This document shows positions 1-64,000 of a stretch of 64,000 nucleotides of DNA, piece by piece. Numbering within the stretch: position 1 is the first letter of the stretch; the number at the start of each line of letters is the position of its first letter. The stretch comes from Tersicoccus solisilvae (GTDB lineage: Bacteria; Actinomycetota; Actinomycetes; Actinomycetales; Micrococcaceae): NCBI RefSeq assembly GCF_014643255.1, contig NZ_BMJI01000007.1, positions 62,001 through 126,000 on the forward strand. The letters run 5' to 3'. Made by a program: the position numbers and the translations under genes. The notes beneath the pieces are model-generated. The model saw only the letters and a program-made list of their open reading frames with translations. It was not told where the DNA came from and searched no databases.

Positions 1-910
1 CATCGCCACCGCCGCCCACCAGATCGTCGGCGGCGGCATGACCACCGCCGTCGCGGGCGGCGTCGAATCGATCTCCCTCGTGCAGAACGAGCACCGGAAC
101 CGGTACCGCGCCGAGGATGCCTGGCTGCGGGAGCGCCGCCCCTCGCTCTACCTCTCCATGCTCGAGACGGCGGAGATCGTCGCCGAGCGCTACGGGGTCG
201 GCCGGGACCAGCAGGACGAGTTCGCGCTGCTCTCCCAGCGACGCACGGCGCGGGCTCAGGAGGCCGGGCTGTTCGACGACGAGATCGTGCCCCTGCCCGT
301 GACGCCGCTCGACGCCGAGGCAGCGCCGGACGAGAACGGCCGCCGCGGCGTGCTCGGGCGCGACGAGGGCAATCGCCCCGCGACCACGCTCGACGGCCTG
401 GGCGCCCTGCGACCGGTGCTGCCGGACGGACGGGCGTCCCGCACGTCCACGGTGACCGCGGGCAACGCCTCCCAGCTCTCCGACGGCGCGTCGGCGTCCG
501 TGCTGATGGAGGCCGGGGCCGCGCGCGACCGCGGCCTGGACGTCCTCGGGATCTACCGCGGGACGGCGGTGACCGGCTGCGAGCCGGACGAGATGGGCAT
601 CGGCCCCGTCGCGGCCGTCCCCCGGCTGCTCGACCGGCACGGCCTGACCGTGGCGGACATCGACCTGTGGGAGCTGAACGAGGCCTTCGCCTCCCAGGCG
701 GTGTACTGCCGCGACCGGCTGGGCATCGACCCGGACCGGCTCAACGTCAACGGCGGTGCCATCGCGATCGGCCATCCGTACGGAATGAGCGGCGCCCGGC
801 TGGTCGGCCACGCCCTCCTGGAGGGCCGCCGCCGGGGCGCCCGGTACGCCGTCGTCACCATGTGCGTGGGCGGCGGCATGGGCGCTGCCGGCCTCCTCGA
901 GATCACCTGA
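1..910 (+). CDS. Acetyl-CoA acetyltransferase (thiolase), 5' end cut off
   Basis: The reading frame is open from base 2, so the true start and the N-terminal catalytic Cys lie before the window. The visible part is the C-terminal three quarters of a thiolase: AGGVESIS near the edge, then NEAFASQA, the [16 protein letters not shown] block with the catalytic His, and CVGGGMG with the second catalytic Cys near the end. Thiolases join or split acetyl-CoA and acyl-CoA. The next genes are an MFS carrier 57 bases downstream and an acyl-CoA ligase, which suggests one transcription unit for uptake, CoA activation and thiolysis of an organic acid. The substrate cannot be told from the sequence. The family call is firm; biosynthetic versus degradative use is open. 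Confidence 0.93.
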
Positions 911-967
911 GCCGCACCGCGCGGCCCGATCCCCCGAATCCACCCCTCGAGCAAGGATGAGTGCACC

Positions 968-2344
968 ATGACCGCACCGCTGCCCACCGACACCCTCCAC
1001 GCGCGGGCCACCCGCACGGCGATGATGAAGCTGCTGCCGCTGATCTGCGTCGTCTACTTCATGTCCTACATCGACCGCACCAACGTCTCCCTCGCCAAGA
1101 CGCAGCTCGCGGCCGACGTCGGGATCAGCGCCGCCGCCTTCGGGCTGGGCGCCGGCATCTTCTTCATCAGCTACGCCTTCCTCGAGGTGCCGAGCAATCT
1201 CGTCATGTACCGCGTCGGCGCCCGGGCGTGGATCACCCGGATCGCGCTGACCTGGGGCGCGCTCTCCGCCCTGATGATGTTCGTGCAGGGCGAGGTCTCG
1301 TTCTACGTGCTGCGGTTCCTGCTCGGGGCGGCCGAGGCGGGCCTGTTCCCGGCCCTGGCCTACATGGTCACCGTCTGGTTCGCGCAGGAGCACCGCGCCC
1401 GCGTGATGGGACTGATCTACCTCGCGCCCACCGTCGCCCTGATCATCGGCGGCCCCCTGGGCGGTGCCCTGATGGAGCTGGACACCCTGTACGGCCTGCG
1501 CGGCTGGCAGTGGATGTTCCTCATCGAGGGGCTGGTCACCATGGTCGTCGGCGTCATCGTCTGGTTCCTCCTGCCGTCCACACCGCACCGGGCGCGCTGG
1601 CTGACCACCGAGGAGGCCGACGTCCTGACGGAGCGCGCCGGACGTCCCGACCGGCACGACGCCCACATCCGCGGCAACCTCCGGCGCACCTTCGGCCGCC
1701 CCTTCATCCTCGTCATCGCCGTCATCTACTTCCTGAACCAGGTGAGCAGCCTCGGCCTGGTCTTCAACGTGCCGTCCATCATCGAGCGGATGGACGTCAG
1801 CAGCCCGTTCCTGATCGGCCTGATCTCCGGCAGCGTCGGCATCGGCGCGACGGTGGGCGTGCTCGTGCTGCCCCGACTCGTCCGCGGCGCCCGGTACGAG
1901 GCCACGTGGGTGGGGCTGTCCGCACTGGGCACCCTGGTCACGTCCGTCGGGTACCTGATGATCGACGCCCCGGTGGCGCGGGTGGTGCTGATCGCCGTGG
2001 GTGCGCTCTTCATCTTCGGCACGCTGCCCCTGTTCTGGTCGATCGCCATGGCGCGCATGTCCGGCGTCGTCGCCGCCGCCGGTCTGGCGTTCATCAACAC
2101 GATCGGCCTGATCGGCGGGTTCGTCGGCCCCTACCTGTTCGGTCTGGCGGAGCAGACGACGGGCGACCCGGCGTCGGGCTTCGTCATCGTGATCGCCGTC
2201 TCGGCCATCTCCGTGGTGCTGAGCGTGGTGCTCGTCGCCGCGCTGCGGCGGGAGGATCGCGCGCCGGTCGGCGGGGCGGCGCCGGAGCAGGAGCAGCCGG
2301 ACGCCCCGCGCGAACCGATCGACGTGCGGCGCGGGGAGGCGTGA
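968..2344 (+). CDS. MFS transporter, anion:cation symporter (ACS) type
   Basis: A 458-residue hydrophobic protein with about 12 predicted membrane segments in two halves. The first loop carries SYIDRTNVSLAK, typical of the ACS branch of the major facilitator superfamily, whose members import organic anions such as sugar acids and aromatic acids with protons. The ATG follows an AAGGA about nine bases upstream. The C-terminal 40 residues are polar and Pro/Glu-rich and probably cytoplasmic. The stop overlaps the GTG start of the acyl-CoA ligase (GTGA), so the two are translationally coupled. An imported carboxylate would be activated by the ligase and finished by the thiolase; this pathway link is inferred from gene order. 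Confidence 0.88.
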   Translation: MTAPLPTDTLHARATRTAMMKLLPLICVVYFMSYIDRTNVSLAKTQLAADVGISAAAFGLGAGIFFISYAFLEVPSNLVMYRVGARAWITRIALTWGALSALMMFVQGEVSFYVLRFLLGAAEAGLFPALAYMVTVWFAQEHRARVMGLIYLAPTVALIIGGPLGGALMELDTLYGLRGWQWMFLIEGLVTMVVGVIVWFLLPSTPHRARWLTTEEADVLTERAGRPDRHDAHIRGNLRRTFGRPFILVIAVIYFLNQVSSLGLVFNVPSIIERMDVSSPFLIGLISGSVGIGATVGVLVLPRLVRGARYEATWVGLSALGTLVTSVGYLMIDAPVARVVLIAVGALFIFGTLPLFWSIAMARMSGVVAAAGLAFINTIGLIGGFVGPYLFGLAEQTTGDPASGFVIVIAVSAISVVLSVVLVAALRREDRAPVGGAAPEQEQPDAPREPIDVRRGEA

Positions 2345-3972
2345 GCACCGTGCTCGGACTGATGCAGGACCACCCGCTGAGCATGCCCCTGCTGGTGGAT
2401 CGCCTGGAGCAGCGCTTCGCCCGCAAGACCGTCGTCACGTCGACCGTCGAGGGGCGCACCGTCGCCACGTTCGCCGAGGTGGCCGAGCGGGTGCGCAGAC
2501 TCGCCGGGGCGCTCGACGCCCTCGCCGTGCCCGCCTCGGCGCCGGTGGCCACCCTGGGCTGGAACAGCCAGCGGCACCTGGAGCTCTATCTCGCGGTGCC
2601 GAGCGCCGGGCGGGTGCTGCACACGATCAACCAGCGGCTGGCTCCCGCGGACATCGAGTACATCGTCAACGACGCCGCGGACGACGTGATCGTCGTCGAT
2701 CGTTCCCTGCTGGACGCGCTCTGGCCGCTGGTGGACCGTCTGCCGACCGTGCGGCACATCGTGGTGATGGACGACGGCGCCGGCCCCGCGCTGCCGCGGG
2801 ACCCCCGCGTCGTCGACTACGAGGCGCTGATCGCGAGCGCCGCCCCCGCCGCGACGCTGAGCGTGCCGGACGAGCGGAGCGCGGCGGCGCTCTGCTACAC
2901 GTCGGGCACCACGGGTCGGCCGAAGGGCGTGCTCTACGACCACCGCTCGATCGTCCTGCACGCGCTCTCGTTCCTGTTCGCGGACACGTTCGGGCTCGGC
3001 GAGGCCGACGTCGTGATGCCCATCGTGCCCATGTTCCACGCCAACGCCTGGGGACTGCCCTACGCCGCCATCCTCGCCGGCGCCTCGCTCGTGCTGCCGG
3101 GCCGCGCCGCGACGCCCGGGCGCCTCGCCGATCTGGTCGAGCACGAGCGGGTCACCGTCTCGGGCGCCGTCACCACGGTGTGGCTGAGTATGTTGCCGCA
3201 CCTGCGCGGTCGCGACCTCGCCGCCCTGCGCCGACTCGCCAACGGGGGCGGTCACCTGCCGCTCGAGCTGGCGCGGCAGTATCTGGACGAGTTGGGGGTG
3301 CCCCTGGTCGGGACGTGGGGCATGACGGAGGCCAGTCCCCTGGTCACCTCGGCCCGGACACCGGCACGGACGGACGTGCGGCCCGCCGGGGGAACCCCGC
3401 CCGAGCGGCTGGCGGCCCTGTGCGCGGCCGGGTATCCCAGCCCCCTGGTCGGCGTCCGGCTGGCACGGGCCGACGGCACCCTGGCCCCCCACGACGGCGT
3501 CGCGTCCGGGGAGCTGCAGATCAACGGCCCCACGGTCGCCGCGGGGTACGTGGGCGTCGACGCCACGGACACCATCACCGCCGACGGGTGGCTGCGCACC
3601 GGCGACGTCGGCGTCATCGACCCGGACGGCTGCGTCCACGTGGTGGACCGGTTGAAGGACCTGATCAAGTCCGGAGGCGAGTGGATCGGGTCGGCCGAAC
3701 TGGAGAACGCCGTCCTCACGCACCCCGGCGTCGAGGAGGCGGCCGTCGTCGCGCGACCCGACGAGACCTGGGGTGAACGTCCGGTCGCCTATGTGGTGGA
3801 GCGCCCGGGAGCCGGCCTCACGGGGGCCGCGATCCGCTCCCACCTCGAGGGCCGCGTCGCGCGCTGGTGGATTCCGGAGGACGTCCTGATCGTGACGGAC
3901 ATTCCGCGCACGCCCACCGGCAAGATCGCGAAGCGACAGCTGCGGGAGGCGGGCGTGACGCCACCGCGGTGA
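2341..3972 (+). CDS. Long/medium-chain fatty-acid or organic-acid CoA ligase
   Basis: A 543-residue ANL-superfamily (AMP-forming) acyl-CoA synthetase. The adenylate motif YTSGTTGRPKGVLYDH lies near residue 187, TWGMTEAS near residue 325, GWLRTGDVGVI near residue 418, the hinge DRLKDLIKSGGEWI follows, and the catalytic Lys is in PTGKIAKRQL at the C-terminus. The length and motif set match FadD/AlkK-like ligases. The chosen start is the GTG overlapping the MFS stop; an ATG seven codons in is an alternative. The same frame stays open far upstream through the MFS gene, but that part is out-of-frame shadow. Substrate unknown. Confidence 0.9.
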   Translation: MSTVLGLMQDHPLSMPLLVDRLEQRFARKTVVTSTVEGRTVATFAEVAERVRRLAGALDALAVPASAPVATLGWNSQRHLELYLAVPSAGRVLHTINQRLAPADIEYIVNDAADDVIVVDRSLLDALWPLVDRLPTVRHIVVMDDGAGPALPRDPRVVDYEALIASAAPAATLSVPDERSAAALCYTSGTTGRPKGVLYDHRSIVLHALSFLFADTFGLGEADVVMPIVPMFHANAWGLPYAAILAGASLVLPGRAATPGRLADLVEHERVTVSGAVTTVWLSMLPHLRGRDLAALRRLANGGGHLPLELARQYLDELGVPLVGTWGMTEASPLVTSARTPARTDVRPAGGTPPERLAALCAAGYPSPLVGVRLARADGTLAPHDGVASGELQINGPTVAAGYVGVDATDTITADGWLRTGDVGVIDPDGCVHVVDRLKDLIKSGGEWIGSAELENAVLTHPGVEEAAVVARPDETWGERPVAYVVERPGAGLTGAAIRSHLEGRVARWWIPEDVLIVTDIPRTPTGKIAKRQLREAGVTPPR

Positions 3973-4057
3973 CCCGGGGACCTCGACGACGCCACGGTCA
4001 TCCTCAGCGCTCTTCCTCCGCGCGTTCAGACGATTCCCAGCGAAAGTGGAGAGAATC

Positions 4058-4774
4058 GTGCCCGTGAAGAGCTCCCAGCCCGAAGCCAAGCTGCTCGTCG
4101 TCGACGACGAGCCGAACATCCGTGAGCTGCTGTCCACGTCCCTGCGGTTCGCCGGTTTCGACGTCGTCGCCGCCGGCAACGGCCGGGACGCGCTGACCGC
4201 CGCAGAGACCCACAACCCGGACCTCGTCGTGCTCGACGTCATGCTGCCGGACATGGACGGGTTCACCGTCACCCGGAAGCTGCGGGCCTCCGGCCGGCAC
4301 TGCCCGGTCCTGTTCCTGACCGCCCGGGACGACACCGAGGACAAGGTCACCGGTCTGACCGTCGGCGGCGACGACTACGTCACCAAGCCGTTCAGCCTCG
4401 ACGAGGTCGTCGCCCGCATCCGCGCGGTGCTGCGCCGCACCCAGCCGCTGCTGGACGACGAGGCGGTCATCCGCGTCGACGACCTGGAGCTGGACGACGA
4501 CGCCCACGAGGTGCGACGCGGTGGCGAGGTGATCGAGCTCTCCCCCACCGAGTTCAAGCTGCTGCGCTACCTGATGCTCAACCCGAACCGGGTGCTCTCC
4601 AAGGCGCAGATCCTCGACCACGTGTGGGAGTACGACTTCAACGGGGACGCCTCGATCGTCGAGTCCTACATCTCCTACCTGCGCCGGAAGATCGACCGCC
4701 ACCCCGACGTGCCCGCCCTGATCCAGACCAAGCGGGGCGTCGGCTACCTGTTGCGCACCGCCGACCGCCGGTAG
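4058..4774 (+). CDS. OmpR-family response regulator
   Basis: The receiver domain has the acidic pair in VVDDEPNIRE, the phospho-acceptor Asp in VVLDVMLPDMDG, and the switch Lys in YVTKPFSLDEV. A winged-helix DNA-binding domain follows, with LSPTEFKLLRYLMLNPNRV and SYLRRKIDRH. I chose GTG 4058 because GGAGAG sits four bases upstream; an in-frame GTG at 4046 would add four residues but has no ribosome site. The histidine kinase starts 12 bases after the stop, so this is a two-component operon. The pair resembles the TcrA/TcrY and MprA/MprB groups of actinobacteria. The signal sensed is not visible. Confidence 0.93.
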   Translation: MPVKSSQPEAKLLVVDDEPNIRELLSTSLRFAGFDVVAAGNGRDALTAAETHNPDLVVLDVMLPDMDGFTVTRKLRASGRHCPVLFLTARDDTEDKVTGLTVGGDDYVTKPFSLDEVVARIRAVLRRTQPLLDDEAVIRVDDLELDDDAHEVRRGGEVIELSPTEFKLLRYLMLNPNRVLSKAQILDHVWEYDFNGDASIVESYISYLRRKIDRHPDVPALIQTKRGVGYLLRTADRR

Positions 4775-4786
4775 GGTGGCCACTCG

Positions 4787-6361
4787 GTGCTGAACCGGTG
4801 GAAGAACGCGTCGCTGCGCGGGCAGCTGGTCGCGATGACGTCCGTGCTGATCGTCGTCGTGACCGCTCTGCTCGGCACGCTGACGGTCACCACCCTGAAG
4901 AACGTGCTCGTGCAGCGGACGGACTCCGATCTGCTCAACTACGTCCAGCCCATGTCGGTGTACCTGTACCAGGTGAAGCAGGGCACCGCGGAGCCGTCGT
5001 TCAACCAACTGGTCTTCAGCCGGTTCTACGGGCTGCAGATGGACGCGGACGGCGACCCCGTGACCCGCACGTCGCGGACCTCGGCCACGGCGGACGTGCC
5101 GCAGATCCCGCGCCTGTCGATCGACGAGGTGCGCCGCACCGGTGACGGGTTCAACGTGGCCGGCTCCACGCCGGGCAGTCCGGGCTGGCGGGTCGTCGTG
5201 CGCGCGCTGCAGACCGGCGACGGCTCGGTCGCGATCGCCACGCCGCTGAACGAGGTCGACGAGGTGGTGGAGTCCGCCGCGTGGCCGATCCTGCTGCTCG
5301 GCGTCGCCCTCGTCACGCTCTCCTCCGCCGTCGCGTACCTGGCGGTGACCCGGGCGTTCCGGCCGCTGGTGAAGGTGGAACGGACGGCCGCGGCGATCGC
5401 CGCCGGGGACCTGTCCCGCCGCCTCGAACCGGCCAGTCCCCAGACCGAGATGGGCCGGCTGAGCCGGTCCCTGAACGCGATGCTCGCCCACATCGAGACG
5501 GCCTTCGCGGCGCAGAAGGCGTCCGAGGCCACGATGCGCCGGTTCGTCTCCGACGCCTCGCACGAGCTGCGCACCCCGTTGGTCACCATCCGCGGGTTCT
5601 CCGAGTTCTACCGGCACGGGGGGCTGCGCACGGGCGAGGAAGTCGGCACCGCGATGGGTCGGATCGAGAGCGAGGCGACCCGGATGAGCGAGCTGGTCGA
5701 GGACCTGCTCGTCCTGGCCCGCATCGACGACGCGCGACCGGCCCGGCAACGCCCGCTCGACCTGTTGCTGCTGGGCAACGACGCGGCCGTCGACGCGCGG
5801 GTCAACGCCCCCGGCCGCCGGGTCACGGTGATCGGGCTGGACGGCGGCACCCCGCGCAACGCCCCGGTACTCGGCGACGAGAGCCGGCTGCGGCAGGTGG
5901 TCGGCAACCTGATGACCAACGCCCTGCGATACACGCCCGAGGGCTCCCCCATCGACATCGCGGTCGGCACGGCCGAGACGGTCGGGGGGGTGTGGGACTC
6001 GGTGATCGAGATCCGCGATCACGGGCCGGGCATCTCCGACGCCGACGCCGCCCGCGTGTTCGAGCGGTTCTTCCGGGCCGACACCTCCCGCGCCCGGGAG
6101 ACCGGCGGCAGCGGCCTGGGCCTGGCGATCGTCGCCGCCATCGTCGCGCAGCACGACGGGTCGGTGCGCCTCTCCGAGACCGACGGAGGCGGCGCCACCT
6201 TCAGCGTCCGGTTGCCGTTCTCCGCGCACGACGTCGCGGACGAGGACACCTCCCCGGCCGACCATGACGGCGGGCGCGACGCCGCGACCGGGAGCACCGC
6301 GGTCACGCCGCCCTCGGCCACCGGCCGGCTCCGGCGGGCCCTGCGCCGCGGCTCCCGCTGA
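4787..6361 (+). CDS. Sensor histidine kinase, HAMP-HisKA-HATPase
   Basis: A 524-residue membrane kinase. Membrane segment 1 is at about residues 15-37, an extracytoplasmic sensor loop of about 125 residues follows, and membrane segment 2 at about 165-185 leads into a HAMP linker. The phospho-acceptor His is in FVSDASHELRTPLVTI. The ATP-binding domain shows NLMTNALRYTPEG (N box), DHGPGIS (G1), FERFFRAD (F box) and GGSGLGLAIV (G2). The start is a GTG. The last 60 residues are an Asp/Thr/Ala-rich then Arg-rich tail. It partners the regulator just upstream. The sensor loop has no domain I recognise. Confidence 0.93.
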   Translation: MLNRWKNASLRGQLVAMTSVLIVVVTALLGTLTVTTLKNVLVQRTDSDLLNYVQPMSVYLYQVKQGTAEPSFNQLVFSRFYGLQMDADGDPVTRTSRTSATADVPQIPRLSIDEVRRTGDGFNVAGSTPGSPGWRVVVRALQTGDGSVAIATPLNEVDEVVESAAWPILLLGVALVTLSSAVAYLAVTRAFRPLVKVERTAAAIAAGDLSRRLEPASPQTEMGRLSRSLNAMLAHIETAFAAQKASEATMRRFVSDASHELRTPLVTIRGFSEFYRHGGLRTGEEVGTAMGRIESEATRMSELVEDLLVLARIDDARPARQRPLDLLLLGNDAAVDARVNAPGRRVTVIGLDGGTPRNAPVLGDESRLRQVVGNLMTNALRYTPEGSPIDIAVGTAETVGGVWDSVIEIRDHGPGISDADAARVFERFFRADTSRARETGGSGLGLAIVAAIVAQHDGSVRLSETDGGGATFSVRLPFSAHDVADEDTSPADHDGGRDAATGSTAVTPPSATGRLRRALRRGSR

Positions 6362-6576
6362 CGGGTTCGTCGGTCCCGCGCTCGACGCCTCGGGTGTCGC
6401 CCACCGAGTTCGCCGGTTCCCCGGCCTCGCGGGGGGCGCCGCCGTTTCTCCCTCCCCAGGGACCGCCCACGGCTCGGTCCTCCACAGTGCCGCCCCGACG
6501 AGGTCCCGCGCAGGTGGATCGCTCCTACGCTCGGGGCATCGGTTCAGCGGTACGGACGGGAGAGGACGGGATCACC
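6362..6576. other. 215-base spacer between kinase gene and WXG100 gene
   Basis: No credible gene here. A TACGCT hexamer at about 6526-6531 is a possible -10 element for the WXG100 gene, but no good -35 is visible. GAGAGGAC at about 6560-6567 is the ribosome site of the next gene. Confidence 0.4.
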
Positions 6577-6870
6577 ATGGCAGTGTTCACGGTCGACAGT
6601 GCGGCCCTGCAGGCCAACAGCACGGCGGTACGAGGAACGGTCGAACGCATCCGGGCGGAGGTCGCCGCCATGCATGCGGGGCTCCAGGCCCTCGAGGGCA
6701 CCTGGACGGGACAGGCCGCCACCCTGTTCCAGTCCGTGGTGGCGGACTGGCGCACCACGGAGGCGACGGTGGAGGCGTCGCTGGAATCCATCACGGCCGC
6801 GCTGGACGCCGCGGCCGCCGGCTACGAGGAGGCGGAGGCCCGCAACGCGGCGCTGTTCCACGGCCGGTGA
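6577..6870 (+). CDS. WXG100-family (Esx-like) protein
   Basis: A 97-residue helical protein with the helix-turn-helix hairpin signature W-x-G in LEGTWTGQAA at the middle, no signal peptide and no Cys, matching the WXG100 family in length and layout. These proteins are usually substrates of type VII (ESX) secretion and form dimers. The ATG follows GAGAGGAC. No EccC/FtsK-type ATPase, EccB/D or second Esx gene is near, so it stands alone here; whether it is exported cannot be read from this window. The C-terminus lacks a clear YxxxD/E signal. Confidence 0.85.
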   Translation: MAVFTVDSAALQANSTAVRGTVERIRAEVAAMHAGLQALEGTWTGQAATLFQSVVADWRTTEATVEASLESITAALDAAAAGYEEAEARNAALFHGR

Positions 6871-6987
6871 CGGGACAGGCTCACCGGGGGCGGCCGCGTT
6901 CGGTGGCAGCACGGCGCTGCGCCCGGCGGAACCACACCCGTCGCCCACGATTCGGCTTCCCGGTCGGCCGAGGGCGCGGCGGGGTCC

Positions 6988-7995
6988 TCAGGACGTCGGG
7001 GTGCCCTGGTGGAACCGCAGCCGCCACTGCTGGCCGTCCCGGACCCACCACGAGCTGCGCACCGCTGACTCCCCGTCCCGGGTGCTCCGCCACACCAACA
7101 GGATCGTCGTGGGATCGATCCGCTCGAGCTGCAGCTGCTCGAACTGCACGGCGCCGCTGTCCGCGTTGCTGACCAGGTCGATCGTCGAGTCCCGGTCCCA
7201 GATCCGGCCGGATGCCCCGACCTCGGTGAAGTCCGGGTGCAGCAGGGCCGCGAGCCGGGCGACGTCGGCGCGGACCCGCGGGTCGAGCAGCTCCTGCTCG
7301 TACTGGACGACCAGTTCCTCGTCCTCCAGCTGCGCGATGTCGGTGTCGTCGGCGAGGACGGAGAACAGGTCCGCCTCCAGGTCGTCGGCCGCCCCGGTGA
7401 ACCTGCTCTCCGGCTCGGGACGCGGCGTCGTGCCGGGGGCAGCGGCGGGCGCGGTCGTCGTCGCGGCGGCCGGAACGGTGCCGGCGGTGGCAACGTCGGC
7501 GGCACCGGCCGGCACCGCTCCGGCGGCCACGGGCGTGCGGAAGCCGGGCCCGGTGTCGGCGGGCAGGGAGCGCGAGTAGGCGGTGGCAGCAGCGCGGGCA
7601 CGCTCGTCGGCCGCCTCGTTGAGGTCGTGCCCGGCGTGGCCCTTCACCCAGTCGAAGGCGACGTCGCGTCCGGCGATGGCGGTGTCGATGCGCTTGAGCA
7701 GGTCGACGTTGAGCACCGGCTTGCCGTCGGCCTTCCGCCAGCCCTTGCGCTTCCAGCCCGGCATCCACTTGGTCACGCAGTTGATCACGTACTGCGAGTC
7801 GCACAGGATCTGCAGTCGCTCGGACACGTGCGCGGTCGACTCGAGCAGGTCCAGCACCGCCATCAGCTCGCCCATGTTGTTCGTCCCGTGCGGCCAGCCG
7901 CCCGCGGCCCAGCAGTCCTCGTCCACGAACCAGGCCCAGCCCGCGGGCCCGGGATTGCCGAGGGCAGAGCCGTCGGCGGCAGCGATGATCGTCAT
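6988..7995 (-). CDS. RNase HI fused to an NTF2-like (DUF4440-type) domain
   Basis: A 335-residue protein. Residues 1-150 are an RNase HI domain: the first catalytic Asp in AAADGSALGNPG, Glu in NNMGELMAV, Asp in LCDSQYVIN, His/Asp in VKGHAGHDLNEAADERA. It would cut RNA in RNA-DNA hybrids. An Ala/Pro/Thr linker follows (about 155-205). The last 115 residues (ELDPRVRADVARLAALLHPDF and WWVRDGQQWRLRFHQGT) look like an NTF2-like fold of the DUF4440 kind. I preferred ATG 7995, which has AGGA eight bases upstream; ATG 8004 has no spaced ribosome site. The role of the second domain is unknown. Confidence 0.85.
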   Translation of the reverse strand: MTIIAAADGSALGNPGPAGWAWFVDEDCWAAGGWPHGTNNMGELMAVLDLLESTAHVSERLQILCDSQYVINCVTKWMPGWKRKGWRKADGKPVLNVDLLKRIDTAIAGRDVAFDWVKGHAGHDLNEAADERARAAATAYSRSLPADTGPGFRTPVAAGAVPAGAADVATAGTVPAAATTTAPAAAPGTTPRPEPESRFTGAADDLEADLFSVLADDTDIAQLEDEELVVQYEQELLDPRVRADVARLAALLHPDFTEVGASGRIWDRDSTIDLVSNADSGAVQFEQLQLERIDPTTILLVWRSTRDGESAVRSSWWVRDGQQWRLRFHQGTPTS

Positions 7996-8159
7996 GGTCT
8001 CCATCCTGACAGAGCGCACCGACACCGGGGCTCCGGGGCGCCGTGGCACGGCGCCGTCGCTCAACGGCTCTGGGATGCCGCCGGGTCCTCCGGCAGGGTC
8101 GCCAGCTGCCGGGGGCCGGCGTCGCGGGCACCTCGGGTCGCATCCGGGCGCGCTCGGCC

Positions 8160-9044
8160 TCAGCGCTCCCCTTCCCCCGCGAGGTTCCTGCGCGCCGCCT
8201 TCTCCCACCGCTGCCTCCCGCTCCGGGTGCGGAACAGCGGGTCGAGGGCGAGCAGCTGCTCCACCACGGCGCGGCGGCCGGTGGCGAACGCCTCGTCGGA
8301 CAGGTGCCCGTACTCGGCGCGCACGTCGGCCAGATAGCGCGCGTACCCTGCGGGGTCGCGACCGAGCACGGCCAGGTCGGCGTCGCACAGCACGCGCCCC
8401 CCGACGTCCTCATCGTCCGGGGCATGCCCGGCGGTCAGCCGCACCAGGCGCCCCACCTCGGTCGCCTCGTCGCGCTCCAGTCCCGCTGCCGTCAGGGTGC
8501 GCTCCGCGAGCGCGGCCGACTGCTCCTCGTCGTCCCCGGCCGCGCCCCGGTAGACGGCGTCGTGGAACCAGGCAGCCAGCCACACCGCACGGGGCCGCGG
8601 GCCGAAGTCCTCGCCCCCGTACTCGAGCGCCCCGAGCGCGTTCAGACAACCGAGCAGGTGGCGAGCGTCGTGGTAGCGCCGGTGCGGCTCGCCCCACCGC
8701 TCGAGCACCTGCTCCCCGAGCCGTTGCTGCCCGGGCAGCAGCACGTTCCAGCGGTGCCGCAGGACGAGGGCCACCCGGCGGGGGCGATCGACGGCCCGGA
8801 TCCGCAGCCCACTCGCGATCAGCCGACGCGTCAATTCACTGCCCTCGACAGCAACCGCCCCGAGCGCGACGGCGCGGTCGTGCAGCCGAGAGGGCACGTC
8901 GTAGTGGTCGCCGTCGAACGCTCGTTCGCTCAATCCCAGCCGGCGGGCCATCGCGTGCAACTCGGCGAGGTCGGCGTCGGAGACGAGGTGCGAGAACTCG
9001 GTGCCGTGCGCCGGCCAGCGAGGCGGATCGATCAACACCGTCAT
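8160..9044 (-). CDS. DUF4031 plus HD-domain protein
   Basis: A 294-residue protein. The first 80 residues match DUF4031 (LIDPPRWPAHGTEFSHLVSD, HYDVPSRLHDRA). The rest is an HD-like metal-binding phosphohydrolase fold with RRYHDARHLLGCL, AAWFHDAVY (HD pair) and CDADLAVLGRD. Such HD proteins act on phosphoester bonds; the substrate is unknown. A TAGACT hexamer ends seven bases before the ATG, so the transcript may be leaderless. An internal GTG at 9038 has GGCGGG upstream and is the alternative start. The gene lies downstream of groL and of the repeat array. Confidence 0.8.
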   Translation of the reverse strand: MTVLIDPPRWPAHGTEFSHLVSDADLAELHAMARRLGLSERAFDGDHYDVPSRLHDRAVALGAVAVEGSELTRRLIASGLRIRAVDRPRRVALVLRHRWNVLLPGQQRLGEQVLERWGEPHRRYHDARHLLGCLNALGALEYGGEDFGPRPRAVWLAAWFHDAVYRGAAGDDEEQSAALAERTLTAAGLERDEATEVGRLVRLTAGHAPDDEDVGGRVLCDADLAVLGRDPAGYARYLADVRAEYGHLSDEAFATGRRAVVEQLLALDPLFRTRSGRQRWEKAARRNLAGEGER

Positions 9045-9153
9045 CCCGCCGAGTCTAGACGCGGAGCACCGCGGGACGGCGGTGGTGTCCGGCACCAGGT
9101 CCCGAAGATCGGCGGGCCCGGTCGGGACCGCCGTGTGGCCCATAGCCGGCACC

Positions 9154-9583
9154 GCACCAGAGCCCGAACAACGGGCGCCCCGATCGGGCCAGGGTGCAGC
9201 CCGCCGCGGCCACCGCACCAGAGCCCGAACAACGGCACCCCGATCGGGATCGAGCACCAGAGCCCGAACAACGGGCGCCCCGATCGGGCCAGGGTGCGGC
9301 CCGCAACGGCCACCGCACCAGAGCCCGGACAACGGGCGCCCCGATCGGGCCAGGGTGCGGCCCCCAGCGGCCACCGCACCAGAGCCCGAACAACGGGCGC
9401 CCCGATCGGGCTCTGGTGCGGCCCGCGGCGGCCACCGCACCAGAGCCCGAAACAACGGCACCCCGATCGGGATCGAGCACCAGAGCCCGAACAACGGGCG
9501 CCCCGATCGGGCTGGAGTGCGGGCCCCCAGGGCCCACCGCACCAGAGCCCGAACAACGGCGCCCTGATCGGGCTGGAGAGTGC
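9154..9583. repeat. Tandem array of eight 40-45 bp dyad repeats
   Basis: Eight copies begin with GCACCAGAGCCCG at 9154, 9215, 9254, 9315, 9376, 9437, 9477 and 9539. Most copies run 44 bases and end in TCGGGCCAGGGTGC or a variant. The two ends are inverted relative to each other. In copy 5 (9376-9419) the 14-base arms GCACCAGAGCCCGA and TCGGGCTCTGGTGC pair perfectly; other copies pair imperfectly. Copies are separated by about 17 bases of GC-rich spacer, except copies 2/3 and 6/7, which abut through a short variant ending GGGATCGAGC. The array lies between the groL terminator and the DUF4031 gene. It is open in several frames only because it lacks A/T. No protein function is claimed. Confidence 0.9.
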
Positions 9584-9677
9584 GCGACACCAGGGCCGGA
9601 TCCCTCCCGCAGGCCGCGCTGGCGCGTGAACGGGACGGTCCCGGTCCTTGCCGCCGGCCGCCCGGCGCCGGACACGA

Positions 9678-9711
9678 CGGAACCCCCGGACCGTGCGGTC
9701 CGGGGGTTCCG
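9678..9711 (-). terminator. groL terminator hairpin
   Basis: The 15-base arms CGGAACCCCCGGACC (9678-9692) and GGTCCGGGGGTTCCG (9697-9711) pair perfectly around a GTGC loop, 31 bases beyond the groL stop. No T-run follows, as is common in GC-rich actinobacteria. Confidence 0.8.
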
Positions 9712-9742
9712 TTCAGGTGCTGCGAGAGGCAGGCGAGTCGGC

Positions 9743-11491
<1,749 letters not shown>

Positions 11492-11546
11492 TCACCGCGG
11501 CAGCCGGTGCCCGACCCACCGACCACGCGGCCCGGCGAACCGGGAG

Positions 11547-11573
11547 CTGGCAGTCGAGGTGATCGAGTGCTAA
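11547..11573. promoter_or_regulatory. Second, degenerate CIRCE-like box
   Basis: CTGGCAGTC (six of nine matches to TTAGCACTC), a nine-base spacer, then a perfect GAGTGCTAA right arm. It lies on the groL side of the first box. It may be a second HrcA site; the left arm is weak. Confidence 0.5.
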
Positions 11574-11578
11574 CACCA

Positions 11579-11607
11579 TCATTAGCACTCGGCATGGGTG
11601 AGTGCAA
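11579..11607 (-). promoter_or_regulatory. Putative groL promoter
   Basis: Read on the minus strand: TTGCAC (plus 11602-11607), a 17-base spacer, then TAATGA (plus 11579-11584). The elements overlap the CIRCE box, so bound HrcA would block polymerase. Predicted from spacing and hexamers only. Confidence 0.5.
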
Positions 11608-11608
11608 G
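11582..11608. promoter_or_regulatory. CIRCE element (HrcA operator) upstream of groL
   Basis: TTAGCACTC, a nine-base spacer, then GAGTGCAAG: a perfect left arm and seven of nine matches in the right arm of the CIRCE consensus TTAGCACTC-N9-GAGTGCTAA. HrcA represses chaperone genes at this site. Confidence 0.82.
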
Positions 11609-11649
11609 CGACGCGGACCCCACGGACGCCGGTTTCGCGGAGGGCGGGA

Positions 11650-12294
11650 TCAGCCCCGCCGGGCGGCCTCCCACTCCTCGCGCAGCACCCCGAACACCAC
11701 CGCGTCGTACAGCTCGCCGTCCACCAACCGCGCCTTCCGGAAGCGGGCCTCCTCGCGGTAGCCGAGCTTCGGTCCGATCCGGCACATGCCGACGTTCCCG
11801 CTCCAGGTGGCGTAGTCGAGCCGGCCGACGTCGGTGGTGGCGAACAGGTAGTCGGTCCACCGGCTCATCGCCTCGGTGCCGTAGCCGCCGCCCCAGTGGT
11901 CGGGCGGGTAGACCCCGATGCCCAGCCGGATCCACGGCAGGGCGTACGTCCCGGTGCCCGGGGGCACGTCGGCGGGGCGGTTGCCCTTCTCCTCGTAGTA
12001 CCAGGACACCTGCCCGAGGAAGCCCCCGGACGCGGCGTCGACGATCGGCAGGGACAGCCGCGGGGTGGGCCAGGTGCCGGCGTCCACCTGCTCGTGCAGG
12101 GAACGGCAGTAGCCCTCCGCACCCTCGGCGGTCCAGCGCTCGAAGTAGGGGGCGTCGGTGCGCTGCCAGTCGTGGACGCCGCCGTCGGCGGGCGGGCGGA
12201 TCCAGGTCAGCAGGGCGTCGACGTCGGCGTGGGTCCAGTCGCGCAGGACCACCTTGGTGCCCCGCAGGTCCACGGGATCAGGCAGGTCGCTCAT
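11650..12294 (-). CDS. GNAT N-acetyltransferase, RimJ/RimL-like
   Basis: A 214-residue acetyltransferase of the Acetyltransf_3 type. [17 protein letters not shown] at the N-terminus is the usual opening of RimJ/RimL-type enzymes. The acetyl-CoA loop is in [13 protein letters not shown], and [22 protein letters not shown] is the typical C-terminal helix and strand. It would move an acetyl group from acetyl-CoA to an amine, possibly a protein N-terminus; the target is unknown. The DUF3263 gene lies 30 bases upstream on the same strand. Confidence 0.82.
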
Positions 12295-12324
12295 CGGCTC
12301 GACGACGTAGAGGCCGCTCGACGT

Positions 12325-12633
12325 TCAGGCCGAGCCGCCGAGGCGGCGCTCGGTGCGCGCACGCTGGCGGGTGGCCCGCTGCCGGCGCAGCCGCTTGACC
12401 AGCATGGGGTCGTGCGCGAGGGCGGCCTCGGTGTCGATGAGGGCGTTGAGGATCTGGTAGTAGTGCGTCGCGGAGAGGTCGAACGTCTCGCGGATGACCT
12501 GTTCCTTCGCCCCGGCGTACTTCCACCACTGGCGCTCGAGGGTCAGCATCGCGGCGTCGCGCTCGGACAGCGCCGAGGTGGTGCTCTCGCTCCCCGGCTC
12601 GTGGCTGCGCAGCGCGCGGTCGTCGGCGGTCAT
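12325..12633 (-). CDS. DUF3263 protein, small HTH-like
   Basis: A 102-residue basic protein of the actinobacterial DUF3263 family: [20 protein letters not shown], then [21 protein letters not shown], which looks like a helix-turn-helix resembling sigma-factor region 4. The tail is Arg-rich ([17 protein letters not shown]). It probably binds DNA. A strong GGGGAGGGG-type ribosome site precedes the ATG. It is divergent from ung. Function is unproven in the family. Confidence 0.8.
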
Positions 12634-12771
12634 CGCACCCCTCCCCTGCCGGGCATGACGGCGCCCGGACTCACCCGACCAGCGTACCGGCGAATCACAC
12701 CGATGTCATTCGCCCGGACCGCGGGCGGCGGACCGCGCGGAGGGGCGGCGCGAGACCGGCACAATGGGGCC

Positions 12772-13446
12772 ATGCCCCAACCGCTCACCGACCTCGTCGC
12801 ACCGGACTGGGCCGAGGCCCTCGCTCCCGTCGAACCCGCCATCCACGCCATGGGCGACTTCCTCCGCGCTGAGCTGACGGCCGGCCGTGGTTATCTGCCG
12901 GCCGGGGACCGCGTGCTGCGGGCCTTCGAGCAACCCCTCGCGGACGTCCGCGTGCTCATCGTCGGCCAGGATCCCTATCCGACGCCGGGGCACGCGGTCG
13001 GGTTGTCCTTCGCGGTGGAGCGCGACGTGCGGCCGCTCCCCCGCAGCCTGACCAACATCTACCGGGAACTGCAGAACGACCTGGGCCAGGCGCCCGCCGA
13101 GCACGGCGACCTGAGCGCCTGGAACCGGCAGGGCATCATGCTGCTCAACCGGGTCCTCACCGTGCGTCCGGGCGCCGCCGGTTCCCACCGCGGCAAGGGC
13201 TGGGAGGCGGTCACCGAGGCGGCGATCCGCGCGCTGGTCGCCCGTGACAGTGCGCTCGTGGCGATCCTCTGGGGTCGGGACGCCCAGAACCTCGCGCCAC
13301 TGCTCGGCGACACGCCGCGCGTCGAGTCCGCGCATCCGAGCCCGCTCTCGGCCTCGCGCGGCTTCTTCGGCTCCCGCCCGTTCTCCCGCAGCAACGCCAT
13401 GCTGCGCGAGCTCGGTGCCGCGGAGGTCGACTGGTCGCTGAGCTGA
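12772..13446 (+). CDS. ung: Uracil-DNA glycosylase
   Basis: A 224-residue family-1 uracil-DNA glycosylase that removes uracil from DNA as the first step of base-excision repair. The water-activating Asp and pocket residues are in [26 protein letters not shown] carries the uracil-binding Asn; the DNA-intercalation loop with the catalytic His is [14 protein letters not shown]. Length and motif order are normal. The start ATG at 12772 has a GGAGGGG about 30 bases upstream but only a weak close ribosome site. An ATG at 12764 is out of frame. Confidence 0.97.
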
Positions 13447-13482
13447 GGGAGCCGGCCGACCCCGAGCCCCGAGGGCCGCCGA

Positions 13483-13500
13483 GCCGCCGTCGACGGCGGC
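13483..13500. terminator. Palindrome between convergent ung and DUF3349 genes
   Basis: A perfect 18-base palindrome, GCCGCCGTCGACGGCGGC, lies between the ends of two convergent genes and could stop transcription from both sides. With no loop sequence it would need to open a few central bases. No T-run. Confidence 0.5.
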
Positions 13501-13501
13501 G

Positions 13502-14173
13502 TCAGGCCCCGTCGCCCGAGGACGGCTGGCCGATCCGCCGGGCGAGGTGGTCGCTGACCCGGCGGATGTCCTCCTCGGTGGGCAACTGGTCCGTCACCTG
13601 GACGATCCGATCGCCGACCTGCACGCGGGAGGGGTCGACGAGGCCCGCCCCGGCGAGTTCCCGGGCCACCTGGGCGACCTCGTCGTCGGTCATCCGGCGC
13701 CGCAGCAGCGCGAGCAGGGGGACGTAGTCCGTGTCGGGCACCCCGGTCGGATAGCCCTCCCGCAACCAGCCGACGAGCCTGCCGATGAAGGCGCCCCTCC
13801 CCGCACCGGCCCCGTCGCCGCGGACGCCGGGCTCGCCGGCGTCGCAGTCGTCCGCCGCGGGATCGAACGGACCGGGATCGGCCAGCGGCCACCCGCCGGC
13901 GGCGAGCCGCGAGGACACGCGGGCGATGTCGGCCGGGTCGGGCCGGCCGAGCAGCTGCGCGCGGATGGCCTCCTCGACCTGAGCGGTGGTCACCGTCTCG
14001 GCCTGGTGGCCGGCGTCGGCCAGGTGCTGGGCCACGAGCAGCACCTCCTCGGTGGTGAGCCGCCGGCCGAGCACGCCGAGCAGCGTGACGTAGTCGGTCT
14101 CCGGGATCCCCTGCGGGTACCCGGCGCGCAGCCAGCCGACGACCCTCGTCACGAGCGGGATGCGCGCGCTCAT
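13502..14173 (-). CDS. Tandem DUF3349 protein
   Basis: A 223-residue protein made of two copies of DUF3349, a small actinobacterial domain. Copy one (residues 7-98) has VVGWLRAGYPQGIPETDYVTLLGVLGRRLT, and copy two (about 130-217) has LVGWLREGYPTGVPDTDYVPLLALLRRRMT, joined by an acidic Gly-rich linker. The single-domain relative in mycobacteria sits beside pitA as well, so the order pitA - small membrane protein - DUF3349 is conserved. The ATG overlaps the stop of the membrane protein (ATGA), so translation is coupled. A role in phosphate handling is suggested only by the neighbours. Confidence 0.85.
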   Translation of the reverse strand: MSARIPLVTRVVGWLRAGYPQGIPETDYVTLLGVLGRRLTTEEVLLVAQHLADAGHQAETVTTAQVEEAIRAQLLGRPDPADIARVSSRLAAGGWPLADPGPFDPAADDCDAGEPGVRGDGAGAGRGAFIGRLVGWLREGYPTGVPDTDYVPLLALLRRRMTDDEVAQVARELAGAGLVDPSRVQVGDRIVQVTDQLPTEEDIRRVSDHLARRIGQPSSGDGA

Positions 14174-14472
14174 CCGCGACCCTGGAAGGTGGGGAAGCCG
14201 TGCTCGAAGCTGATCGACAGGCCGAGTCCGCTGCCGACGATGAACGCGAGCGCGAGCAGGACCGCGAGGACGACGACGGCCATCAGCACGATGCCCGCCA
14301 CGCGGGCGGCGGGACGGGGCGGTGCGGCGTCGTCCTCGGCGGCGCCGCCCTCGCCGGCGGCCAACAGCCTGATGCCGGTGGCGAAGATTGCGGGCAGTCC
14401 GGCGCCGAAGACGACGCCCCACAACAGCACCTGCCACGCCGCGGACCCGAACAGGCCGAGCATCCCCGTCAT
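14170..14472 (-). CDS. Small two-segment membrane protein in the pitA operon
   Basis: A 100-residue protein with membrane segments at about residues 10-35 and 58-82, separated by an acidic/Pro-rich stretch. It corresponds in position and topology to the membrane protein next to pitA in mycobacteria. It overlaps pitA and the DUF3349 gene by ATGA at each end, so the three genes form one translationally coupled operon. No catalytic motif is visible; it may be an accessory or regulatory partner of the phosphate carrier. Confidence 0.75.
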   Translation of the reverse strand: MTGMLGLFGSAAWQVLLWGVVFGAGLPAIFATGIRLLAAGEGGAAEDDAAPPRPAARVAGIVLMAVVVLAVLLALAFIVGSGLGLSISFEHGFPTFQGRG

Positions 14473-15692
14473 CGGGCACCACCGGCGGAGACGGGCTCGG
14501 CGCCGGCGGACGAGGCGTCCCACTCGGCGTTGACGTTGCCGGCGTGCACCGGCTTGCGGCGGGCCCGCAGCCACATCGCACCGGCCAGCGCGACGAGGAC
14601 GACGACGATGGCGATGGCGCCCGGGAGCCCGCCGATCAGGTGGGCGATCCACCACATCGCGGCTCCGACCAGCCCGGCGCACGGCAGGGTGATCAACCAG
14701 GCGACCACCATGCGACCGGCCACGCCCCAGCGCACCTCGGCGCCGGGCCGGCCGAGTCCCGTACCGAGGATGGACCCGGTGGCCACGTGCGTGGTGGAGA
14801 GGGCGAAGCCCAGGTGGCTGGACGTGAGGATGACCGCGGCCGACGCGCTCTCGGCGGCCATGCCCTGCGGGGACGAGATCTCCACCAGTCCCTTGCCGAG
14901 GGTGCGGATGATGCGCCAGCCGCCCAGGTAGGTGCCGAGGGCGATGGCGAGCGCGCAGGCGAGCTTCACCCAGAACGGCACCGCGTGCGTGTCCGTCCAG
15001 GCGCCGTAGGCGAGCAGCGCGAGGGTGATGACGCCCATCGTCTTCTGGGCGTCGTTCGTGCCGTGGGCGAGGGAGACGAGGGACGCGGTGCCGATCTGGC
15101 CCCACCGGAACCCGCGCTCGCTCCACCGGCGGGCGACGCCGACGGTGATGGCGAAGACCAGCCGGGTGCCGATGGCGGCGACGATCGCGGCGACCAGCGG
15201 GGAGAGCACGGCCGGCAGGATCACCTTGCCGATGACGCCGTCGAGCTTGCTCCCGTCACCCGCCCAGTTGACGCCGGCGATGCCGAGTCCGGCGATCGTG
15301 GAGCCGATCAGCCCGCCGAACAGCGCGTGGGACGAGCTGGACGGCAGGCCGAGCAGCCAGGTGAGCAGGTTCCAGACGATGCCGCCGATCAGACCGGCGA
15401 GCACGATGACGAGCAGCGCGTGCCCGTGGTCCGCCGTCAGCTCCGGTCGCGGGGCCCCGGAGGAGTCCTGGATGTGCACGACGGCGTTCGTCACGGTGAG
15501 CGCCACCTCGACGCTGAGGAACGCGCCGATGAGATTGAGGACGCCGGAGAGGGCGACGGCGACCCTGGGGGTGAGCGCGCCGGTCGCGATGGAGGTGGCC
15601 ATCGCGTTGGCCGTGTCGTGGAAACCGTTCGTGAAGTCGAAGGCGAGGGCGGTGATCACCACCAGCACCAGCACGATGAGTTCGGGGTTCAC
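14469..15692 (-). CDS. pitA: Low-affinity inorganic phosphate transporter
   Basis: A 407-residue PiT-family carrier that imports phosphate (often as a metal-phosphate) with protons across the cytoplasmic membrane. It shows the paired family signatures FDFTNGFHDTANAMATSIATG near the N-terminus and SLAHGTNDAQKTMGVITLAL in the second half. About ten membrane segments are predicted. The GC-rich extracytoplasmic or cytoplasmic loop lies between the repeats. First gene of a three-gene operon. Confidence 0.93.
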   Translation of the reverse strand: MNPELIVLVLVVITALAFDFTNGFHDTANAMATSIATGALTPRVAVALSGVLNLIGAFLSVEVALTVTNAVVHIQDSSGAPRPELTADHGHALLVIVLAGLIGGIVWNLLTWLLGLPSSSSHALFGGLIGSTIAGLGIAGVNWAGDGSKLDGVIGKVILPAVLSPLVAAIVAAIGTRLVFAITVGVARRWSERGFRWGQIGTASLVSLAHGTNDAQKTMGVITLALLAYGAWTDTHAVPFWVKLACALAIALGTYLGGWRIIRTLGKGLVEISSPQGMAAESASAAVILTSSHLGFALSTTHVATGSILGTGLGRPGAEVRWGVAGRMVVAWLITLPCAGLVGAAMWWIAHLIGGLPGAIAIVVVLVALAGAMWLRARRKPVHAGNVNAEWDASSAGAEPVSAGGAR

Positions 15693-15785
15693 ACCCGTCA
15701 GCGTCGTCGCCCCGGTGGAGCGCGGTCAAGGCCCCGGCGGAGCTACCGGCCCGTACCGCGCAGAGTTCATCTCGCGTTCACTGCC

Positions 15786-17324
15786 TCACCGGCGGCGGTT
15801 GCGTCGCCGGCGTTCGCCGGGTCCCTTGGCGAAGGGCCGCGCGAGGTTGTCGCCGAGCACCACACCGGCGGCGAGGGCGAGGATCACCGTCATCGCGTAG
15901 AACAACGTGGTGGCGCCGATCCCGAGGTCGGCGCCCTCGATCGAGATGCCGTACACGGCCTGGAAGATGCTCATGCCGGGGAACATGAACATGATCGACG
16001 GGATCGCGATGACGGCGGAGGGCGCGTTCATCCGCAGCGCCACGACACGGGCGGCCATGCCGATGAACACGCTGGCGACGGCCGGCGCGAGCCGCTGCCC
16101 GAACCCCGTCCAGCCGGCGACCACCATGACGAGGTAGGCCGCGGCGGTCACGCCCGCCGTCGGGAGCAGCAGGTCGGGCCGGGTCTGCAGCACGATCGCG
16201 ATCAGCACCGCGGACACGGCCGAGAGAATCACCATCACCGGCCACGGCGGGCTGTTGATGGCCGACGTGACGTCGACGTCCATGCGCGGCACGCCCATGT
16301 TGACGCCCACCACGAGGGAGATGGCGATGCCGGCGGCCACCGCCGCGAACACCAGCATCGCCGAGAGGTAGCGGCCCGCCGCGCTGACGGGGAAGCCGTT
16401 GACGGCGTCCTGGGTCGCGGAGACGAGGCGCATGGTCGGCAGCAGCAGGATCAGCCCACCGGCGATCACCAGGCCCTGCGCGACCGGGATGTGGGCGACG
16501 CCGGCCACCTGGGCGAGCCCGGCGATGATGGCGGAGGCCGCCGCCACGGTGAAGAACTCGGGGATGCGCCAGGCGCCGAGCCGCTGCTGCACCACGGTCA
16601 CGAGCACCGTCGAGACGAAGGAGAGCAGGCAGGCGACCAGCCCGCCGCCGAGGAACAGCACGATGGTCGTGGTGAAGCCCGCGGACGCGAGCCGCACCGC
16701 CCAGCGGGGGAAGGGCTTGTGCCGGGACGTGATCTCCTGCATCCGGGCGCCCGCGGTGTCCCGGTCCAGGTCGCCGACGATGATGTCGGAGACCAGCCGG
16801 TGCAGGTCGGCGAGCGCCGCATAGTTGTCGGACCAGGAGCGGACGACCCGCAGCACGGTGATCGGCGTGATGTAGGGGCCGGCGTAGTTGATCGTGACGG
16901 ACTGGTTGTTGATGTCGACGTCGACGTTGCGCAGCCCCAGGGAGGCGGTGACGGCGATGACGCTGGTCTCGACCTCGAGCGCTCCGGCGCCGTACCGGAA
17001 CAGGGACTCGGCCAGCTCGAGCGCGAAGTCGAGGGTCTTGCGGGCGCTGTCCTCGACCGCGTCGACCCGGATGGTCGGGTTGGCGTAGGGGCTGCCGGCC
17101 AGCCGCTCGACCAGGCTCATCGGCGCCGTCGGCGGGGCGTCGCCCTGGATCAGCTTGCGCAGGACGCGATTGGCCGCGTAGTTGGACCGGGCCTGCGCGG
17201 CTCCGGGCAGGGTGAGGGGTTTGGTCGCCGGCCCCGCCTTCCCCGATCCGCGACCCGTTCCGGTGCTCTCAGCGCGTTCACCCGGGATCCGGCGGGGCCT
17301 CCCGGTGCTGTTCCTCTGCTGCAC
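15786..17324 (-). CDS. Threonine/serine exporter family protein (ThrE)
   Basis: A 512-residue protein with a cytoplasmic N-terminal half (DFALELAESLFRYGAGALEVETSV, ThrE signature) and about ten membrane segments in the C-terminal half, the fused ThrE/YjjP-YjjB layout found in actinobacteria. Such proteins export threonine and serine. The N-terminal 45 residues are Arg/Gly/Pro-rich and may be disordered. The gene lies 93 bases from the pitA start, on the same strand. The export substrate is inferred from the family. Confidence 0.87.
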   Translation of the reverse strand: MQQRNSTGRPRRIPGERAESTGTGRGSGKAGPATKPLTLPGAAQARSNYAANRVLRKLIQGDAPPTAPMSLVERLAGSPYANPTIRVDAVEDSARKTLDFALELAESLFRYGAGALEVETSVIAVTASLGLRNVDVDINNQSVTINYAGPYITPITVLRVVRSWSDNYAALADLHRLVSDIIVGDLDRDTAGARMQEITSRHKPFPRWAVRLASAGFTTTIVLFLGGGLVACLLSFVSTVLVTVVQQRLGAWRIPEFFTVAAASAIIAGLAQVAGVAHIPVAQGLVIAGGLILLLPTMRLVSATQDAVNGFPVSAAGRYLSAMLVFAAVAAGIAISLVVGVNMGVPRMDVDVTSAINSPPWPVMVILSAVSAVLIAIVLQTRPDLLLPTAGVTAAAYLVMVVAGWTGFGQRLAPAVASVFIGMAARVVALRMNAPSAVIAIPSIMFMFPGMSIFQAVYGISIEGADLGIGATTLFYAMTVILALAAGVVLGDNLARPFAKGPGERRRRNRRR

Positions 17325-17345
17325 GACCGCTCTCGACCGCGACGC

Positions 17346-18668
17346 TCAGGATCGTCCGGACGTGGCGGCCCGGCGGCTCCGCCATGCCTTCAGGCCGCGG
17401 GACCGCAGCGTCGTCGCCGCGTCGACGAGGGTGCGTCCGGCGCGCATGGCCGTGAAGGCGACGCGGTCCACCGGGCTCACGAAGGTACCGAGGAGCTGGA
17501 CGACCTCGCCGCCGAAGCCCTTCTTGAACTCGTAGTTGCCGTGCCCCTCCGCGTCCTCGCTGTCGATGCCGAACGTGCCGTAGAAGTTGTACCGCCGGTA
17601 CCCGTGCTCGAGCGCGTGCAGCAGCATGCCCCAGTAGAGGCGGGTGGCGCCGTTGAAGTAGATGAAGTCCTGCTTGGTGCCGCCGATCACGCACGTGATC
17701 TCGTCGCCGTAGCAGGCGAAGTGGATGGCGGCCACGGTCGTCACCCCGATCGAGTCCGGGTAGCGCGCGATGTCGGCGAGGCTGCGCTCGTAGCTGTCGG
17801 CCAGCTCGTCGACGACCTTCAGCCGCCGGGCCTTCTTGGCGCTGCCCGTGGCCTCGATGGCGGCGCGCAGCTCGTCGGCGGACGCCCGCTCGGCGGCGAG
17901 GCGCTCCGTCAGGGAGGCACGGTAGGCGGGGATGTCGATCCGGGCCATCATCAGCTTGGTGAAGGTCGGCGACGTCGCGGTCAGCAGGGTCCGGTAGTAG
18001 TCCTTGTCGCGGTAGACGAAGCCCTTCTCGTCCCCGGCGGTGCTGAGCGCGTCGTAGAACTCGTCGAGCGTCTCGAGGGTGGCCTGCTCGAGGAACACCC
18101 CGTTCTTCTCGGCCTTCCGGATCGCTTTGCGTGTCCGGTAGTCCATTCCCATGATCAGCTGCTCGGCGTCCTCGATGCCCTCGAGCGACTTGACGAACAT
18201 CCAGTTGATGTCGACGAAGTCCATGGCCGTGCCCTCGTGCGCGAAGCCCAGGCGCTCGAGCCGGTCCACGAGGGGCCGGTTGTCCTCGACCTCGGGGTGC
18301 TCGACCCCGTCGGCGTCGCGGGCCACGTAGCGCACGTTGGGCGAGATCCGCAGCTCGGCGGCCTTGCGCCCGGAGGCGTGCCGGGTCAGAGCGGCGAGGA
18401 CGGACTCGACCAGCGCGGGGTCCGCCCAGTCCATCAGCGGGCCCTTGGAGCACTGGCAGGTGCGGTATCCGAGCCGGTTGGCGGCGTACGTCAGCTTGGC
18501 GACGGCGACGAGCTCACCGGCGCGCCGGACGCCGACGAGCTCGGCGTCCTGCCCCCGGAGCCGCTGGAACCGGGCCAGCTCGGCCGACTGGATGAAGCTC
18601 GACTGCGGGTGGAACTGCGCGAAGGCGGTGAAGTCCTCGTCGCTGATGATCTCGGTCGTGACGTGCAT
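17346..18668 (-). CDS. FemABX-family peptidoglycan-bridge aminoacyltransferase
   Basis: A 440-residue member of the FemABX family, tandem GNAT-like folds that add amino acids from aminoacyl-tRNA to the stem peptide of lipid II. Visible pieces: QSSFIQSAELARFQRLRGQ, SKGPLMDW, NWMFVKSLEGIEDAEQLIMGMDYRTRKAIRKAEK (acceptor/tRNA face), then a charged helical insertion at about 245-295 typical of the coiled-coil arm, and YRRYNFYGTFGID. It lies 12 bases after a second FemABX gene, with GGAGG before the ATG. Two such genes suggest a multi-residue cross-bridge; the amino acid used is unknown. Confidence 0.88.
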   Translation of the reverse strand: MHVTTEIISDEDFTAFAQFHPQSSFIQSAELARFQRLRGQDAELVGVRRAGELVAVAKLTYAANRLGYRTCQCSKGPLMDWADPALVESVLAALTRHASGRKAAELRISPNVRYVARDADGVEHPEVEDNRPLVDRLERLGFAHEGTAMDFVDINWMFVKSLEGIEDAEQLIMGMDYRTRKAIRKAEKNGVFLEQATLETLDEFYDALSTAGDEKGFVYRDKDYYRTLLTATSPTFTKLMMARIDIPAYRASLTERLAAERASADELRAAIEATGSAKKARRLKVVDELADSYERSLADIARYPDSIGVTTVAAIHFACYGDEITCVIGGTKQDFIYFNGATRLYWGMLLHALEHGYRRYNFYGTFGIDSEDAEGHGNYEFKKGFGGEVVQLLGTFVSPVDRVAFTAMRAGRTLVDAATTLRSRGLKAWRSRRAATSGRS

Positions 18669-18680
18669 GCCGGCCCCCTC

Positions 18681-19754
18681 CTAGTAGTACTGGTCGCTGC
18701 TGCGCAGGGCGTGCAGGCGCCGCGCCACGCGCTCCCCGCCCCTCTGCCACGCCGAGTAGGCGCGGGGCCGCAGTGCGAGGTCGTAGCAGCCCACGAAGTC
18801 GGTCACGGTCTTGGTGAAGCTGGTCTTGAACAGCCCGACCCCGTAGAGCGGATGGCTGCGGTCCTTGACCCGGTCGGCGGGCGGGGCGCCGCAGAAGTCG
18901 TACTCGACGCACCCGAGGTCCTTGAGCCGGCGGATCATGGCCCACTGGACGAAGTGCGAGTCGCCGTAGATCGACCGCTCCTGCAGCGATCCGCCGTCCT
19001 TGTAGGTGCCCTTGGTGCCGTAGCCGACGGCGAACGCCCCGACGCTCGGGCGGCCGTTCTCGTGCGCGAACGCGATGTGGGCCTGGCCCCGGCGGGCGAA
19101 CTCGCTCCAGAACTGCTCGTAGTAGGCGTAGTCGCGCAGGGGCATCGAGCCCTTGGCGCTGACGGTCGCCACCATCAGGTCGAACAGCTGCCGGTAGGCC
19201 TCCGGGCCGGGTTCGGCGAAGGTCACCTCGCACCCCTCGCGCTCCGCCCGGCGGATGGCGTTGCGCCCGCGCGACGAGAGTCGGCGGAACAGCTCCTGCT
19301 CGGTTCCCCGCAGGTCCAGCAGCGCGGTCGAGTCGTTGGACTGGATGTTGCCGGTCTTGACCAGCCCGGCCGCGGCGAACACGGAGACGGTCTCGGGCGT
19401 CTTCACCAGGTCCGGTTCGATCTTGACGGCGAAAACCCGCAGCTTCTCCCGGTGCACGAGGTCCCGCACGGCGTCGAGGGCGTCGACCACGGCCGCGGCG
19501 TCGCCGACGTCGGGGCCCTTGATCAGGTACCACAGCGAGCCCAGCAGCGGGACGGCCTTCTCGAGCACCAGGCAGGCGGAGGTGACCTCGGCGGATTCGA
19601 GCACGAGGTACCGCGGCGCCCAGCCGCGCTGCCGCTTCACCGCGATGAAGGCCTCGGACTGCAGGAGGTTGCCACCGCCCGGATTGGCGAGCACGAGCTC
19701 GTCCCAGCGGGCGATCTCCTCGTCGGTGGCGAATCGAGCGGTGAAGGCGGGCAA
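18681..19754 (-). CDS. Second FemABX-family aminoacyltransferase
   Basis: A 357-residue FemABX protein without the long coiled-coil arm of its neighbour. It has GNLLQSEAFIAVKRQRGW, YLIKGPDVGD, IQSNDSTALLDLRGTEQELFRRLSSRGRNAIRRAEREG, and VEYDFCGAPP near the C-terminus. The start is TTG at 19754 with GAGG seven bases upstream. The first gene of the fem pair; likely adds a residue to the peptidoglycan stem peptide. A TAGACT hexamer at about 19821-19826 (minus) could be its -10 element. Confidence 0.87.
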   Translation of the reverse strand: MPAFTARFATDEEIARWDELVLANPGGGNLLQSEAFIAVKRQRGWAPRYLVLESAEVTSACLVLEKAVPLLGSLWYLIKGPDVGDAAAVVDALDAVRDLVHREKLRVFAVKIEPDLVKTPETVSVFAAAGLVKTGNIQSNDSTALLDLRGTEQELFRRLSSRGRNAIRRAEREGCEVTFAEPGPEAYRQLFDLMVATVSAKGSMPLRDYAYYEQFWSEFARRGQAHIAFAHENGRPSVGAFAVGYGTKGTYKDGGSLQERSIYGDSHFVQWAMIRRLKDLGCVEYDFCGAPPADRVKDRSHPLYGVGLFKTSFTKTVTDFVGCYDLALRPRAYSAWQRGGERVARRLHALRSSDQYY

Positions 19755-20192
19755 CTCAGAACCTCAGATCGTGGCGGGGACGGGGCGGCGGACTCGCGAG
19801 GACGGGGCAGCCCGCCGAACAGTCTACCGACGGGTCGCCGTGAACCGGCTCGACCCGCGGCGGCTGCGGCGGCGGGCTCGACCGGGGAGGGAAGTCAAGG
19901 GTTTCCCCTCTATTGGGGTCCGGACGCGGACGGCGACGATGGTGGGGCAGGAATGGCACCGGGTGGCGATGAGGGGTCGTCGTCATCCGTGCGGGCGAGG
20001 GGGACCCGCCAGGCGGTGGACCGGTAAGGCGCGGACGGGCGCCGTACCCGTCCACCGCCTCCTGTGTCTGTGGGCTCGACGCCGTTCCGTCGGTCTCGTC
20101 GGTTCACGCCGCTCGCGCGTCCGCGCCGGCCCGGTGTTCGTTAGGGTGGCTCCTGCTGTCCGGACGACGGACGCCGGACCAGGAGGACCCCC
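19755..20192. other. 438-base divergent intergenic region
   Basis: No credible gene on either strand. It must hold the promoters of the fem pair (minus) and the LysR-like gene (plus). A TAGACT on the minus strand (plus 19821-19826) and a TAGGGT at 20142-20147 on the plus strand are -10-like, but neither has a convincing -35. CCCC-TCTATT-GGGG at about 19905-19919 is a small hairpin in an unusual A/T-containing patch. Confidence 0.4.
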
Positions 20193-20924
20193 ATGACCGA
20201 GAACCTCGACTTCGGTTTCGTCGAGGGCACGACGCCGGGCAAGTGGCTGCGCCGCTGGCGCGACCGGCACCCCGAGATCCCCCTCGTCGAGCACCCGCTC
20301 GCCCAGCGCGACCAGGTGAGCGCGCTCACCGACGGTCGGGTGCGGCTGCTGCTCGGCCGCGACCTGCAGCGCACCGACGCCATGCACGTGATCGAGCTGT
20401 ACGTCGAGGAGATGGCCGTGGCCGCCGCCCGGGACCACGTCGTCGCCGCGTTCGACGCCGTCACCCTCGCCGACCTGGCGGACGAGACGATCCTGGACCC
20501 CGGTGACCTGAGTACCGCCGCACTGCTCGAGGTGGTGGCCTCCGGTGCCGGGGTCGCCGTGCTGCCCGCCCCCCTGGCGCGGGCGGTGAACAACCGCGCG
20601 GTGGTGCTGCGGCCCGTGATCGACGCGGAGCCGACCCGCATCGGCGTCGCCTGGTGGGCCGCCGACGAGGACCCGGTGGTCGAGGAGTTCATCGGGGTGC
20701 TGCGCGGCCGGACGGCGAGCAGTTCCCGGCAGCCGCTGGCCGGAGACGCGCCCGCCGCCGCGGCGGGCCGGTCCACCCAGCGCCGAGGGTCCGGCTCAGG
20801 TGGCGGGGGTGCGGGCGCCTCGGGCTCCGGCGGCCGGGGTACCGGCGGACGGGGTTCCGGCGGTCGGGGTACCGGCGGACGGGGTTCCGGCGGTCGAAGC
20901 AGTGGCCGGGGCCGCCGCCGCTGA
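20193..20924 (+). CDS. LysR-type ligand-binding domain protein without HTH, with RG-rich tail
   Basis: A 243-residue protein. Residues 1-175 resemble one copy of a LysR substrate-binding (periplasmic-binding-like) domain: FGFVEGTTPGKWLRRWRDRHPEIPLVEH opens with the family's first strand-helix, and GAGVAVLPAPLARA is the typical late motif. No DNA-binding helix-turn-helix is present, so it is not a normal LysR regulator. From about residue 200 a Gly/Ser/Arg tail repeats GTGGRGSGGR and ends GRGRRR, which could bind nucleic acid. AGGAGGAC precedes the ATG. The DNA ligase gene follows 40 bases later. Function unknown. Confidence 0.72.
   Translation: MTENLDFGFVEGTTPGKWLRRWRDRHPEIPLVEHPLAQRDQVSALTDGRVRLLLGRDLQRTDAMHVIELYVEEMAVAAARDHVVAAFDAVTLADLADETILDPGDLSTAALLEVVASGAGVAVLPAPLARAVNNRAVVLRPVIDAEPTRIGVAWWAADEDPVVEEFIGVLRGRTASSSRQPLAGDAPAAAAGRSTQRRGSGSGGGGAGASGSGGRGTGGRGSGGRGTGGRGSGGRSSGRGRRR
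20836..20895 (+). repeat. 30-bp tandem repeat coding the RG tail
   Basis: Two nearly identical 30-base units, each made of two 15-base half-units (GGGGTACCGGCGGAC and GGGGTTCCGGCGGTC). They encode the GTGGRGSGGR repeats. The array is likely to vary in length between strains. Confidence 0.85.
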
Positions 20925-20964
20925 CGCGGTGGCGCGCGGACCGGCGGGCCGACAGAATCGGTCC

Positions 20965-22017
20965 ATGACCGTCGTCAGTCCCGAGAGCCCCGTGTCCCCG
21001 ATGCTCGCCAAGGCCGTCGCCGCCGTGCCGGAACCCGACAGTCTGCCCGGCGGCCTGCAGTACGAGCCGAAGTGGGACGGGTTCCGGGCCATCATCTACG
21101 CCGATGGGAGTGACGTGCAGATCGGCAGCCGCGGCTCGAAGATGCTCACCCGCTACTTCCCCGAGGTCGTCGCCCAGATCGCCGACCAGGTCACCGTGCC
21201 GTGCGTGCTCGACGGCGAGCTGATCGTGCGCACCGGCGAGCGCGGCTCCGAACGGCTGGACTGGGAGGCCCTGAGCCAGCGGATCCACCCGGCGGCCAGC
21301 CGGGTCACGAAGCTCGCGGAGCAGACTCCGGCGTCGTTCGTGGCGTTCGACCTGCTGGCCGAGGCGGGCGAGAGTCTGCTGGACGCGCCGCTGGCCGACC
21401 GCCGTGCCCGGCTCGAGAAGCTGATGGCTCCGCTGCGCGCCCCCCTGCACCTGAGCCAGACCACCGGCGACGTGGTCACCGCCCGGCGCTGGCTGGAGGA
21501 GTTCGAGGGGGCCGGGTTGGACGGCGTGGTCGCCAAGGGCCTCGACTCGCCGTACACCCCGAACAAACGCACCATGCTCAAGATCAAGCACCACCGCACC
21601 GCGGACGTCGTGGCGCTGGGCTACCGGATCCACAAGAGCGGCCGGGGCGTCGGATCGATCCTCGTGGGCCTCTACCACGAGGGGACCCTGCTCGGGGTGG
21701 GCGGGGTGTCCGCGTTCAGCGACGCGCGCCGGCTCGAGCTGATCGACGAACTCGACGACGTCGTCGAGCGGGACGAGCACGGCGAGCCGCTGACCGGCGA
21801 GGGCGAGCGCAACCGGTTCTCCTCGAACAAGGACGTCTCGTTCGTGCGGCTGCGGCCCGAGCGGGTGCTCGAGGTGCAGTACGACCAGATGGAGGGCATG
21901 CGCTTCCGGCACACCGCGCAGTTCGCCCGCTGGCGCCCGGACCGGGACCCGGAGTCGTGCACGTACGACCAGCTCGAGGTGCCCGTCGCCTGGGACCTGA
22001 ACGACGTGCTGCTCTGA
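20965..22017 (+). CDS. ligC: ATP-dependent DNA ligase, LigC type
   Basis: A 350-residue ATP-dependent DNA ligase with nucleotidyltransferase and OB domains only. The adenylated Lys is in YEPKWDGFRAI (motif I), with DGELIV (III), FVAFDLLA (IIIa), LDGVVAKG (IV) and RTMLKIKHHRTADVV (V). Size and plan match mycobacterial LigC, not the LigD fusion. It converges on a LigD-type polymerase gene, so the two probably work together in end-joining or gap-filling repair. No ku gene is in the window. The ATG has no strong ribosome site. Confidence 0.92.
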   Translation: MTVVSPESPVSPMLAKAVAAVPEPDSLPGGLQYEPKWDGFRAIIYADGSDVQIGSRGSKMLTRYFPEVVAQIADQVTVPCVLDGELIVRTGERGSERLDWEALSQRIHPAASRVTKLAEQTPASFVAFDLLAEAGESLLDAPLADRRARLEKLMAPLRAPLHLSQTTGDVVTARRWLEEFEGAGLDGVVAKGLDSPYTPNKRTMLKIKHHRTADVVALGYRIHKSGRGVGSILVGLYHEGTLLGVGGVSAFSDARRLELIDELDDVVERDEHGEPLTGEGERNRFSSNKDVSFVRLRPERVLEVQYDQMEGMRFRHTAQFARWRPDRDPESCTYDQLEVPVAWDLNDVLL

Positions 22018-22030
22018 CTCCCCTCAGCCG

Positions 22031-22099
22031 CCAGCTCGTCAATAGATGCTCCATCGGGGGCCTGCGAGCCCCCGGATACGACATCTATTGACGAGCTGG
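22031..22099. repeat. Compound inverted repeat between ligC and polymerase gene
   Basis: Perfect 18-base arms CCAGCTCGTCAATAGATG (22031-22048) and its inverse (22082-22099) enclose a second stem GGGGGC/GCCCCC (22056-22061, 22068-22073). The right arm contains the last codons and stop of the polymerase gene. It probably terminates both converging genes. The A/T-containing arms are unlike the surrounding DNA. Confidence 0.85.
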
Positions 22100-23137
22100 C
22101 CGGCCCGCCGCGGAGTCCTTCTTCGCCCGGCTCGGCTGCACCCGTGGCGGCTCCCCCGGCATCTTCGGGAAGTCCGGCGGGAACGCCAGCTCGCCGAGTC
22201 CGTCGTCGAGGTCGCGCTGCCACCAGCCCAGCGCGGCGTCCAGCGACCCGGGCGACGCGTGCATGTCCGCCCACGGATCGCCGACGGCGCGGATCCGGTC
22301 CGGGACGGTGGCGACGGTCAGCTCCCGCGGGTCGACGTCGTCGAGCTCGTCCCACGTGACCGGGCAGGAGACGGAGGCGTGCGGCAGGGCACGGGGACTG
22401 TAGGCCCCGGCGATGGTGCGGTCCCGGTTGGCCTGGTTGAAGTCGACGAAGATCCGCGTCCCGCGCTTCTCCTTCCACCAGCTGGTGGTGACGGCGTCGG
22501 GCATCCGCCGCTCCAGTTCGCGACCGATCGCGATCACGGCGTGCCGGACGTCGAGGAACTCGTGCTTTGGGGTGATCGGGGCGTACACGTGCAGCCCGCG
22601 GTTGCCGGAGGTCTTGAGGAAACCGGTCAGGCCGGCGTCGGCGAGCACCGTGCGCAGCTGATGCGCGGCGGTGACCGCGTCGGCGAAGTCCGTGCCGGGC
22701 TGCGGGTCCAGGTCGATGCGCAGCTGGTCCGGGTTGTCCGTGTCCTCCGCACGGGAGGCCCAGGGATGGAACACGACGGTGTTCATCTGGGCCGCCCAGA
22801 CGGCCGCGGCGATCTCCCGGATCACCACCTGCGGGTGCGAGCGGCCGCTCGGATAGGTGACGGTGACCGCGTCCACGTAGTCCGGGGCACCGCGCGGCGG
22901 GTTCTTCGAGAAGAACTCCTCGCCCGTCACGTCGCCGGAGAACCGCTGCAGCGAGACCGGCCGGCCGCCGTTGGCCGCCAGGAAGGGCTCGGCGACGGCG
23001 ATCAGGTACCGCGCCAGGTCCAGCTTCGTCAGCCCCGCCTCGGGCCACAGCACCCGGCTGGGGCTGGAGATCCGCACCTGTCGCTCGCCATCGGGGCCGG
23101 GCACCGCCAGGACGGTCGCGTCCTTCTCCTTCGCCAT
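22085..23137 (-). CDS. LigD-type primase-polymerase (stand-alone NHEJ polymerase domain)
   Basis: A 350-residue stand-alone polymerase of the archaeo-eukaryotic primase type, like the LigD polymerase domain. Catalytic Asp pair in LRIDLDPQPGTDF, the phosphate-binding KTSGNRGLHVYAPI, and the third acidic residue in RIFVDFNQANRDRTIAGAYSPR. It fills or primes broken DNA ends with NTPs/dNTPs before ligation. No ligase or nuclease domain is fused. A Lys-rich tail ends in the compound inverted repeat. The partner is most likely the converging LigC. Confidence 0.9.
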   Translation of the reverse strand: MAKEKDATVLAVPGPDGERQVRISSPSRVLWPEAGLTKLDLARYLIAVAEPFLAANGGRPVSLQRFSGDVTGEEFFSKNPPRGAPDYVDAVTVTYPSGRSHPQVVIREIAAAVWAAQMNTVVFHPWASRAEDTDNPDQLRIDLDPQPGTDFADAVTAAHQLRTVLADAGLTGFLKTSGNRGLHVYAPITPKHEFLDVRHAVIAIGRELERRMPDAVTTSWWKEKRGTRIFVDFNQANRDRTIAGAYSPRALPHASVSCPVTWDELDDVDPRELTVATVPDRIRAVGDPWADMHASPGSLDAALGWWQRDLDDGLGELAFPPDFPKMPGEPPRVQPSRAKKDSAAGRPARQ

Positions 23138-23167
23138 GGCTTCTCCTGTTTCCTCTGAGTTCGGTGG

Positions 23168-23569
23168 TCAGACGCGGATGACGGTGGGGCCGCCGACGTC
23201 GGCAATGGCGTCGAATCCGTCGTCCTGCGTGACGACGTCCATCCCGTTCGCCTGAGCGACCGCGGCGATCCAGAGATCGTTGACCTTGGCGCGTCGTCCT
23301 GCCTCCGCGAGCCGGACCCGCAACTCCGCCCATCGTCGCGCCGCATCGGCGGTCACCGGGAGGGCTTCGACCCGCGAGACCCCCTCCAGGGTCGCCAGCC
23401 GACGGGCCCGCGTCACCGTGTCGGTGGCCGCAAGCACCCCGGCGTGCAGTTCGCCGATGGTGACCACGCTGACGGCCGTCGCATCGGGAATGGCCGCGAC
23501 GTCGAGGGGCCGTCCCGTCTCACCGGCGATGAGGACACTCGTGTGCAGGAGCGCTGCGCGGGAGGTCAC
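23168..23569 (-). CDS. VapC-like PIN-domain toxin with an altered first acidic residue
   Basis: A 133-residue PIN-domain protein, the toxin half of a VapBC pair; such toxins are Mg-dependent RNases. Acidic positions remain in TIGELHAGVL (Glu), VNDLWIAAVA (Asp) and VTQDDGF (Asp). The first position reads LLHTSVLI where most family members have LLDTSVLI: the codon is CAC at residue 9, one base from GAC. The GTG start overlaps the antitoxin stop (GTGA). Activity may be reduced or altered. Confidence 0.88.
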   Translation of the reverse strand: MTSRAALLHTSVLIAGETGRPLDVAAIPDATAVSVVTIGELHAGVLAATDTVTRARRLATLEGVSRVEALPVTADAARRWAELRVRLAEAGRRAKVNDLWIAAVAQANGMDVVTQDDGFDAIADVGGPTVIRV

Positions 23570-23823
23570 CAGGCGTCCAGGTCGTCGGTGGTGTCGCCGG
23601 CCAGCCGCTCGAGATCGTGGGTGAGCCCGGGGTCGGCCTGGTACCGCGAGAGCAACTCCACGAGATCCGCACGCGTGAGATAGTGCGGTCGACCCGCCCG
23701 GACGGGACCGATCTCGGCCACCGGCCGACCATTCACCGTGACGGTGACGCGCGAGCCCTCAGCGACCTGCCGCAGCACCTGAGCCGTGTGGTTCCTGAGG
23801 TCGCGCGAAGCGACGGTACTCAT
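23566..23823 (-). CDS. VapB/Phd-type antitoxin
   Basis: An 85-residue antitoxin. The N-terminal Phd/YefM-like DNA-binding domain reads STVASRDLRNHTAQVLRQVAEGSRVTVTVNGRPVAEI. The acidic C-terminus (LERLAGDTTDDLDAW) would wrap the toxin. It overlaps vapC by four bases. As in other pairs it probably represses its own promoter. Confidence 0.88.
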   Translation of the reverse strand: MSTVASRDLRNHTAQVLRQVAEGSRVTVTVNGRPVAEIGPVRAGRPHYLTRADLVELLSRYQADPGLTHDLERLAGDTTDDLDAW

Positions 23824-23848
23824 GTGCGCAAGCGTAGCACTACTGCCA

Positions 23849-23876
23849 CACTCGACAGTGATGCACTTCACAAGTG
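23849..23876. promoter_or_regulatory. Possible VapB operator (two small dyads)
   Basis: CACTCGACAGTG (23849-23860) and CACTTCACAAGTG (23864-23876) are adjacent dyads sharing CACT...AGTG arms, 26-53 bases upstream of the antitoxin ATG. Placement fits an autoregulatory site, but short dyads arise by chance. Confidence 0.35.
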
Positions 23877-23895
23877 ACCCGGACACCTCTAGGCT
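23867..23895 (+). promoter_or_regulatory. Putative fdhA promoter
   Basis: TTCACA (23867-23872), a 17-base spacer and TAGGCT (23890-23895) give a good sigma-A-type promoter about 100 bases before the dehydrogenase. Its -35 overlaps the second vapB dyad, so the antitoxin might also affect fdhA. Confidence 0.5.
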
Positions 23896-23998
23896 CGGGC
23901 TACCGGCGCTCGACGATCTGCTGCCCGCGCCGGCGGCCGTCCCTCCGACGATTCGTCGCTGACGGCTGCCCCTGAGTCAACGACGGCAAGGAGAGATC

Positions 23999-25213
23999 GT
24001 GGCGGACAATCGCGCAGTCATCTACATGGGCCCCGGGAAGGTCGAGATCAAGGACATCGACTACCCCACGTACGAACTCAAGGACGGGCCGGGCGTCAAC
24101 CCGGCGAACGTGGGCAGGAAGCTGCCGCACGCGGCGATCCTCAAGGTCGTCACCACGAACATCTGCGGCTCGGACCAGCACATGGTGCGCGGCCGCACCA
24201 CCGCCCCCGCGGGGCTGGCGCTCGGCCACGAGATCACCGGTGAGGTGGTCGAGACGGGTCCGGGGGTCGAGTTCATCAAGGTCGGCGACCTGTGCTCCGT
24301 GCCGTTCAACATCGCCTGCGGGCGCTGTCGCAACTGCAAGGAACGCAAGACCGGTATCTGCGAGAACGTCAACCCGGATCGACCCGGCAGCGCCTACGGG
24401 TACGTGGACATGGGCGGCTGGGTGGGCGGTCAGGCCGAGTACGTCCTGGTCCCGTACGCCGACTGGAACCTGCTGAAGTTCCCGGACAAGGACCAGGCGA
24501 TGGAGAAGATCCTCGACCTGACCATGCTCTCGGACATCTTCCCCACCGGCTTCCACGGGGCGGTGACCGCGGGCGTCGGCGTCGGTTCCACCGTGTACGT
24601 CGCCGGGGCCGGGCCGGTGGGCCTCGCGGCGGCCGCGAGCGCGCAGCTGCTCGGCGCCGCCGTCGTCATCGTCGGCGATATGAACGCCGACCGGCTCAAG
24701 CAGGCCGAGAGCTTCGGCTGCGAGACCATCGACCTGTCGCAGGGGGACCCGGCGGACCAGATCGAGCAGCTGCTCGGCGTGCCGGAGGTCGACTGCGGCG
24801 TCGACGCCGTCGGGTTCGAGGCGAAGGGGCACGGGCACGACGGTCAGGAGGCGCCCGCCACGGTGCTGAACACGCTGATGGACATCACGAAGGCCGGTGG
24901 GGCGCTGGGCATCCCCGGCCTCTACGTGACCGGTGACCCGGGCGGCGTCGACGAGGCGGCGAAGAAGGGCTCCCTGTCCTTGTCGCTCGGTACCGGCTGG
25001 GCCAAGTCGCTCTCCTTCACCACCGGTCAGTGCCCCGTGATGAAGTACCACCGGCAGCTGATGATGGCGATCCTGCACGACCGGGTGCAGATCGCCAAGG
25101 CCGTCAACGCGACGACCATCAGTCTGGACGAGGCCCCGCAGGCCTACGCCGACTTCGACTCGGGGGTCGCCAAGAAGTTCGTGATCGACCCCCACGGGTC
25201 CGTCGCCGCCTGA
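23999..25213 (+). CDS. fdhA: Glutathione-independent formaldehyde dehydrogenase
   Basis: A 404-residue zinc alcohol-dehydrogenase-family enzyme of the FdhA group, which oxidises formaldehyde to formate with a tightly bound NAD. Catalytic zinc ligands are in NICGSDQHMVRGR and GHEITGEV; structural zinc Cys residues in CGRCRNCKERKTGIC; the Rossmann loop is VAGAGPVGLAAAA. The long C-terminal region with CPVMKYHRQLMMAI is typical of FdhA. The GTG start has AAGGAGAG upstream. Stands alone; likely a detoxification enzyme. Confidence 0.9.
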   Translation: MADNRAVIYMGPGKVEIKDIDYPTYELKDGPGVNPANVGRKLPHAAILKVVTTNICGSDQHMVRGRTTAPAGLALGHEITGEVVETGPGVEFIKVGDLCSVPFNIACGRCRNCKERKTGICENVNPDRPGSAYGYVDMGGWVGGQAEYVLVPYADWNLLKFPDKDQAMEKILDLTMLSDIFPTGFHGAVTAGVGVGSTVYVAGAGPVGLAAAASAQLLGAAVVIVGDMNADRLKQAESFGCETIDLSQGDPADQIEQLLGVPEVDCGVDAVGFEAKGHGHDGQEAPATVLNTLMDITKAGGALGIPGLYVTGDPGGVDEAAKKGSLSLSLGTGWAKSLSFTTGQCPVMKYHRQLMMAILHDRVQIAKAVNATTISLDEAPQAYADFDSGVAKKFVIDPHGSVAA

Positions 25214-25412
25214 CGCGACGACGGACAGGGGGGAGCCGGGGGCCGGGCGCCGCAGGTGCCCGGCCCCTGCCGCGCCCGGCGCACGTCCCGACCCCCGGTC
25301 TCGCGCTGGATAGAGTGGTTGGCGTGCTCGGCAACGGCTCGAGCGACCTCGATGTCACCCGTTCCCGCGCACGTCCCTCGCCCGGGCAACGCCTTCCGTC
25401 CGGAAAGGGACC

Positions 25413-26486
25413 ATGAAGATCCTCAGCGTCGTCGGGGCCCGCCCCCAGTTCGTCAAGCTCGCCCCCATCGCGAAGGCTATGGAGGGCGCGGCGGAGCACG
25501 TCATCGTGCACACCGGCCAGCACTACGACGAGCTGATGAGCGACGTCTTCTTCCGGGACCTGGGCATCCCGGCCCCCGACGTCAACCTCGGCGTCGGCTC
25601 CGGCAAGCACGGCGCCCAGACGGGGACGATGCTCGCGGGACTGGAGGAGGTCCTCGAAGCCCAACGGCCCGACTGCGTCCTGGTCTACGGGGACACCAAC
25701 TCGACGCTGGCGGCCGCGCTCGCCGCGGTGAAGATCCATGTCCCGGTGGCGCACCTGGAGGCCGGTCTGCGGTCGTTCAACCGGCGCATGCCGGAGGAGC
25801 ACAACCGCGTGCTGACCGACCATGCGGCCGATCTGCTGCTGGCACCGACCCAGGTCGCGGTGGACCACCTGGCCACCGAGGGGCTCGCCGACCGCACCGT
25901 GCTCGTGGGCGATGTCATGACCGACGTCCTCCACGCCGTCCGGGACCGGCTCACCGCGGCGGAGCCCGCGCTGCCGGAGGGCCTGACGGCGGGCGGCTAC
26001 TACGTCAGCACGATCCACCGGCCCGACAACACGGACGATCCGGAGCGGCTCGGCGCCATCGTCTCCTCGCTGGCCGCCCTGGACCGGCCCGTCCTGCTGC
26101 TGGCGCACCCCCGGCTCGCGGACCTGGCCCAGCGTCACGGCATCGCCCTGGAGCAGGGCGCGATCCGCGTGTCCGCACCCCTGGCCTACCCCCAGCTGGT
26201 CGACGCGGCGCGCAACGCGGCCGGCGTCGTCACGGATTCGGGTGGACTGCAGAAGGAGGCGTTCCTGCTGCGGGTCCCCTGCACCACCATCCGCCCGGAG
26301 ACGGAGTGGGTCGAGACCGTGGACCTGGGGTGGAACGTGCTGGTCAGCGAGGATCTCTCGACGCTCACCGCCACGGTCCAGCGGCCGGCGCCTGCCCCCA
26401 CCGACGCGACCCCCTACGGCGACGGTCACGCCGCCGAGCGGACCGTGGCGGCTCTCGAGGACGCGTTCGCGCCGGTCTCCCGCTGA
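25413..26486 (+). CDS. wbpI: Non-hydrolysing UDP-sugar 2-epimerase, WbpI-like
   Basis: A 357-residue member of the UDP-GlcNAc 2-epimerase family: VVGARPQFVKLAPI, HTGQHYDELMSDVFFRDL, VYGDTNSTLAAAL, HLEAGLRS, PEEHNRVLTDH, TDSGGLQKEAFLLRVPC, and IRPETEWVETV in place of the MRENTERPE of true WecB (compare the 41.2-kb gene). That substitution and the facing wbpA-D-E-B genes point to WbpI, which converts UDP-GlcNAc3NAcA to UDP-ManNAc3NAcA. A TAGAGT at 25311-25316 is a possible -10. It ends at a shared terminator. Confidence 0.85.
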   Translation: MKILSVVGARPQFVKLAPIAKAMEGAAEHVIVHTGQHYDELMSDVFFRDLGIPAPDVNLGVGSGKHGAQTGTMLAGLEEVLEAQRPDCVLVYGDTNSTLAAALAAVKIHVPVAHLEAGLRSFNRRMPEEHNRVLTDHAADLLLAPTQVAVDHLATEGLADRTVLVGDVMTDVLHAVRDRLTAAEPALPEGLTAGGYYVSTIHRPDNTDDPERLGAIVSSLAALDRPVLLLAHPRLADLAQRHGIALEQGAIRVSAPLAYPQLVDAARNAAGVVTDSGGLQKEAFLLRVPCTTIRPETEWVETVDLGWNVLVSEDLSTLTATVQRPAPAPTDATPYGDGHAAERTVAALEDAFAPVSR

Positions 26487-26487
26487 C

Positions 26488-26532
26488 GCGACTGATGCGG
26501 GCCCCCACGAGGTGGAGGCCCGCATCAGTCGC
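26488..26532. terminator. Bidirectional terminator between wbpI and wbpB
   Basis: Perfect 16-base arms GCGACTGATGCGGGCC (26488-26503) and GGCCCGCATCAGTCGC (26517-26532) with a 13-base loop, lying two bases after the wbpI stop and 24 bases after the wbpB stop. It serves both converging genes. Confidence 0.9.
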
Positions 26533-26556
26533 GGTACGGCCGGCAGCGGCCGCGCG

Positions 26557-27567
26557 TCACGCCGGTTGGAGGACGACCGTCTGCTGGGAGTCCGCGGAGG
26601 CGATCATCGCCTCCGCCATCCGCAGGGTGTTCAGGCCCTCACGCATCGTGACGATGCTGGTGGCGGCGTCGCGCCCACCGCCGAGGATGGCGTCGCGGAA
26701 CGCCTCGTGTTCGAGCCGCAGCGGCTCGGGCTTCGGGATCGCGAAACGCGTCACGTTGCCTTCGGCGACACCGCGGAAGGCGGCGACGGCGTCCCACTCC
26801 GTGACGGTCGACCCGTTCTCGTGGAAGGTCAGGTCGGCGGTGAGGGTGTCCGCGACGAACGCCCCGCGCTCCCCCGTCACCACGGTCACCCGTTCCTTCA
26901 TGGGCGAGAGCCAGTTGACGAGATGGCTGGTCATGATGCCGTTCTCGAGGCTGCCGACGGCGGCGACCATGTCCTCGTGCGGTCGCCCGGACTGCGTCGT
27001 CGTGCGCGCGCTGACCGAGACGAACGGGGACTGCGCCAGCCAGGCGGTCAGGTCGATGTCGTGGGTGCCCAGGTCCTTGACGACGCCCACGTCGGCGATG
27101 CGGGCCGGGAACGGGCCCTGCCGCCGGGTGGCGATCTGGTAGACCTGCCCGAGTTCCCCGGCCTCGATCCGTGCGCGCAGCGACTGCAGCGCGGGGTTGA
27201 ACCGCTCGATGTGGCCGACCGCGCCGACGAGCCCGCGGGACTCGAAGGCGTCGACGAGCCGCTCGCCCGCGGCCACCGAGTGGGCGATGGGTTTCTCCAC
27301 CAGGGCGTGGACGCCGGCCTCGGCCAGCGCGAGACCGACCTCCTCGTGCAGTCCGGTCGGCACCGCGACGACCGCCAGGTCGAGCCCGGCCGCGATCAGC
27401 TCCTCGACGTTGCGCAGGACGGGCAGGGCGCCGGCCGCGCCGTGCGGGTCACCGACCGCGTCGGCGACGGCGATGAGGTCCACGCCGTCGAGCTCGCGCA
27501 GCACGCGCGCATGGTTGCGGCCCATCATGCCGAGCCCGATGAGGCCCGCGCGCAGGTTCGCCGCCAT
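26557..27567 (-). CDS. wbpB: UDP-sugar 3-dehydrogenase, Gfo/Idh/MocA family (WbpB-like)
   Basis: A 336-residue NAD-dependent oxidoreductase. The Rossmann motif is GLIGLGMMGRNHARVL, the family motif is EKPIAHSVAAGE, and DLGTHDIDLTAWL holds the catalytic His region. In the Wbp route it oxidises C3 of UDP-GlcNAcA and works with the WbpE aminotransferase. The ATG overlaps the wbpE stop by one base (TGATG). The last gene of the operon. Confidence 0.87.
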   Translation of the reverse strand: MAANLRAGLIGLGMMGRNHARVLRELDGVDLIAVADAVGDPHGAAGALPVLRNVEELIAAGLDLAVVAVPTGLHEEVGLALAEAGVHALVEKPIAHSVAAGERLVDAFESRGLVGAVGHIERFNPALQSLRARIEAGELGQVYQIATRRQGPFPARIADVGVVKDLGTHDIDLTAWLAQSPFVSVSARTTTQSGRPHEDMVAAVGSLENGIMTSHLVNWLSPMKERVTVVTGERGAFVADTLTADLTFHENGSTVTEWDAVAAFRGVAEGNVTRFAIPKPEPLRLEHEAFRDAILGGGRDAATSIVTMREGLNTLRMAEAMIASADSQQTVVLQPA

Positions 27568-28658
27568 CAGGCACCCGCTCCCGCGAGCGCGTTGACCGCG
27601 GTGACGATGCGTTCGAGGTCCTCCTGGTCCAGGGAGGGGTGTACCGGCAGGGAGAGCACCTGCGCGGCGGTCGTCTCGGTGTTGGGCAGCTCCTCCGTGC
27701 GGTGGAAGGAGGGCAGCCGGTGGTTGGGCACCGGGTAGTAGACGCCGGAGCCGATGTCGTACTGCTCCCGCAGGGCCTTGGCGAAGCCGTCCCGGTCCTC
27801 CTCGATGCGGATCGTGTACTGGTGGTAGACGTGCACGGCGCCGTCGGCGACGGCGGGCGTCGTCACGTTCTCCAGGTGCTCGGTCAGGAAGGCCGCGTTG
27901 TCCTGCCGGGTGCGCGTCCAGCCCTCGACCTTGGTCAGCTGGACCCGCCCGATCGCGGCGTGCAGGTTGGTCATCCGCGCGTTGAAGCCGACGAGCTCGT
28001 TCTCGTACTGCTTCTCCATGCCCTGGTTGCGGAGCAGCCGGAGCCGCCGCTCGACGTCGGGCTCCGCGGTCGAGACCATGCCGCCCTCGCCCGAGGTCAT
28101 GTTCTTCGTCGGGTAGAGGCTGAAGACGCCGAAGGTGCCGAAGGTGCCGACGCGCCGGCCGTTCAGGCTGGCGCCGTGGGCCTGGGCCGCGTCCTCGAAC
28201 AGGGCGATGCCGTGCTCGTCGGCGAGGGCCTGGAAGCGGTCCGCGGCGAACGGGTGCCCGTACAGGTGCACCGGCATGATGCCCTTGGTCTTGTCGGTGA
28301 TCAGCGACGCGACGTGGTCGGGGTCGAGGTTGTAGTGATCCAGCTCGATGTCGGCGAACACCGGGGTGGCCCCGGTCAGTGCCACCGAGTTGCCGGTCGC
28401 GGCGAACGTGAAGGACGGGACGATGACCTCGTCCCCCGGGCCGATCCCGGCCGCGAGCAGGCCCAGGTGCAGGCCCGACGTGCCGGAGTTGACGGCGACG
28501 GTGGAGCGTCCGTCCAGGAGCACCCGGCTGAACTCCTGCTCGAAGGACGCCACCTCGGCGCCCTGGGCCAGCATGCCGCTGACCAGGACGGCGTCGACGG
28601 CGCGCCGTTCCTCGTCGCCGACGATCGGCTTCGCCGCCGGGATGAACTCCTTGCTCAT
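27567..28658 (-). CDS. wbpE: PLP aminotransferase, DegT/DnrJ/EryC1 family (WbpE-like)
   Basis: A 363-residue sugar aminotransferase. NSGTSGLHLGL binds the cofactor phosphate, LFEDAAQAHGA holds its Asp and neighbouring residues, and the Schiff-base Lys is in FSLYPTKNMTSGEGG. It would transfer an amino group to C3 of the keto sugar made by WbpB. Start ATG overlaps the stop of the acetyltransferase gene (ATGA). Family certain; the C3 position is taken from the neighbours. Confidence 0.9.
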   Translation of the reverse strand: MSKEFIPAAKPIVGDEERRAVDAVLVSGMLAQGAEVASFEQEFSRVLLDGRSTVAVNSGTSGLHLGLLAAGIGPGDEVIVPSFTFAATGNSVALTGATPVFADIELDHYNLDPDHVASLITDKTKGIMPVHLYGHPFAADRFQALADEHGIALFEDAAQAHGASLNGRRVGTFGTFGVFSLYPTKNMTSGEGGMVSTAEPDVERRLRLLRNQGMEKQYENELVGFNARMTNLHAAIGRVQLTKVEGWTRTRQDNAAFLTEHLENVTTPAVADGAVHVYHQYTIRIEEDRDGFAKALREQYDIGSGVYYPVPNHRLPSFHRTEELPNTETTAAQVLSLPVHPSLDQEDLERIVTAVNALAGAGA

Positions 28659-29251
28659 GCGTTCTCCTCCACCTGGGTGAGTTCCTCACCGGTCTGCACG
28701 TACGTCTCGCCGGTCTGCGGGCACACCCACCGGCCGTCCTTCTCCTGCAGGGGGTGGCCGGCGCGGCCCACCCACCCGATGCGCCGGGCCGGGACGCCGG
28801 CCATCAGCGCGAATGCGGGAACGTCCTTGGTCACCACCGCGCCGGCGGCGATCGTCGCCCACCGGCCGATCGTCACCGGTGCCACGCACACGCTGCGCGC
28901 TCCGACGGAGGCGCCCTCGCGCACCGTGACACCCACCGGCGTCCAGTCGTGCGCGCTCTTGAGCGACCCGTCCGGGCTGATCGACCGGGGGTAGGTGTCG
29001 TTCGTCAGCACCACCGCGGGGCCGATGAACACGCCCCGTTCGAGCTCGGCGGGCTCGTAGACGAGGGCGTAGTTCTGGATCTTGGTGTTCTCGCCGATCC
29101 GGACCCCGGTGCCGACGTAGGCGCCCCGGCCCACGATGCAGTTGGCGCCGAGCACGGCGTCCTCACGCACCTGCGCGAGATGCCAGACCTTCGTGCCGTC
29201 GCCGAGCGTCGCGCGCTCGGAGACGTCCGCGCTGTCCACGACCTGTGCCAT
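28655..29251 (-). CDS. wbpD: Left-handed beta-helix N-acetyltransferase (WbpD-like)
   Basis: A 198-residue hexapeptide-repeat acetyltransferase: isoleucine/valine-rich six-residue turns run from DVSERATLGDGTKVW to GRWATIAAGAVVTKDVPAFALMAGVPARRIG. The pattern matches WbpD/WlbB, which acetylate the 3-amino group of UDP-GlcNAc3NA. The C-terminal 40 residues (GRWVCPQTGETY) are an extension of the kind seen in these acetyltransferases. Overlaps wbpE by four bases. Confidence 0.88.
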   Translation of the reverse strand: MAQVVDSADVSERATLGDGTKVWHLAQVREDAVLGANCIVGRGAYVGTGVRIGENTKIQNYALVYEPAELERGVFIGPAVVLTNDTYPRSISPDGSLKSAHDWTPVGVTVREGASVGARSVCVAPVTIGRWATIAAGAVVTKDVPAFALMAGVPARRIGWVGRAGHPLQEKDGRWVCPQTGETYVQTGEELTQVEENA

Positions 29252-29298
29252 GACTGGGTGCTCCTCCCGTGGCCGTCCTGATCGCGTGGTCTCGCCGC

Positions 29299-30594
29299 TC
29301 ACGCGGCGGGCCGCCCGATCACGCGGTACGCAGCGCCCGGCCAACGCTCGGGCGAGGAGACCCGGCGGCCGTCGATGAAGGTGCGGATCCCGGGCAGGTC
29401 CTCGGTGCTGATGGTCCGGTATTCGGCGTGGTCGGCCTGCACGACGGCGGCGTCGACGGGCTCGCCCAGGTGGTAGGCGGTGAACCCCAGCTTCTCGAGC
29501 TCCTCGTCCGTGTACATCGGGTCGTGGACCAGCACCGTGGCGCCCCGGGCGGTGAGCGATCGGACGGCGTCGAACACGCCGGAGAACGCGGTCTCCTTGA
29601 CGCCACCGCGGTACGCGGCACCGAGGACGACGACGCGCTGACCGGTCAGGTCGCCATGGGCGCCCTCCAGCAGCCCGACGGTGAAGTCCGGCATCCCGGC
29701 ATTGGCCTCCCGCGCGGCCCGCACCACTGTGGCGTCCGGGTCGTTCCACAGGTAGAGCCGCGGGTAGACCGGGATGCAGTGGCCACCGACGGCGATGCCG
29801 GGCTGGTGGATGTGGCTGTAGGGCTGCGAGTTGGACGCCTCGATCACGTGGTAGACGTCGATGCCGTTCTGGCCGGCGTAGCGGGCGAACTGGTTCGCCA
29901 GGCCGATGTTGACGTCCCGGTAGGTGGTCTCGGCGAGCTTGGCCAGCTCCGAGGCCTCGGCCGAGCCGAGGTCCCACACGCCGTTGGGTCGGGGCAGGTC
30001 GTCACGCGCGTCGAAGTCGAGGACGGCCTCGTAGAACTCCTGCGCCTGCTGCGCCCCGGCCTCGCTCAGGCCGCCGATCAGCTTGGGGTACTTGCGCAGG
30101 TCCTCGAACACGCGACCGGTCAGCACCCGCTCCGGCGAGAAGACGAGGTGGAAGTCCCGGCCCTCGGTCAGCCCCGAGATCTCCTCGAGCATCGGCTTCC
30201 AGCGGTTGCGGGTGGTTCCCACCGGCAGCGTGGTCTCGTAGGAGACCAGCGTGCCGGGCGTGAGCTGCTCGGCCAGCGACCGGGTCGCGGCGTCCATCCA
30301 GCCGAAGTCGGGGCGGGCCTCGTCGTCGACGAACAGCGGCACCACCAGAACGACGGCGTCGGCCCCTGGCACGGCCTGCGCGTAGTCGGTCGTGGCCGTC
30401 AAGCGTCCGGCCGGCACGAGCTCGGAGAGCTTCTCCTGCAGGTGTGCCTCGCCGGGGAACGGCTCTCGCCCGGCGTTCACCTCGTCGACCACCGCCTGGT
30501 TGACATCGACGCCGATGACGTCGTGCCCCTTCGACGCGAACTGGACGGCCAACGGGAGACCGATCTTCCCCAGAGCGATGACGGTGATCTTCAC
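29299..30594 (-). CDS. wbpA: UDP-N-acetylglucosamine 6-dehydrogenase (WbpA-like)
   Basis: A 431-residue UDP-sugar dehydrogenase that oxidises C6 to a carboxylate in two NAD-dependent steps. The N-terminal Rossmann start is IALGKIGLPLAVQFASKG, the linker is KLAETTYRDVNIGLANQFA, and the catalytic Cys is in GGHCIPVYPRLYL. It heads the wbpA-D-E-B operon. A TAGCAT (minus strand; plus 30661-30666) is a plausible -10 element. UDP-GlcNAc is the likely substrate from the neighbours. Confidence 0.88.
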   Translation of the reverse strand: MKITVIALGKIGLPLAVQFASKGHDVIGVDVNQAVVDEVNAGREPFPGEAHLQEKLSELVPAGRLTATTDYAQAVPGADAVVLVVPLFVDDEARPDFGWMDAATRSLAEQLTPGTLVSYETTLPVGTTRNRWKPMLEEISGLTEGRDFHLVFSPERVLTGRVFEDLRKYPKLIGGLSEAGAQQAQEFYEAVLDFDARDDLPRPNGVWDLGSAEASELAKLAETTYRDVNIGLANQFARYAGQNGIDVYHVIEASNSQPYSHIHQPGIAVGGHCIPVYPRLYLWNDPDATVVRAAREANAGMPDFTVGLLEGAHGDLTGQRVVVLGAAYRGGVKETAFSGVFDAVRSLTARGATVLVHDPMYTDEELEKLGFTAYHLGEPVDAAVVQADHAEYRTISTEDLPGIRTFIDGRRVSSPERWPGAAYRVIGRPAA

Positions 30595-30722
30595 GAGAGG
30601 GTGTACCTGCTTTCTTCGGGTCGTCGATCCGGTGCCCCAGCGCGCCGGTCGGCCCCGTTCATGCTAACGGCACGGCACGGCCGGATCGGACACGCGCTCG
30701 ACGTGCGCGGTGTGCGGTCGGG

Positions 30723-32027
30723 TCAGTTGGTGAAGAGCTTCCGGGAGGAGTTGACGAGCCGGCCCCAGAGCCCGGATGCGGTGCCGGCACGCTCGCGGTG
30801 GTCGCGCTCGGCGTCCGCTGTCGCATCCGACGCGGCGGCCTCGTGCATGAGACCGGCGTAGATGTCGGCGATCCGCGGCTCGTACGCCTGCCAGTTGTCG
30901 TTGGCGGTGAACTGGGCACAGGACTCGCGCATCCGGTCGAGGTCCGCGGCGGTCACCGCGTTCACCCGGGCCGCGATGTCGTGCGGATCGAGTTCTCGCC
31001 CGACGGTGATGCCGATGCCCCACTCGTTGATCCGCAGCGCCATCTCGGGCATGTCGGTCGCCAGCATGGGCACTCCTGCCGCGGGGTACTCCCACAGCTT
31101 GTTCGGCGAGCAGAAGCGGTGGTTCAGTCCCGTGTCCTCGTACGGGATCGCCCCCAGGGACGCCCCCGCGGTCCAGGACAGCAGCTCGTCGTGCGGCGCC
31201 CCGGGGATCTTCGCGATCCGGCTGCGGCCTTCCGGCCGGTCATCCGCGCGGGCCGCCGCCTCGTCGATCTGGCCGTCGAGCTTCCCCCACCCCATGAACA
31301 CCAGCGACCAGCGCTCGTCGAGCAGCGTGGCCGCTTCGAGCAGGGAGGGGATCCCCCGGTGCGGGGCGAATCCGCCCTGAAAGAGCAGCACCCGTTGGTC
31401 CCGGGCCAGACCCGCGGCGTCGTGCAGGCGTCCGTCATATTCCGACATCGAGACCCGTTCCACCGCGTTCGGCACCAGGGTCGCGGTCGGCAGGCCCGGG
31501 TACTTCTCGGCGTAGAAGTCGGCGATGCTCCGGTTCAGGGTGATGAACGCATCGATGTTCGGCACGTTCTCCCGGATGATGCGGGGGTTGACCACGCGGC
31601 GGACGTCCTCGAGACCGGCGAGGTCCTCGTAGATCTCGTGCGCGTCCCAGACGATCGGGCACCCGAACGTCTCCTTGAACCTGCCGGCCGCGGTGAGCAC
31701 GACGTGGTCGTGGACGTGGACGGCCTCCGGCTCGAACGTGTCCCGGACCTTGGCGAACACCTGTTCGCCCTGGACGCCGAAGGAGGTGAGGACGGAGTTC
31801 TCCCTGGTCGGTTCCAGGCCGTCCTCGCGCATCCGGGCACGAATGATGCTGGTGTCCCGGTGTGCCAGGTGCACCGGGATGCCATTCGGCAGGACGAACT
31901 CCTCGTCCTCGTTCGGCGTCAGGCCGAAGATCCGGACGTCGTGGCCGAGCGCCTTGAGCGTCCCGGCCTCCTTGAGTACCCGAGCATCGTGGAAGACGCC
32001 GTTGTGAACTACGGCCGCGATACGAAT
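30723..32027 (-). CDS. GT4-type glycosyltransferase with no canonical start codon
   Basis: A GT-B glycosyltransferase of about 434 residues. The N-terminal Rossmann part reads IRIAAVVHNGVFHDARVL; later come VHVHDHVVL, VWDAHEIYEDL, VPNAVERV, LLFQGGFAPHRGI and SPNKLWEYPAAGVPML, the donor-sugar-binding region. The first in-frame ATG/GTG/TTG is GTG 31874, which would delete the first 51 residues including the conserved first strand. The frame is closed by TGA upstream. A strong AAGGAAAGG lies before ATT 32027, so I mark that codon as the provisional start; CTG 32051 is also possible. Sugar unknown; likely adds to the wall polymer. Confidence 0.78.
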   Translation of the reverse strand: MRIAAVVHNGVFHDARVLKEAGTLKALGHDVRIFGLTPNEDEEFVLPNGIPVHLAHRDTSIIRARMREDGLEPTRENSVLTSFGVQGEQVFAKVRDTFEPEAVHVHDHVVLTAAGRFKETFGCPIVWDAHEIYEDLAGLEDVRRVVNPRIIRENVPNIDAFITLNRSIADFYAEKYPGLPTATLVPNAVERVSMSEYDGRLHDAAGLARDQRVLLFQGGFAPHRGIPSLLEAATLLDERWSLVFMGWGKLDGQIDEAAARADDRPEGRSRIAKIPGAPHDELLSWTAGASLGAIPYEDTGLNHRFCSPNKLWEYPAAGVPMLATDMPEMALRINEWGIGITVGRELDPHDIAARVNAVTAADLDRMRESCAQFTANDNWQAYEPRIADIYAGLMHEAAASDATADAERDHRERAGTASGLWGRLVNSSRKLFTN

Positions 32028-32139
32028 GATTCTTGCCCTTTCCTTCGACAGGGCGACATGAAGGCCGCACTGTCCCTGAGACCACCTCGACGATAGCGAC
32101 GACGCTTCTCACCCCGCTGAACTGTCCGCACGACGTCAT

Positions 32140-33804
32140 TCACTGCGCGTCCCAATTCGCGTGCGGGGCGAGACGACGCACGGCGCCCACAAGAATCCGG
32201 CGCTCGGATTCCCAGGTGTTGGCCAGACCGAACGTCTCGGCCGCGGTCCGGTATCGCGGGTACGCGGCGGGATCGAGGACGCTGCGGACGCCGGCGGCGA
32301 GAGAGCGCGTGTCCCCGGCGGCGAAGAGTTCCCCGCATCCGCTCCCCTGCACGACGCGCCGCAGTTCCGGGATGTCGGTGGCGACGAACGGGATCCCGGC
32401 ACCGGTGTACTCGAAGACCTTGTTCGGCAGCGCCAGGCGGTTGTTCATCGAGACCGGCTGGTACGGGATCAGGCCCACGTCGGCGCCCATCGTGTAGGAA
32501 GGCAGCTCGTGAGGCGGCACCGCCCCCAGGAAGTGGACGCGATCGGCGACACCGAGATGCTCGGCGCGCGCCGCCAGCATCTCCTGCAGAGTGCCGTACC
32601 CGATCAGGAGGAGGTGGGCGCCCACCGGGAAGTGCTCGACCGCGTCGATGCACAACTCGAGCCCGCGCCCGGCGGCGAACCCACCCTGGTACAGGACGAC
32701 CCGGTCGTCGTCCGTCAGCCCGGTCAGTCCACGCAGATCGACCCGCTTCTCCCGCTGCTCGGCGGTGATCCGGGGACCGCAGTTGCGCAACACGACTCCG
32801 TCGACTCCGTACCGCTCGCGATACTCGTCGCGGATCGACTCGTTGACGATCACCACCGTGTCGGCGCGCCGCATGTACTTCTGTTCGATCGGGCGCAGCA
32901 GTGCTCGCTCGCGCGGGCCGAAGGTGGTGCTCTCGAGGTAGAGCTCGTGGCAGTCGTGCAGGTGCGGCACCCGCGCCCGGCGCGCTCCCCGATTGGCACC
33001 CACCAGACCCGGGAGGTCGGAGCTCACCACGAGGTCGGGCGCCAGGTCCTGGACGCGTCGTGCGGACAGCCGCCAGAACTCCTCGAACCGGTTGATCCGG
33101 TGGAACCGCTTGAGGAAGCGGCGGATGGACTGGTCTCGGGCGGTGCGGGCAGCTCGACCCTGTCGTATCGCCCAGCGGCTCCCCCGCCTCCAGTTGCGGA
33201 CCACCCTGCGGGCGGTCCTGACCGCTCGCGGGTTCGTGATCAGCCGTGCACCTCCCGGAAGCAGTGCCAACAGCGCCAGTTCCGGCGGACGACCGCCTTC
33301 GCCGGCGCGCGTGCGGCGCTCACGCGCGTCGCGCTTGCGCTCCCGGCGCTCGCGCCTCGCGCCATTCGTCGCGCTCAGGTGCTCCGTGTAGCGCACCGCC
33401 AGCGAGCGCGGGTCGAGGAAGTGGACCTGCAGGCGCGGATGATCGAGTCCGACCAGGAAGTCGTCGCGGGGCCGCGTATTCACGATGATCACCTCGGCGC
33501 CCATGTCGAGGAAGGTGAGCACGTTGCGGCGGATCCGACCGCGGATCTGGGGCTTCATCGCCACCACGACGACCCGAGGACGCCGATTCGTCACCGCCGG
33601 CACCTGTCGGCTCACGCCGTCGAGGCTCGGTTCGCCCTCGCGCTCGCGAGCCCCGGACACTCGGCCCGTGAGATCCAGTGCCTCGACGTGGCCGCCACCC
33701 CGATCGTTCATCGCGTTCGCCGTGCCCACGCCGGCCGCGTCGAGGCTCCTGATCGGTTCGACCCGCGGACGAGAACGCGATTCGCTCTCCCTGGGAACGC
33801 ACAT
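32140..33804 (-). CDS. GT4-type glycosyltransferase with long basic insertion
   Basis: A 554-residue GT-B glycosyltransferase. N-terminal half: VVVVAMKPQIRGRIRRNVLTF and VSSDLPGLVG; C-terminal half: HLHDCHELYLES, VVLYQGGFAAGRGLELCI, ALPNKVFEYTGAGIPFVATDI. Between them lies an Arg/Lys-rich helical stretch (about 165-250, e.g. RRERRERKRDARERR) absent from most relatives and likely to lie on the membrane surface. The first 90 residues look disordered; ATG 33804 and ATG 33711 are both possible starts. Divergent from the 34-kb gene. Confidence 0.8.
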   Translation of the reverse strand: MCVPRESESRSRPRVEPIRSLDAAGVGTANAMNDRGGGHVEALDLTGRVSGAREREGEPSLDGVSRQVPAVTNRRPRVVVVAMKPQIRGRIRRNVLTFLDMGAEVIIVNTRPRDDFLVGLDHPRLQVHFLDPRSLAVRYTEHLSATNGARRERRERKRDARERRTRAGEGGRPPELALLALLPGGARLITNPRAVRTARRVVRNWRRGSRWAIRQGRAARTARDQSIRRFLKRFHRINRFEEFWRLSARRVQDLAPDLVVSSDLPGLVGANRGARRARVPHLHDCHELYLESTTFGPRERALLRPIEQKYMRRADTVVIVNESIRDEYRERYGVDGVVLRNCGPRITAEQREKRVDLRGLTGLTDDDRVVLYQGGFAAGRGLELCIDAVEHFPVGAHLLLIGYGTLQEMLAARAEHLGVADRVHFLGAVPPHELPSYTMGADVGLIPYQPVSMNNRLALPNKVFEYTGAGIPFVATDIPELRRVVQGSGCGELFAAGDTRSLAAGVRSVLDPAAYPRYRTAAETFGLANTWESERRILVGAVRRLAPHANWDAQ

Positions 33805-33993
33805 CCTTTTCTCACAATCGACCAATCTATCGGTTGCGCCTCGCAGGTCATTGCCGCCCTCGGTGCCTATCAGCGGGGTCGACGACGGCCTGTGGGTTCG
33901 ACCGAGCGCATCGCCCGGGCGGCTATCCTCGGATGGGCGTTTCGAGCAGAGCTCTCCGCGCCACGACCGGAACCACGAGGAAGGAAACGGAGA

Positions 33994-35019
33994 GTGACGC
34001 ATCCCGGCGGCGAACGCCAACGGTGGCTGCTGGCCGCCTTCATCGTTGTCACCGTGGTGTTCGCGCTCGGCCTGACGGCCGGCGCCCTTCTGGTGCCGCG
34101 CCAGGCGCAGATCGATGTCTCCGGAAGCACGCCCTCGACGGAGGCTGACAGCTCCGCGATTCCCCTGGGCTCATCGGAGAAGACGGTCGCCCGGATACAC
34201 GTCGAGGGAAAAGCAGGCAACCCCGCACTCATCACCTACGACGCCGCCGTCGGGGCCGCCGACGCCCCCTCCTCGCAGGCCGCCATGGTGTCGTTCCGGG
34301 TCGAATGCCGCTCTCCCGACGGAAAAGACCTCCCGATGCAGACGACTGGCACGACAACGACGAACGTGTTCATCGCTCGCGGCGGCACCCTTCGCGGCCA
34401 GGCGCTCAGCCCCGCTCTTCCCGACGGGCAGACCACCTGCTCCCTCATCGGGGGGGCGCCCTTCGCCACTGCCCCCGTCAGCGGAATGGGAGACGCGTCC
34501 CTGCCCGTCACGGTCGAGCTTCGTCAGGTGACAGCGGGTGACCCTTCCTTCCAGCAGATGGATGGGGAGCTCGAGGACGCGACGGCGCTGACGCGCCGGA
34601 CGTCAGAAGCAGTACTGGACACGCGCTTCGACACCGACTCGCGCCACCTTGATGTCTTCGCGACCGTGAGGCTGACCTCGTGCACCGTCGTCGACGGTTC
34701 GCGCGACGGAGACGGCCCCTTGGCCTGCAAGCCCGGCATGGTCGGACCCGACGCCTCCACCGTGCGCATCCGTGTTCTCGCCAGAACCTACGACGACGCG
34801 GGAAAGCAGATCGGCGGTGCCACCCTCTGGGACGAGGATGCGGCGGTCGCCCCGTCGACCCATCACCTACCGTGGACGATCAGGCTCGAGAACATCGACC
34901 GACGCATGACCGGCAAATCCGCGACCACGCGAATCACCGTGATCGTCGGAAGCGTCGCCGGTACCCCGGTCACCGTTCATGCCAACGGTACCGACGGCGT
35001 CGTCTCCCACCATTCCTGA
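33994..35019 (+). CDS. Membrane-anchored extracytoplasmic protein, unknown
   Basis: A 341-residue protein with one membrane segment at about residues 11-32 (LLAAFIVVTVVFALGLTAGALL) followed by an extracytoplasmic Thr/Ser/Asp-rich domain with four Cys that could form disulfides. The second half has beta-type strands (VRIRVLARTYDDAGKQIGGATLWDED). I do not recognise the family. GTG 33994 follows AAGGAAACGGAG; the frame is open far upstream but that is the shadow of the divergent GT gene. First gene of the lower-GC plus-strand block. Confidence 0.7.
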   Translation: MTHPGGERQRWLLAAFIVVTVVFALGLTAGALLVPRQAQIDVSGSTPSTEADSSAIPLGSSEKTVARIHVEGKAGNPALITYDAAVGAADAPSSQAAMVSFRVECRSPDGKDLPMQTTGTTTTNVFIARGGTLRGQALSPALPDGQTTCSLIGGAPFATAPVSGMGDASLPVTVELRQVTAGDPSFQQMDGELEDATALTRRTSEAVLDTRFDTDSRHLDVFATVRLTSCTVVDGSRDGDGPLACKPGMVGPDASTVRIRVLARTYDDAGKQIGGATLWDEDAAVAPSTHHLPWTIRLENIDRRMTGKSATTRITVIVGSVAGTPVTVHANGTDGVVSHHS

Positions 35020-35061
35020 CGGTGCTAATGTCTCTCGAACCCCTACCCCCGGAGGAGTGCT

Positions 35062-36348
35062 TTGACAAGCAGTGAGATGAGTGCGCGCGATTCCTATATC
35101 GCAGGCCGAAAGGCCCTGGAATCAGGAGACTCGGAGGCCGCCTTCACTCTCATCGCCGCAGCCGTGTCGAGCAAACCTGACAATGCCGGCTGGAGAGCCT
35201 CGCTCGGTGCGCTCATGATGACTCACGGACGACTGGAGGAGGCAATCGCGCAGCTTCGGCGTGCCGTCGAGGACGCTCCGGGCACCGCGCGGTTCCGCAT
35301 TCTTCTCGGCCGTGCACTGAATGAGGCGAATCAGGTTCAGGAAGCCCGCACCGCTCTTCTCAGTGCCACCGAAGTGGAGGCGGATTCGGTGGCGGCGTGG
35401 GCCGCACTGGGTAAGTTCTCGAGGGATCAGGGCGACATCGACACCGCCAAGCGTGCCTTCGCCAGGGTGGTGGAACTCGATCCGCACCAGGTCTCCGGGC
35501 ACACCGCACTCGCCGCGCTGGCGGAGGAGGAAGGAGACTCCCGAGCTGAACTGCACCACCGTCGAATCGTGGCGGAGCTCAAGAGCGATCACGTCCCTTC
35601 ACAGGTGATGCACGCCGCAACCCTGATGAAGGCCGGGCGATACGCAGAGGCCCGTGAGCGCTACCAACGGGTGGCCACGCTGCAGCCCGGTCATCCCGGC
35701 GCCAGCGCCGTGGTCGACGAACTGGACCGGTGGGCATCGTCCGGCCGCCCTGAGGGAGGGGTCGTCTCGGTCGACTACTACGACGCGGTGTACGGCAAGG
35801 ACAATCACTACCAGGAAGACGGCGCCGCCCTGGAGCACGCCAGCCATTTCTCGCTCATCTGCGACCTCCTCGTGGCGGATGGAGCACAGAGCATCTTCGA
35901 TCTGGGTTGCGGACCGGGACAGTTCGCCCAATACCTCAGGTCACGCTCCTCGATCCCCTACGTCGGCGTCGACTACAGCCAGGTAGCCATTCGTTCCGCC
36001 ATCGATCGCCGGGTGCCGGACACCGAGTTCCGAGTGTCGGACATCGTGGCGTCGAGCCTCGAGGACGTGCCTCCGATCGCCTCGATTGTGTGCACGGAAG
36101 TTCTGGAGCACGTACTCGACGACGAGGCCTTGATTGCGAAGATTCCGGAGGGACACCCGTGCTATTTCTCTGTCCCCAGTTTCCACACGTTCGGGCACGT
36201 CCGTCATTTCGGTGATGCGGTGGCCGTTCGACAGCGTTACTCGCGCTACCTCGACGATTTCAAGGTCACGGAACTCAAACTCGGCGCGGGGAAGAATCGC
36301 CTCTATGTGTTCAGCGGCCGAAAGAAGTCCACGCCGAACGTCGATTGA
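35062..36348 (+). CDS. TPR-repeat methyltransferase fusion
   Basis: A 428-residue protein. Residues 1-230 form about five to six tetratricopeptide repeats (GRLEEAIAQLRRAVEDAPGTARFRILLGRALNEAN; GDIDTAKRAFARVVELDP). Residues 240-425 are a class-I SAM-dependent methyltransferase: IFDLGCGPGQFAQYL binds SAM, YVGVDYS is motif II, and VCTEVLEHVLDDE follows. The start is TTG 35062 with GGAGGAG seven bases upstream. It may methylate a sugar or lipid end of the polymer, with the TPR part as a docking arm; this role is inferred from the locus. Confidence 0.82.
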   Translation: MTSSEMSARDSYIAGRKALESGDSEAAFTLIAAAVSSKPDNAGWRASLGALMMTHGRLEEAIAQLRRAVEDAPGTARFRILLGRALNEANQVQEARTALLSATEVEADSVAAWAALGKFSRDQGDIDTAKRAFARVVELDPHQVSGHTALAALAEEEGDSRAELHHRRIVAELKSDHVPSQVMHAATLMKAGRYAEARERYQRVATLQPGHPGASAVVDELDRWASSGRPEGGVVSVDYYDAVYGKDNHYQEDGAALEHASHFSLICDLLVADGAQSIFDLGCGPGQFAQYLRSRSSIPYVGVDYSQVAIRSAIDRRVPDTEFRVSDIVASSLEDVPPIASIVCTEVLEHVLDDEALIAKIPEGHPCYFSVPSFHTFGHVRHFGDAVAVRQRYSRYLDDFKVTELKLGAGKNRLYVFSGRKKSTPNVD

Positions 36349-36353
36349 CTGAC

Positions 36354-36377
36354 AGCGGGTGCGACGTCGCACCCGCT
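36354..36377. terminator. 24-bp perfect palindrome after the TPR-methyltransferase
   Basis: Left half AGCGGGTGCGAC and its exact inverse, with no unpaired centre, start eight bases after the stop codon. Probably a terminator. No T-run follows. Confidence 0.6.
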
Positions 36378-36449
36378 CCATCGTCGTCCCGGTAACGGGA
36401 AACTCCGGCGGCATGCTCATTCTTTACCTCCTGCTAGGATCGGGGCGAC

Positions 36450-38720
36450 ATGGGGACGAGAGACTTCGGCGCTGGGCGCCTCCGCGAGACCGGTGCGTCT
36501 CGTGATCCAGAGCACGAGCTCGCTTCAGCCCGTCACGTCGCGCAGGGTCCCCCGGAGGCGCACGAGGAGACCGCGGGTTCCGACGATGCGACGCCGACGG
36601 GCCGCCCGCAGCCTGCAGAGAGCCCGCTCGTGCACGACGAGCGCGAGGGATCGCCCAACCGCTCCGAGGTCACACGGGCCGAACCCGAGGGCGCGCGCGA
36701 GCCGGATCAGAATCCCGGTCAGCCGGCTCTCGATTCACACAGGTCCGGCCGTGCGCACGCCAGACGCGGAGGATTCGTCCTTCCCTTCATCAAGCCCAAT
36801 AAGGGGACGCGCAGCCAGGACAGCACCGACCAGAAGATCGCTCCGAGCAAGCACGCTGGGGCATCCAGGGAGCAACTGAACGAGCTGCGCGACCGGAACG
36901 AGAAGCTCCGGGATCAGATCGTGGTGCAGCGTCAGCGGGAAGAGAAGCTGCACGCGCGCGAAGAACGACTTCGCCGGCGCGAGGAAAAACTGAATCGCGA
37001 ACTCACGACCACGCTGGCACGCCTGACGTCCTCGGCCGAGCAGATCGCCAAACTCAAGACCAGCCTGCAGGAACAGCGCGCTCAGCTCGCCCGGGCCAAC
37101 GAGCGAACCGCCCAGCTCAAAGACCAGATGAACCAGCGGCTCTCCACCTCCGCGGAGCAGATCGCCAACCTCAAGGCCAGCCTGCAGGACCAGCGCGCTC
37201 AGCTCGCCCGGGCCAACGAGCGAACCGCCCAGCTCAAAGACCAGATGAACCAGCGGCTCTCCACCTCCGCGGAGCAGATCGCCAAGCTCAAGGCCAGCCT
37301 GCAGGAACAGCGCGCTCAGCTCGCCCGGGCCAACGAGCGAACCGCCCAGCTCAAAGACCTGATGAACCAGCGAGTCTCCGCTTCCAAGGCGCAGCTCGCG
37401 AAACTCGCAGGGAGCGTGCGAGAGCAGCGATCACGGGTCGTCCAAGCCAATGAACGAACCACGCAGGTCAAGGCAACGATGGACGAACGCACTCGCCTCT
37501 ATCGGGACCGGCTCGCTACGAGTCGCGAGACGATCGCGCAGAAGACCGCGACCTACAACGCCGCGCGGCGGTACATCGGAATCTATCGTCAGGGCTTGAT
37601 CTTTGACGAAGTAGCCAAGTCCGATGTCGATTTCGCCGCGGACGCCTATCTGTGCCTGCTCCCCAGCTCCGTGCCGGCAGGTCTCGCGCTGAGTCGCCTC
37701 AAGGGTGGTCGCGTCTTCTGCGATTGCGTCGAGAACGTCGAGGTTCACAAGCACTCGCTGGCGCCCAGAGTTCACCAGCCGGCGCTCGAGCTGATCAATG
37801 CGGCGGCTACCGGGTCACTCATGGCTGCGGACGGCATCCTCACGGTGGGCAATGCGCTGGCGACAACGCTCGAGCGGTTCGGCCCTCCGGTGCATGTGCT
37901 TCCCAACTTCAGGCGCTTCGAGCAGCCGACCCCTGCCAACGAACTGAGGGCCGCGTGCGGCCTCAAGCCCGACGATCGCCTGCTGTTCGCGAGCGGCAAC
38001 GTCGTCGTCGGCTTCGAACCGGTCGTTCGCGCCATGGCTGCACTACCTTCCAATGTTCATCTCGCGGCCTTCGTGCGACTCAAGCCGGCCGACTACGAGG
38101 CGACGGTCAAGCAAGAGATCGCGGACCTCGGCTTGAGTGACAGAATTCACTTCTTCGATTTCGTCGAGTACTCCCGGCTCGCATCGTTGGCCGCAGATGC
38201 CGACGTCGGCCTCATCACGAGCGACACCAGCAATCCGAACGGTGCCGTGGCATTGCCCAATCGGCTCTTCGACTACTTGACCGCCGGACTGCCGGTGATA
38301 GCACCCCCCATGCCCGATGTCGTCGACATCATACGCAAGCACGGATTCGGGAAGACCCTGGAACAGGTGACTGCGACGAATTGGGCGGAAGCAATCACAG
38401 AGGTGCTTCACCACAGGGATGCCTTCAAGCAGGCTGCGCTGAGAGCCCGGCAAGAGTTGACCTGGGAAAGCGGTGAAGACGAACTGGTCTCGTTCCTCGG
38501 AAATCCTCGAAGTGTGACGCTCATCGGATTTCGAGACCTCTCCCGCTACCAGCGGTTCCTCAGGGTTGCCCAGACCCTGACATCTCGCGGAATCAAGGTC
38601 AAGGCTTTGTTCCTTTCAGCCGATCCTGCGCCTGTGTCGATACCCGGCGCAGAGTTCTATCACTTCTCCGACCGGTACGGTCTAGGAGACGGTCCAATTC
38701 AAGTCAGGCACGAAGGGTAG
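36450..38720 (+). CDS. Glycosyltransferase with disordered N-terminus and repeat-built coiled coil
   Basis: A 756-residue protein. Residues 1-110 are Glu/Pro/Arg-rich and look disordered. Residues 130-370 form a long coiled coil containing three near-identical 39-residue repeats (SAEQIANLKASLQDQRAQLA...). Residues 385-755 are a GT-B fold: VDFAADAYLCLLPSS, GILTVGNALATTLERFG, VHVLPNF, LLFASGNVVVGFEPV, VALPNRLFDYLTAGLPVIAPP. The coiled coil may hold the enzyme in an assembly or act as a length ruler, as suggested for some polysaccharide chain-length systems; that is speculation. A TAGGAT at 36435-36440 could be its -10. Confidence 0.8.
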   Translation: MGTRDFGAGRLRETGASRDPEHELASARHVAQGPPEAHEETAGSDDATPTGRPQPAESPLVHDEREGSPNRSEVTRAEPEGAREPDQNPGQPALDSHRSGRAHARRGGFVLPFIKPNKGTRSQDSTDQKIAPSKHAGASREQLNELRDRNEKLRDQIVVQRQREEKLHAREERLRRREEKLNRELTTTLARLTSSAEQIAKLKTSLQEQRAQLARANERTAQLKDQMNQRLSTSAEQIANLKASLQDQRAQLARANERTAQLKDQMNQRLSTSAEQIAKLKASLQEQRAQLARANERTAQLKDLMNQRVSASKAQLAKLAGSVREQRSRVVQANERTTQVKATMDERTRLYRDRLATSRETIAQKTATYNAARRYIGIYRQGLIFDEVAKSDVDFAADAYLCLLPSSVPAGLALSRLKGGRVFCDCVENVEVHKHSLAPRVHQPALELINAAATGSLMAADGILTVGNALATTLERFGPPVHVLPNFRRFEQPTPANELRAACGLKPDDRLLFASGNVVVGFEPVVRAMAALPSNVHLAAFVRLKPADYEATVKQEIADLGLSDRIHFFDFVEYSRLASLAADADVGLITSDTSNPNGAVALPNRLFDYLTAGLPVIAPPMPDVVDIIRKHGFGKTLEQVTATNWAEAITEVLHHRDAFKQAALRARQELTWESGEDELVSFLGNPRSVTLIGFRDLSRYQRFLRVAQTLTSRGIKVKALFLSADPAPVSIPGAEFYHFSDRYGLGDGPIQVRHEG
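37032..37382 (+). repeat. Three 117-bp in-frame tandem repeats
   Basis: Three units begin at 37032, 37149 and 37266. Units two and three differ at few bases; unit one is slightly more diverged. Each encodes 39 residues. 39 is not a multiple of 7, so the heptad phase must be bridged by hendecad stutters. Confidence 0.93.
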
Positions 38721-38725
38721 GAAGA

Positions 38726-39361
38726 GTGCTTCAGCAGAAGTCGAGGATTCTGGTCCTTGCTCCTCACACGGACGACGGTGAGCTCGGTTGTGGCGGCACG
38801 ATCGCCCGCCTCATCAAAGAAGGACACGAGGTTCACTATGTTGCCTTCTGCAACTGCGACGAGAGTCTTCCGGAGGGCATCGCTCCCGGCACACTTCGCG
38901 CGGAAGTGATGCGCGCCACCAACGTTCTCGGCATCCCCCCCGAGCGGGTGAGTGTGCTCGATTTCCGCGTTCGGTACCTGGCGGACCAGCGGCAGGGCGT
39001 GCTACAGCACCTCGTGGAGCTGAATCGTGATCTGAAGCCGAGCGTGGTCTTCTGCCCGACTCGAGAGGATCTCCATCAGGACCACGCGGTCGTGGCCACC
39101 GAGGCTCTCCGCGCATTCAAGGCGCGGACGATCCTGGGGTATGAGATGCCGTGGAACAACATCACCTTCGACGCCAACATGCTGGTGCGTCTCGAGGAGC
39201 GGGACGTGGAACTGAAGGTCGCGGCGCTGGCCGAGTACGAGTCACAGCGACACCGTCCGTACATCACCGAACGTTTCATCCGCGGGTTGAGCCACTCGCG
39301 GGGAGTCACCATCGGTGAGGAATACGCCGAGGCGTTCACGTTGTACCGGGGGGTGCTCTGA
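38726..39361 (+). CDS. PIG-L family deacetylase
   Basis: A 211-residue zinc-dependent de-N-acetylase of the PIG-L/MshB family. The metal site is in LAPHTDDGELGCGG (His-x-x-Asp-Asp) with the third ligand in LHQDHAVV. It removes an acetyl group from an N-acetyl sugar. The GTG start, six bases after the previous stop, has TAGGAAGA upstream. The next gene fuses an acetyltransferase to a WbqC domain, so the pair may swap one N-acyl group for another on a sugar. Confidence 0.9.
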   Translation: MLQQKSRILVLAPHTDDGELGCGGTIARLIKEGHEVHYVAFCNCDESLPEGIAPGTLRAEVMRATNVLGIPPERVSVLDFRVRYLADQRQGVLQHLVELNRDLKPSVVFCPTREDLHQDHAVVATEALRAFKARTILGYEMPWNNITFDANMLVRLEERDVELKVAALAEYESQRHRPYITERFIRGLSHSRGVTIGEEYAEAFTLYRGVL

Positions 39362-39365
39362 CCCG

Positions 39366-40499
39366 ATGTCGAACCTCAATTTCTCCGTTCTCGAGAAAGA
39401 CCAGCTTGAGATTCGCCTGCCAGAACTTCGTGCGGTGGACGCGGACGTCGAGTGGATGACCTGGGATGACGCTGCTTATCTCAGAGATCTGCCACGCAAA
39501 TGGGAGTTGTCCCGCCTGGCTGAACGTGACGGCGCCGTCGTGGGCTACGCACTGTGTTCTGAGAAGGGCGACACCGTCTGGCTGCACCGCATTGCGACCG
39601 GGCGATCAATGCGTGGGTCTGGCCTCGGGTCGGAACTCCTGCACGCGGTCGAGCGAGGAGCACGTGAGCGCGGATTCGCCAAGGTTAGCCTCAAGACCCC
39701 GACGGCCAACACAGACGCGCGCCGGTTCTACGAGTCCAACGGCTACGGAGAGATGGGGAGGGACTCTGAGCACGTGCAGCTGGGTAAGGTGCTCAAGCCT
39801 GCGGTGGTCGGCGTCCACCAGCCGAATTACCTGCCCTGGCTCGGATATTTCTACAAGCTCAGCCGCAGTGACACGTTCGTCATTCTCGATGATGTCCTGG
39901 CACCGAGCAGGGGCTACTTCAACCGCTCCAAGGTTCTGGTCCAGGGTCAAGGCCGATGGATGACCGTCCCCGTGCACCGCAATGACGGCTATATCCATCA
40001 CATGACGACCGCTGACGGCGAGTGGGTCGCGAAGCATCTGGGGACGCTGAGGCACAATTACCAGAATGCGCCGTTCTATGACGAGTTGATGCCGGAACTG
40101 GGCGAACTGATCGAACGCCACTCGGTCGGACGGCTGGCCGAGCTCAACGAGGCTCTCATCTCCCACGTGGCCGGCCTGCTCGGCATCACCACGCCCTGTG
40201 TCAGATCGTCGCGATTCGCCCTCGAGACGAAGGGCGATCAGAGGCTCGTCGACCTCGTCGCTGCGGTCGGCGGATCTTCCTATCTGTCGGGCAACGGTGG
40301 CGACAATTACCAGGAGGCCGAGACCTTCGGAGCGGCGGGACTCGAACTGGTGTATACCGGCTTCACCAGCGAGCCGTATGGGCAGCAGCACCCCGAGTTC
40401 GTTCCTGGGCTCTCTGCCGTCGACGCCCTGTTCAATATCGGCCCCGCCGCCACGCGGCAGCTCATCGACGACGCTCCGGCGCCTCAACAGCGGAGCTGA
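39366..40499 (+). CDS. GNAT acetyltransferase fused to WbqC-like protein
   Basis: A 377-residue two-domain protein. Residues 1-140 are a GNAT fold (acetyl-CoA loop in ATGRSMRGSGLGSELLHAV, then NTDARRFYESNGYGEMG). Residues 146-370 match the WbqC family (VGVHQPNYLPWLGYFYKLSRSDTFVILDDV; SSYLSGNGGDNYQEAETF). WbqC proteins occur in sugar N-acyl modification clusters; their chemistry is not settled. Starts four bases after the PIG-L stop. The fusion ties acyl transfer and WbqC to one substrate. Confidence 0.87.
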   Translation: MSNLNFSVLEKDQLEIRLPELRAVDADVEWMTWDDAAYLRDLPRKWELSRLAERDGAVVGYALCSEKGDTVWLHRIATGRSMRGSGLGSELLHAVERGARERGFAKVSLKTPTANTDARRFYESNGYGEMGRDSEHVQLGKVLKPAVVGVHQPNYLPWLGYFYKLSRSDTFVILDDVLAPSRGYFNRSKVLVQGQGRWMTVPVHRNDGYIHHMTTADGEWVAKHLGTLRHNYQNAPFYDELMPELGELIERHSVGRLAELNEALISHVAGLLGITTPCVRSSRFALETKGDQRLVDLVAAVGGSSYLSGNGGDNYQEAETFGAAGLELVYTGFTSEPYGQQHPEFVPGLSAVDALFNIGPAATRQLIDDAPAPQQRS

Positions 40500-40515
40500 A
40501 CGGGATACCGGGGCA

Positions 40516-41145
40516 GTGACCCTCGCGCCGGGGCCTTCCCCCCGCGACCGCAACGCAGGGGCTGCCTCGGTGTACCCCCTCGCCACCCAGCGGACGGGTT
40601 CTGTCGCGGCCTTGGTGCGCCGCTGCCTCGTGGCCGCGGCCGTCGTCGTTCTGATCTGGCTGGCCACCTGCCTGGCACTGTTCGTGACCGTCGACTCATC
40701 ACCGGCGCGGCGCACCAACGCGGTCATCATGCTCGGCGGGGACAGCACCGAACGGTTGCCGGTGGCGCAGTCGGTGCGGCGAGCGACGGGCACACCGAAC
40801 CTCGTCCTGTCCAACACCGACACGCCTGGCAATGCCTCCGCCGACGCCCGGTGCGCAGCCAATTCCTCGGCGCGGGTCATCTGCTTCAGGCCCGTCACGA
40901 AGGACACGCGTGGCGAAGCCCGGGCGATCGGTCAGCTGATCGCCGATCGTCACTGGACGGCCGTGACGGTCGTGACGTCGCGCTACCACGCGACCCGGGC
41001 GCGCATGCTTCTCGTTGCCTGCACCGACGCACGCGTGGACGTCAAGGTGAGCGAGCCGCGGTTGAATCCGTGGCAGTGGGTGGAGCGCTTTGTCTCCGAG
41101 ACCGGCGGCGTGGTGGAGACCGCGCTCGCGCCACCGTGCGGCTAG
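40516..41145 (+). CDS. YdcF/DUF218 membrane protein
   Basis: A 209-residue protein with one membrane segment near residues 40-60 (CLVAAAVVVLIWLATCLALFV) and an extracytoplasmic DUF218 domain: NAVIMLGGDSTERLPVAQSV and VTSRYHATRARMLL (the S-R-Y-H-x-x-R motif). Relatives (SanA, ElyC, YdcF) affect envelope integrity and undecaprenyl-phosphate carrier use. GTG 40516 is the longest reasonable start; GTG 40570 is also possible. Likely tied to lipid-carrier or polymer handling. Confidence 0.72.
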   Translation: MTLAPGPSPRDRNAGAASVYPLATQRTGSVAALVRRCLVAAAVVVLIWLATCLALFVTVDSSPARRTNAVIMLGGDSTERLPVAQSVRRATGTPNLVLSNTDTPGNASADARCAANSSARVICFRPVTKDTRGEARAIGQLIADRHWTAVTVVTSRYHATRARMLLVACTDARVDVKVSEPRLNPWQWVERFVSETGGVVETALAPPCG

Positions 41146-41234
41146 CCGATTTCGATACCGATCGCGATGTCCCCTAGATTCAATCGTGACGGGGTCAATC
41201 CGCCGCCGGTCTCGATCTCCAGGGGGAGCCACCC

Positions 41235-42377
41235 ATGCCCGTTGTCATGCCGATCTTCGGCACCCGTCCGGAGGCCATCAAGATGGCGCCCGTCGTCGAG
41301 GCACTGCGGCGGGCCGGCGGAGTCGAGTGCTTCGTCGCTGTCACGGGCCAGCACCGGGAGATGCTCGACCAGGTCAACGAGCTGTTCGGCATCAAGCCCG
41401 ATCACGACCTGGACATTCTGCAGCCGCGTCAGTCACTCACCGGGATCATGACCCGCACGATGGAAGGCCTCGACCGGCTCTTCACCGAGAACCGGCCGGA
41501 CGCCGTCATCGTTCAGGGCGACACGACGACGACGATGGCCGGCGCCCTCACGGCCTTCCAGCACGGCATTCCCGTGGTGCACGTCGAGGCGGGACTGCGC
41601 AGTGGCAACCTCTTCTCGCCGTTTCCCGAAGAGGCCAACCGCAAGATCACCAGCCAGGTCGCCAGCCTTCACCTCGCGCCGACGCCGACGAGCCGGGACA
41701 ACCTGCTGGCCGAAGGGATCGACCGTGACGACGTCGTCGTCACCGGCAATACCGTCATCGACGCCCTGTTGACCACGGCCGGCAAGGAGATCCCGTTCTC
41801 CGATCCGGTGCTCGAGGAGCTGGCCTCCAGTGGTCGCCGGGTGCTGCTGGTGACCACGCATCGCCGAGAGAACCAGGGCGAAGCCATGGAGGGCGTCGGC
41901 CGTGCGCTGGCCCGCGTCGCGGCCGCCGAACCGGACGTGACGATCGTCCTGCCGGCGCACAAGAATCCGGTGGTTCGGGAAGCCGTGCTGCCGGCCATCG
42001 AGGGCCTGCCGAACGTCATCGTCACCGAGCCCCTGGCGTACGGCGAGTTCACCCGCATGATCGCGATGAGCCACGTCGTCCTCACCGACTCCGGCGGCGT
42101 GCAGGAGGAGGCGCCCAGTCTGGGCAAGCCGGTGCTCGTGATGCGGGAGAACACCGAACGACCCGAGGCCGTCACCGCCGGCACGGTACTGCTGATCGGA
42201 ACCGACGAGAACCGCATCGTGGCCGAGGTCCATCGCCTGCTTCACGATGAGAAGCACTTCGACGCCATGGCCCACGCCGTCAACCCCTACGGCGACGGAC
42301 GGGCCGCCGAACGGACCGTGGCCGCCGTCCTTCAATTGCTCGGTCTCGGGAAGCGAATCGACGAATTCACGGGCTGA
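41235..42377 (+). CDS. wecB: UDP-N-acetylglucosamine 2-epimerase (non-hydrolysing)
   Basis: A 380-residue epimerase that converts UDP-GlcNAc to UDP-ManNAc. FGTRPEAIKMAPVVEAL, VTGQHREMLDQV, VQGDTTTTMAGAL, HVEAGLRSGNLFSPFPEEANRK, LVTTHRRENQGE, DSGGVQEEAPSLGKPVLVMRENTERPEAV are all canonical. It pairs with the UDP-ManNAc dehydrogenase at 48.7 kb to make UDP-ManNAcA. This is the second epimerase in the window; the first (25.4 kb) is of the WbpI type. Confidence 0.95.
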   Translation: MPVVMPIFGTRPEAIKMAPVVEALRRAGGVECFVAVTGQHREMLDQVNELFGIKPDHDLDILQPRQSLTGIMTRTMEGLDRLFTENRPDAVIVQGDTTTTMAGALTAFQHGIPVVHVEAGLRSGNLFSPFPEEANRKITSQVASLHLAPTPTSRDNLLAEGIDRDDVVVTGNTVIDALLTTAGKEIPFSDPVLEELASSGRRVLLVTTHRRENQGEAMEGVGRALARVAAAEPDVTIVLPAHKNPVVREAVLPAIEGLPNVIVTEPLAYGEFTRMIAMSHVVLTDSGGVQEEAPSLGKPVLVMRENTERPEAVTAGTVLLIGTDENRIVAEVHRLLHDEKHFDAMAHAVNPYGDGRAAERTVAAVLQLLGLGKRIDEFTG

Positions 42378-42477
42378 GCGAGACGCTGGCGACGACCGCC
42401 GACGATCTCGAATGGCGATGTGAACCATCGGGTATTCTGAAATACGGGAAATTTGTGGCCCGAAAAACGAGGACGGC

Positions 42478-43803
42478 ATGAGCACAGCGGACGCGTACAT
42501 CACCAATGAGCGTGAGGTCGGGCTGCCACCGCTCCACTTGGCGAGGAAGGCCGTCTGGGACTACTACCAAGTGGAATTCCTGCCCAATGGGTACCCCGGA
42601 CGGCGCACCAACGGAGTGCTTTTTGCGCATCCCATCTACGGTCCCTACGTCATCACCGATTATCTCGCCCAATACCGTCGCACGAAGAATCCCACATTCC
42701 TCGAGGCCGCGTGTAGAGTCGCGGACGCCGCCGTCGACCAGATGGAGGTGCTGCACGACGGACTTGTTTTCATGTACGACGAGGAGAAGGCCAAGGTCTC
42801 CAGCAAGAAGGGGACGTGGTACAGCGGACTGACACAGTCCCGCTACATCAACGTCTTCACCAACCTGCTGGCGGAGCCCGGGACGGATCGCTTCCGGGAG
42901 CCGCTGTCGGCAATTCTCGCCAGTCTGACGATTCCTGTCGAGAATGGAGGCGTCGCGCGTTACACCGACAATGGTGGTCTCATCATCGAGGAGTATCCGT
43001 CGGTCTTCCCGAACTGCACGCTGAACGGGTGGACGAGGGCGACGTGTGTGATCAAGGACCTCGCCGTGTCAAGTGGCGACGAGAACGTCTGGGACATCTT
43101 CGCCAAGTCGGTTCGCGGCATCGAGAGCGTCATCTCGCTCTATGACGTCCCCGAACTGGCGAACTCCCGGTACAAGCTCGAAGGGGACGCGACGCTGCGG
43201 TTGACCGTCGATGGCGCTGACATCGACGTCCTGGACTGTCGGGTGCTCATTCCCGGAAGCGGCACGTTCGCAGCGAATGCGGAAGGGGACCCCGCGGGGG
43301 AAGTGCTCAAGAACGGCCCGGTGAAGCTGACCGACGGTCGTGCGCACACGCTCAAGGTCCTTCTCAGCAGGTATTCATGGCCTGCCCCGAACCGGGTGCT
43401 GCTCACGGTCGATGCTCCACAGGACGCCAAGCTCGCCGTGGCCATCGGTGACGGCGAATACAACCCGCTGGCCAGCAGTCCGCGCGTCCGCTCCTATCGG
43501 CCAACGCGCGAGTTCGCTGTGCCGGCAGGGGAGAGCATCGTCGAGGTGGAGGTCCCGTGGACAGAGGCGGAGATGGTCGCGCATCCGACGAACTTCGGAA
43601 AGAAGATCGCGGGTAGGCAGTTCAACCAGTATCACTTCATCCACGTCGATACCCTCGGCGAGATCCTCACGCGGACCGACAGTGACATCCTGCGCTATTA
43701 CCGAGACCGGTGGGATCAGTACCCGTCACGATGGCCCGAGTTGCCGGCGTACCAGGACGAAGGTCTCATGCTCGAGCGGTTCAACGTTCAGAAGCACCAG
43801 TAG
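42478..43803 (+). CDS. D-glucuronyl C5-epimerase-like protein
   Basis: A 441-residue protein without signal peptide. It resembles the C-terminal domain of glucuronyl C5-epimerases: an alpha/alpha barrel with GTWYSGLTQSRYINVFTNLL and IIEEYPSVFPNCTLNGWTRA, then beta-strands. These enzymes flip C5 of uronic acids in a polymer (GlcA to IdoA). Here, beside ManNAcA genes, the substrate could be a mannosaminuronic residue, giving the gulo form; this is inference. Being cytoplasmic, it would act before export. Preceded by an A/T-rich leader (42420-42475). Confidence 0.7.
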   Translation: MSTADAYITNEREVGLPPLHLARKAVWDYYQVEFLPNGYPGRRTNGVLFAHPIYGPYVITDYLAQYRRTKNPTFLEAACRVADAAVDQMEVLHDGLVFMYDEEKAKVSSKKGTWYSGLTQSRYINVFTNLLAEPGTDRFREPLSAILASLTIPVENGGVARYTDNGGLIIEEYPSVFPNCTLNGWTRATCVIKDLAVSSGDENVWDIFAKSVRGIESVISLYDVPELANSRYKLEGDATLRLTVDGADIDVLDCRVLIPGSGTFAANAEGDPAGEVLKNGPVKLTDGRAHTLKVLLSRYSWPAPNRVLLTVDAPQDAKLAVAIGDGEYNPLASSPRVRSYRPTREFAVPAGESIVEVEVPWTEAEMVAHPTNFGKKIAGRQFNQYHFIHVDTLGEILTRTDSDILRYYRDRWDQYPSRWPELPAYQDEGLMLERFNVQKHQ

Positions 43804-43831
43804 CCTCGCGGGCTGACGCCGGTCCGCCGTG

Positions 43832-45718
43832 TCAGGCGGTGACGACGGGCTCCCCCAGCCGCCGGTACTCCCGCAGGTAGGCGGCCGCGTTGGCTTGCCA
43901 CGACCGATGCTCCCGCACCCACGTCGCCCCGTCCACCGCCATCCGTGCGCGCGTCGCCTCGTCCGCCACCAGACGGGTGAGGACCTCCGCCAGGCTCTCG
44001 CTGTCGCCGGCCCGGAACAGCGCCGAGGAGCCGCTCGCGTCGGCGATCTCGCGGAGCGCGCTCACATCGGACATGACGACAGCGCGGCCCGTGGCGAAGG
44101 CCTCGAACGGTTTCAGGGGCGTCACCAGTTGGCACACCTCCGCCGGGGTGCGGGGCACCACGAAGACGTCGATCATGCCGTAGTAGTCGAGTACGGCGTC
44201 GTGCGGCACGCGACCGGTGAAGATCGCGTCGTCGATGCCCAGCCGCACGGCTTCCTCCGTCACCGCGGCCAGCACGGGCCCGTCCCCGACGATGAGGAGA
44301 CGCACGGGGCGGTCGGCGCGCTCGCGCAGCTGCCGGAAGGCACGGAGCAGGACGGGAATGCCCTCGTACTCGACGATCGAGGAGATGTAGCCGACGACGG
44401 TCTCCTCCGCCCGGATCCCGAGCTGCTGTGCCAGCGCGGGGTTGCGGGCCTGCACGGGGAACTGCGCACCACTGACCGCGTTGGGCACCACCGTGACCCG
44501 GTCGGCAGCGCAGCCGTGGTCGACGATGCGCCGCTTCATCACGTCCGCCAGGGTGAAGACGTGATCGGCGGCTCGCCGGTACTGGTCCTCCCGCTCCAGG
44601 CGCCACCGGTACGTGTCCGGGCGGCCCCAGCGGGCACAGAACGCCTCGACGTCCTCGATGCCGGTGGTCTGCGCCATCCGGGAGAGCCAGGACTCCTCCC
44701 AGAACCCGCGGGTCTCGTACACCACGGGGATGCCGAAGTGGTCGCCGACGATCCGGGCGGTCAGGGCGTTGGAGAAATCGGAGTGGGCGTGCAGGACGGC
44801 GGGGCGCACCATGGCGGTCACCCGGGCCAGGTGGTCGACGTTCGCGGCCAGCCACGCGGTCAACGGCAGCGCCGTCCGACTCGCCTCGTCGCTGACGTGG
44901 TAGCGGATGCCGTCTCGCTCCAGCACCCCGCCGACCGCCTCCGGCGACGACTCACCGCTCTGGTTGCACACCTCGACCGTCAGACCCGCTTCGCGCTGGG
45001 CCAGGGCCGTGTAGTGGGTGCGCAGGGTGTATCCGGACTGGGTGATGGGCAGGACCTTGCCGACCACGTGCAGCACGGTGCCCGGACGCGGATCCACGCG
45101 CGGGTGCGCTTCGCCGACCGCCGGGACGAAGGCGCCCGAGAAGACGGCGACCTCGGCGTCCCGTTGCTCGACGGCGGCGGCGAGCTTGTCGTTCGGCGCC
45201 TTCGCGAGCACGAGCCGCAGCAGGTGCTGGCTCTTGACCGTGTAACCACGCGCGCGCAGCCCACGGGCGACCGTGCGCAGGGTGGTGAGGGACACCGCGT
45301 CGAACGCGTCGGCCGCCGCGACCATCTCGTACACGGCCAGCGGGTGGGAATCAGCCCGGTCAGCCGCCAACCGAACGACATCCCGTCGCATCAGCGTTCT
45401 CCAGCCGGGGTCTCCGTCGTCCGCCCGGTCGAACACGGCGTCGGTCGCGACCTGAGCACGACTCCTGGCCGTCGCCCGGCCCCGGCGGGTCGCGGCCCTC
45501 ACGGCCTGGAAGGCCGGATTGCGTCGCAGCCACGACGCCACACCCCGGCGGGCGATCACCAGCGCGACGGCAGCGAGGACGACGCAGGCCGCAGCCACCG
45601 TGAGGAGTGCGGTCGACGCGATGACCGCGCGAAGGACGACCAGGAGCACCAGCGCACCCGCCGCCGCGGACAGCACGATGGCCCGGTCGAGGGTGAGGGA
45701 CCGACGTCCAGCACTCAT
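43832..45718 (-). CDS. GT4-type glycosyltransferase with N-terminal membrane anchor
   Basis: A 628-residue protein. Two membrane segments at about residues 13-58 anchor it. A helical region follows (about 90-190). The GT-B domain covers 215-620: ITQSGYTLRTHYTALAQ, VLHAHSDFSNALTARI, VVYETRGFWEESW, VVPNAVSGAQF, LLIVGDGPVL and VTPLKPFEAFATGRAVV. Its GT part is paralogous to the enzyme at 53.7-55.5 kb (SGYTLRTHY versus SGYAQRSHS). Last gene of the long minus-strand operon. Confidence 0.87.
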   Translation of the reverse strand: MSAGRRSLTLDRAIVLSAAAGALVLLVVLRAVIASTALLTVAAACVVLAAVALVIARRGVASWLRRNPAFQAVRAATRRGRATARSRAQVATDAVFDRADDGDPGWRTLMRRDVVRLAADRADSHPLAVYEMVAAADAFDAVSLTTLRTVARGLRARGYTVKSQHLLRLVLAKAPNDKLAAAVEQRDAEVAVFSGAFVPAVGEAHPRVDPRPGTVLHVVGKVLPITQSGYTLRTHYTALAQREAGLTVEVCNQSGESSPEAVGGVLERDGIRYHVSDEASRTALPLTAWLAANVDHLARVTAMVRPAVLHAHSDFSNALTARIVGDHFGIPVVYETRGFWEESWLSRMAQTTGIEDVEAFCARWGRPDTYRWRLEREDQYRRAADHVFTLADVMKRRIVDHGCAADRVTVVPNAVSGAQFPVQARNPALAQQLGIRAEETVVGYISSIVEYEGIPVLLRAFRQLRERADRPVRLLIVGDGPVLAAVTEEAVRLGIDDAIFTGRVPHDAVLDYYGMIDVFVVPRTPAEVCQLVTPLKPFEAFATGRAVVMSDVSALREIADASGSSALFRAGDSESLAEVLTRLVADEATRARMAVDGATWVREHRSWQANAAAYLREYRRLGEPVVTA

Positions 45719-45776
45719 CCGACGACTCTCCGTTCTTCTCCGGCACGGTGCCCGTGCTGCTCGTGGCTCCGACCGG

Positions 45777-48620
45777 TCACCGGGCCCCCGTCATGAACTC
45801 GAGGGCCTGCTGGCGATAGTGGGCATACCGTGGGGCCGTGGCGGCGACATGCCCCTGGCCCCAGTCGACAGGGATGAACCGCACGCGATCGGAATGGGCG
45901 GGATGAACGTCCTCCAGCATCGCCCGGAAGGGAGCCAGGTGGTGCTCGACGTGGTGCTGGTCCCGCTCGTTCTGCACGTACAGGATGCGCGGCAACCGCT
46001 CGACTTCCCGATATCGGTCGATGACGGAGACCCGACGCCGAAGGTCGGCGGGCACGTTCCCGACCGAGGTGCGCAGACACGTCCGCAGCGCCCTCTCGGC
46101 ACTCGGCGCGAAGTACGCCTCCACATCCGTCTGCGGATTGAAGGCGAGCACCGTGGCGTCCTCGAGCCACGCAGCGACCTGAAGGGCGGTGAAACCACCG
46201 CCGGAACTCCCGGTCAGCAGCACGCGACGGGAACCGGTCAGCTGGGCCACCCGATCGATCCAGGCCGCCATCTGTCGGTGGAGGTCGACGTCCGGGGTGC
46301 CCAGGTACCAGGACAGCGTCATGCCTCTGTCCAGGTCCAGGCTCGGATCCTGAAAGATCGCGAAACTGTCCGCCTTTCCGAGGTCGCTCGTCAGACCCTG
46401 GAAGAGCGGCAGCGTCGACTTCGTCCGGTTGACCGCTCCGTGGAAGCGAACGGTCAGCGTGTCGCTGGTGCCACGCCCGTAGGCAACCGGAAGGACGAGC
46501 GGTCCGAGATCGGCGGCGACGAGGGTCGCCCCGTCGGAGACGGCGGTCAGTTCCTCGAGGCGGTTCACCGTCGACATGTCGAGGCCGTACGTCGCCGAGT
46601 GCAGCGGGCTCTGCCCACTCCAGTCCAGCAGCGGTTCGCGCTTCAGCCCGACGGTCGCCGCTGTGAGTCCGAGTTCCGCCGCCAGGTCGGAGCCGGCCAC
46701 ATCGATCAGCGCGGCGCGCAGACCCTGATCGCTCGTCCGGCGGGGACCGAGGTCGAGGGCCAGGTCGAGCAGACGGGTCAACGCCTCGAGGCGAGCCGAT
46801 CGCAGGTCCGGCTGCGACCGGATCCAGTCCTTGAGCGCGGCGCCGTACTCCGAGGTGTACACGTCCCCCGGAGCCCTCGGCACCGCGCTGGTGGCTGCTG
46901 CCCCTCGGCGGCGGTCGACAGCCGCACGCCGTACGTCTTCCAGGCCGGTGGACGAGGCCGACGGCGTTCCGAGGGTAGCGGTGGCCGACGCCCCGTCGAG
47001 GACGAGGCCGAAGTCATGCCGGCCCACGGTCGCCGCCACGGCCAACCGGCCGCCCGTCGACCGCAGGGAGGTGAGGTCGAAGTGTCCCCGAGGCGGCACG
47101 GCGATCACGGTGATGTAGCGGAACCGGGTGCCCGTCTGCTCGGCGGTGACCACCGGGCCCGGCTCGCCCTCCCCCTGCGCCACGGTGATCTCGGGGATGT
47201 TGCCGCTCCAGAGCAGGGTGGCGCCGGACTCGTCCCGGGTCAGGTCGACTCCGTGGGTCCTGGTCCTGACGGCGGTGCCCGCGTCGAGGTGCCACCGCTG
47301 ACGCGCCGTCACCTCGTCGTCGCTGAGCACCGTGTCCACCACCACGACGAAGTCACCGCCCCGGCAGTAGGTCACGCGACGGCGGATCTCCACACCGGGG
47401 TACCCGCGATCGACGAACAGGAAGTCGTCGACGTCGTCGGTCAGGTGGTGCCGCTCGAGTGCGACGTCGGACGCCGGGTCGTACGGCCGGTCGACGATCT
47501 CGACCACGTTGTGGCTGACGCGGGAGGTCGGCACGTGGTTCTGCTGGTCGACGTCCGGCCCGGCGTCGACCAGCCACGGGTGCCCACCGCTGTGCAGGGT
47601 CAGGGAGCCACCGTCCTGGTGACCACGGGCCCGGTCGGCCCGCCCGAAGGACAGCGAGTAGAAGGTCTCGTCGTCGAACGCCCGTTCATGCGCCCCCCAG
47701 CCGCTGCGGCCGAACGCAAAGCCGCGCCGGTAGACCCGGGCGAGATCGGCGGGCGGCTCACCGGTCGATCCCCGGGACAGCATCCACGCCGCTTCCGCGC
47801 TCGTGACTCCCGCGAGGGTCGCGACGCCGGTGTCGCCGATCCTCTCCAGGGTGCCGTCGGGCCGGGTGGCGTGGGCGAGTTCGAGCGCGGCGAGATCGAG
47901 CCGTTCGGCGGCCGCCGGGCGGGCGATGCCCTCCCGGTCGAGCCGGCTGAGGGCGGTGCGCCACGCCAGGTACGTGCTCTTGTGCTGAGCGACGCTGCCG
48001 GCAGCCGCGATGCCCTCCTCGTCGTAGGTCTCGGCGACCAGCTCCGCGAGGCGATCGACGGCGAGCGTGGTCCAGTCAGCGCGGTGGAACACCGCGCCGA
48101 TGACGAACAGCGCCTGGTGCTGGTGGAGCGCTTGACTCGCCCTGCCGAGATGGCCCGGTTCTGCCAGCCACGCCCCGTGTTCGAGGATGGATTCGATCAG
48201 CCACGGATCGCTGTGGGCGGCGACGAGGGGCAGGGCGAAGACCAGGGACAGCGCGCGTTGCGCCTCGACCATGGGTGTCCACGCCGGGTTCGCCCCACCG
48301 GTCCGGGCGGGGTTGTTCGCGATCCACGATCGGCACGTGCGCAACCAGTAGGCCCGCGCAGCGTCGTCCCCGGTCAGGGCGACCCGCCGCACCGGTTCGA
48401 ACCACCGCAGCATGTGCAGCTGGGTCTGCCAGTTCCGCCGGCCGAACGGGTCGGCGTCCCAGTCCATCGGGTCCGGCAGCTCCCACGCCGGGTGCGGCCG
48501 CAGGGTCACCCGTCCCGCCATCACCTCGTCGGCGACCTCACGGTCGGTCGAGATCGCGGTGTACGCCCCACCGAACATCTGCCGGTGGACGACGTCGAGA
48601 TCGAAACGCGGAAGGGGCAC
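45777..48620 (-). CDS. Heparinase II/III-like protein fused to an alpha/beta hydrolase
   Basis: A 947-residue protein with no signal peptide. Residues 1-270 form an alpha-toroid (ANNPARTGGANPAWTPMVEAQRALS is the usual opening). Residues 290-560 are the beta-sandwich of heparinase II/III lyases (GHQDGGSLTLHSGGHPWLVDAG; SRVSHNVVEIVD). Residues 620-945 are an alpha/beta hydrolase with nucleophile motif LTGSSGGGFTAL and late Asp/His (NERDQHHV; GQGHVAA). It may cleave and de-esterify the uronic-acid polymer; domain assignment is by pattern, and the substrate by context. Confidence 0.78.
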   Translation of the reverse strand: MPLPRFDLDVVHRQMFGGAYTAISTDREVADEVMAGRVTLRPHPAWELPDPMDWDADPFGRRNWQTQLHMLRWFEPVRRVALTGDDAARAYWLRTCRSWIANNPARTGGANPAWTPMVEAQRALSLVFALPLVAAHSDPWLIESILEHGAWLAEPGHLGRASQALHQHQALFVIGAVFHRADWTTLAVDRLAELVAETYDEEGIAAAGSVAQHKSTYLAWRTALSRLDREGIARPAAAERLDLAALELAHATRPDGTLERIGDTGVATLAGVTSAEAAWMLSRGSTGEPPADLARVYRRGFAFGRSGWGAHERAFDDETFYSLSFGRADRARGHQDGGSLTLHSGGHPWLVDAGPDVDQQNHVPTSRVSHNVVEIVDRPYDPASDVALERHHLTDDVDDFLFVDRGYPGVEIRRRVTYCRGGDFVVVVDTVLSDDEVTARQRWHLDAGTAVRTRTHGVDLTRDESGATLLWSGNIPEITVAQGEGEPGPVVTAEQTGTRFRYITVIAVPPRGHFDLTSLRSTGGRLAVAATVGRHDFGLVLDGASATATLGTPSASSTGLEDVRRAAVDRRRGAAATSAVPRAPGDVYTSEYGAALKDWIRSQPDLRSARLEALTRLLDLALDLGPRRTSDQGLRAALIDVAGSDLAAELGLTAATVGLKREPLLDWSGQSPLHSATYGLDMSTVNRLEELTAVSDGATLVAADLGPLVLPVAYGRGTSDTLTVRFHGAVNRTKSTLPLFQGLTSDLGKADSFAIFQDPSLDLDRGMTLSWYLGTPDVDLHRQMAAWIDRVAQLTGSRRVLLTGSSGGGFTALQVAAWLEDATVLAFNPQTDVEAYFAPSAERALRTCLRTSVGNVPADLRRRVSVIDRYREVERLPRILYVQNERDQHHVEHHLAPFRAMLEDVHPAHSDRVRFIPVDWGQGHVAATAPRYAHYRQQALEFMTGAR

Positions 48621-48690
48621 GGCGGCTTTCTGGACGGGGCGGGACAGGGCACGGGGCCGCCACGCGGCTGCGCGGGGCGACCCCGTGACG

Positions 48691-49977
48691 TCAGACGGTG
48701 GTGTTGAGCGGCTGGAACGTGGTGGCGTCCGCCCGGCCGAGGAAGCCGCGAGTGTCGATCACGACGTGCCCGGACAGGTCCGCCGAACGAAGGCTGACGA
48801 AGGCGTCGTGGTCGACCAGCAGCACGACGACGGCGGACGCGGCGATCGCTCCGTCCAGGTCCGTGAGCGCGATGTTGGGGGCGTCGAGCTGCGCCGGCAG
48901 AGCAGAGACGTGCGGCTCCACCACGGACACGGTCACCTCGGGCAGGGCCGACGCGAGCTGCTCGACGATCGCCACCGACGGGGACTCACGCAGGTCGTCG
49001 ATGTTCGCCTTGAACGCCAGCCCGAGGGCGGCGACGCTGGTGGCGCCCGTCCGGGCCACCGCCTCGCGCACCCGCTCGATCACCCAGGCCGGCTTGCCGT
49101 CGTTCACCTCGCGAGCGGTGCGGATCAGCCGGGACTGCTCCGGGGCGGCGGCGACGATGAACCAGGGGTCCACCGCGATGCAGTGTCCGCCCACGCCCGG
49201 GCCGGGCTGCAGGATGTTGACCCGCGGGTGGTGGTTGGCGAGCCGGATCAGTTCCCAGACGTCGATGCCGAGCCTGTCGCTGATCAGGGACAGCTCGTTC
49301 GCGAACGCGATGTTGACGTCGCGGTACGAGTTCTCCACGAGTTTCGCCATCTCGGCGGTCGAGGCGTCCGTGGTCAGGATCTCGCCCTGGCAGAACGTGG
49401 CGTAGAGGCGAGCCGCCCGCTCGGCCGCTGCCGGCGTGATCCCGCCGACGATGCGGGCGTTGGTGACGAGCTCGATCATCACCCGGCCCGGGAGCACCCG
49501 TTCGGGGCAGTGCGCCAGCAGGAGGGCCGGCCTGCCGTCGGCGCCGTCCAGGCTGAGATCGGGGCGCAGCTCGATCAGGTACTGCGCGAGGTGCTCGGTG
49601 GTCCCCGGCGGGGACGTGGACTCGAGCACGATCAGCTCGCCGCCGCGCAGCTGCGGGGCGACGGCGCGGGCGGCCGCTTCGATGTAGCTCAGGTCCGCAC
49701 TGTGGTCGTCCTGGAACGGGGTCGGCACGGCGATGATGTACGCCCCGGCCTCGGGGACCTCCGTCGAGGCGCGCAGCGTGCCGTTCTTGACCGCACCGGC
49801 CACATAGATCGACAGGTCGGGCTCGACGAACGGCACCTCGCCCGCGTTGACGGCGTCCACGGTCGCGGGATTGACGTCCACGCCGACCACATGGACATTG
49901 TTGCTGGCGAGGATGGCCGCGGTGGGCAGTCCGATGTATCCGAGTCCGACGATGACGACGTCGATGTTCTCCTGCAT
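48691..49977 (-). CDS. wecC: UDP-N-acetyl-D-mannosamine dehydrogenase
   Basis: A 428-residue UDP-sugar dehydrogenase that oxidises UDP-ManNAc to UDP-ManNAcA. VVIVGLGYIGLPTAAILASNN binds NAD, ESTSPPGTTE and KLVENSYRDVNIAFANELSL are typical of WecC, and the catalytic Cys is in GPGVGGHCIAVDPWF. GAAAGG lies seven bases before ATG 49977. It shares the operon with the exporter; its epimerase partner is at 41.2 kb on the other strand. Confidence 0.93.
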   Translation of the reverse strand: MQENIDVVIVGLGYIGLPTAAILASNNVHVVGVDVNPATVDAVNAGEVPFVEPDLSIYVAGAVKNGTLRASTEVPEAGAYIIAVPTPFQDDHSADLSYIEAAARAVAPQLRGGELIVLESTSPPGTTEHLAQYLIELRPDLSLDGADGRPALLLAHCPERVLPGRVMIELVTNARIVGGITPAAAERAARLYATFCQGEILTTDASTAEMAKLVENSYRDVNIAFANELSLISDRLGIDVWELIRLANHHPRVNILQPGPGVGGHCIAVDPWFIVAAAPEQSRLIRTAREVNDGKPAWVIERVREAVARTGATSVAALGLAFKANIDDLRESPSVAIVEQLASALPEVTVSVVEPHVSALPAQLDAPNIALTDLDGAIAASAVVVLLVDHDAFVSLRSADLSGHVVIDTRGFLGRADATTFQPLNTTV

Positions 49978-49987
49978 TCGCGACCTT

Positions 49988-51895
49988 TCAGAGCGAGATG
50001 ATGCGCTGAGGCTCTCCTCGCGCGACCATCCGACTCGAGGCCGACAGGACGTCGGCCGAGACTGCCCACGTGTGATCCGTCCCGCCCCGCACCTGGCAGT
50101 AGTTGAACCGATCAGCCGAATAGACCTTGCCCCCAGCATGGACGATCATATCCAAGAACCGCGTGTCCTCGCCCCGCCCGACGTCGGCGAACGGGTGCTC
50201 CCGGAAGACCGGTGCCGCCGCGGCGAGCGTGGGACCCGCCACGCGATCGGTCCAGCGATGCTCCGCATCGGGGTGCCGGAGCAGCAGCCGGTCCTCGACC
50301 TGGAGGTAGTGCGCCTGCTTTCCGACGACCTCGGCAGCCGAGTAGCCGAGCGCGTTGACCGTGTCGTGCAGGTACGCGGGCGCATAGAGGTCGTCGTCGT
50401 CGATCTTCGCCAGGACGGCCCCGTCGGCGGCCTCGACGCAGCGGTTCAAGCATGCACCGAGGCTGACCGAGCGCGGGGCGGAGAGCACCACGAGATCCTG
50501 GAGCCCGCTCTCGGCCCGCAGCTCCCGGATCGTCGCCGCGTCCGGCTCGTGGCCGTGGGTGAGCAGCACCACCTGCAGATCGACGTCCTGCTGCCCGGCG
50601 AGCGTCATCACGACATCCCGGAGCCGGTCCGGGCGGAACGTGCTCACCAGGGCGCTGACCGTGGGCGGGGTGACGGGCCGGTGGGCCGGCGGCAGGGCGA
50701 GCCGGAGCACCTCCTCCGCGCGATGCGCGTAGGTGTGCTCGTCCCAGATGCGGCGCTGCATCAGGTGCAGGACGCGATCGGCTTCCTGCGGGTCCTCGAG
50801 AATCTCGCGCAGGGCGGTGGTGGTCTCCGCCCGGCCGTGGACCTGGCGCAAACCGGTGCCGCCGAAGAACCGGTCGACCGCGGGGCTCGGCGTCGTGATC
50901 ACCGGCGTGCCCGAGGCCGGGATCTCGAAGAGCCGACGCGCACACATGGTCGGGGACCCGGCCACCGTGTTCACGTTCAGGAACACCCGGTAGGCGCGGT
51001 AGGCGGTCAGCATCCGGTCGTAGTCCAGGGAGCCGACGACGAACGAGGCGAAGCGCTCCGGGAAGCGGTAGCGCTCGTCGGTGCCCGCGTGCCGGGCGAA
51101 GATCTCCAGCGTGCTCTCGCCCGCCCGCGCGAGGTCCGCGGCGCCGTCGAGCACCGCATCGAGCTGGTCCCGGCGACCCGGGAACTTGTGCGCGAAGTAC
51201 ATGCCGGCGAACGCGATCCCGCGGGCGTGCCAGCCGCGCCCGGGTCGCGCCGGGTGGTGTACGGCCGGCTGCGCGGCGAACGGCAGCACCCCGACACGAC
51301 GGTGGCCCAGGTCCTCCCGGTAGGCCGCGAGCCGGTTCTCGTCCGTCGTGAACACGACGTCGGCGAGCCGCGCACAATCGAGGAAGTCCGCGTAGTGGAC
51401 CGGATCCTCCTTGTTCCAGAACACCGTCGGGATGCCCGCAGCACGACACGCCTCGACCAGTCGGCGGACCTGGGCGCCGGCGGGCAGGTCCCCGTTGAGC
51501 GGCGAGCGCCAACGGCCGCGGTTGGGCCGCCAGGCCGACTCGATGAACACCAGGTCCAGCGGCTCAGCGGCCAGTTGCTGGTGCCAGGTGTCGCTGTCCA
51601 GCAGGGTCAGGGACCACTCCGGCCCGAAGGCGTCCAGCGAGAAGTCGTCCAGCACCACTCCGACCCGCAGGTCCGCCCGACGAGGTGCGGCAGGGCGCCG
51701 CCGCATCGGGGCGAACGTGAGGTGGCGGTGGCGTCGACCCCGCCACACGGCTTCGGCTCCCCGGCCGGAGCGCGGGCCGGAGCCCGCGGACGCCGAGCGC
51801 TGCCGCGCGCGCCAGCGCCGGAGTTGGCGGAAGCCCCCGTGCCGGAGGTGCCAGAGTCCGGTACGCACGGCGCGCAGGGTGCGCGCCGGGCTCAC
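49988..51895 (-). CDS. CgeB-like / GT2 two-domain glycosyltransferase
   Basis: A 635-residue protein. An Arg-rich 60-residue N-terminus precedes a GT-B-like CgeB-type domain (about 60-380: VFIESAWRPNRGRW, VFWNKEDPVHY, NVNTVAGSPTMCARRLFEIPASGTPVITT). A GT-A (GT2) domain follows (about 400-620: VSALVSTFRPDRL, LGACLNRCVEAADGAVLAKIDDDDLY with the metal-binding DDD). Two active sites in one chain could build a disaccharide unit. GTG 51895 overlaps the ABC-ATPase stop (GTGA). Confidence 0.83.
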   Translation of the reverse strand: MSPARTLRAVRTGLWHLRHGGFRQLRRWRARQRSASAGSGPRSGRGAEAVWRGRRHRHLTFAPMRRRPAAPRRADLRVGVVLDDFSLDAFGPEWSLTLLDSDTWHQQLAAEPLDLVFIESAWRPNRGRWRSPLNGDLPAGAQVRRLVEACRAAGIPTVFWNKEDPVHYADFLDCARLADVVFTTDENRLAAYREDLGHRRVGVLPFAAQPAVHHPARPGRGWHARGIAFAGMYFAHKFPGRRDQLDAVLDGAADLARAGESTLEIFARHAGTDERYRFPERFASFVVGSLDYDRMLTAYRAYRVFLNVNTVAGSPTMCARRLFEIPASGTPVITTPSPAVDRFFGGTGLRQVHGRAETTTALREILEDPQEADRVLHLMQRRIWDEHTYAHRAEEVLRLALPPAHRPVTPPTVSALVSTFRPDRLRDVVMTLAGQQDVDLQVVLLTHGHEPDAATIRELRAESGLQDLVVLSAPRSVSLGACLNRCVEAADGAVLAKIDDDDLYAPAYLHDTVNALGYSAAEVVGKQAHYLQVEDRLLLRHPDAEHRWTDRVAGPTLAAAAPVFREHPFADVGRGEDTRFLDMIVHAGGKVYSADRFNYCQVRGGTDHTWAVSADVLSASSRMVARGEPQRIISL

Positions 51896-52818
51896 CGCCC
51901 GCCTCGGCGTGGTGGCGGTGTCGCCGTGACGGTCGGCATCACGAGGTCGCGCCGGGCATCGGAGCGGATCCGTTCGGCCGTCTCGGGCTCGTCCTGTGCC
52001 AGGGCACGGGCGAAGGCGACATAGGCCTGCGTGACGACCCCGGGCTCGCCGTCCATGATCAGATCGCCCTGGTCGAGCCAGACCACCCGGGTGCACATCT
52101 CCCGGACGGTCGGGATGCTGTGGCTGACCAGCAGCACGCAGCCGGCCTGGGCGCGCAGTTCGTCCATCCGAGCCTTGCTCCGGTCGCCGAACTGCGCGTC
52201 CCCGGTGTTCAGCGCCTCGTCGACGATCAGGATCTCCGGGTTGACGCTGGTGGCGATCGCGAACTGCAACCGCGAGGCCATGCCCGAGGAATACGTCTCC
52301 AGCGGGCGGTAGATGGCCGAGTCCAGGCCGGAGAGATCGACGACCGCGTCGTACCGCTCCTCCACCTCCTGGCGGCTCAGGCCCATGGCGAGCCCCCCGA
52401 GGATGATGTTCTGCTCGCCCGAGAGGGTCGGCATCAGCGCGGCGTTCACCCCGAGCATCACCGGCGTGCTGCTCGCGTGCACGGACCCGGTGGTGGGGCG
52501 TTCGCGGCCGCTGATCATGCGCATCAGGGTGCTCTTGCCGGAGCCGTTGCGGCCGATCACGCCGACGGCTTCCCCGTGGTCGACCACCAGGGAGAGCTCG
52601 TTGACCGCCGGGACGGTCACGGTGCTGCCGCGGGTCGGGCGGCGGCGGATCGAGCGGCGGCCGTGCCGCGCCTCTGCCGCGGCGCTTCCTCCCGTGGCAC
52701 GCACCCGGTACCGGCGGCTCACGCGGTCGACGACGAGCAGCGGCGCTGCCGCCGTCCCGGTCGCGGAGACCGCCGTGCCGGGCGCGGTGCTGGGGGCACC
52801 GGCGTCAGTCGCGGGCAT
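51892..52818 (-). CDS. Polysaccharide ABC exporter ATPase (Wzt/TagH type)
   Basis: A 308-residue ABC ATPase. Walker A GRNGSGKST, signature TYSSGMASRL, Walker B ILIVDEAL and the switch His in VLLVSHS. The insertion after VDRVSRRYRVR, before the core, is usual in O-antigen and teichoic-acid exporters. No carbohydrate-binding C-terminal domain is present, so export need not depend on a chain-end cap. It pairs with the permease gene it overlaps by 14 bases. Confidence 0.93.
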   Translation of the reverse strand: MPATDAGAPSTAPGTAVSATGTAAAPLLVVDRVSRRYRVRATGGSAAAEARHGRRSIRRRPTRGSTVTVPAVNELSLVVDHGEAVGVIGRNGSGKSTLMRMISGRERPTTGSVHASSTPVMLGVNAALMPTLSGEQNIILGGLAMGLSRQEVEERYDAVVDLSGLDSAIYRPLETYSSGMASRLQFAIATSVNPEILIVDEALNTGDAQFGDRSKARMDELRAQAGCVLLVSHSIPTVREMCTRVVWLDQGDLIMDGEPGVVTQAYVAFARALAQDEPETAERIRSDARRDLVMPTVTATPPPRRGGR

Positions 52819-53719
52819 AGGACTCCTCCCCCTGCCAGATCAGGACGACGCCCACGACGAGTGCACCGACCGCCCAGGCGCTCAGGATCGTCCAGTTGTG
52901 CCAGGACGGGAGCTGCCCGTACAGCAGGCCGTCGCGCACGATCTCCATCGCGCAGTACACCGGGTTGGCCTTCATCACGGCCTGGATGTCGGGGTGGGTG
53001 ACGTAGCGGTCGATCGAGAAGAAGGTGCCCGAGGTGTACATCCACGCGCGCACCACGAACGGCAGGAGCCGGCTGACGTCCGGGATCCAGGCGATGAGCC
53101 GGGCCAGGATCAGGCCGATCCCGAGATTGAAGCACCACTGCAGCACGAGGACCGGCAGCAGGAAGATCCAGCGCCACGTGATCGGCTCGGCCGGCGCGGT
53201 GAGGACGACGATCAGCAGCATCGCCAGCACCACCGGCACGTCGGCGATGGCCGCACGCACCGCGGCCCCGACCGGCAGCGCCGCTCGCGGGAACGTGAAC
53301 GCACCGATCAGGGCCTTGCCCTTGAGCAGGGAGCGGGCGATGGTGGTGATGGAACCCGAGCTGATCTGGAACAGGAACACGCCGATCACCAGGTACCCGA
53401 TGAAGTTCGGGATGCCTCGGCTCGTTTGCAGCAGCAGCCCGAACACCAGGTAGAACGTGAGCCCGTTGAACAGGGGCGTCAGGATGAGCCAGGCGCTGCC
53501 GAGGAGGTCCTGCCGGGTGCCCCTGCGCACCTGGGCGTGGGCGTCGTACGCGATGAAGTGCCGGTAGCCCCAGAGCGTGCGCAGGTAGGCGATCAGGCCG
53601 GGCCGGGCCCCGACCCGGGGCAGGGCACGGGGGTCGAACGCGACCGCTGCGGCCGCGTGCTCCGCGGCGGGCTCGGTGGGTCGCGTCGACGCCGTGGGTT
53701 CCACCCGGGTCGAACTCAC
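52805..53719 (-). CDS. Polysaccharide ABC exporter permease (Wzm/TagG type)
   Basis: A 304-residue ABC-2 permease with six predicted membrane segments. LWGYRHFIAYDAHAQVRRGTRQDLLGSAWLILTPLFNGLTFYLVFGLL is the typical amphipathic opening and first segment, and FFSIDRYVTHPDIQAVMKANPVYCAMEIVRDGLLYG is the usual late loop. It carries the lipid-linked polymer across the membrane. GTG 53719 overlaps the upstream GT stop (GTGA). The N-terminal 25 residues are Ala/Glu-rich. Confidence 0.93.
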   Translation of the reverse strand: MSSTRVEPTASTRPTEPAAEHAAAAVAFDPRALPRVGARPGLIAYLRTLWGYRHFIAYDAHAQVRRGTRQDLLGSAWLILTPLFNGLTFYLVFGLLLQTSRGIPNFIGYLVIGVFLFQISSGSITTIARSLLKGKALIGAFTFPRAALPVGAAVRAAIADVPVVLAMLLIVVLTAPAEPITWRWIFLLPVLVLQWCFNLGIGLILARLIAWIPDVSRLLPFVVRAWMYTSGTFFSIDRYVTHPDIQAVMKANPVYCAMEIVRDGLLYGQLPSWHNWTILSAWAVGALVVGVVLIWQGEESYARD

Positions 53720-55488
53720 GTGGTGGTTCCTCTCGCTCGTTCATAGGCGGCGGCCAGCGCCGCCGCGTTCGCGGCCCACGTCCGGTGGGTCAGGACGTGG
53801 TCTCGGCCGGCGGCGCCCATCCGTTCACGGGATCCGGCGTCGGCCAGCAGCGCGGCCAGGCCGCCGGCGAGCGCGTCCGGGTCCTCCGGAGGCACCAGCC
53901 GGCCGGTGACGCCGTCCTCGACGATCTCCCGCAGGGCCGGGAGGTCGCTGGCCACGACCGGCCGGGCACTGGCCAGGGCCTCCACGGGTTTGAGCGGGGT
54001 CACCACTCGGGTGACCGCCCGGTCCTTGCGGGGGACGACGAACACGTCGAGCGCCTGGTGGTACAGCGCCGCCCGCTCGCGCGGGACTCGTCCGGTGAAG
54101 ATGGCCCGGTCGCCGATCCCCGCCGCCTCCGCCGCCCGGCGCAGCGCCGGTTCGGCGGCGCCGGAGCCGACGATCATCAATCGTACCGTGGGGTGGGACG
54201 GCGCCAGCAGCGCGACGGCGTGGACCAGGTCGTCGAGCCCCTCGTAGTCGACCAGGCTGCTCACGGTGCCCACGATCGGGCCGTCGTCGGGCAGCCCCAG
54301 CCGCTCCCGAGCGGCGGCGGGCGTGAGCGGCGGGGCCAGGTAGGCCTCCCCCACCGCGTTGGGCGTCAGGACGATCCGATCCTCCGGCACTCCGGCGGCC
54401 AGGATCGGGTCCCGCATCGCCCGGCCCAGGGTGACCACCAGGTCCGCGGAGCGCATCAGGTCCGCCTCGCGGGCCTGGAACAGCCGGTACCGCTCGCTCG
54501 CGCGGGCCTCGGCCGGCCGGGTCGAGGCCCAGGTGTCGGCGAGCTGGCCGCGCACCTCGTACACGAAGGGCACCCCGAGGGACCGGGCCACCGCGCGCGC
54601 CACGATTCCGTTCGTGAAGTCCGTGGTGCCGTGCACGACCGACGGCCGGAACCGGCGTCCGACGTCGAGCAGCAACTCGGCCTGCTGCTGCAACCGGTCC
54701 CGACCGGTCGGCGCCAACCGCGCCGGCAGCAGCCGCCGGTAGGTGATCCCGTCGACGACGTCGGCGTCGCGCGCGAGGACCCGACCCACCTGCACGGGAT
54801 AGCCCAGGCGGGTGACGGCGAGCGGATCGAGACCGTGGTCCCGCTGGGCCAGCAGGATCGAGTGGGACCGTTGGGCGTACCCGCTGCCGGTGTGGGGCAG
54901 GGAGTTGATCAGCACGTGCAGGACGCGGCCGTCGACGGCGACGGCGGGACGCTCCGGCAGCGTGGGCGTCCAGCCGGAGAAGACGTCGAGTTCGGCTCGC
55001 ATCCGCGTCGCGAGGCGTGCGGCCGGCCGGCCGGCCGCCTCCAGCTGCGCCACGGCCCCCGTCATGTCCCCGGCGTACCACTGGTGCCGCGCGACGGTCC
55101 GCGCACGCGCGGCACCGGGTGGCGCCGCGGCGATCAGCGCCTCGGCCGGCTCGACGCGTCCGGCGGCGATGGCGATCTCCGCGGCCCAACGGCGCGTCGT
55201 CCGGGCACGGCGGCCCGGACGCGGGGCGGCCTCGACGGCGACGGCCAGCCGCCGATCCAGGTCGGCATCCTGCCCGGCCACCAGGGCTGCGGCGAGAACC
55301 ACCGGCGACGTGGACTCCGGGGCCGCGTGCCGCAGGATGCGCCGGGCGACCCGACCGGTCACGGCGACCGGGAGCCGGCGGGAGACCAGCAGGGCGAAGA
55401 GGGCGGGATCCTCCCGCAGGTGACGGGTGATGGTCGTCGCGGCCACCACCGCGTTGCGCGGCAGCGCCGACGGGGCTCGCGGACTCAT
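53716..55488 (-). CDS. GT4-type glycosyltransferase with helical N-terminal domain
   Basis: A 590-residue cytoplasmic protein. Residues 1-185 are Ala/Arg-rich and helical (repeat-like). The GT-B part spans about 195-585: LPHTGSGYAQRSHSILLAQ, VVHGTTDFTNGIVARAVA, FVYEVRGQLADTW, LTPNAVGEAYL, LMIVGSGAAEP and VTPLKPVEALASARPVVASD. It is a paralogue of the 43.8-45.7 kb enzyme, without membrane anchor. Starts at ATG 55488 overlapping the next GT (ATGA). Sugar unknown. Confidence 0.87.
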   Translation of the reverse strand: MSPRAPSALPRNAVVAATTITRHLREDPALFALLVSRRLPVAVTGRVARRILRHAAPESTSPVVLAAALVAGQDADLDRRLAVAVEAAPRPGRRARTTRRWAAEIAIAAGRVEPAEALIAAAPPGAARARTVARHQWYAGDMTGAVAQLEAAGRPAARLATRMRAELDVFSGWTPTLPERPAVAVDGRVLHVLINSLPHTGSGYAQRSHSILLAQRDHGLDPLAVTRLGYPVQVGRVLARDADVVDGITYRRLLPARLAPTGRDRLQQQAELLLDVGRRFRPSVVHGTTDFTNGIVARAVARSLGVPFVYEVRGQLADTWASTRPAEARASERYRLFQAREADLMRSADLVVTLGRAMRDPILAAGVPEDRIVLTPNAVGEAYLAPPLTPAAARERLGLPDDGPIVGTVSSLVDYEGLDDLVHAVALLAPSHPTVRLMIVGSGAAEPALRRAAEAAGIGDRAIFTGRVPRERAALYHQALDVFVVPRKDRAVTRVVTPLKPVEALASARPVVASDLPALREIVEDGVTGRLVPPEDPDALAGGLAALLADAGSRERMGAAGRDHVLTHRTWAANAAALAAAYERARGTTT

Positions 55489-56819
55489 GCGGCCGGCGTG
55501 TCGGCGTCCGTGCGCCGGTCCCCCGACGCCGTGGCGCCGGCAACCGATCCGCCGGGCTCCCCGGTGGGACCGGCCGGGATCGGTTCCCCGTCGACCAGCG
55601 CGCGGAGCACGCGGGCGTAGCGGTCGGCCAGGTGACGGTGGTCGGCGTGCTCGGCGACCCAGCGCCGGCCGCCGCCGGTGGTGAGCAGCAGCGCGCGGTC
55701 CGCGGCCAGCCGCCGCCACAGGGCGGCGATCGCCTCGGGGTCCGATGCCACGACGTTCCCGGCACCGGCGTCCCGGACGATGCGCTCGGCCTCGCCCCGC
55801 ACCACCGCGGTGACGTGCCGGCCGATGGCGAGCACCTCGTAGGTCTTGGACGGAACCGTGGTCTCGAACGACTTCCAGTCGTCGCGCAGGGAGACGATGC
55901 AGGTATCGGCCGCGGTGTACTGCTCGAGCACCGCGGGACCGTGGACGGACTCATGGAAGACCACGGGGGCGTTCAGTTCCCGGGCGAGCTCGATCAGGGC
56001 CGGTCGCTGGACGCCGTGGCCCACCAGGTGCAGCTCCATCGCCTCGCCCACGAGTGCGCTCGCGCGGACCAGCACGTCCAGTCGCTGGCTCTCGCCGTGG
56101 TTGCCGAGGTAGAGGGCGCGCAGCGGCCCGGGGGCCGTGCCCACCGGTGGCAGCGCGGGAACGCGGGAGAGGTCGAGTCCGTTGCTGATGGTCACGACCG
56201 GGTCGACCCCGCGGTCGCGGAGGGTCTGGGCGAAACCGGCGGTGACGGCGACGACGAGGTCGGCACGGGCCTGCACGTACTCGACGACCCGTTCGATCAG
56301 GCTCTTCGCCGTGCCCTTCACCAGGCGCGCGTCCCGAGCCAGGTCCGGCCAGGCGTCCCGCATCTCGACCACGAGCGGCACGCGGCGCAGCCGCGCGAGC
56401 AGGTAGCCGGCGAGCAGGATGGGCAGGCTCGGTGCGGTCACGACGAGCGCGTCCGGCCGGGGCGTGAGCAGGCCGACCGGCACGGACAGCGCGGCGGAGA
56501 CCAGCTGATCGATCAGGCGAGCCGCATGGGCAGTGCCGCGGTGCGGGATGTAGGGCACCCGGTGCACGCGCTCACCGTGGGGGCCCTGCTGCGGCCGGAG
56601 GAGGCGACCCGCCTGGTCGCGGGGCAACCGGCGGCGGCCCTCCGGGAAGTGCGCGACGGGGGCGACGACGTCGACGTCCCACCCGCGGCCGCGGAACGCG
56701 GTGATCAGCCCCTGCCACCGGCGTTGCGGGGGGCTGTGCTCGGGCCAGTACGAGTGGCACAGCAGCTGCAGTCGCAGGGGCGCGTCCGGTGGCGCGGGCC
56801 GGCGGGCACGGAGTCGCAT
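55485..56819 (-). CDS. GT4-type glycosyltransferase, WcaI-like
   Basis: A 444-residue GT-B enzyme: LQLLCHSYWPEHSPPQRRWQGLITAF at the N-terminus, VVEMRDAWPDLARD, ISNGLDLSRV, LYLGNHGESQRLDVLV and the donor-binding KSFETTVPSKTYEVLAIG. This layout matches WcaI/WbuB-like transferases used in colanic-acid-type polymers. The C-terminal 40 residues are Gly/Thr/Asp-rich and likely disordered. It starts three bases after the surface-protein stop. Confidence 0.87.
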   Translation of the reverse strand: MRLRARRPAPPDAPLRLQLLCHSYWPEHSPPQRRWQGLITAFRGRGWDVDVVAPVAHFPEGRRRLPRDQAGRLLRPQQGPHGERVHRVPYIPHRGTAHAARLIDQLVSAALSVPVGLLTPRPDALVVTAPSLPILLAGYLLARLRRVPLVVEMRDAWPDLARDARLVKGTAKSLIERVVEYVQARADLVVAVTAGFAQTLRDRGVDPVVTISNGLDLSRVPALPPVGTAPGPLRALYLGNHGESQRLDVLVRASALVGEAMELHLVGHGVQRPALIELARELNAPVVFHESVHGPAVLEQYTAADTCIVSLRDDWKSFETTVPSKTYEVLAIGRHVTAVVRGEAERIVRDAGAGNVVASDPEAIAALWRRLAADRALLLTTGGGRRWVAEHADHRHLADRYARVLRALVDGEPIPAGPTGEPGGSVAGATASGDRRTDADTPAA

Positions 56820-56822
56820 CGG

Positions 56823-57521
56823 TCAGCCGCGCCTCGTGCCGCGGCGGCCGCCCCGGCGCAGCAGCCGGAAGTACACGACGCCGAGGGCGAGCAGCACCAG
56901 GACGGTCACGGTCTGGGTGATCGGCCCGCTCTCGGCCGGCGTCGATTCCGCGGCCGCCGCGACCGCGACCGTCGGCGTGCTCGTCGGGCGCGCGGCCACG
57001 ACGGCCCGGGTGACGGTCGTCGTGGGCTTCGGTGCGACCGTGCGCGTCGGCGTCGGTTTCGGCGTGGGTGTCGGCGTGGGCGTGGGCGTCGGGGTCGGCG
57101 TCGGGGCCGCCGGCTCGATCAGCTGACCGGTGGCCGGATCGATCAACAGGCCCGAGGCCGGATCGATCAGGTACCCCGTGGCCGGGTCGATCTGGTAGCC
57201 GGTGGCCGGGTCGATCTGCCGGCCGGTGACCGGGTCGACGGCGGGGTCCGGTTCCTGGGGCACGGGTTCCGGTTCCGCGGGCTGGACGGGCTGCTGCGGG
57301 ACGGGCTGCTGCGGGACGGGGGCCTGCGGAAGGGGTTGCTGCTGGACGGGCTGCCCGGCGGGGTCGGTCACGTCCGTCGGACCCGGCGTGACCGGTGCCG
57401 GCACGGTCGGGTCCGGGGGGACGGCCGAGGCCGGCGAGGAGCCGATCGGCAGCAGCAGGGCGGTCGCGACCACGACCGGTGCCAGCCGCGCCGACAGCCG
57501 TCGCCGGCCCTGCTCACTCAC
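56823..57521 (-). CDS. Secreted, membrane-anchored surface protein with IDPATG repeats
   Basis: A 232-residue protein. A signal peptide ends near residue 33 (VVVATALLLPIGSSPASA). A Pro/Gln/Glu-rich stretch follows, then five eight-residue repeats (VDPVTGRQ, IDPATGYQ, IDPATGYL, IDPASGLL, IDPATGQL), then a (TP)n run, a Thr/Val/Ala linker, a membrane segment at about 203-222 and a basic tail RLLRRGGRRGTRRG. No LPxTG motif. It looks like a wall-spanning stalk. It overlaps the LCP gene by eight bases, so may be a partner in polymer attachment. Confidence 0.78.
   Translation of the reverse strand: MSEQGRRRLSARLAPVVVATALLLPIGSSPASAVPPDPTVPAPVTPGPTDVTDPAGQPVQQQPLPQAPVPQQPVPQQPVQPAEPEPVPQEPDPAVDPVTGRQIDPATGYQIDPATGYLIDPASGLLIDPATGQLIEPAAPTPTPTPTPTPTPTPKPTPTRTVAPKPTTTVTRAVVAARPTSTPTVAVAAAAESTPAESGPITQTVTVLVLLALGVVYFRLLRRGGRRGTRRG
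57131..57240 (-). repeat. 24-bp repeats coding IDPATG units, next to a (TP)n run
   Basis: Five copies with period 24 begin near 57133, 57157, 57181, 57205 and 57229 (GCCGGGTCGAT-type core). The neighbouring six-base CGGCGT/GGGCGT run (about 57063-57105) codes Thr-Pro pairs. Both are likely to vary in copy number. Confidence 0.88.
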
Positions 57522-58584
57522 CGGAACCCCGGGAGCTCAGCCAGTCGGCGACGGTGTCGTTCTTCAGGGCGGTGCCGACGGCCTTGATCGCGGCCGTGTC
57601 CGCCAGCACGATCGACTGGCCGTCCGCCGACGTGCCCGTGCCCTTGGTGGGCAGGGTGAAGGACTGGACGTCGCTGGCGCGAACCCCGTTGAGGGAAAGC
57701 GCGAGCGAGGCCATCGTCCCGGAGTCGAGGGTGGTGTCCACGCTGACGTAGGGCGAGACCTTGTCGACCAGGTCGCTGACCTTGACCGGGTTGGTCAGGG
57801 TGCCGGCGCTGAGCACCTGGGAGAGGACGGCCTTGACGAAGATCTGCTGGTCCTTCACCCGTTGGAAGTCGCCGTCCGTGAACGCCTTGCGCTCCCGGAC
57901 GAAGGCCAGCGCGGCGTCCCCGTCCAGGGTCTGCTTGCCCTGCGCGAAGGTGTGGGTCTTGGTGGAGAACGCGATGGGGACGTTGACGGTGACGCCCCCG
58001 AGGGCGTCGGTCGCGGCCTTGAAGCCCTCGAAGTCGATCAGCGCGATGTGGTCCAGCCGGGTGCCGAAGAGCTGCTCCAGGGTCTCCGCCGCGAGCGGGA
58101 TGCCGCCCTCCGCCATCGCGGCGTTGATCTTGGCCGTGCCGTGGCCGGGAATGTCCACCCACAGGTCCCGCATCACGGACATCAGGTAGACGTGCTTCCG
58201 GTCGGCCGGGATGTGGACCCAGATCATGGTGTCCGAACGCTGATCGGACGCGGTCCCGGACGACGCCTCGGACGCGGTGGCGCCGCGGCTGTCGCTGCCG
58301 AGCAGGAGGATGTTGGTGGCACCGGCGGCCTCGGCCGCCGCCGAGGGCCGCGAGCTCTCGGCCGGGAACGCCTGCTCGATCTTCTGCGTCTTGGTGTCGA
58401 AGGACCGGCCCAGATTCACGAGGTAGATGCCGACGACGAGAGCGACGACGAGCACCAGGGCGACGAGCGCCAGGCCGATGCGTTTCGCCAGCTTCCGACG
58501 AGACGACCGCGGCGTCGCGGCGTCGCCGTCGTCGGGCTTCGTCTCACCGGACTCGTGGCCCAGCAGATCGTCGTCGAGACCCAC
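57514..58584 (-). CDS. LCP-family (LytR-CpsA-Psr) cell-wall polymer ligase
   Basis: A 356-residue membrane protein. A cytoplasmic basic N-terminus leads to a membrane segment at about 35-57, then an extracytoplasmic LCP domain: NILLLGSDSRG (pyrophosphate-binding Arg/Asp), RSDTMIWVHI, VYLMSVMRDLWVDIPGHGTAKINAAMAEGG and LAFVRERKAFTDGDFQRVKDQQ. LCP enzymes move teichoic or teichuronic-type polymers from the lipid carrier to peptidoglycan. GTG 58584 has GAGGGG nine bases upstream. First gene of the exporter operon. Confidence 0.93.
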   Translation of the reverse strand: MGLDDDLLGHESGETKPDDGDAATPRSSRRKLAKRIGLALVALVLVVALVVGIYLVNLGRSFDTKTQKIEQAFPAESSRPSAAAEAAGATNILLLGSDSRGATASEASSGTASDQRSDTMIWVHIPADRKHVYLMSVMRDLWVDIPGHGTAKINAAMAEGGIPLAAETLEQLFGTRLDHIALIDFEGFKAATDALGGVTVNVPIAFSTKTHTFAQGKQTLDGDAALAFVRERKAFTDGDFQRVKDQQIFVKAVLSQVLSAGTLTNPVKVSDLVDKVSPYVSVDTTLDSGTMASLALSLNGVRASDVQSFTLPTKGTGTSADGQSIVLADTAAIKAVGTALKNDTVADWLSSRGSGE

Positions 58585-58720
58585 AGCGCATTCCCCTCAG
58601 CTCCCCAGCAGCAACCCTTGATTGTTGCACCACTGGATCCAATCGGCCGAAACGGCCGCACGGTCAGGCGACGCCCACCGCCGACGCGGCGGACCGGTTC
58701 ATCCCGTGCCGCGCTCCAGA

Positions 58721-58793
58721 GCCCCCTGCCGGATTCGAACCGGCGACCCTCTGTTTACAAGACAGATGCTCTGGCCAACTGAGCTAAGGGGGC
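58721..58793 (-). tRNA. tRNA-Thr (anticodon TGT)
   Basis: A 73-base cloverleaf on the minus strand. Acceptor arm GCCCCCT pairs with AGGGGGC; D arm GCTC/GAGC; anticodon stem TCTGT/ACAGA around CTTGTAA gives anticodon TGT, which reads ACA/ACG threonine codons; T arm GCCGG-TTCGAAT-CCGGC. CCA is not encoded. Confidence 0.97.
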
Positions 58794-58883
58794 GAGGCCG
58801 GGCGCACCCGCGGATGCGCCCGGCGAGGGCCGTATCAGGCTAGCCGACGGCGCCGCCGCGCAGACCCGCGGGGCACCGGCGGC

Positions 58884-59777
58884 TCACTTACGGACGTCGA
58901 TGATCTTCTGCGCGAACTCGGTGAAGTCGCCCGAGTTGCTCCAGCGCTGACCGTCGACGAACACCGTCGGGGTGCCGGTCACCCCGTCGGCGCGGCCCTG
59001 ATCGGTGACGTACTTGACGAAGGGCCGGTAGGTGCCGTCGTCGATGCAGCCGCCGACGTCGGACGCCCCGGCGCCGCTGGCGATCTCCTTCAGCTTGTCG
59101 TTGGACAGACCCTCGCCGCCCTCCTCGGGCTGCTGCTCGTAGGCGCTGGTGAGGAAGGCCTGCAGCTTCGTGGGGGCCGAATTGGCCACGCAGTACGCCG
59201 CGTTGGCCCCGCGCGAGGAGTAATTGGTGGTCGAGGCCGAACCGTCGAGCAGGCCGGTCAACCGGTACTCGACGGTCGCCTTGCCGTCCTTCATCCACGT
59301 GTCCAGCTGGTCCGCGTACGTCGCCTCGAAGTTCTTGCAGACCGGGCACGCGAGGTCGACGGCGATGACGATCTGCGCCGGCTTGCCGGCGGCCGCCTTC
59401 TCGACACCGTGCGGCACCGGCTGGGCGGCTCCGCTGACGCTGGCGCTGGCGGTCGGCGACTGCGTGTCCTTGACGTTCACCTCGCCGGAGGCGGGCGACG
59501 CCGCCAGCTCGTTCGGCTTGGTCAGGGTCACGCCGCCCCAGGCGTTGGTGTTCGCCGGGCGCGGCCCGGAATCCGCCACCTGACCGCGGATTCCGTTGGC
59601 CACGATGAAGCCGATGACGACCGCGATCACGGCGACCGCCGCCACGATCCCCCAGATGGTGAACATCCGGTTCCGGCGTTCACGCTTGCGCTGCTGTTCC
59701 CGGATCACCCGGGCCCGCTCGCGCGCGGCCGACTGGCGCTGGGCTTTGGTCTGGCGGGGTTCGTTCTGCGGACTCAT
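58884..59777 (-). CDS. Membrane-anchored DsbA/thioredoxin-like protein
   Basis: A 297-residue protein. The first 40 residues are Arg/Lys/Gln-rich and cytoplasmic, then a membrane segment at about 42-63. The extracytoplasmic domain has the active-site CxxC in VDLACPVCKNFEATYADQL and the cis-Pro loop in VTGTPTVFVDGQRW. It matches the DsbA_4/thioredoxin_4 group, which makes or reshuffles disulfides in exported proteins. ATG 59777 has GAGG close upstream; the frame extends to ATG 59804. Confidence 0.88.
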   Translation of the reverse strand: MSPQNEPRQTKAQRQSAARERARVIREQQRKRERRNRMFTIWGIVAAVAVIAVVIGFIVANGIRGQVADSGPRPANTNAWGGVTLTKPNELAASPASGEVNVKDTQSPTASASVSGAAQPVPHGVEKAAAGKPAQIVIAVDLACPVCKNFEATYADQLDTWMKDGKATVEYRLTGLLDGSASTTNYSSRGANAAYCVANSAPTKLQAFLTSAYEQQPEEGGEGLSNDKLKEIASGAGASDVGGCIDDGTYRPFVKYVTDQGRADGVTGTPTVFVDGQRWSNSGDFTEFAQKIIDVRK

Positions 59778-59937
59778 GCATCCTCGCGAATCGGGCGACA
59801 ACACGGCGCTGGGCCGACGGACACCTCATTCTAGGCAGCCACCCTGAACGCCCGCCGACGCCAAGTAAGCTGAGGAACAGACCATTCCCTCCTCATCCGC
59901 GTCGCCCGTGCGGCCCGGGAAAGGACGTGCCCGCGTC

Positions 59938-61374
59938 ATGGCCGACACCACCTCCGACCCCGGACCCACGCCGTACGGGGACTACGACTTCATCGTCGTC
60001 TCCAACCGGCTCGCCGTGGACCGGGTGGTGGTCGACGGGCAGTCCGACTGGCGGCGGTCGCCCGGCGGCCTCGTCACCGCGCTGGCCCCGGTGATGGAGC
60101 ACGCCGACGGCGCGTGGGTCGGCTGGCACGGCGCGGCGGGCGAACCGCTGGACGAGTTCGACCACAGCGGGATGCACCTGGTGCCCGTCGAGCTCTCCGC
60201 CCGCGAGGTCGAGCTGTACTACGAGGGGTTCGCCAACGCGACGCTGTGGCCGCTCTACCACGACGTGATCGCGCCGCCGGAGTTCCACCGCACGTGGTGG
60301 GACGCGTACCGCCGCGTCAACCGGCGCTTCGCCGAGGCCTCCGCGATGGCCGCCGCCGAGGGCGCGACGGTGTGGGTGCAGGACTACCAGTTGCAGCTCG
60401 TGCCCGCGATGCTGCGTCAGCTGCGGCCGGACCTGAGGATCGGGTTCTTCAACCACATCCCGTTCCCCCCGCTGGAGATCTACGCGCAACTGCCCTGGCG
60501 TCAGCAGGTGCTCGAGGGGCTGGCCGGCGCGGACCTGATCGGATTCCAGCGGCCGGGCGACGCGCAGAACTTCACCCGCTGCGTGCGGCGCTTCCTCGGC
60601 GCGGCGAGCCGGCAGGGCGTCTTCACCATGACGGACGAGAACGGCGCGGAACGCCGCGTGGAGGCGCGCTCCTTCCCCATCTCCATCGACTCCCGGCACA
60701 TCGCCGAGTTGGCGCGCGACGAGGAGATCATCGAGCGGTCCCGGCAGATCCGGCACGAGCTCGGCGACCCGACCACACTGCTGCTCGGCGTGGACCGGCT
60801 CGACTACACGAAGGGCATCCCCGAGCGGCTCAAGGCGTTCGGCGAGCTGCTCGAGGATCACCGGGTCAGTGTCGAGGACTGCACACTGGTGCAGGTGGCC
60901 AGCCCGAGCCGCGAGCGCGTCGAGCACTACAAGACCCTCCGGGACGAGGTCGAGTCCACCGTCGGGCGGATCAACGGCACCTACGACACCCTGGAGAAGA
61001 CGGCGATCCGCTACCTGCACCAGAGCTACCCGGTGGAGGAGATGGTCGCCCTCTACCTGGCCGCCGACGTGCTGCTGGTCACCGCGCTGCGCGACGGGAT
61101 GAACCTGGTGGCCAAGGAGTACGTGGCGGCCCGGACCCGCAACGACGGGGTGCTCGTGCTCAGCGAGTTCACCGGGGCGGCCGAGCAGTTGCGGCAGGCC
61201 CTGCTGGTGAACACGCACGACATCGACGGCGTGAAGAACGCCATCGTGCGCGCCATCCACATGGAGCCGCGGGAGACCGCACGCCGGATGCGGGCGATGC
61301 GCAAGCAGGTGCTCGAGCACGACGTCAAGCGCTGGTCCTCCGACTTCCTCTCCGCGCTGCAGGAGCGCCGCTGA
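59938..61374 (+). CDS. otsA: Trehalose-6-phosphate synthase
   Basis: A 478-residue GT20 enzyme that joins UDP-glucose (or GDP-/ADP-glucose) and glucose-6-phosphate. VVSNRLAVDR, RRSPGGLVTAL, WVQDYQLQLVPAMLR, FFNHIPFPPLEIY, LLGVDRLDYTKGIPERL and ALRDGMNLVAKEYVAAR are all typical. The ATG 59938 was preferred to GTG 59908 on family length. It is coupled to otsB one base on (TGACATG). Confidence 0.95.
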   Translation: MADTTSDPGPTPYGDYDFIVVSNRLAVDRVVVDGQSDWRRSPGGLVTALAPVMEHADGAWVGWHGAAGEPLDEFDHSGMHLVPVELSAREVELYYEGFANATLWPLYHDVIAPPEFHRTWWDAYRRVNRRFAEASAMAAAEGATVWVQDYQLQLVPAMLRQLRPDLRIGFFNHIPFPPLEIYAQLPWRQQVLEGLAGADLIGFQRPGDAQNFTRCVRRFLGAASRQGVFTMTDENGAERRVEARSFPISIDSRHIAELARDEEIIERSRQIRHELGDPTTLLLGVDRLDYTKGIPERLKAFGELLEDHRVSVEDCTLVQVASPSRERVEHYKTLRDEVESTVGRINGTYDTLEKTAIRYLHQSYPVEEMVALYLAADVLLVTALRDGMNLVAKEYVAARTRNDGVLVLSEFTGAAEQLRQALLVNTHDIDGVKNAIVRAIHMEPRETARRMRAMRKQVLEHDVKRWSSDFLSALQERR

Positions 61375-61375
61375 C

Positions 61376-62197
61376 ATGCCGGACGATCCTCGCCTCCAGC
61401 ACGCCCTGGAACGGCTGGCCTTCACCCCCACCCTGCTGGTCTGCATGGACTTCGACGGCACACTTGCCCCGTTGACCGATCGCGCCGGCGACGCGCGGGC
61501 ACTGCCCGCCGCCGGCGAGGCGCTCACCGGGCTGAGCCGGCTGGCGCAGACCCGGACCGCGCTCGTGTCCGGCCGGGCCCTGGCCTCGCTGCGCGAGGTG
61601 GCCCGCCCCGACGAGCACACGCTGCTGGTCGCCAGCCACGGCGCCGAGACCTGGCTCGGCCCCGATGCGGCCCCGCTCGAGCTCGACGACGAGCAGCGCC
61701 GGCTCCTCCGGGAGGTGACGGACGCCGTCACGCGGGTGGTCGACGCGCACCCGGGAACGGAGCTGGAGCGGAAGCCGGCCGGCGTCGTGCTGCACACCCG
61801 CCGGGCCGATCCCGCGGTCGGGGATGCCGCCACCGCTCAGGCGCTGCGCGCCCTGGAGACGATCGCGGGGGTGCACGTCATGCGCGGCAAGATGGTCGTC
61901 GAGGCGTCCGTGGTGTCCGCGTCCAAGGGCGACGGGCTGGCGGTCCTGCGGGAGCTCACGGGCGCCACCGGCATCCTCTTCGCGGGCGACGACGTCACGG
62001 ACGAGACCGCGTTCGCGGCGCTGGCCCCCGGGGACGTCGGCGTGAAGGTCGGCGACGGGCAGACCGCCGCCGCGTATCGGGTGGCCGGGCCGGAGCAGGT
62101 CGCCGCGCTGCTCGCCCAGATGCTGCGGCTGCGCCGCGAGGCGCTCGAGACGCCGCCCCTGGACCGGGAGGGCGTCGGCCCCAGCATGGACGAGTGA
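61376..62197 (+). CDS. otsB: Trehalose-6-phosphate phosphatase
   Basis: A 273-residue HAD phosphatase that releases trehalose from trehalose-6-phosphate. The catalytic motif is MDFDGTLAPLTD; ALVSGRAL is motif II; ASHGAETW and KGDGLAVLRE (motif III Lys) and LFAGDDVTDETAF (motif IV) follow. It starts one base after the otsA stop. The two genes make the osmoprotectant trehalose. Confidence 0.94.
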   Translation: MPDDPRLQHALERLAFTPTLLVCMDFDGTLAPLTDRAGDARALPAAGEALTGLSRLAQTRTALVSGRALASLREVARPDEHTLLVASHGAETWLGPDAAPLELDDEQRRLLREVTDAVTRVVDAHPGTELERKPAGVVLHTRRADPAVGDAATAQALRALETIAGVHVMRGKMVVEASVVSASKGDGLAVLRELTGATGILFAGDDVTDETAFAALAPGDVGVKVGDGQTAAAYRVAGPEQVAALLAQMLRLRREALETPPLDREGVGPSMDE

Positions 62198-62237
62198 TCC
62201 GGCCGCCGGGCCGGCCGCGGACGTGTCCCCCCGCTGC

Positions 62238-62253
62238 CCGGAAGCGCTTCCGG
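62238..62253. promoter_or_regulatory. LacI-type operator palindrome upstream of msiK
   Basis: A perfect 16-base palindrome CCGGAAGCGCTTCCGG. Its centre GAAGCGCTTC is the shape used by LacI-family sugar repressors of actinobacteria. It sits 10 bases before the -10 element, so a bound repressor would cover the -35 region. The regulator is not in this window. Confidence 0.7.
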
Positions 62254-62262
62254 CTGCTGTGA

Positions 62263-62268
62263 CATAAT
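62263..62268 (+). promoter_or_regulatory. -10 element of msiK promoter
   Basis: TG-A-CATAAT, an extended -10 motif in a stretch unusually rich in A/T for this genome, about 130 bases before msiK. No clear -35; the operator palindrome occupies that place. Confidence 0.55.
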
Positions 62269-62400
62269 GGCTCCCGGGAGCGTGAACCACGTCACAGTGC
62301 CGCCTCGTCCGGCGGCATCGTGGCAGGTCAGCGCGTCCCGGCAGTCCCGCTCACCACGGATCGTCCGGCACGTACCTGCCGGTGAAGGGAAGACACGATC

Positions 62401-63530
<1,130 letters not shown>

Positions 63531-63534
<4 letters not shown>

Positions 63535-63578
63535 CCGCACCGGTGCGGTCGTGACCCTCCTCCCGGTCACGACCGCAC
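63531..63578. terminator. Terminator with alternative hairpins after msiK
   Basis: GTGCGGTCGTGACC (63543-63556) pairs perfectly with GGTCACGACCGCAC (63565-63578) over an eight-base loop. The left arm can instead pair with GACCGCAC just before it, forming the palindrome GACCGCACCGGTGCGGTC (63533-63550). The two folds exclude each other. No T-run. Confidence 0.75.
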
Positions 63579-63615
63579 GAACGGTCGGACTACACCGCTG
63601 TCAGGAGGCAGACGC

Positions 63616-64000
63616 ATGACTGGACCCGCCGGAACCCCCGCACCCGCCGAGGGCGACGGCGGGTCCGCTGCGTCCGACCCCGCGGCCGCGGCCTGGGAGG
63701 AACCCCAGGAGTGGTCGGCCGGGGGCCGGTTGCCGCGCACCAGCGACGACCGGGGGCGCAGTCCCGCCGGAGCGGCCCGCCGCGGGCCGGCCTCGCTGAA
63801 CATCACGGCCGCCGCCACCGTCCCGGAGCTGCTGGACCTGCCGTGGGACGTCCCGCTGGAGGAATGGCCCGAACGCAACCTGGCGTCCCTGCCGCGCGGC
63901 ATCTCCCGGCACGTGGTGCGCTTCGCCCACCTGGCCGGCGCCGTCGTCGCCGTCAAGGAGACCAGCGACCACATCGCCCGGCACGAGTTCCACATCCTGC
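63616..64000 (+). CDS. DUF4032 protein, 3' end cut off
   Basis: The first 128 residues of a gene cut by the window end. The N-terminal 60 residues are Pro/Ala/Gly-rich and probably disordered. Then VPELLDLPWDVPLEEWPERNLASLPRGISRHVVRFAHLAG and AVKETSDHIARHEFH match the start of DUF4032 proteins, which resemble kinases of the lipopolysaccharide-kinase type (Lys in VVAVKE). CAGGAGGCAG precedes the ATG. Activity is not known. Confidence 0.8.
   Translation, partial: MTGPAGTPAPAEGDGGSAASDPAAAAWEEPQEWSAGGRLPRTSDDRGRSPAGAARRGPASLNITAAATVPELLDLPWDVPLEEWPERNLASLPRGISRHVVRFAHLAGAVVAVKETSDHIARHEFHIL

Follow-up and report, generated by a model that had tools for sequence, protein, structure and literature searches.

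Gene content and organization of the locus

The window, a stretch of 64,000 nucleotides from Tersicoccus solisilvae, carries at positions 25413-30594 five open reading frames, here called A, D, E, B and I (Table 1). Profile matches recovered all five, in the families that an earlier note had given them. The four minus-strand frames are closely packed: D shares 4 bases with E, E shares one with B, and 47 bases lie between A and D, so that A-D-E-B can be regarded as one operon. I converges towards it, with 70 bases between I and B. The same note had the genes face each other across one terminator. The facing arrangement stands, and between I and B lies a perfect inverted repeat of 17 bp with strong predicted folding of 26480-26560 (-59.5 kcal/mol, z -7.2); its role as a terminator is only plausible, because a terminator scan of 25200-30900 returned no site with a U tract. 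Judged by codon-position G+C, three of the frames (I, E and A) were called coding, whereas B and D were missed because their frames extend upstream.

The arrangement is conserved. Two other genomes of the genus (G001 and G002) preserve A-D-E-B (86-91% identity), and there too the operon is faced by I, at 81% identity and about 1.4 kb further off. Of the 47 best named loci (L045-L091), 45 have E next to B and 30 have D, E and B side by side, which argues against a chance arrangement.

Table 1. Features of the locus in window coordinates, with assignments predicted from sequence
Feature	Position	Strand	Description
I	25413..26486	+	357 aa; Pfam Epimerase_2, 307 bits; predicted UDP-GlcNAc3NAcA 2-epimerase, WbpI type
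Inverted repeat between converging genes	26487..26533	.	17-bp perfect stem; possible two-way terminator without U tract
B	26557..27567	-	336 aa; Gfo/Idh/MocA C3-dehydrogenase, UDP-GlcNAc 3-dehydrogenase group by sequence
E	27567..28658	-	363 aa; DegT/DnrJ/EryC1, 390 bits; predicted PLP-dependent 3-aminotransferase
D	28655..29251	-	198 aa, ATG start; predicted hexapeptide N-acetyltransferase, WbpD/WlbB type
A	29299..30594	-	431 aa; TIGR03026, 304.8 bits; predicted UDP-sugar 6-dehydrogenase, actinobacterial clade
Glycosyltransferase family 4	30723..32027	-	same strand as operon; frame without ATG/GTG/TTG start for the N-terminus; 55% homologue in L070
Glycosyltransferase family 4	32140..33579	-	profile match; start provisional
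PIG-L de-N-acetylase	38726..39361	+	81% homologue in L070
GNAT + WbqC fusion protein	39315..40499	+	64% homologue in L070
WecB, UDP-GlcNAc 2-epimerase	41235..42377	+	TIGR00236, 467.6 bits; UDP-GlcNAc-type residues
D-glucuronyl C5-epimerase family protein	42478..43803	+	PF06662; in 2 of 59 genomes
Heparinase II/III-like protein	45777..48620	-	C-terminal part resembles a hydrolase, with an S9 match that narrowly misses the cut-off
WecC, UDP-ManNAc 6-dehydrogenase	48691..49977	-	PRK11064, 573.9 bits (cut-off 459)
Two-gene ABC exporter, ATPase + membrane protein	51892..53719	-	PF00005, PF01061
LytR-CpsA-Psr ligase	57514..58584	-	PF03816, 2.4e-41; candidate for attaching polymer to peptidoglycan

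The product would be destined for a glycopolymer that is exported and probably linked to the wall, and that may also use ManNAcA supplied by WecB and WecC. That WecB and WecC are part of the same locus, as in the earlier note, is supported by a locus of a Brevibacterium metagenome-assembled genome (L070), where both lie within 20 kb of sequence together with A, B, D, E, I and five more genes of the window. We doubt, while giving it some weight, that the five genes serve a polymer other than that of WecB and WecC, the two clusters merely lying side by side. G001 and G002 would fit such a separation, as the 59-60 kb around their five genes hold no WecB, WecC, C5-epimerase or heparinase; against it stand L070 and two further loci (L155 and L156) that combine A-D-E-B with WecB, WecC, Wzm and Wzt.

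Enzyme families and the predicted product

The closest solved relative of D is 3MQG (8.5e-38; next 1.4e-23), which we take to be WlbB. E matches the WbpE structure at 1.2e-57 at best, behind 7B0D (1.1e-78), 2OGA (3.3e-72) and others, so WbpE is not its nearest solved relative.

Among solved structures, I is closest to the UDP-GlcNAc3NAcA 2-epimerase of T. thermophilus (8SXV, 5.4e-102), followed by 4NEQ (7.7e-76) and, among further relatives, 1VGV (7.6e-34). Nineteen of 21 catalytic or ligand residues are identical to those of the T. thermophilus enzyme, the differences being Ala18 to Leu16 and Lys245 to Asp237. In the published description of that enzyme, Trp307, Tyr96 and Ala18 replace Arg, His/Gln and Leu/Met and are tied to its bulkier substrate (PMC10622841). 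The epimerase of the window has the Trp (Trp299) and the Tyr (Tyr92), with Leu16 at the position of Ala18, a residue found in all 15 actinobacterial orthologues examined; WecB of the window carries Arg and Gln where I has Trp and Tyr. As the earlier note had remarked, I lacks the MRENTERPE motif, which is present in WecB; RPETEWVE stands in its place. Because I has its closest relative in a crystallised UDP-GlcNAc3NAcA 2-epimerase, retains nearly all of its ligand residues and differs from WecB at the Trp and Tyr positions, the five genes very probably make UDP-ManNAc3NAcA. The claim of a complete predicted gene set for this sugar is upheld by the epimerase residues, the solved structures that I and D match best, and the co-occurrence described below.

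The C3-dehydrogenase B departs from the classical enzymes. Among its 56 solved relatives at 1e-5, GnnA, a UDP-GlcNAc 3-dehydrogenase, comes first (1.2e-21) and WlbA (3q2k, 6.1e-18) next among those named, and WbpB is absent; a plasmid-encoded WbpB in turn matches only WbpB structures at 1e-10. At 1e-8, tblastn matched D, E and I in three classical wbp operons but gave no match for B there. In a tree of 39 rows, a group of 35 that unites B with GnnA and archaeal proteins is split from WbpB and WlbA at 99/95, the split of B from WbpB alone reaching 100/99; once a third class of B was included, that from WlbA stood at 91/98 and was not starred. These values come from trees in which the WlbA and GnnA rows are partial, WlbA sits on a long branch, the WbpB and WlbA references were added separately, and the B sequences are the best 80 of 586 relatives, retrieved by motifs typical of the clade to which the window's B belongs and biased in that direction. 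Within those best 80 the nearest named B is that of Arthrobacter sp. ES3-54 (78%). The B proteins of the Streptomyces microflavus and S. globisporus loci, 64% identical to ours, fall in the same clade.

Taken together, the solved relatives, the tblastn result and the 100/99 split exclude an identity with WbpB, and the stronger GnnA match and the tree splits speak by sequence against WlbA. By sequence, B falls in the UDP-GlcNAc 3-dehydrogenase group, with GnnA and the archaeal proteins. Within the 35-row group the tree did not place it as the sister of GnnA, to which it is only 25-27% identical in structural alignments. With NF040723, the model for archaeal UDP-GlcNAc 3-dehydrogenases, B reaches 206.8 bits, below the cut-off of 450; Haloferax B reaches 225 and Methanolobus B 525.2 bits. 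An AlphaFold2 model (pLDDT 91.2) resembles GnnA (Z 37.0) and WlbA (36.2) about as closely as it does many other Gfo/Idh/MocA enzymes.

The 6-dehydrogenase A also has a place of its own, a 12-row clade (99/99) within a 23-row clade (100/97), with WbpA, TviB and one Chloroflexota row set apart (99/92); an assignment to WbpA/TviB was therefore rejected. The A genes of three Chloroflexota loci (L092, L093 and L097) and a Methanolobus locus (L123) fall outside this clade, though they too are partnered with B.

Co-occurrence across genomes

Among 59 related genomes, B is present in 25 (at least 60% identity), A in 24 (at least 63%) and I in 15 (at least 65%). Close orthologues of I occur only with A, and A only with B; Fisher's test for I against B gives 8e-8 with relatedness ignored. 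Of the 24 relatives that have A as well as B, 9 lack I, as do 6 of 16 named genomes, so relatives may use the gluco form as such. One genome, G012, a single draft assembly that is 99% complete, contains B, E and D, with no A and no match to PF00984 at 1e-5, a profile found in 13 of 14 control genomes.

In the phylum sample the rule that A never occurs without B fails at the thresholds used: among 26 A-bearing genomes, 2 have no B by this measure, both with a GnnA-like gene near A. Among 30 B-bearing genomes, 6 have no A, in one case because of the threshold only. At 1e-90, I was matched in 50 of 396 genomes, 20 of which have B, and all ten genomes with I at 62% or more have B. The link of I with B thus holds only for close orthologues of I.

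Order of the pathway steps

From the families, the epimerase residues, the groups of A and B, co-occurrence and synteny, all read at the level of sequence, we infer every substrate, the order of steps and the polymer. B would oxidise UDP-GlcNAc at C3, E would aminate C3 and D would acetylate the product to UDP-GlcNAc3NAc; A would then oxidise C6, giving UDP-GlcNAc3NAcA, and I would invert C2 to yield UDP-ManNAc3NAcA. As A and B lie outside the WbpA/TviB and WbpB/WlbA groups, the order is probably not that of Pseudomonas, and together with G012, which has B, E and D with no detectable UDP-sugar 6-dehydrogenase, this grouping points to a start at C3. We consider it probable that C6 oxidation follows the making of the diamino sugar and that the product is UDP-ManNAc3NAcA. 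Several observations count against this order: D and E are related to 3MQG and WbpE, enzymes of the route that starts at C6, B shows low identity to GnnA, misses the NF040723 cut-off and is tied to GnnA specifically neither by the tree nor by fold comparison, and G012 is one draft assembly. The TIGR00236 call on I, Leu16 in place of Ala18 and the mismatches of A and B in the phylum sample also count against the reading as a whole.

The same product might instead arise in the order of Pseudomonas and Bordetella, with A oxidising UDP-GlcNAc at C6, B, E and D acting on the uronic acid, and I coming last. Characterised routes start at C6, as described for Pseudomonas (PMC10622841), and the utr route of S. 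griseus was assigned, in its published account, by likeness to Pseudomonas (PMC13274773). The relationships of D and E agree with this order, as does the fact that WlbA, which uses UDP-GlcNAcA, is the second-best named solved relative of B. The positions of B and A outside the corresponding groups, G012 and the restriction of A to genomes with B among the 59 relatives nevertheless make it rather unlikely. A different sugar from this set, such as UDP-GlcNAc3NAcA made as the end product while I serves elsewhere as a second UDP-GlcNAc epimerase, would suit the A- and B-bearing genomes without I and the above-cut-off match of I to TIGR00236, which calls it a UDP-GlcNAc 2-epimerase, a gene name also given to the epimerase of plasmid wbp operons, but is very improbable given the specificity residues of I and its confinement to genomes with A and B among the 59 relatives.

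Comparison with known systems

The earlier note held a diacetamido-mannuronic acid to be unusual in a Gram-positive wall polymer. Published descriptions contradict this: the teichuronic acid of S. griseus, whose structure was determined by NMR and whose utr locus is published, contains ManNAc3NAcA (PMC13274773), and the wall and matrix polysaccharide of Cutibacterium acnes has two such residues per unit (PMC6598116). By its published description (PMC13274773), utr comprises the same five enzyme types, all of which the window has in one locus; the window differs from it in having WecB/WecC, the ABC exporter and the C5-epimerase family and heparinase-like proteins. C. acnes, compared by polymer only, is alike in having an actinobacterial wall polymer with the predicted sugar (PMC6598116).

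WbpA-B-E-D-I of Pseudomonas aeruginosa, as described in PMC10622841, shares the reaction types and the predicted product. The earlier note had equated the five genes one by one with the Pseudomonas/Bordetella steps; this remains valid for the families of I, D and E, whereas A and B are of other groups and the order of steps is probably different. GnnA and GnnB are described as making UDP-GlcNAc3N, a lipid A precursor, from UDP-GlcNAc (PMC5644692, PMC7663294). B belongs to the same wider group as GnnA, yet their product is a lipid A sugar, unlike the wall sugar predicted here. In loci of Bradyrhizobium, Rhodopseudomonas and Brevundimonas, B adjoins E as in the window, with no D, A or I there; the nearest solved structure to the Bradyrhizobium B is GnnA (1.4e-31). 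A plasmid operon of Haloferax lucentense (L140) unites D, E, B, A and I, with a B of the window's wider group. It differs in that its genes are only 33-50% identical to those of the window and would serve an archaeal glycan; the available text of PMC2952790 does not state the order of the archaeal glycan steps.

Implications

ManNAc3NAcA matters as part of a toxin receptor on Streptomyces, according to the published account (PMC13274773), and as a constituent of the C. acnes wall (PMC6598116). The gene set would make it possible to predict whether an actinobacterium has the sugar inverted at C2, its gluco form or the diacetamido sugar only. The sugar itself is known from other actinobacteria, but the sequences suggest a build order differing from the textbook route. 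The published utr route was assigned by likeness to Pseudomonas, and the two dehydrogenases of the window indicate that such likeness may fail in step order.

In a more tentative and on the whole rather unlikely reading, many actinobacteria might make UDP-ManNAc3NAcA from C3 onwards via UDP-GlcNAc3NAc, the substrate on which A would act as 6-dehydrogenase. Depending on which of the last genes they have kept or lost, lineages might stop at GlcNAc3NAc, as G012 may, at GlcNAc3NAcA or at ManNAc3NAcA. Here, once the mannuronic polymer is complete, the C5-epimerase family and heparinase-like proteins might modify it so that part of it takes the L-gulo form, much as alginate is modified by its epimerase and lyase.

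A five-gene locus predicted to make a diacetamido-uronic acid

The source genome is actinobacterial, 3.34 Mb in 116 contigs, and the G+C content of the window is 70.7%. All five genes to which the earlier note had pointed are present: a UDP-sugar 6-dehydrogenase (A), a C3-dehydrogenase of the Gfo/Idh/MocA type (B), a hexapeptide N-acetyltransferase (D), a 3-aminotransferase (E) and a 2-epimerase (I). On the minus strand A, D, E and B overlap or almost touch. I lies on the plus strand, convergent with B. The 70 bases between the two contain an inverted repeat whose 17-bp arms match perfectly, and a U tract is lacking. Residues that we take to form the catalytic motifs are in place, namely Cys273 of A, the PLP lysine Lys185 of E, and Lys92 of EKP together with His169 of B. 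The predicted product of the five genes is, very probably, UDP-ManNAc3NAcA.

Features of the polymer cluster and their positions in the window
Feature	Position	Remark
Five-gene locus (A, D, E, B, I)	25413-30594	
GT4 gene	30723-32027	adjoins A
GNAT acetyltransferase-WbqC domain fusion	39315-40499	adjoins PIG-L deacetylase
PF06662 (D-glucuronyl C5-epimerase family) protein	42478-43803	
Heparinase II/III-like protein	45777-48620	
tRNA-Thr (TGT)	58719-58793	beside LCP gene, cluster end

Among solved relatives, I is nearest to the UDP-GlcNAc3NAcA 2-epimerase of Thermus thermophilus (5.4e-102), with 4NEQ next (7.7e-76) and 1VGV at 7.6e-34. Trp307, Tyr96 and Ala18 of the Thermus enzyme are described as changes that admit a bulkier substrate (PMC10622841). 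I carries Trp299, Tyr92 and Leu16 at these positions; the corresponding residues of the WecB encoded in the window are Arg, Gln and Met. Leu16 looks like a lineage feature, since all 15 examined actinobacterial orthologues share it, including one from a Streptomyces microflavus locus. What counts against the UDP-GlcNAc3NAcA assignment is the NCBIfam model TIGR00236, which labels I a UDP-GlcNAc 2-epimerase with a score above its cut-off; this name cannot separate the two epimerase types, because the epimerases of plasmid wbp operons bear it as well. The nearest solved relative of D is 3MQG. E is a DegT-family aminotransferase to which WbpE is related, with other aminotransferases closer.

Order of the steps

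By sequence B is unlike WbpB. Its nearest solved relative is GnnA, the UDP-GlcNAc 3-dehydrogenase of Acidithiobacillus ferrooxidans, and no WbpB entry occurs among its 56 solved relatives at 1e-5. A plasmid WbpB used as query at 1e-10 matched WbpB structures only. B found no match by tblastn (1e-8) in three classical wbp operons, from Pseudomonas frederiksbergensis, Deinococcus radiophilus and Sulfitobacter pontiacus, whereas D, E and I all did. In a tree of 39 rows B falls into a group of 35 with GnnA-like and archaeal proteins, apart from WbpB and WlbA (99/95); the tree gives it no firm place within this group. With six extra rows of other kinds, the split between B and WlbA is 91/98. Of the rows, 13 of 14 actinobacterial, 9 of 9 GnnA-like, 4 of 5 Chloroflexota and 1 of 7 archaeal ones contain the stretch PFxxRxxDVxVxxDLxxHDxD; the three WbpB rows and the single WlbA row lack it. 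Loci of Bradyrhizobium, Rhodopseudomonas and Brevundimonas differ in having B and E without A, D or I; for Bradyrhizobium, gnnA/gnnB and a GlcN3N lipid A are reported (PMC5644692, PMC7663294).

In its own tree A groups outside WbpA/TviB and WecC, together with the A genes of a Haloferax lucentense plasmid operon, a Woesearchaeote and several Chloroflexota; those of some other B carriers are placed elsewhere. Two deep actinobacterial loci, L179 (genome G092) and L180 (G294), have D, I and an A of the WbpA type; L179 also has E. Their Gfo/Idh/MocA dehydrogenase belongs to a third class, which carries an RLNLG stretch and resembles none of WbpB, WlbA and GnnA. This combination gives a hint that the two dehydrogenases are exchanged together.

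Some genomes carry D-E-B and no A. In G012, a 99% complete genome of the same family (B 59%, E 65%, D 67%), the three genes are flanked by a Stealth-type transferase on one side and, on the other, by a single protein with GT2 glycosyltransferase and CDP-glycerol-type (teichoic-acid) polymerase domains. A was not found there, and PF00984 gave no match at 1e-5, so that no UDP-sugar 6-dehydrogenase was detected in the genome; the same search found the family in 13 of 14 control genomes. No PF00984-family enzyme would then supply B with UDP-GlcNAcA, which makes G012 our best evidence for a B-E-D module acting on UDP-GlcNAc, although a gap in this one draft assembly is possible. A GlcNAc3NAc-bearing teichoic acid is a possible product of this locus. 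D-E-B without an A orthologue occurs in Microbacterium paulum and Nocardioides marmorisolisilvae too, both of which have other 6-dehydrogenases.

The surrounding polymer cluster

Beyond the five genes, the window holds WecB, WecC, several glycosyltransferases, a PIG-L deacetylase, a GNAT-WbqC fusion, an ABC exporter and an LCP ligase. One stretch of at most 20 kb in a Brevibacterium MAG has counterparts of all five genes, of WecB and WecC, of WbqC and PIG-L, and of the glycosyltransferases at 30.7, 36 and 50 kb of the window. This gene content argues for one cluster, which would make one polymer with both ManNAcA and ManNAc3NAcA. Loci L155 and L156 combine A-D-E-B with WecB, WecC, Wzm and Wzt, and I is absent from their examined stretch. 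The rest of the polymer varies, since the five genes of the two genus mates stand without WecB or WecC in the 59-60 kb fetched.

The Brevibacterium locus keeps the GNAT-WbqC fusion (64%) and PIG-L (81%), a pair that suggests de-N-acetylation and re-acylation on the polymer. In the GT4 gene, none of ATG, GTG and TTG is available to start the conserved N-terminus, and the Brevibacterium homologue continues in the same manner; a rare start codon is possible, because a purine-rich stretch precedes ATC/ATT at 32030-32025. The PF06662 and heparinase-like proteins share this cluster, much as an epimerase and a lyase share alginate loci. A Priestia megaterium plasmid cluster has an annotated C5-epimerase family gene with an I-type epimerase, and G048 encodes a 34% homologue, with I and B about 26 kb away.

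Distribution and known occurrence

The sample of relatives, with the source genome included, comprises 59 genomes. Of these, 25 have a B orthologue (at least 60%), beyond which the best E-values jump from 6.8e-118 to 6.9e-27. A (at least 63%) occurs in 24 and I (at least 65%) in 15, leaving out one 38% match; the I set lies within the A set, and that within the B set. A single in-frame stop interrupts a few copies, namely B of G054, A of G050 and of G051, and I of G057. Of 396 genomes across the phylum, 30 have B (1e-60), 26 have A (1e-90) and 24 have both. Named B carriers among the best 80 of 586 relatives include Streptomyces, Kribbella, Acidipropionibacterium, Leifsonia, Microbacterium, Dietzia, Actinomyces oris and Jiangella. 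From these counts and carriers, the trait is widespread in actinobacteria yet patchy.

ManNAc3NAcA is reported in the teichuronic acid of S. griseus, whose utr locus has the same five enzyme types, assigned by likeness to Pseudomonas aeruginosa (PMC13274773). A Cutibacterium acnes polysaccharide, placed by its authors in matrix and cell wall, has two such residues (PMC6598116). These polymers answer the main ground for surprise in the earlier note, that the sugar would be unusual in a Gram-positive wall. The setting of the sugar in actinobacterial walls is already known. What is new is that the order of steps is probably C3-first, judging from the groups into which the sequences fall, from gene content and from a single genome in which no 6-dehydrogenase was detected: B, E and D would act on UDP-GlcNAc, followed by A at C6 and then I.
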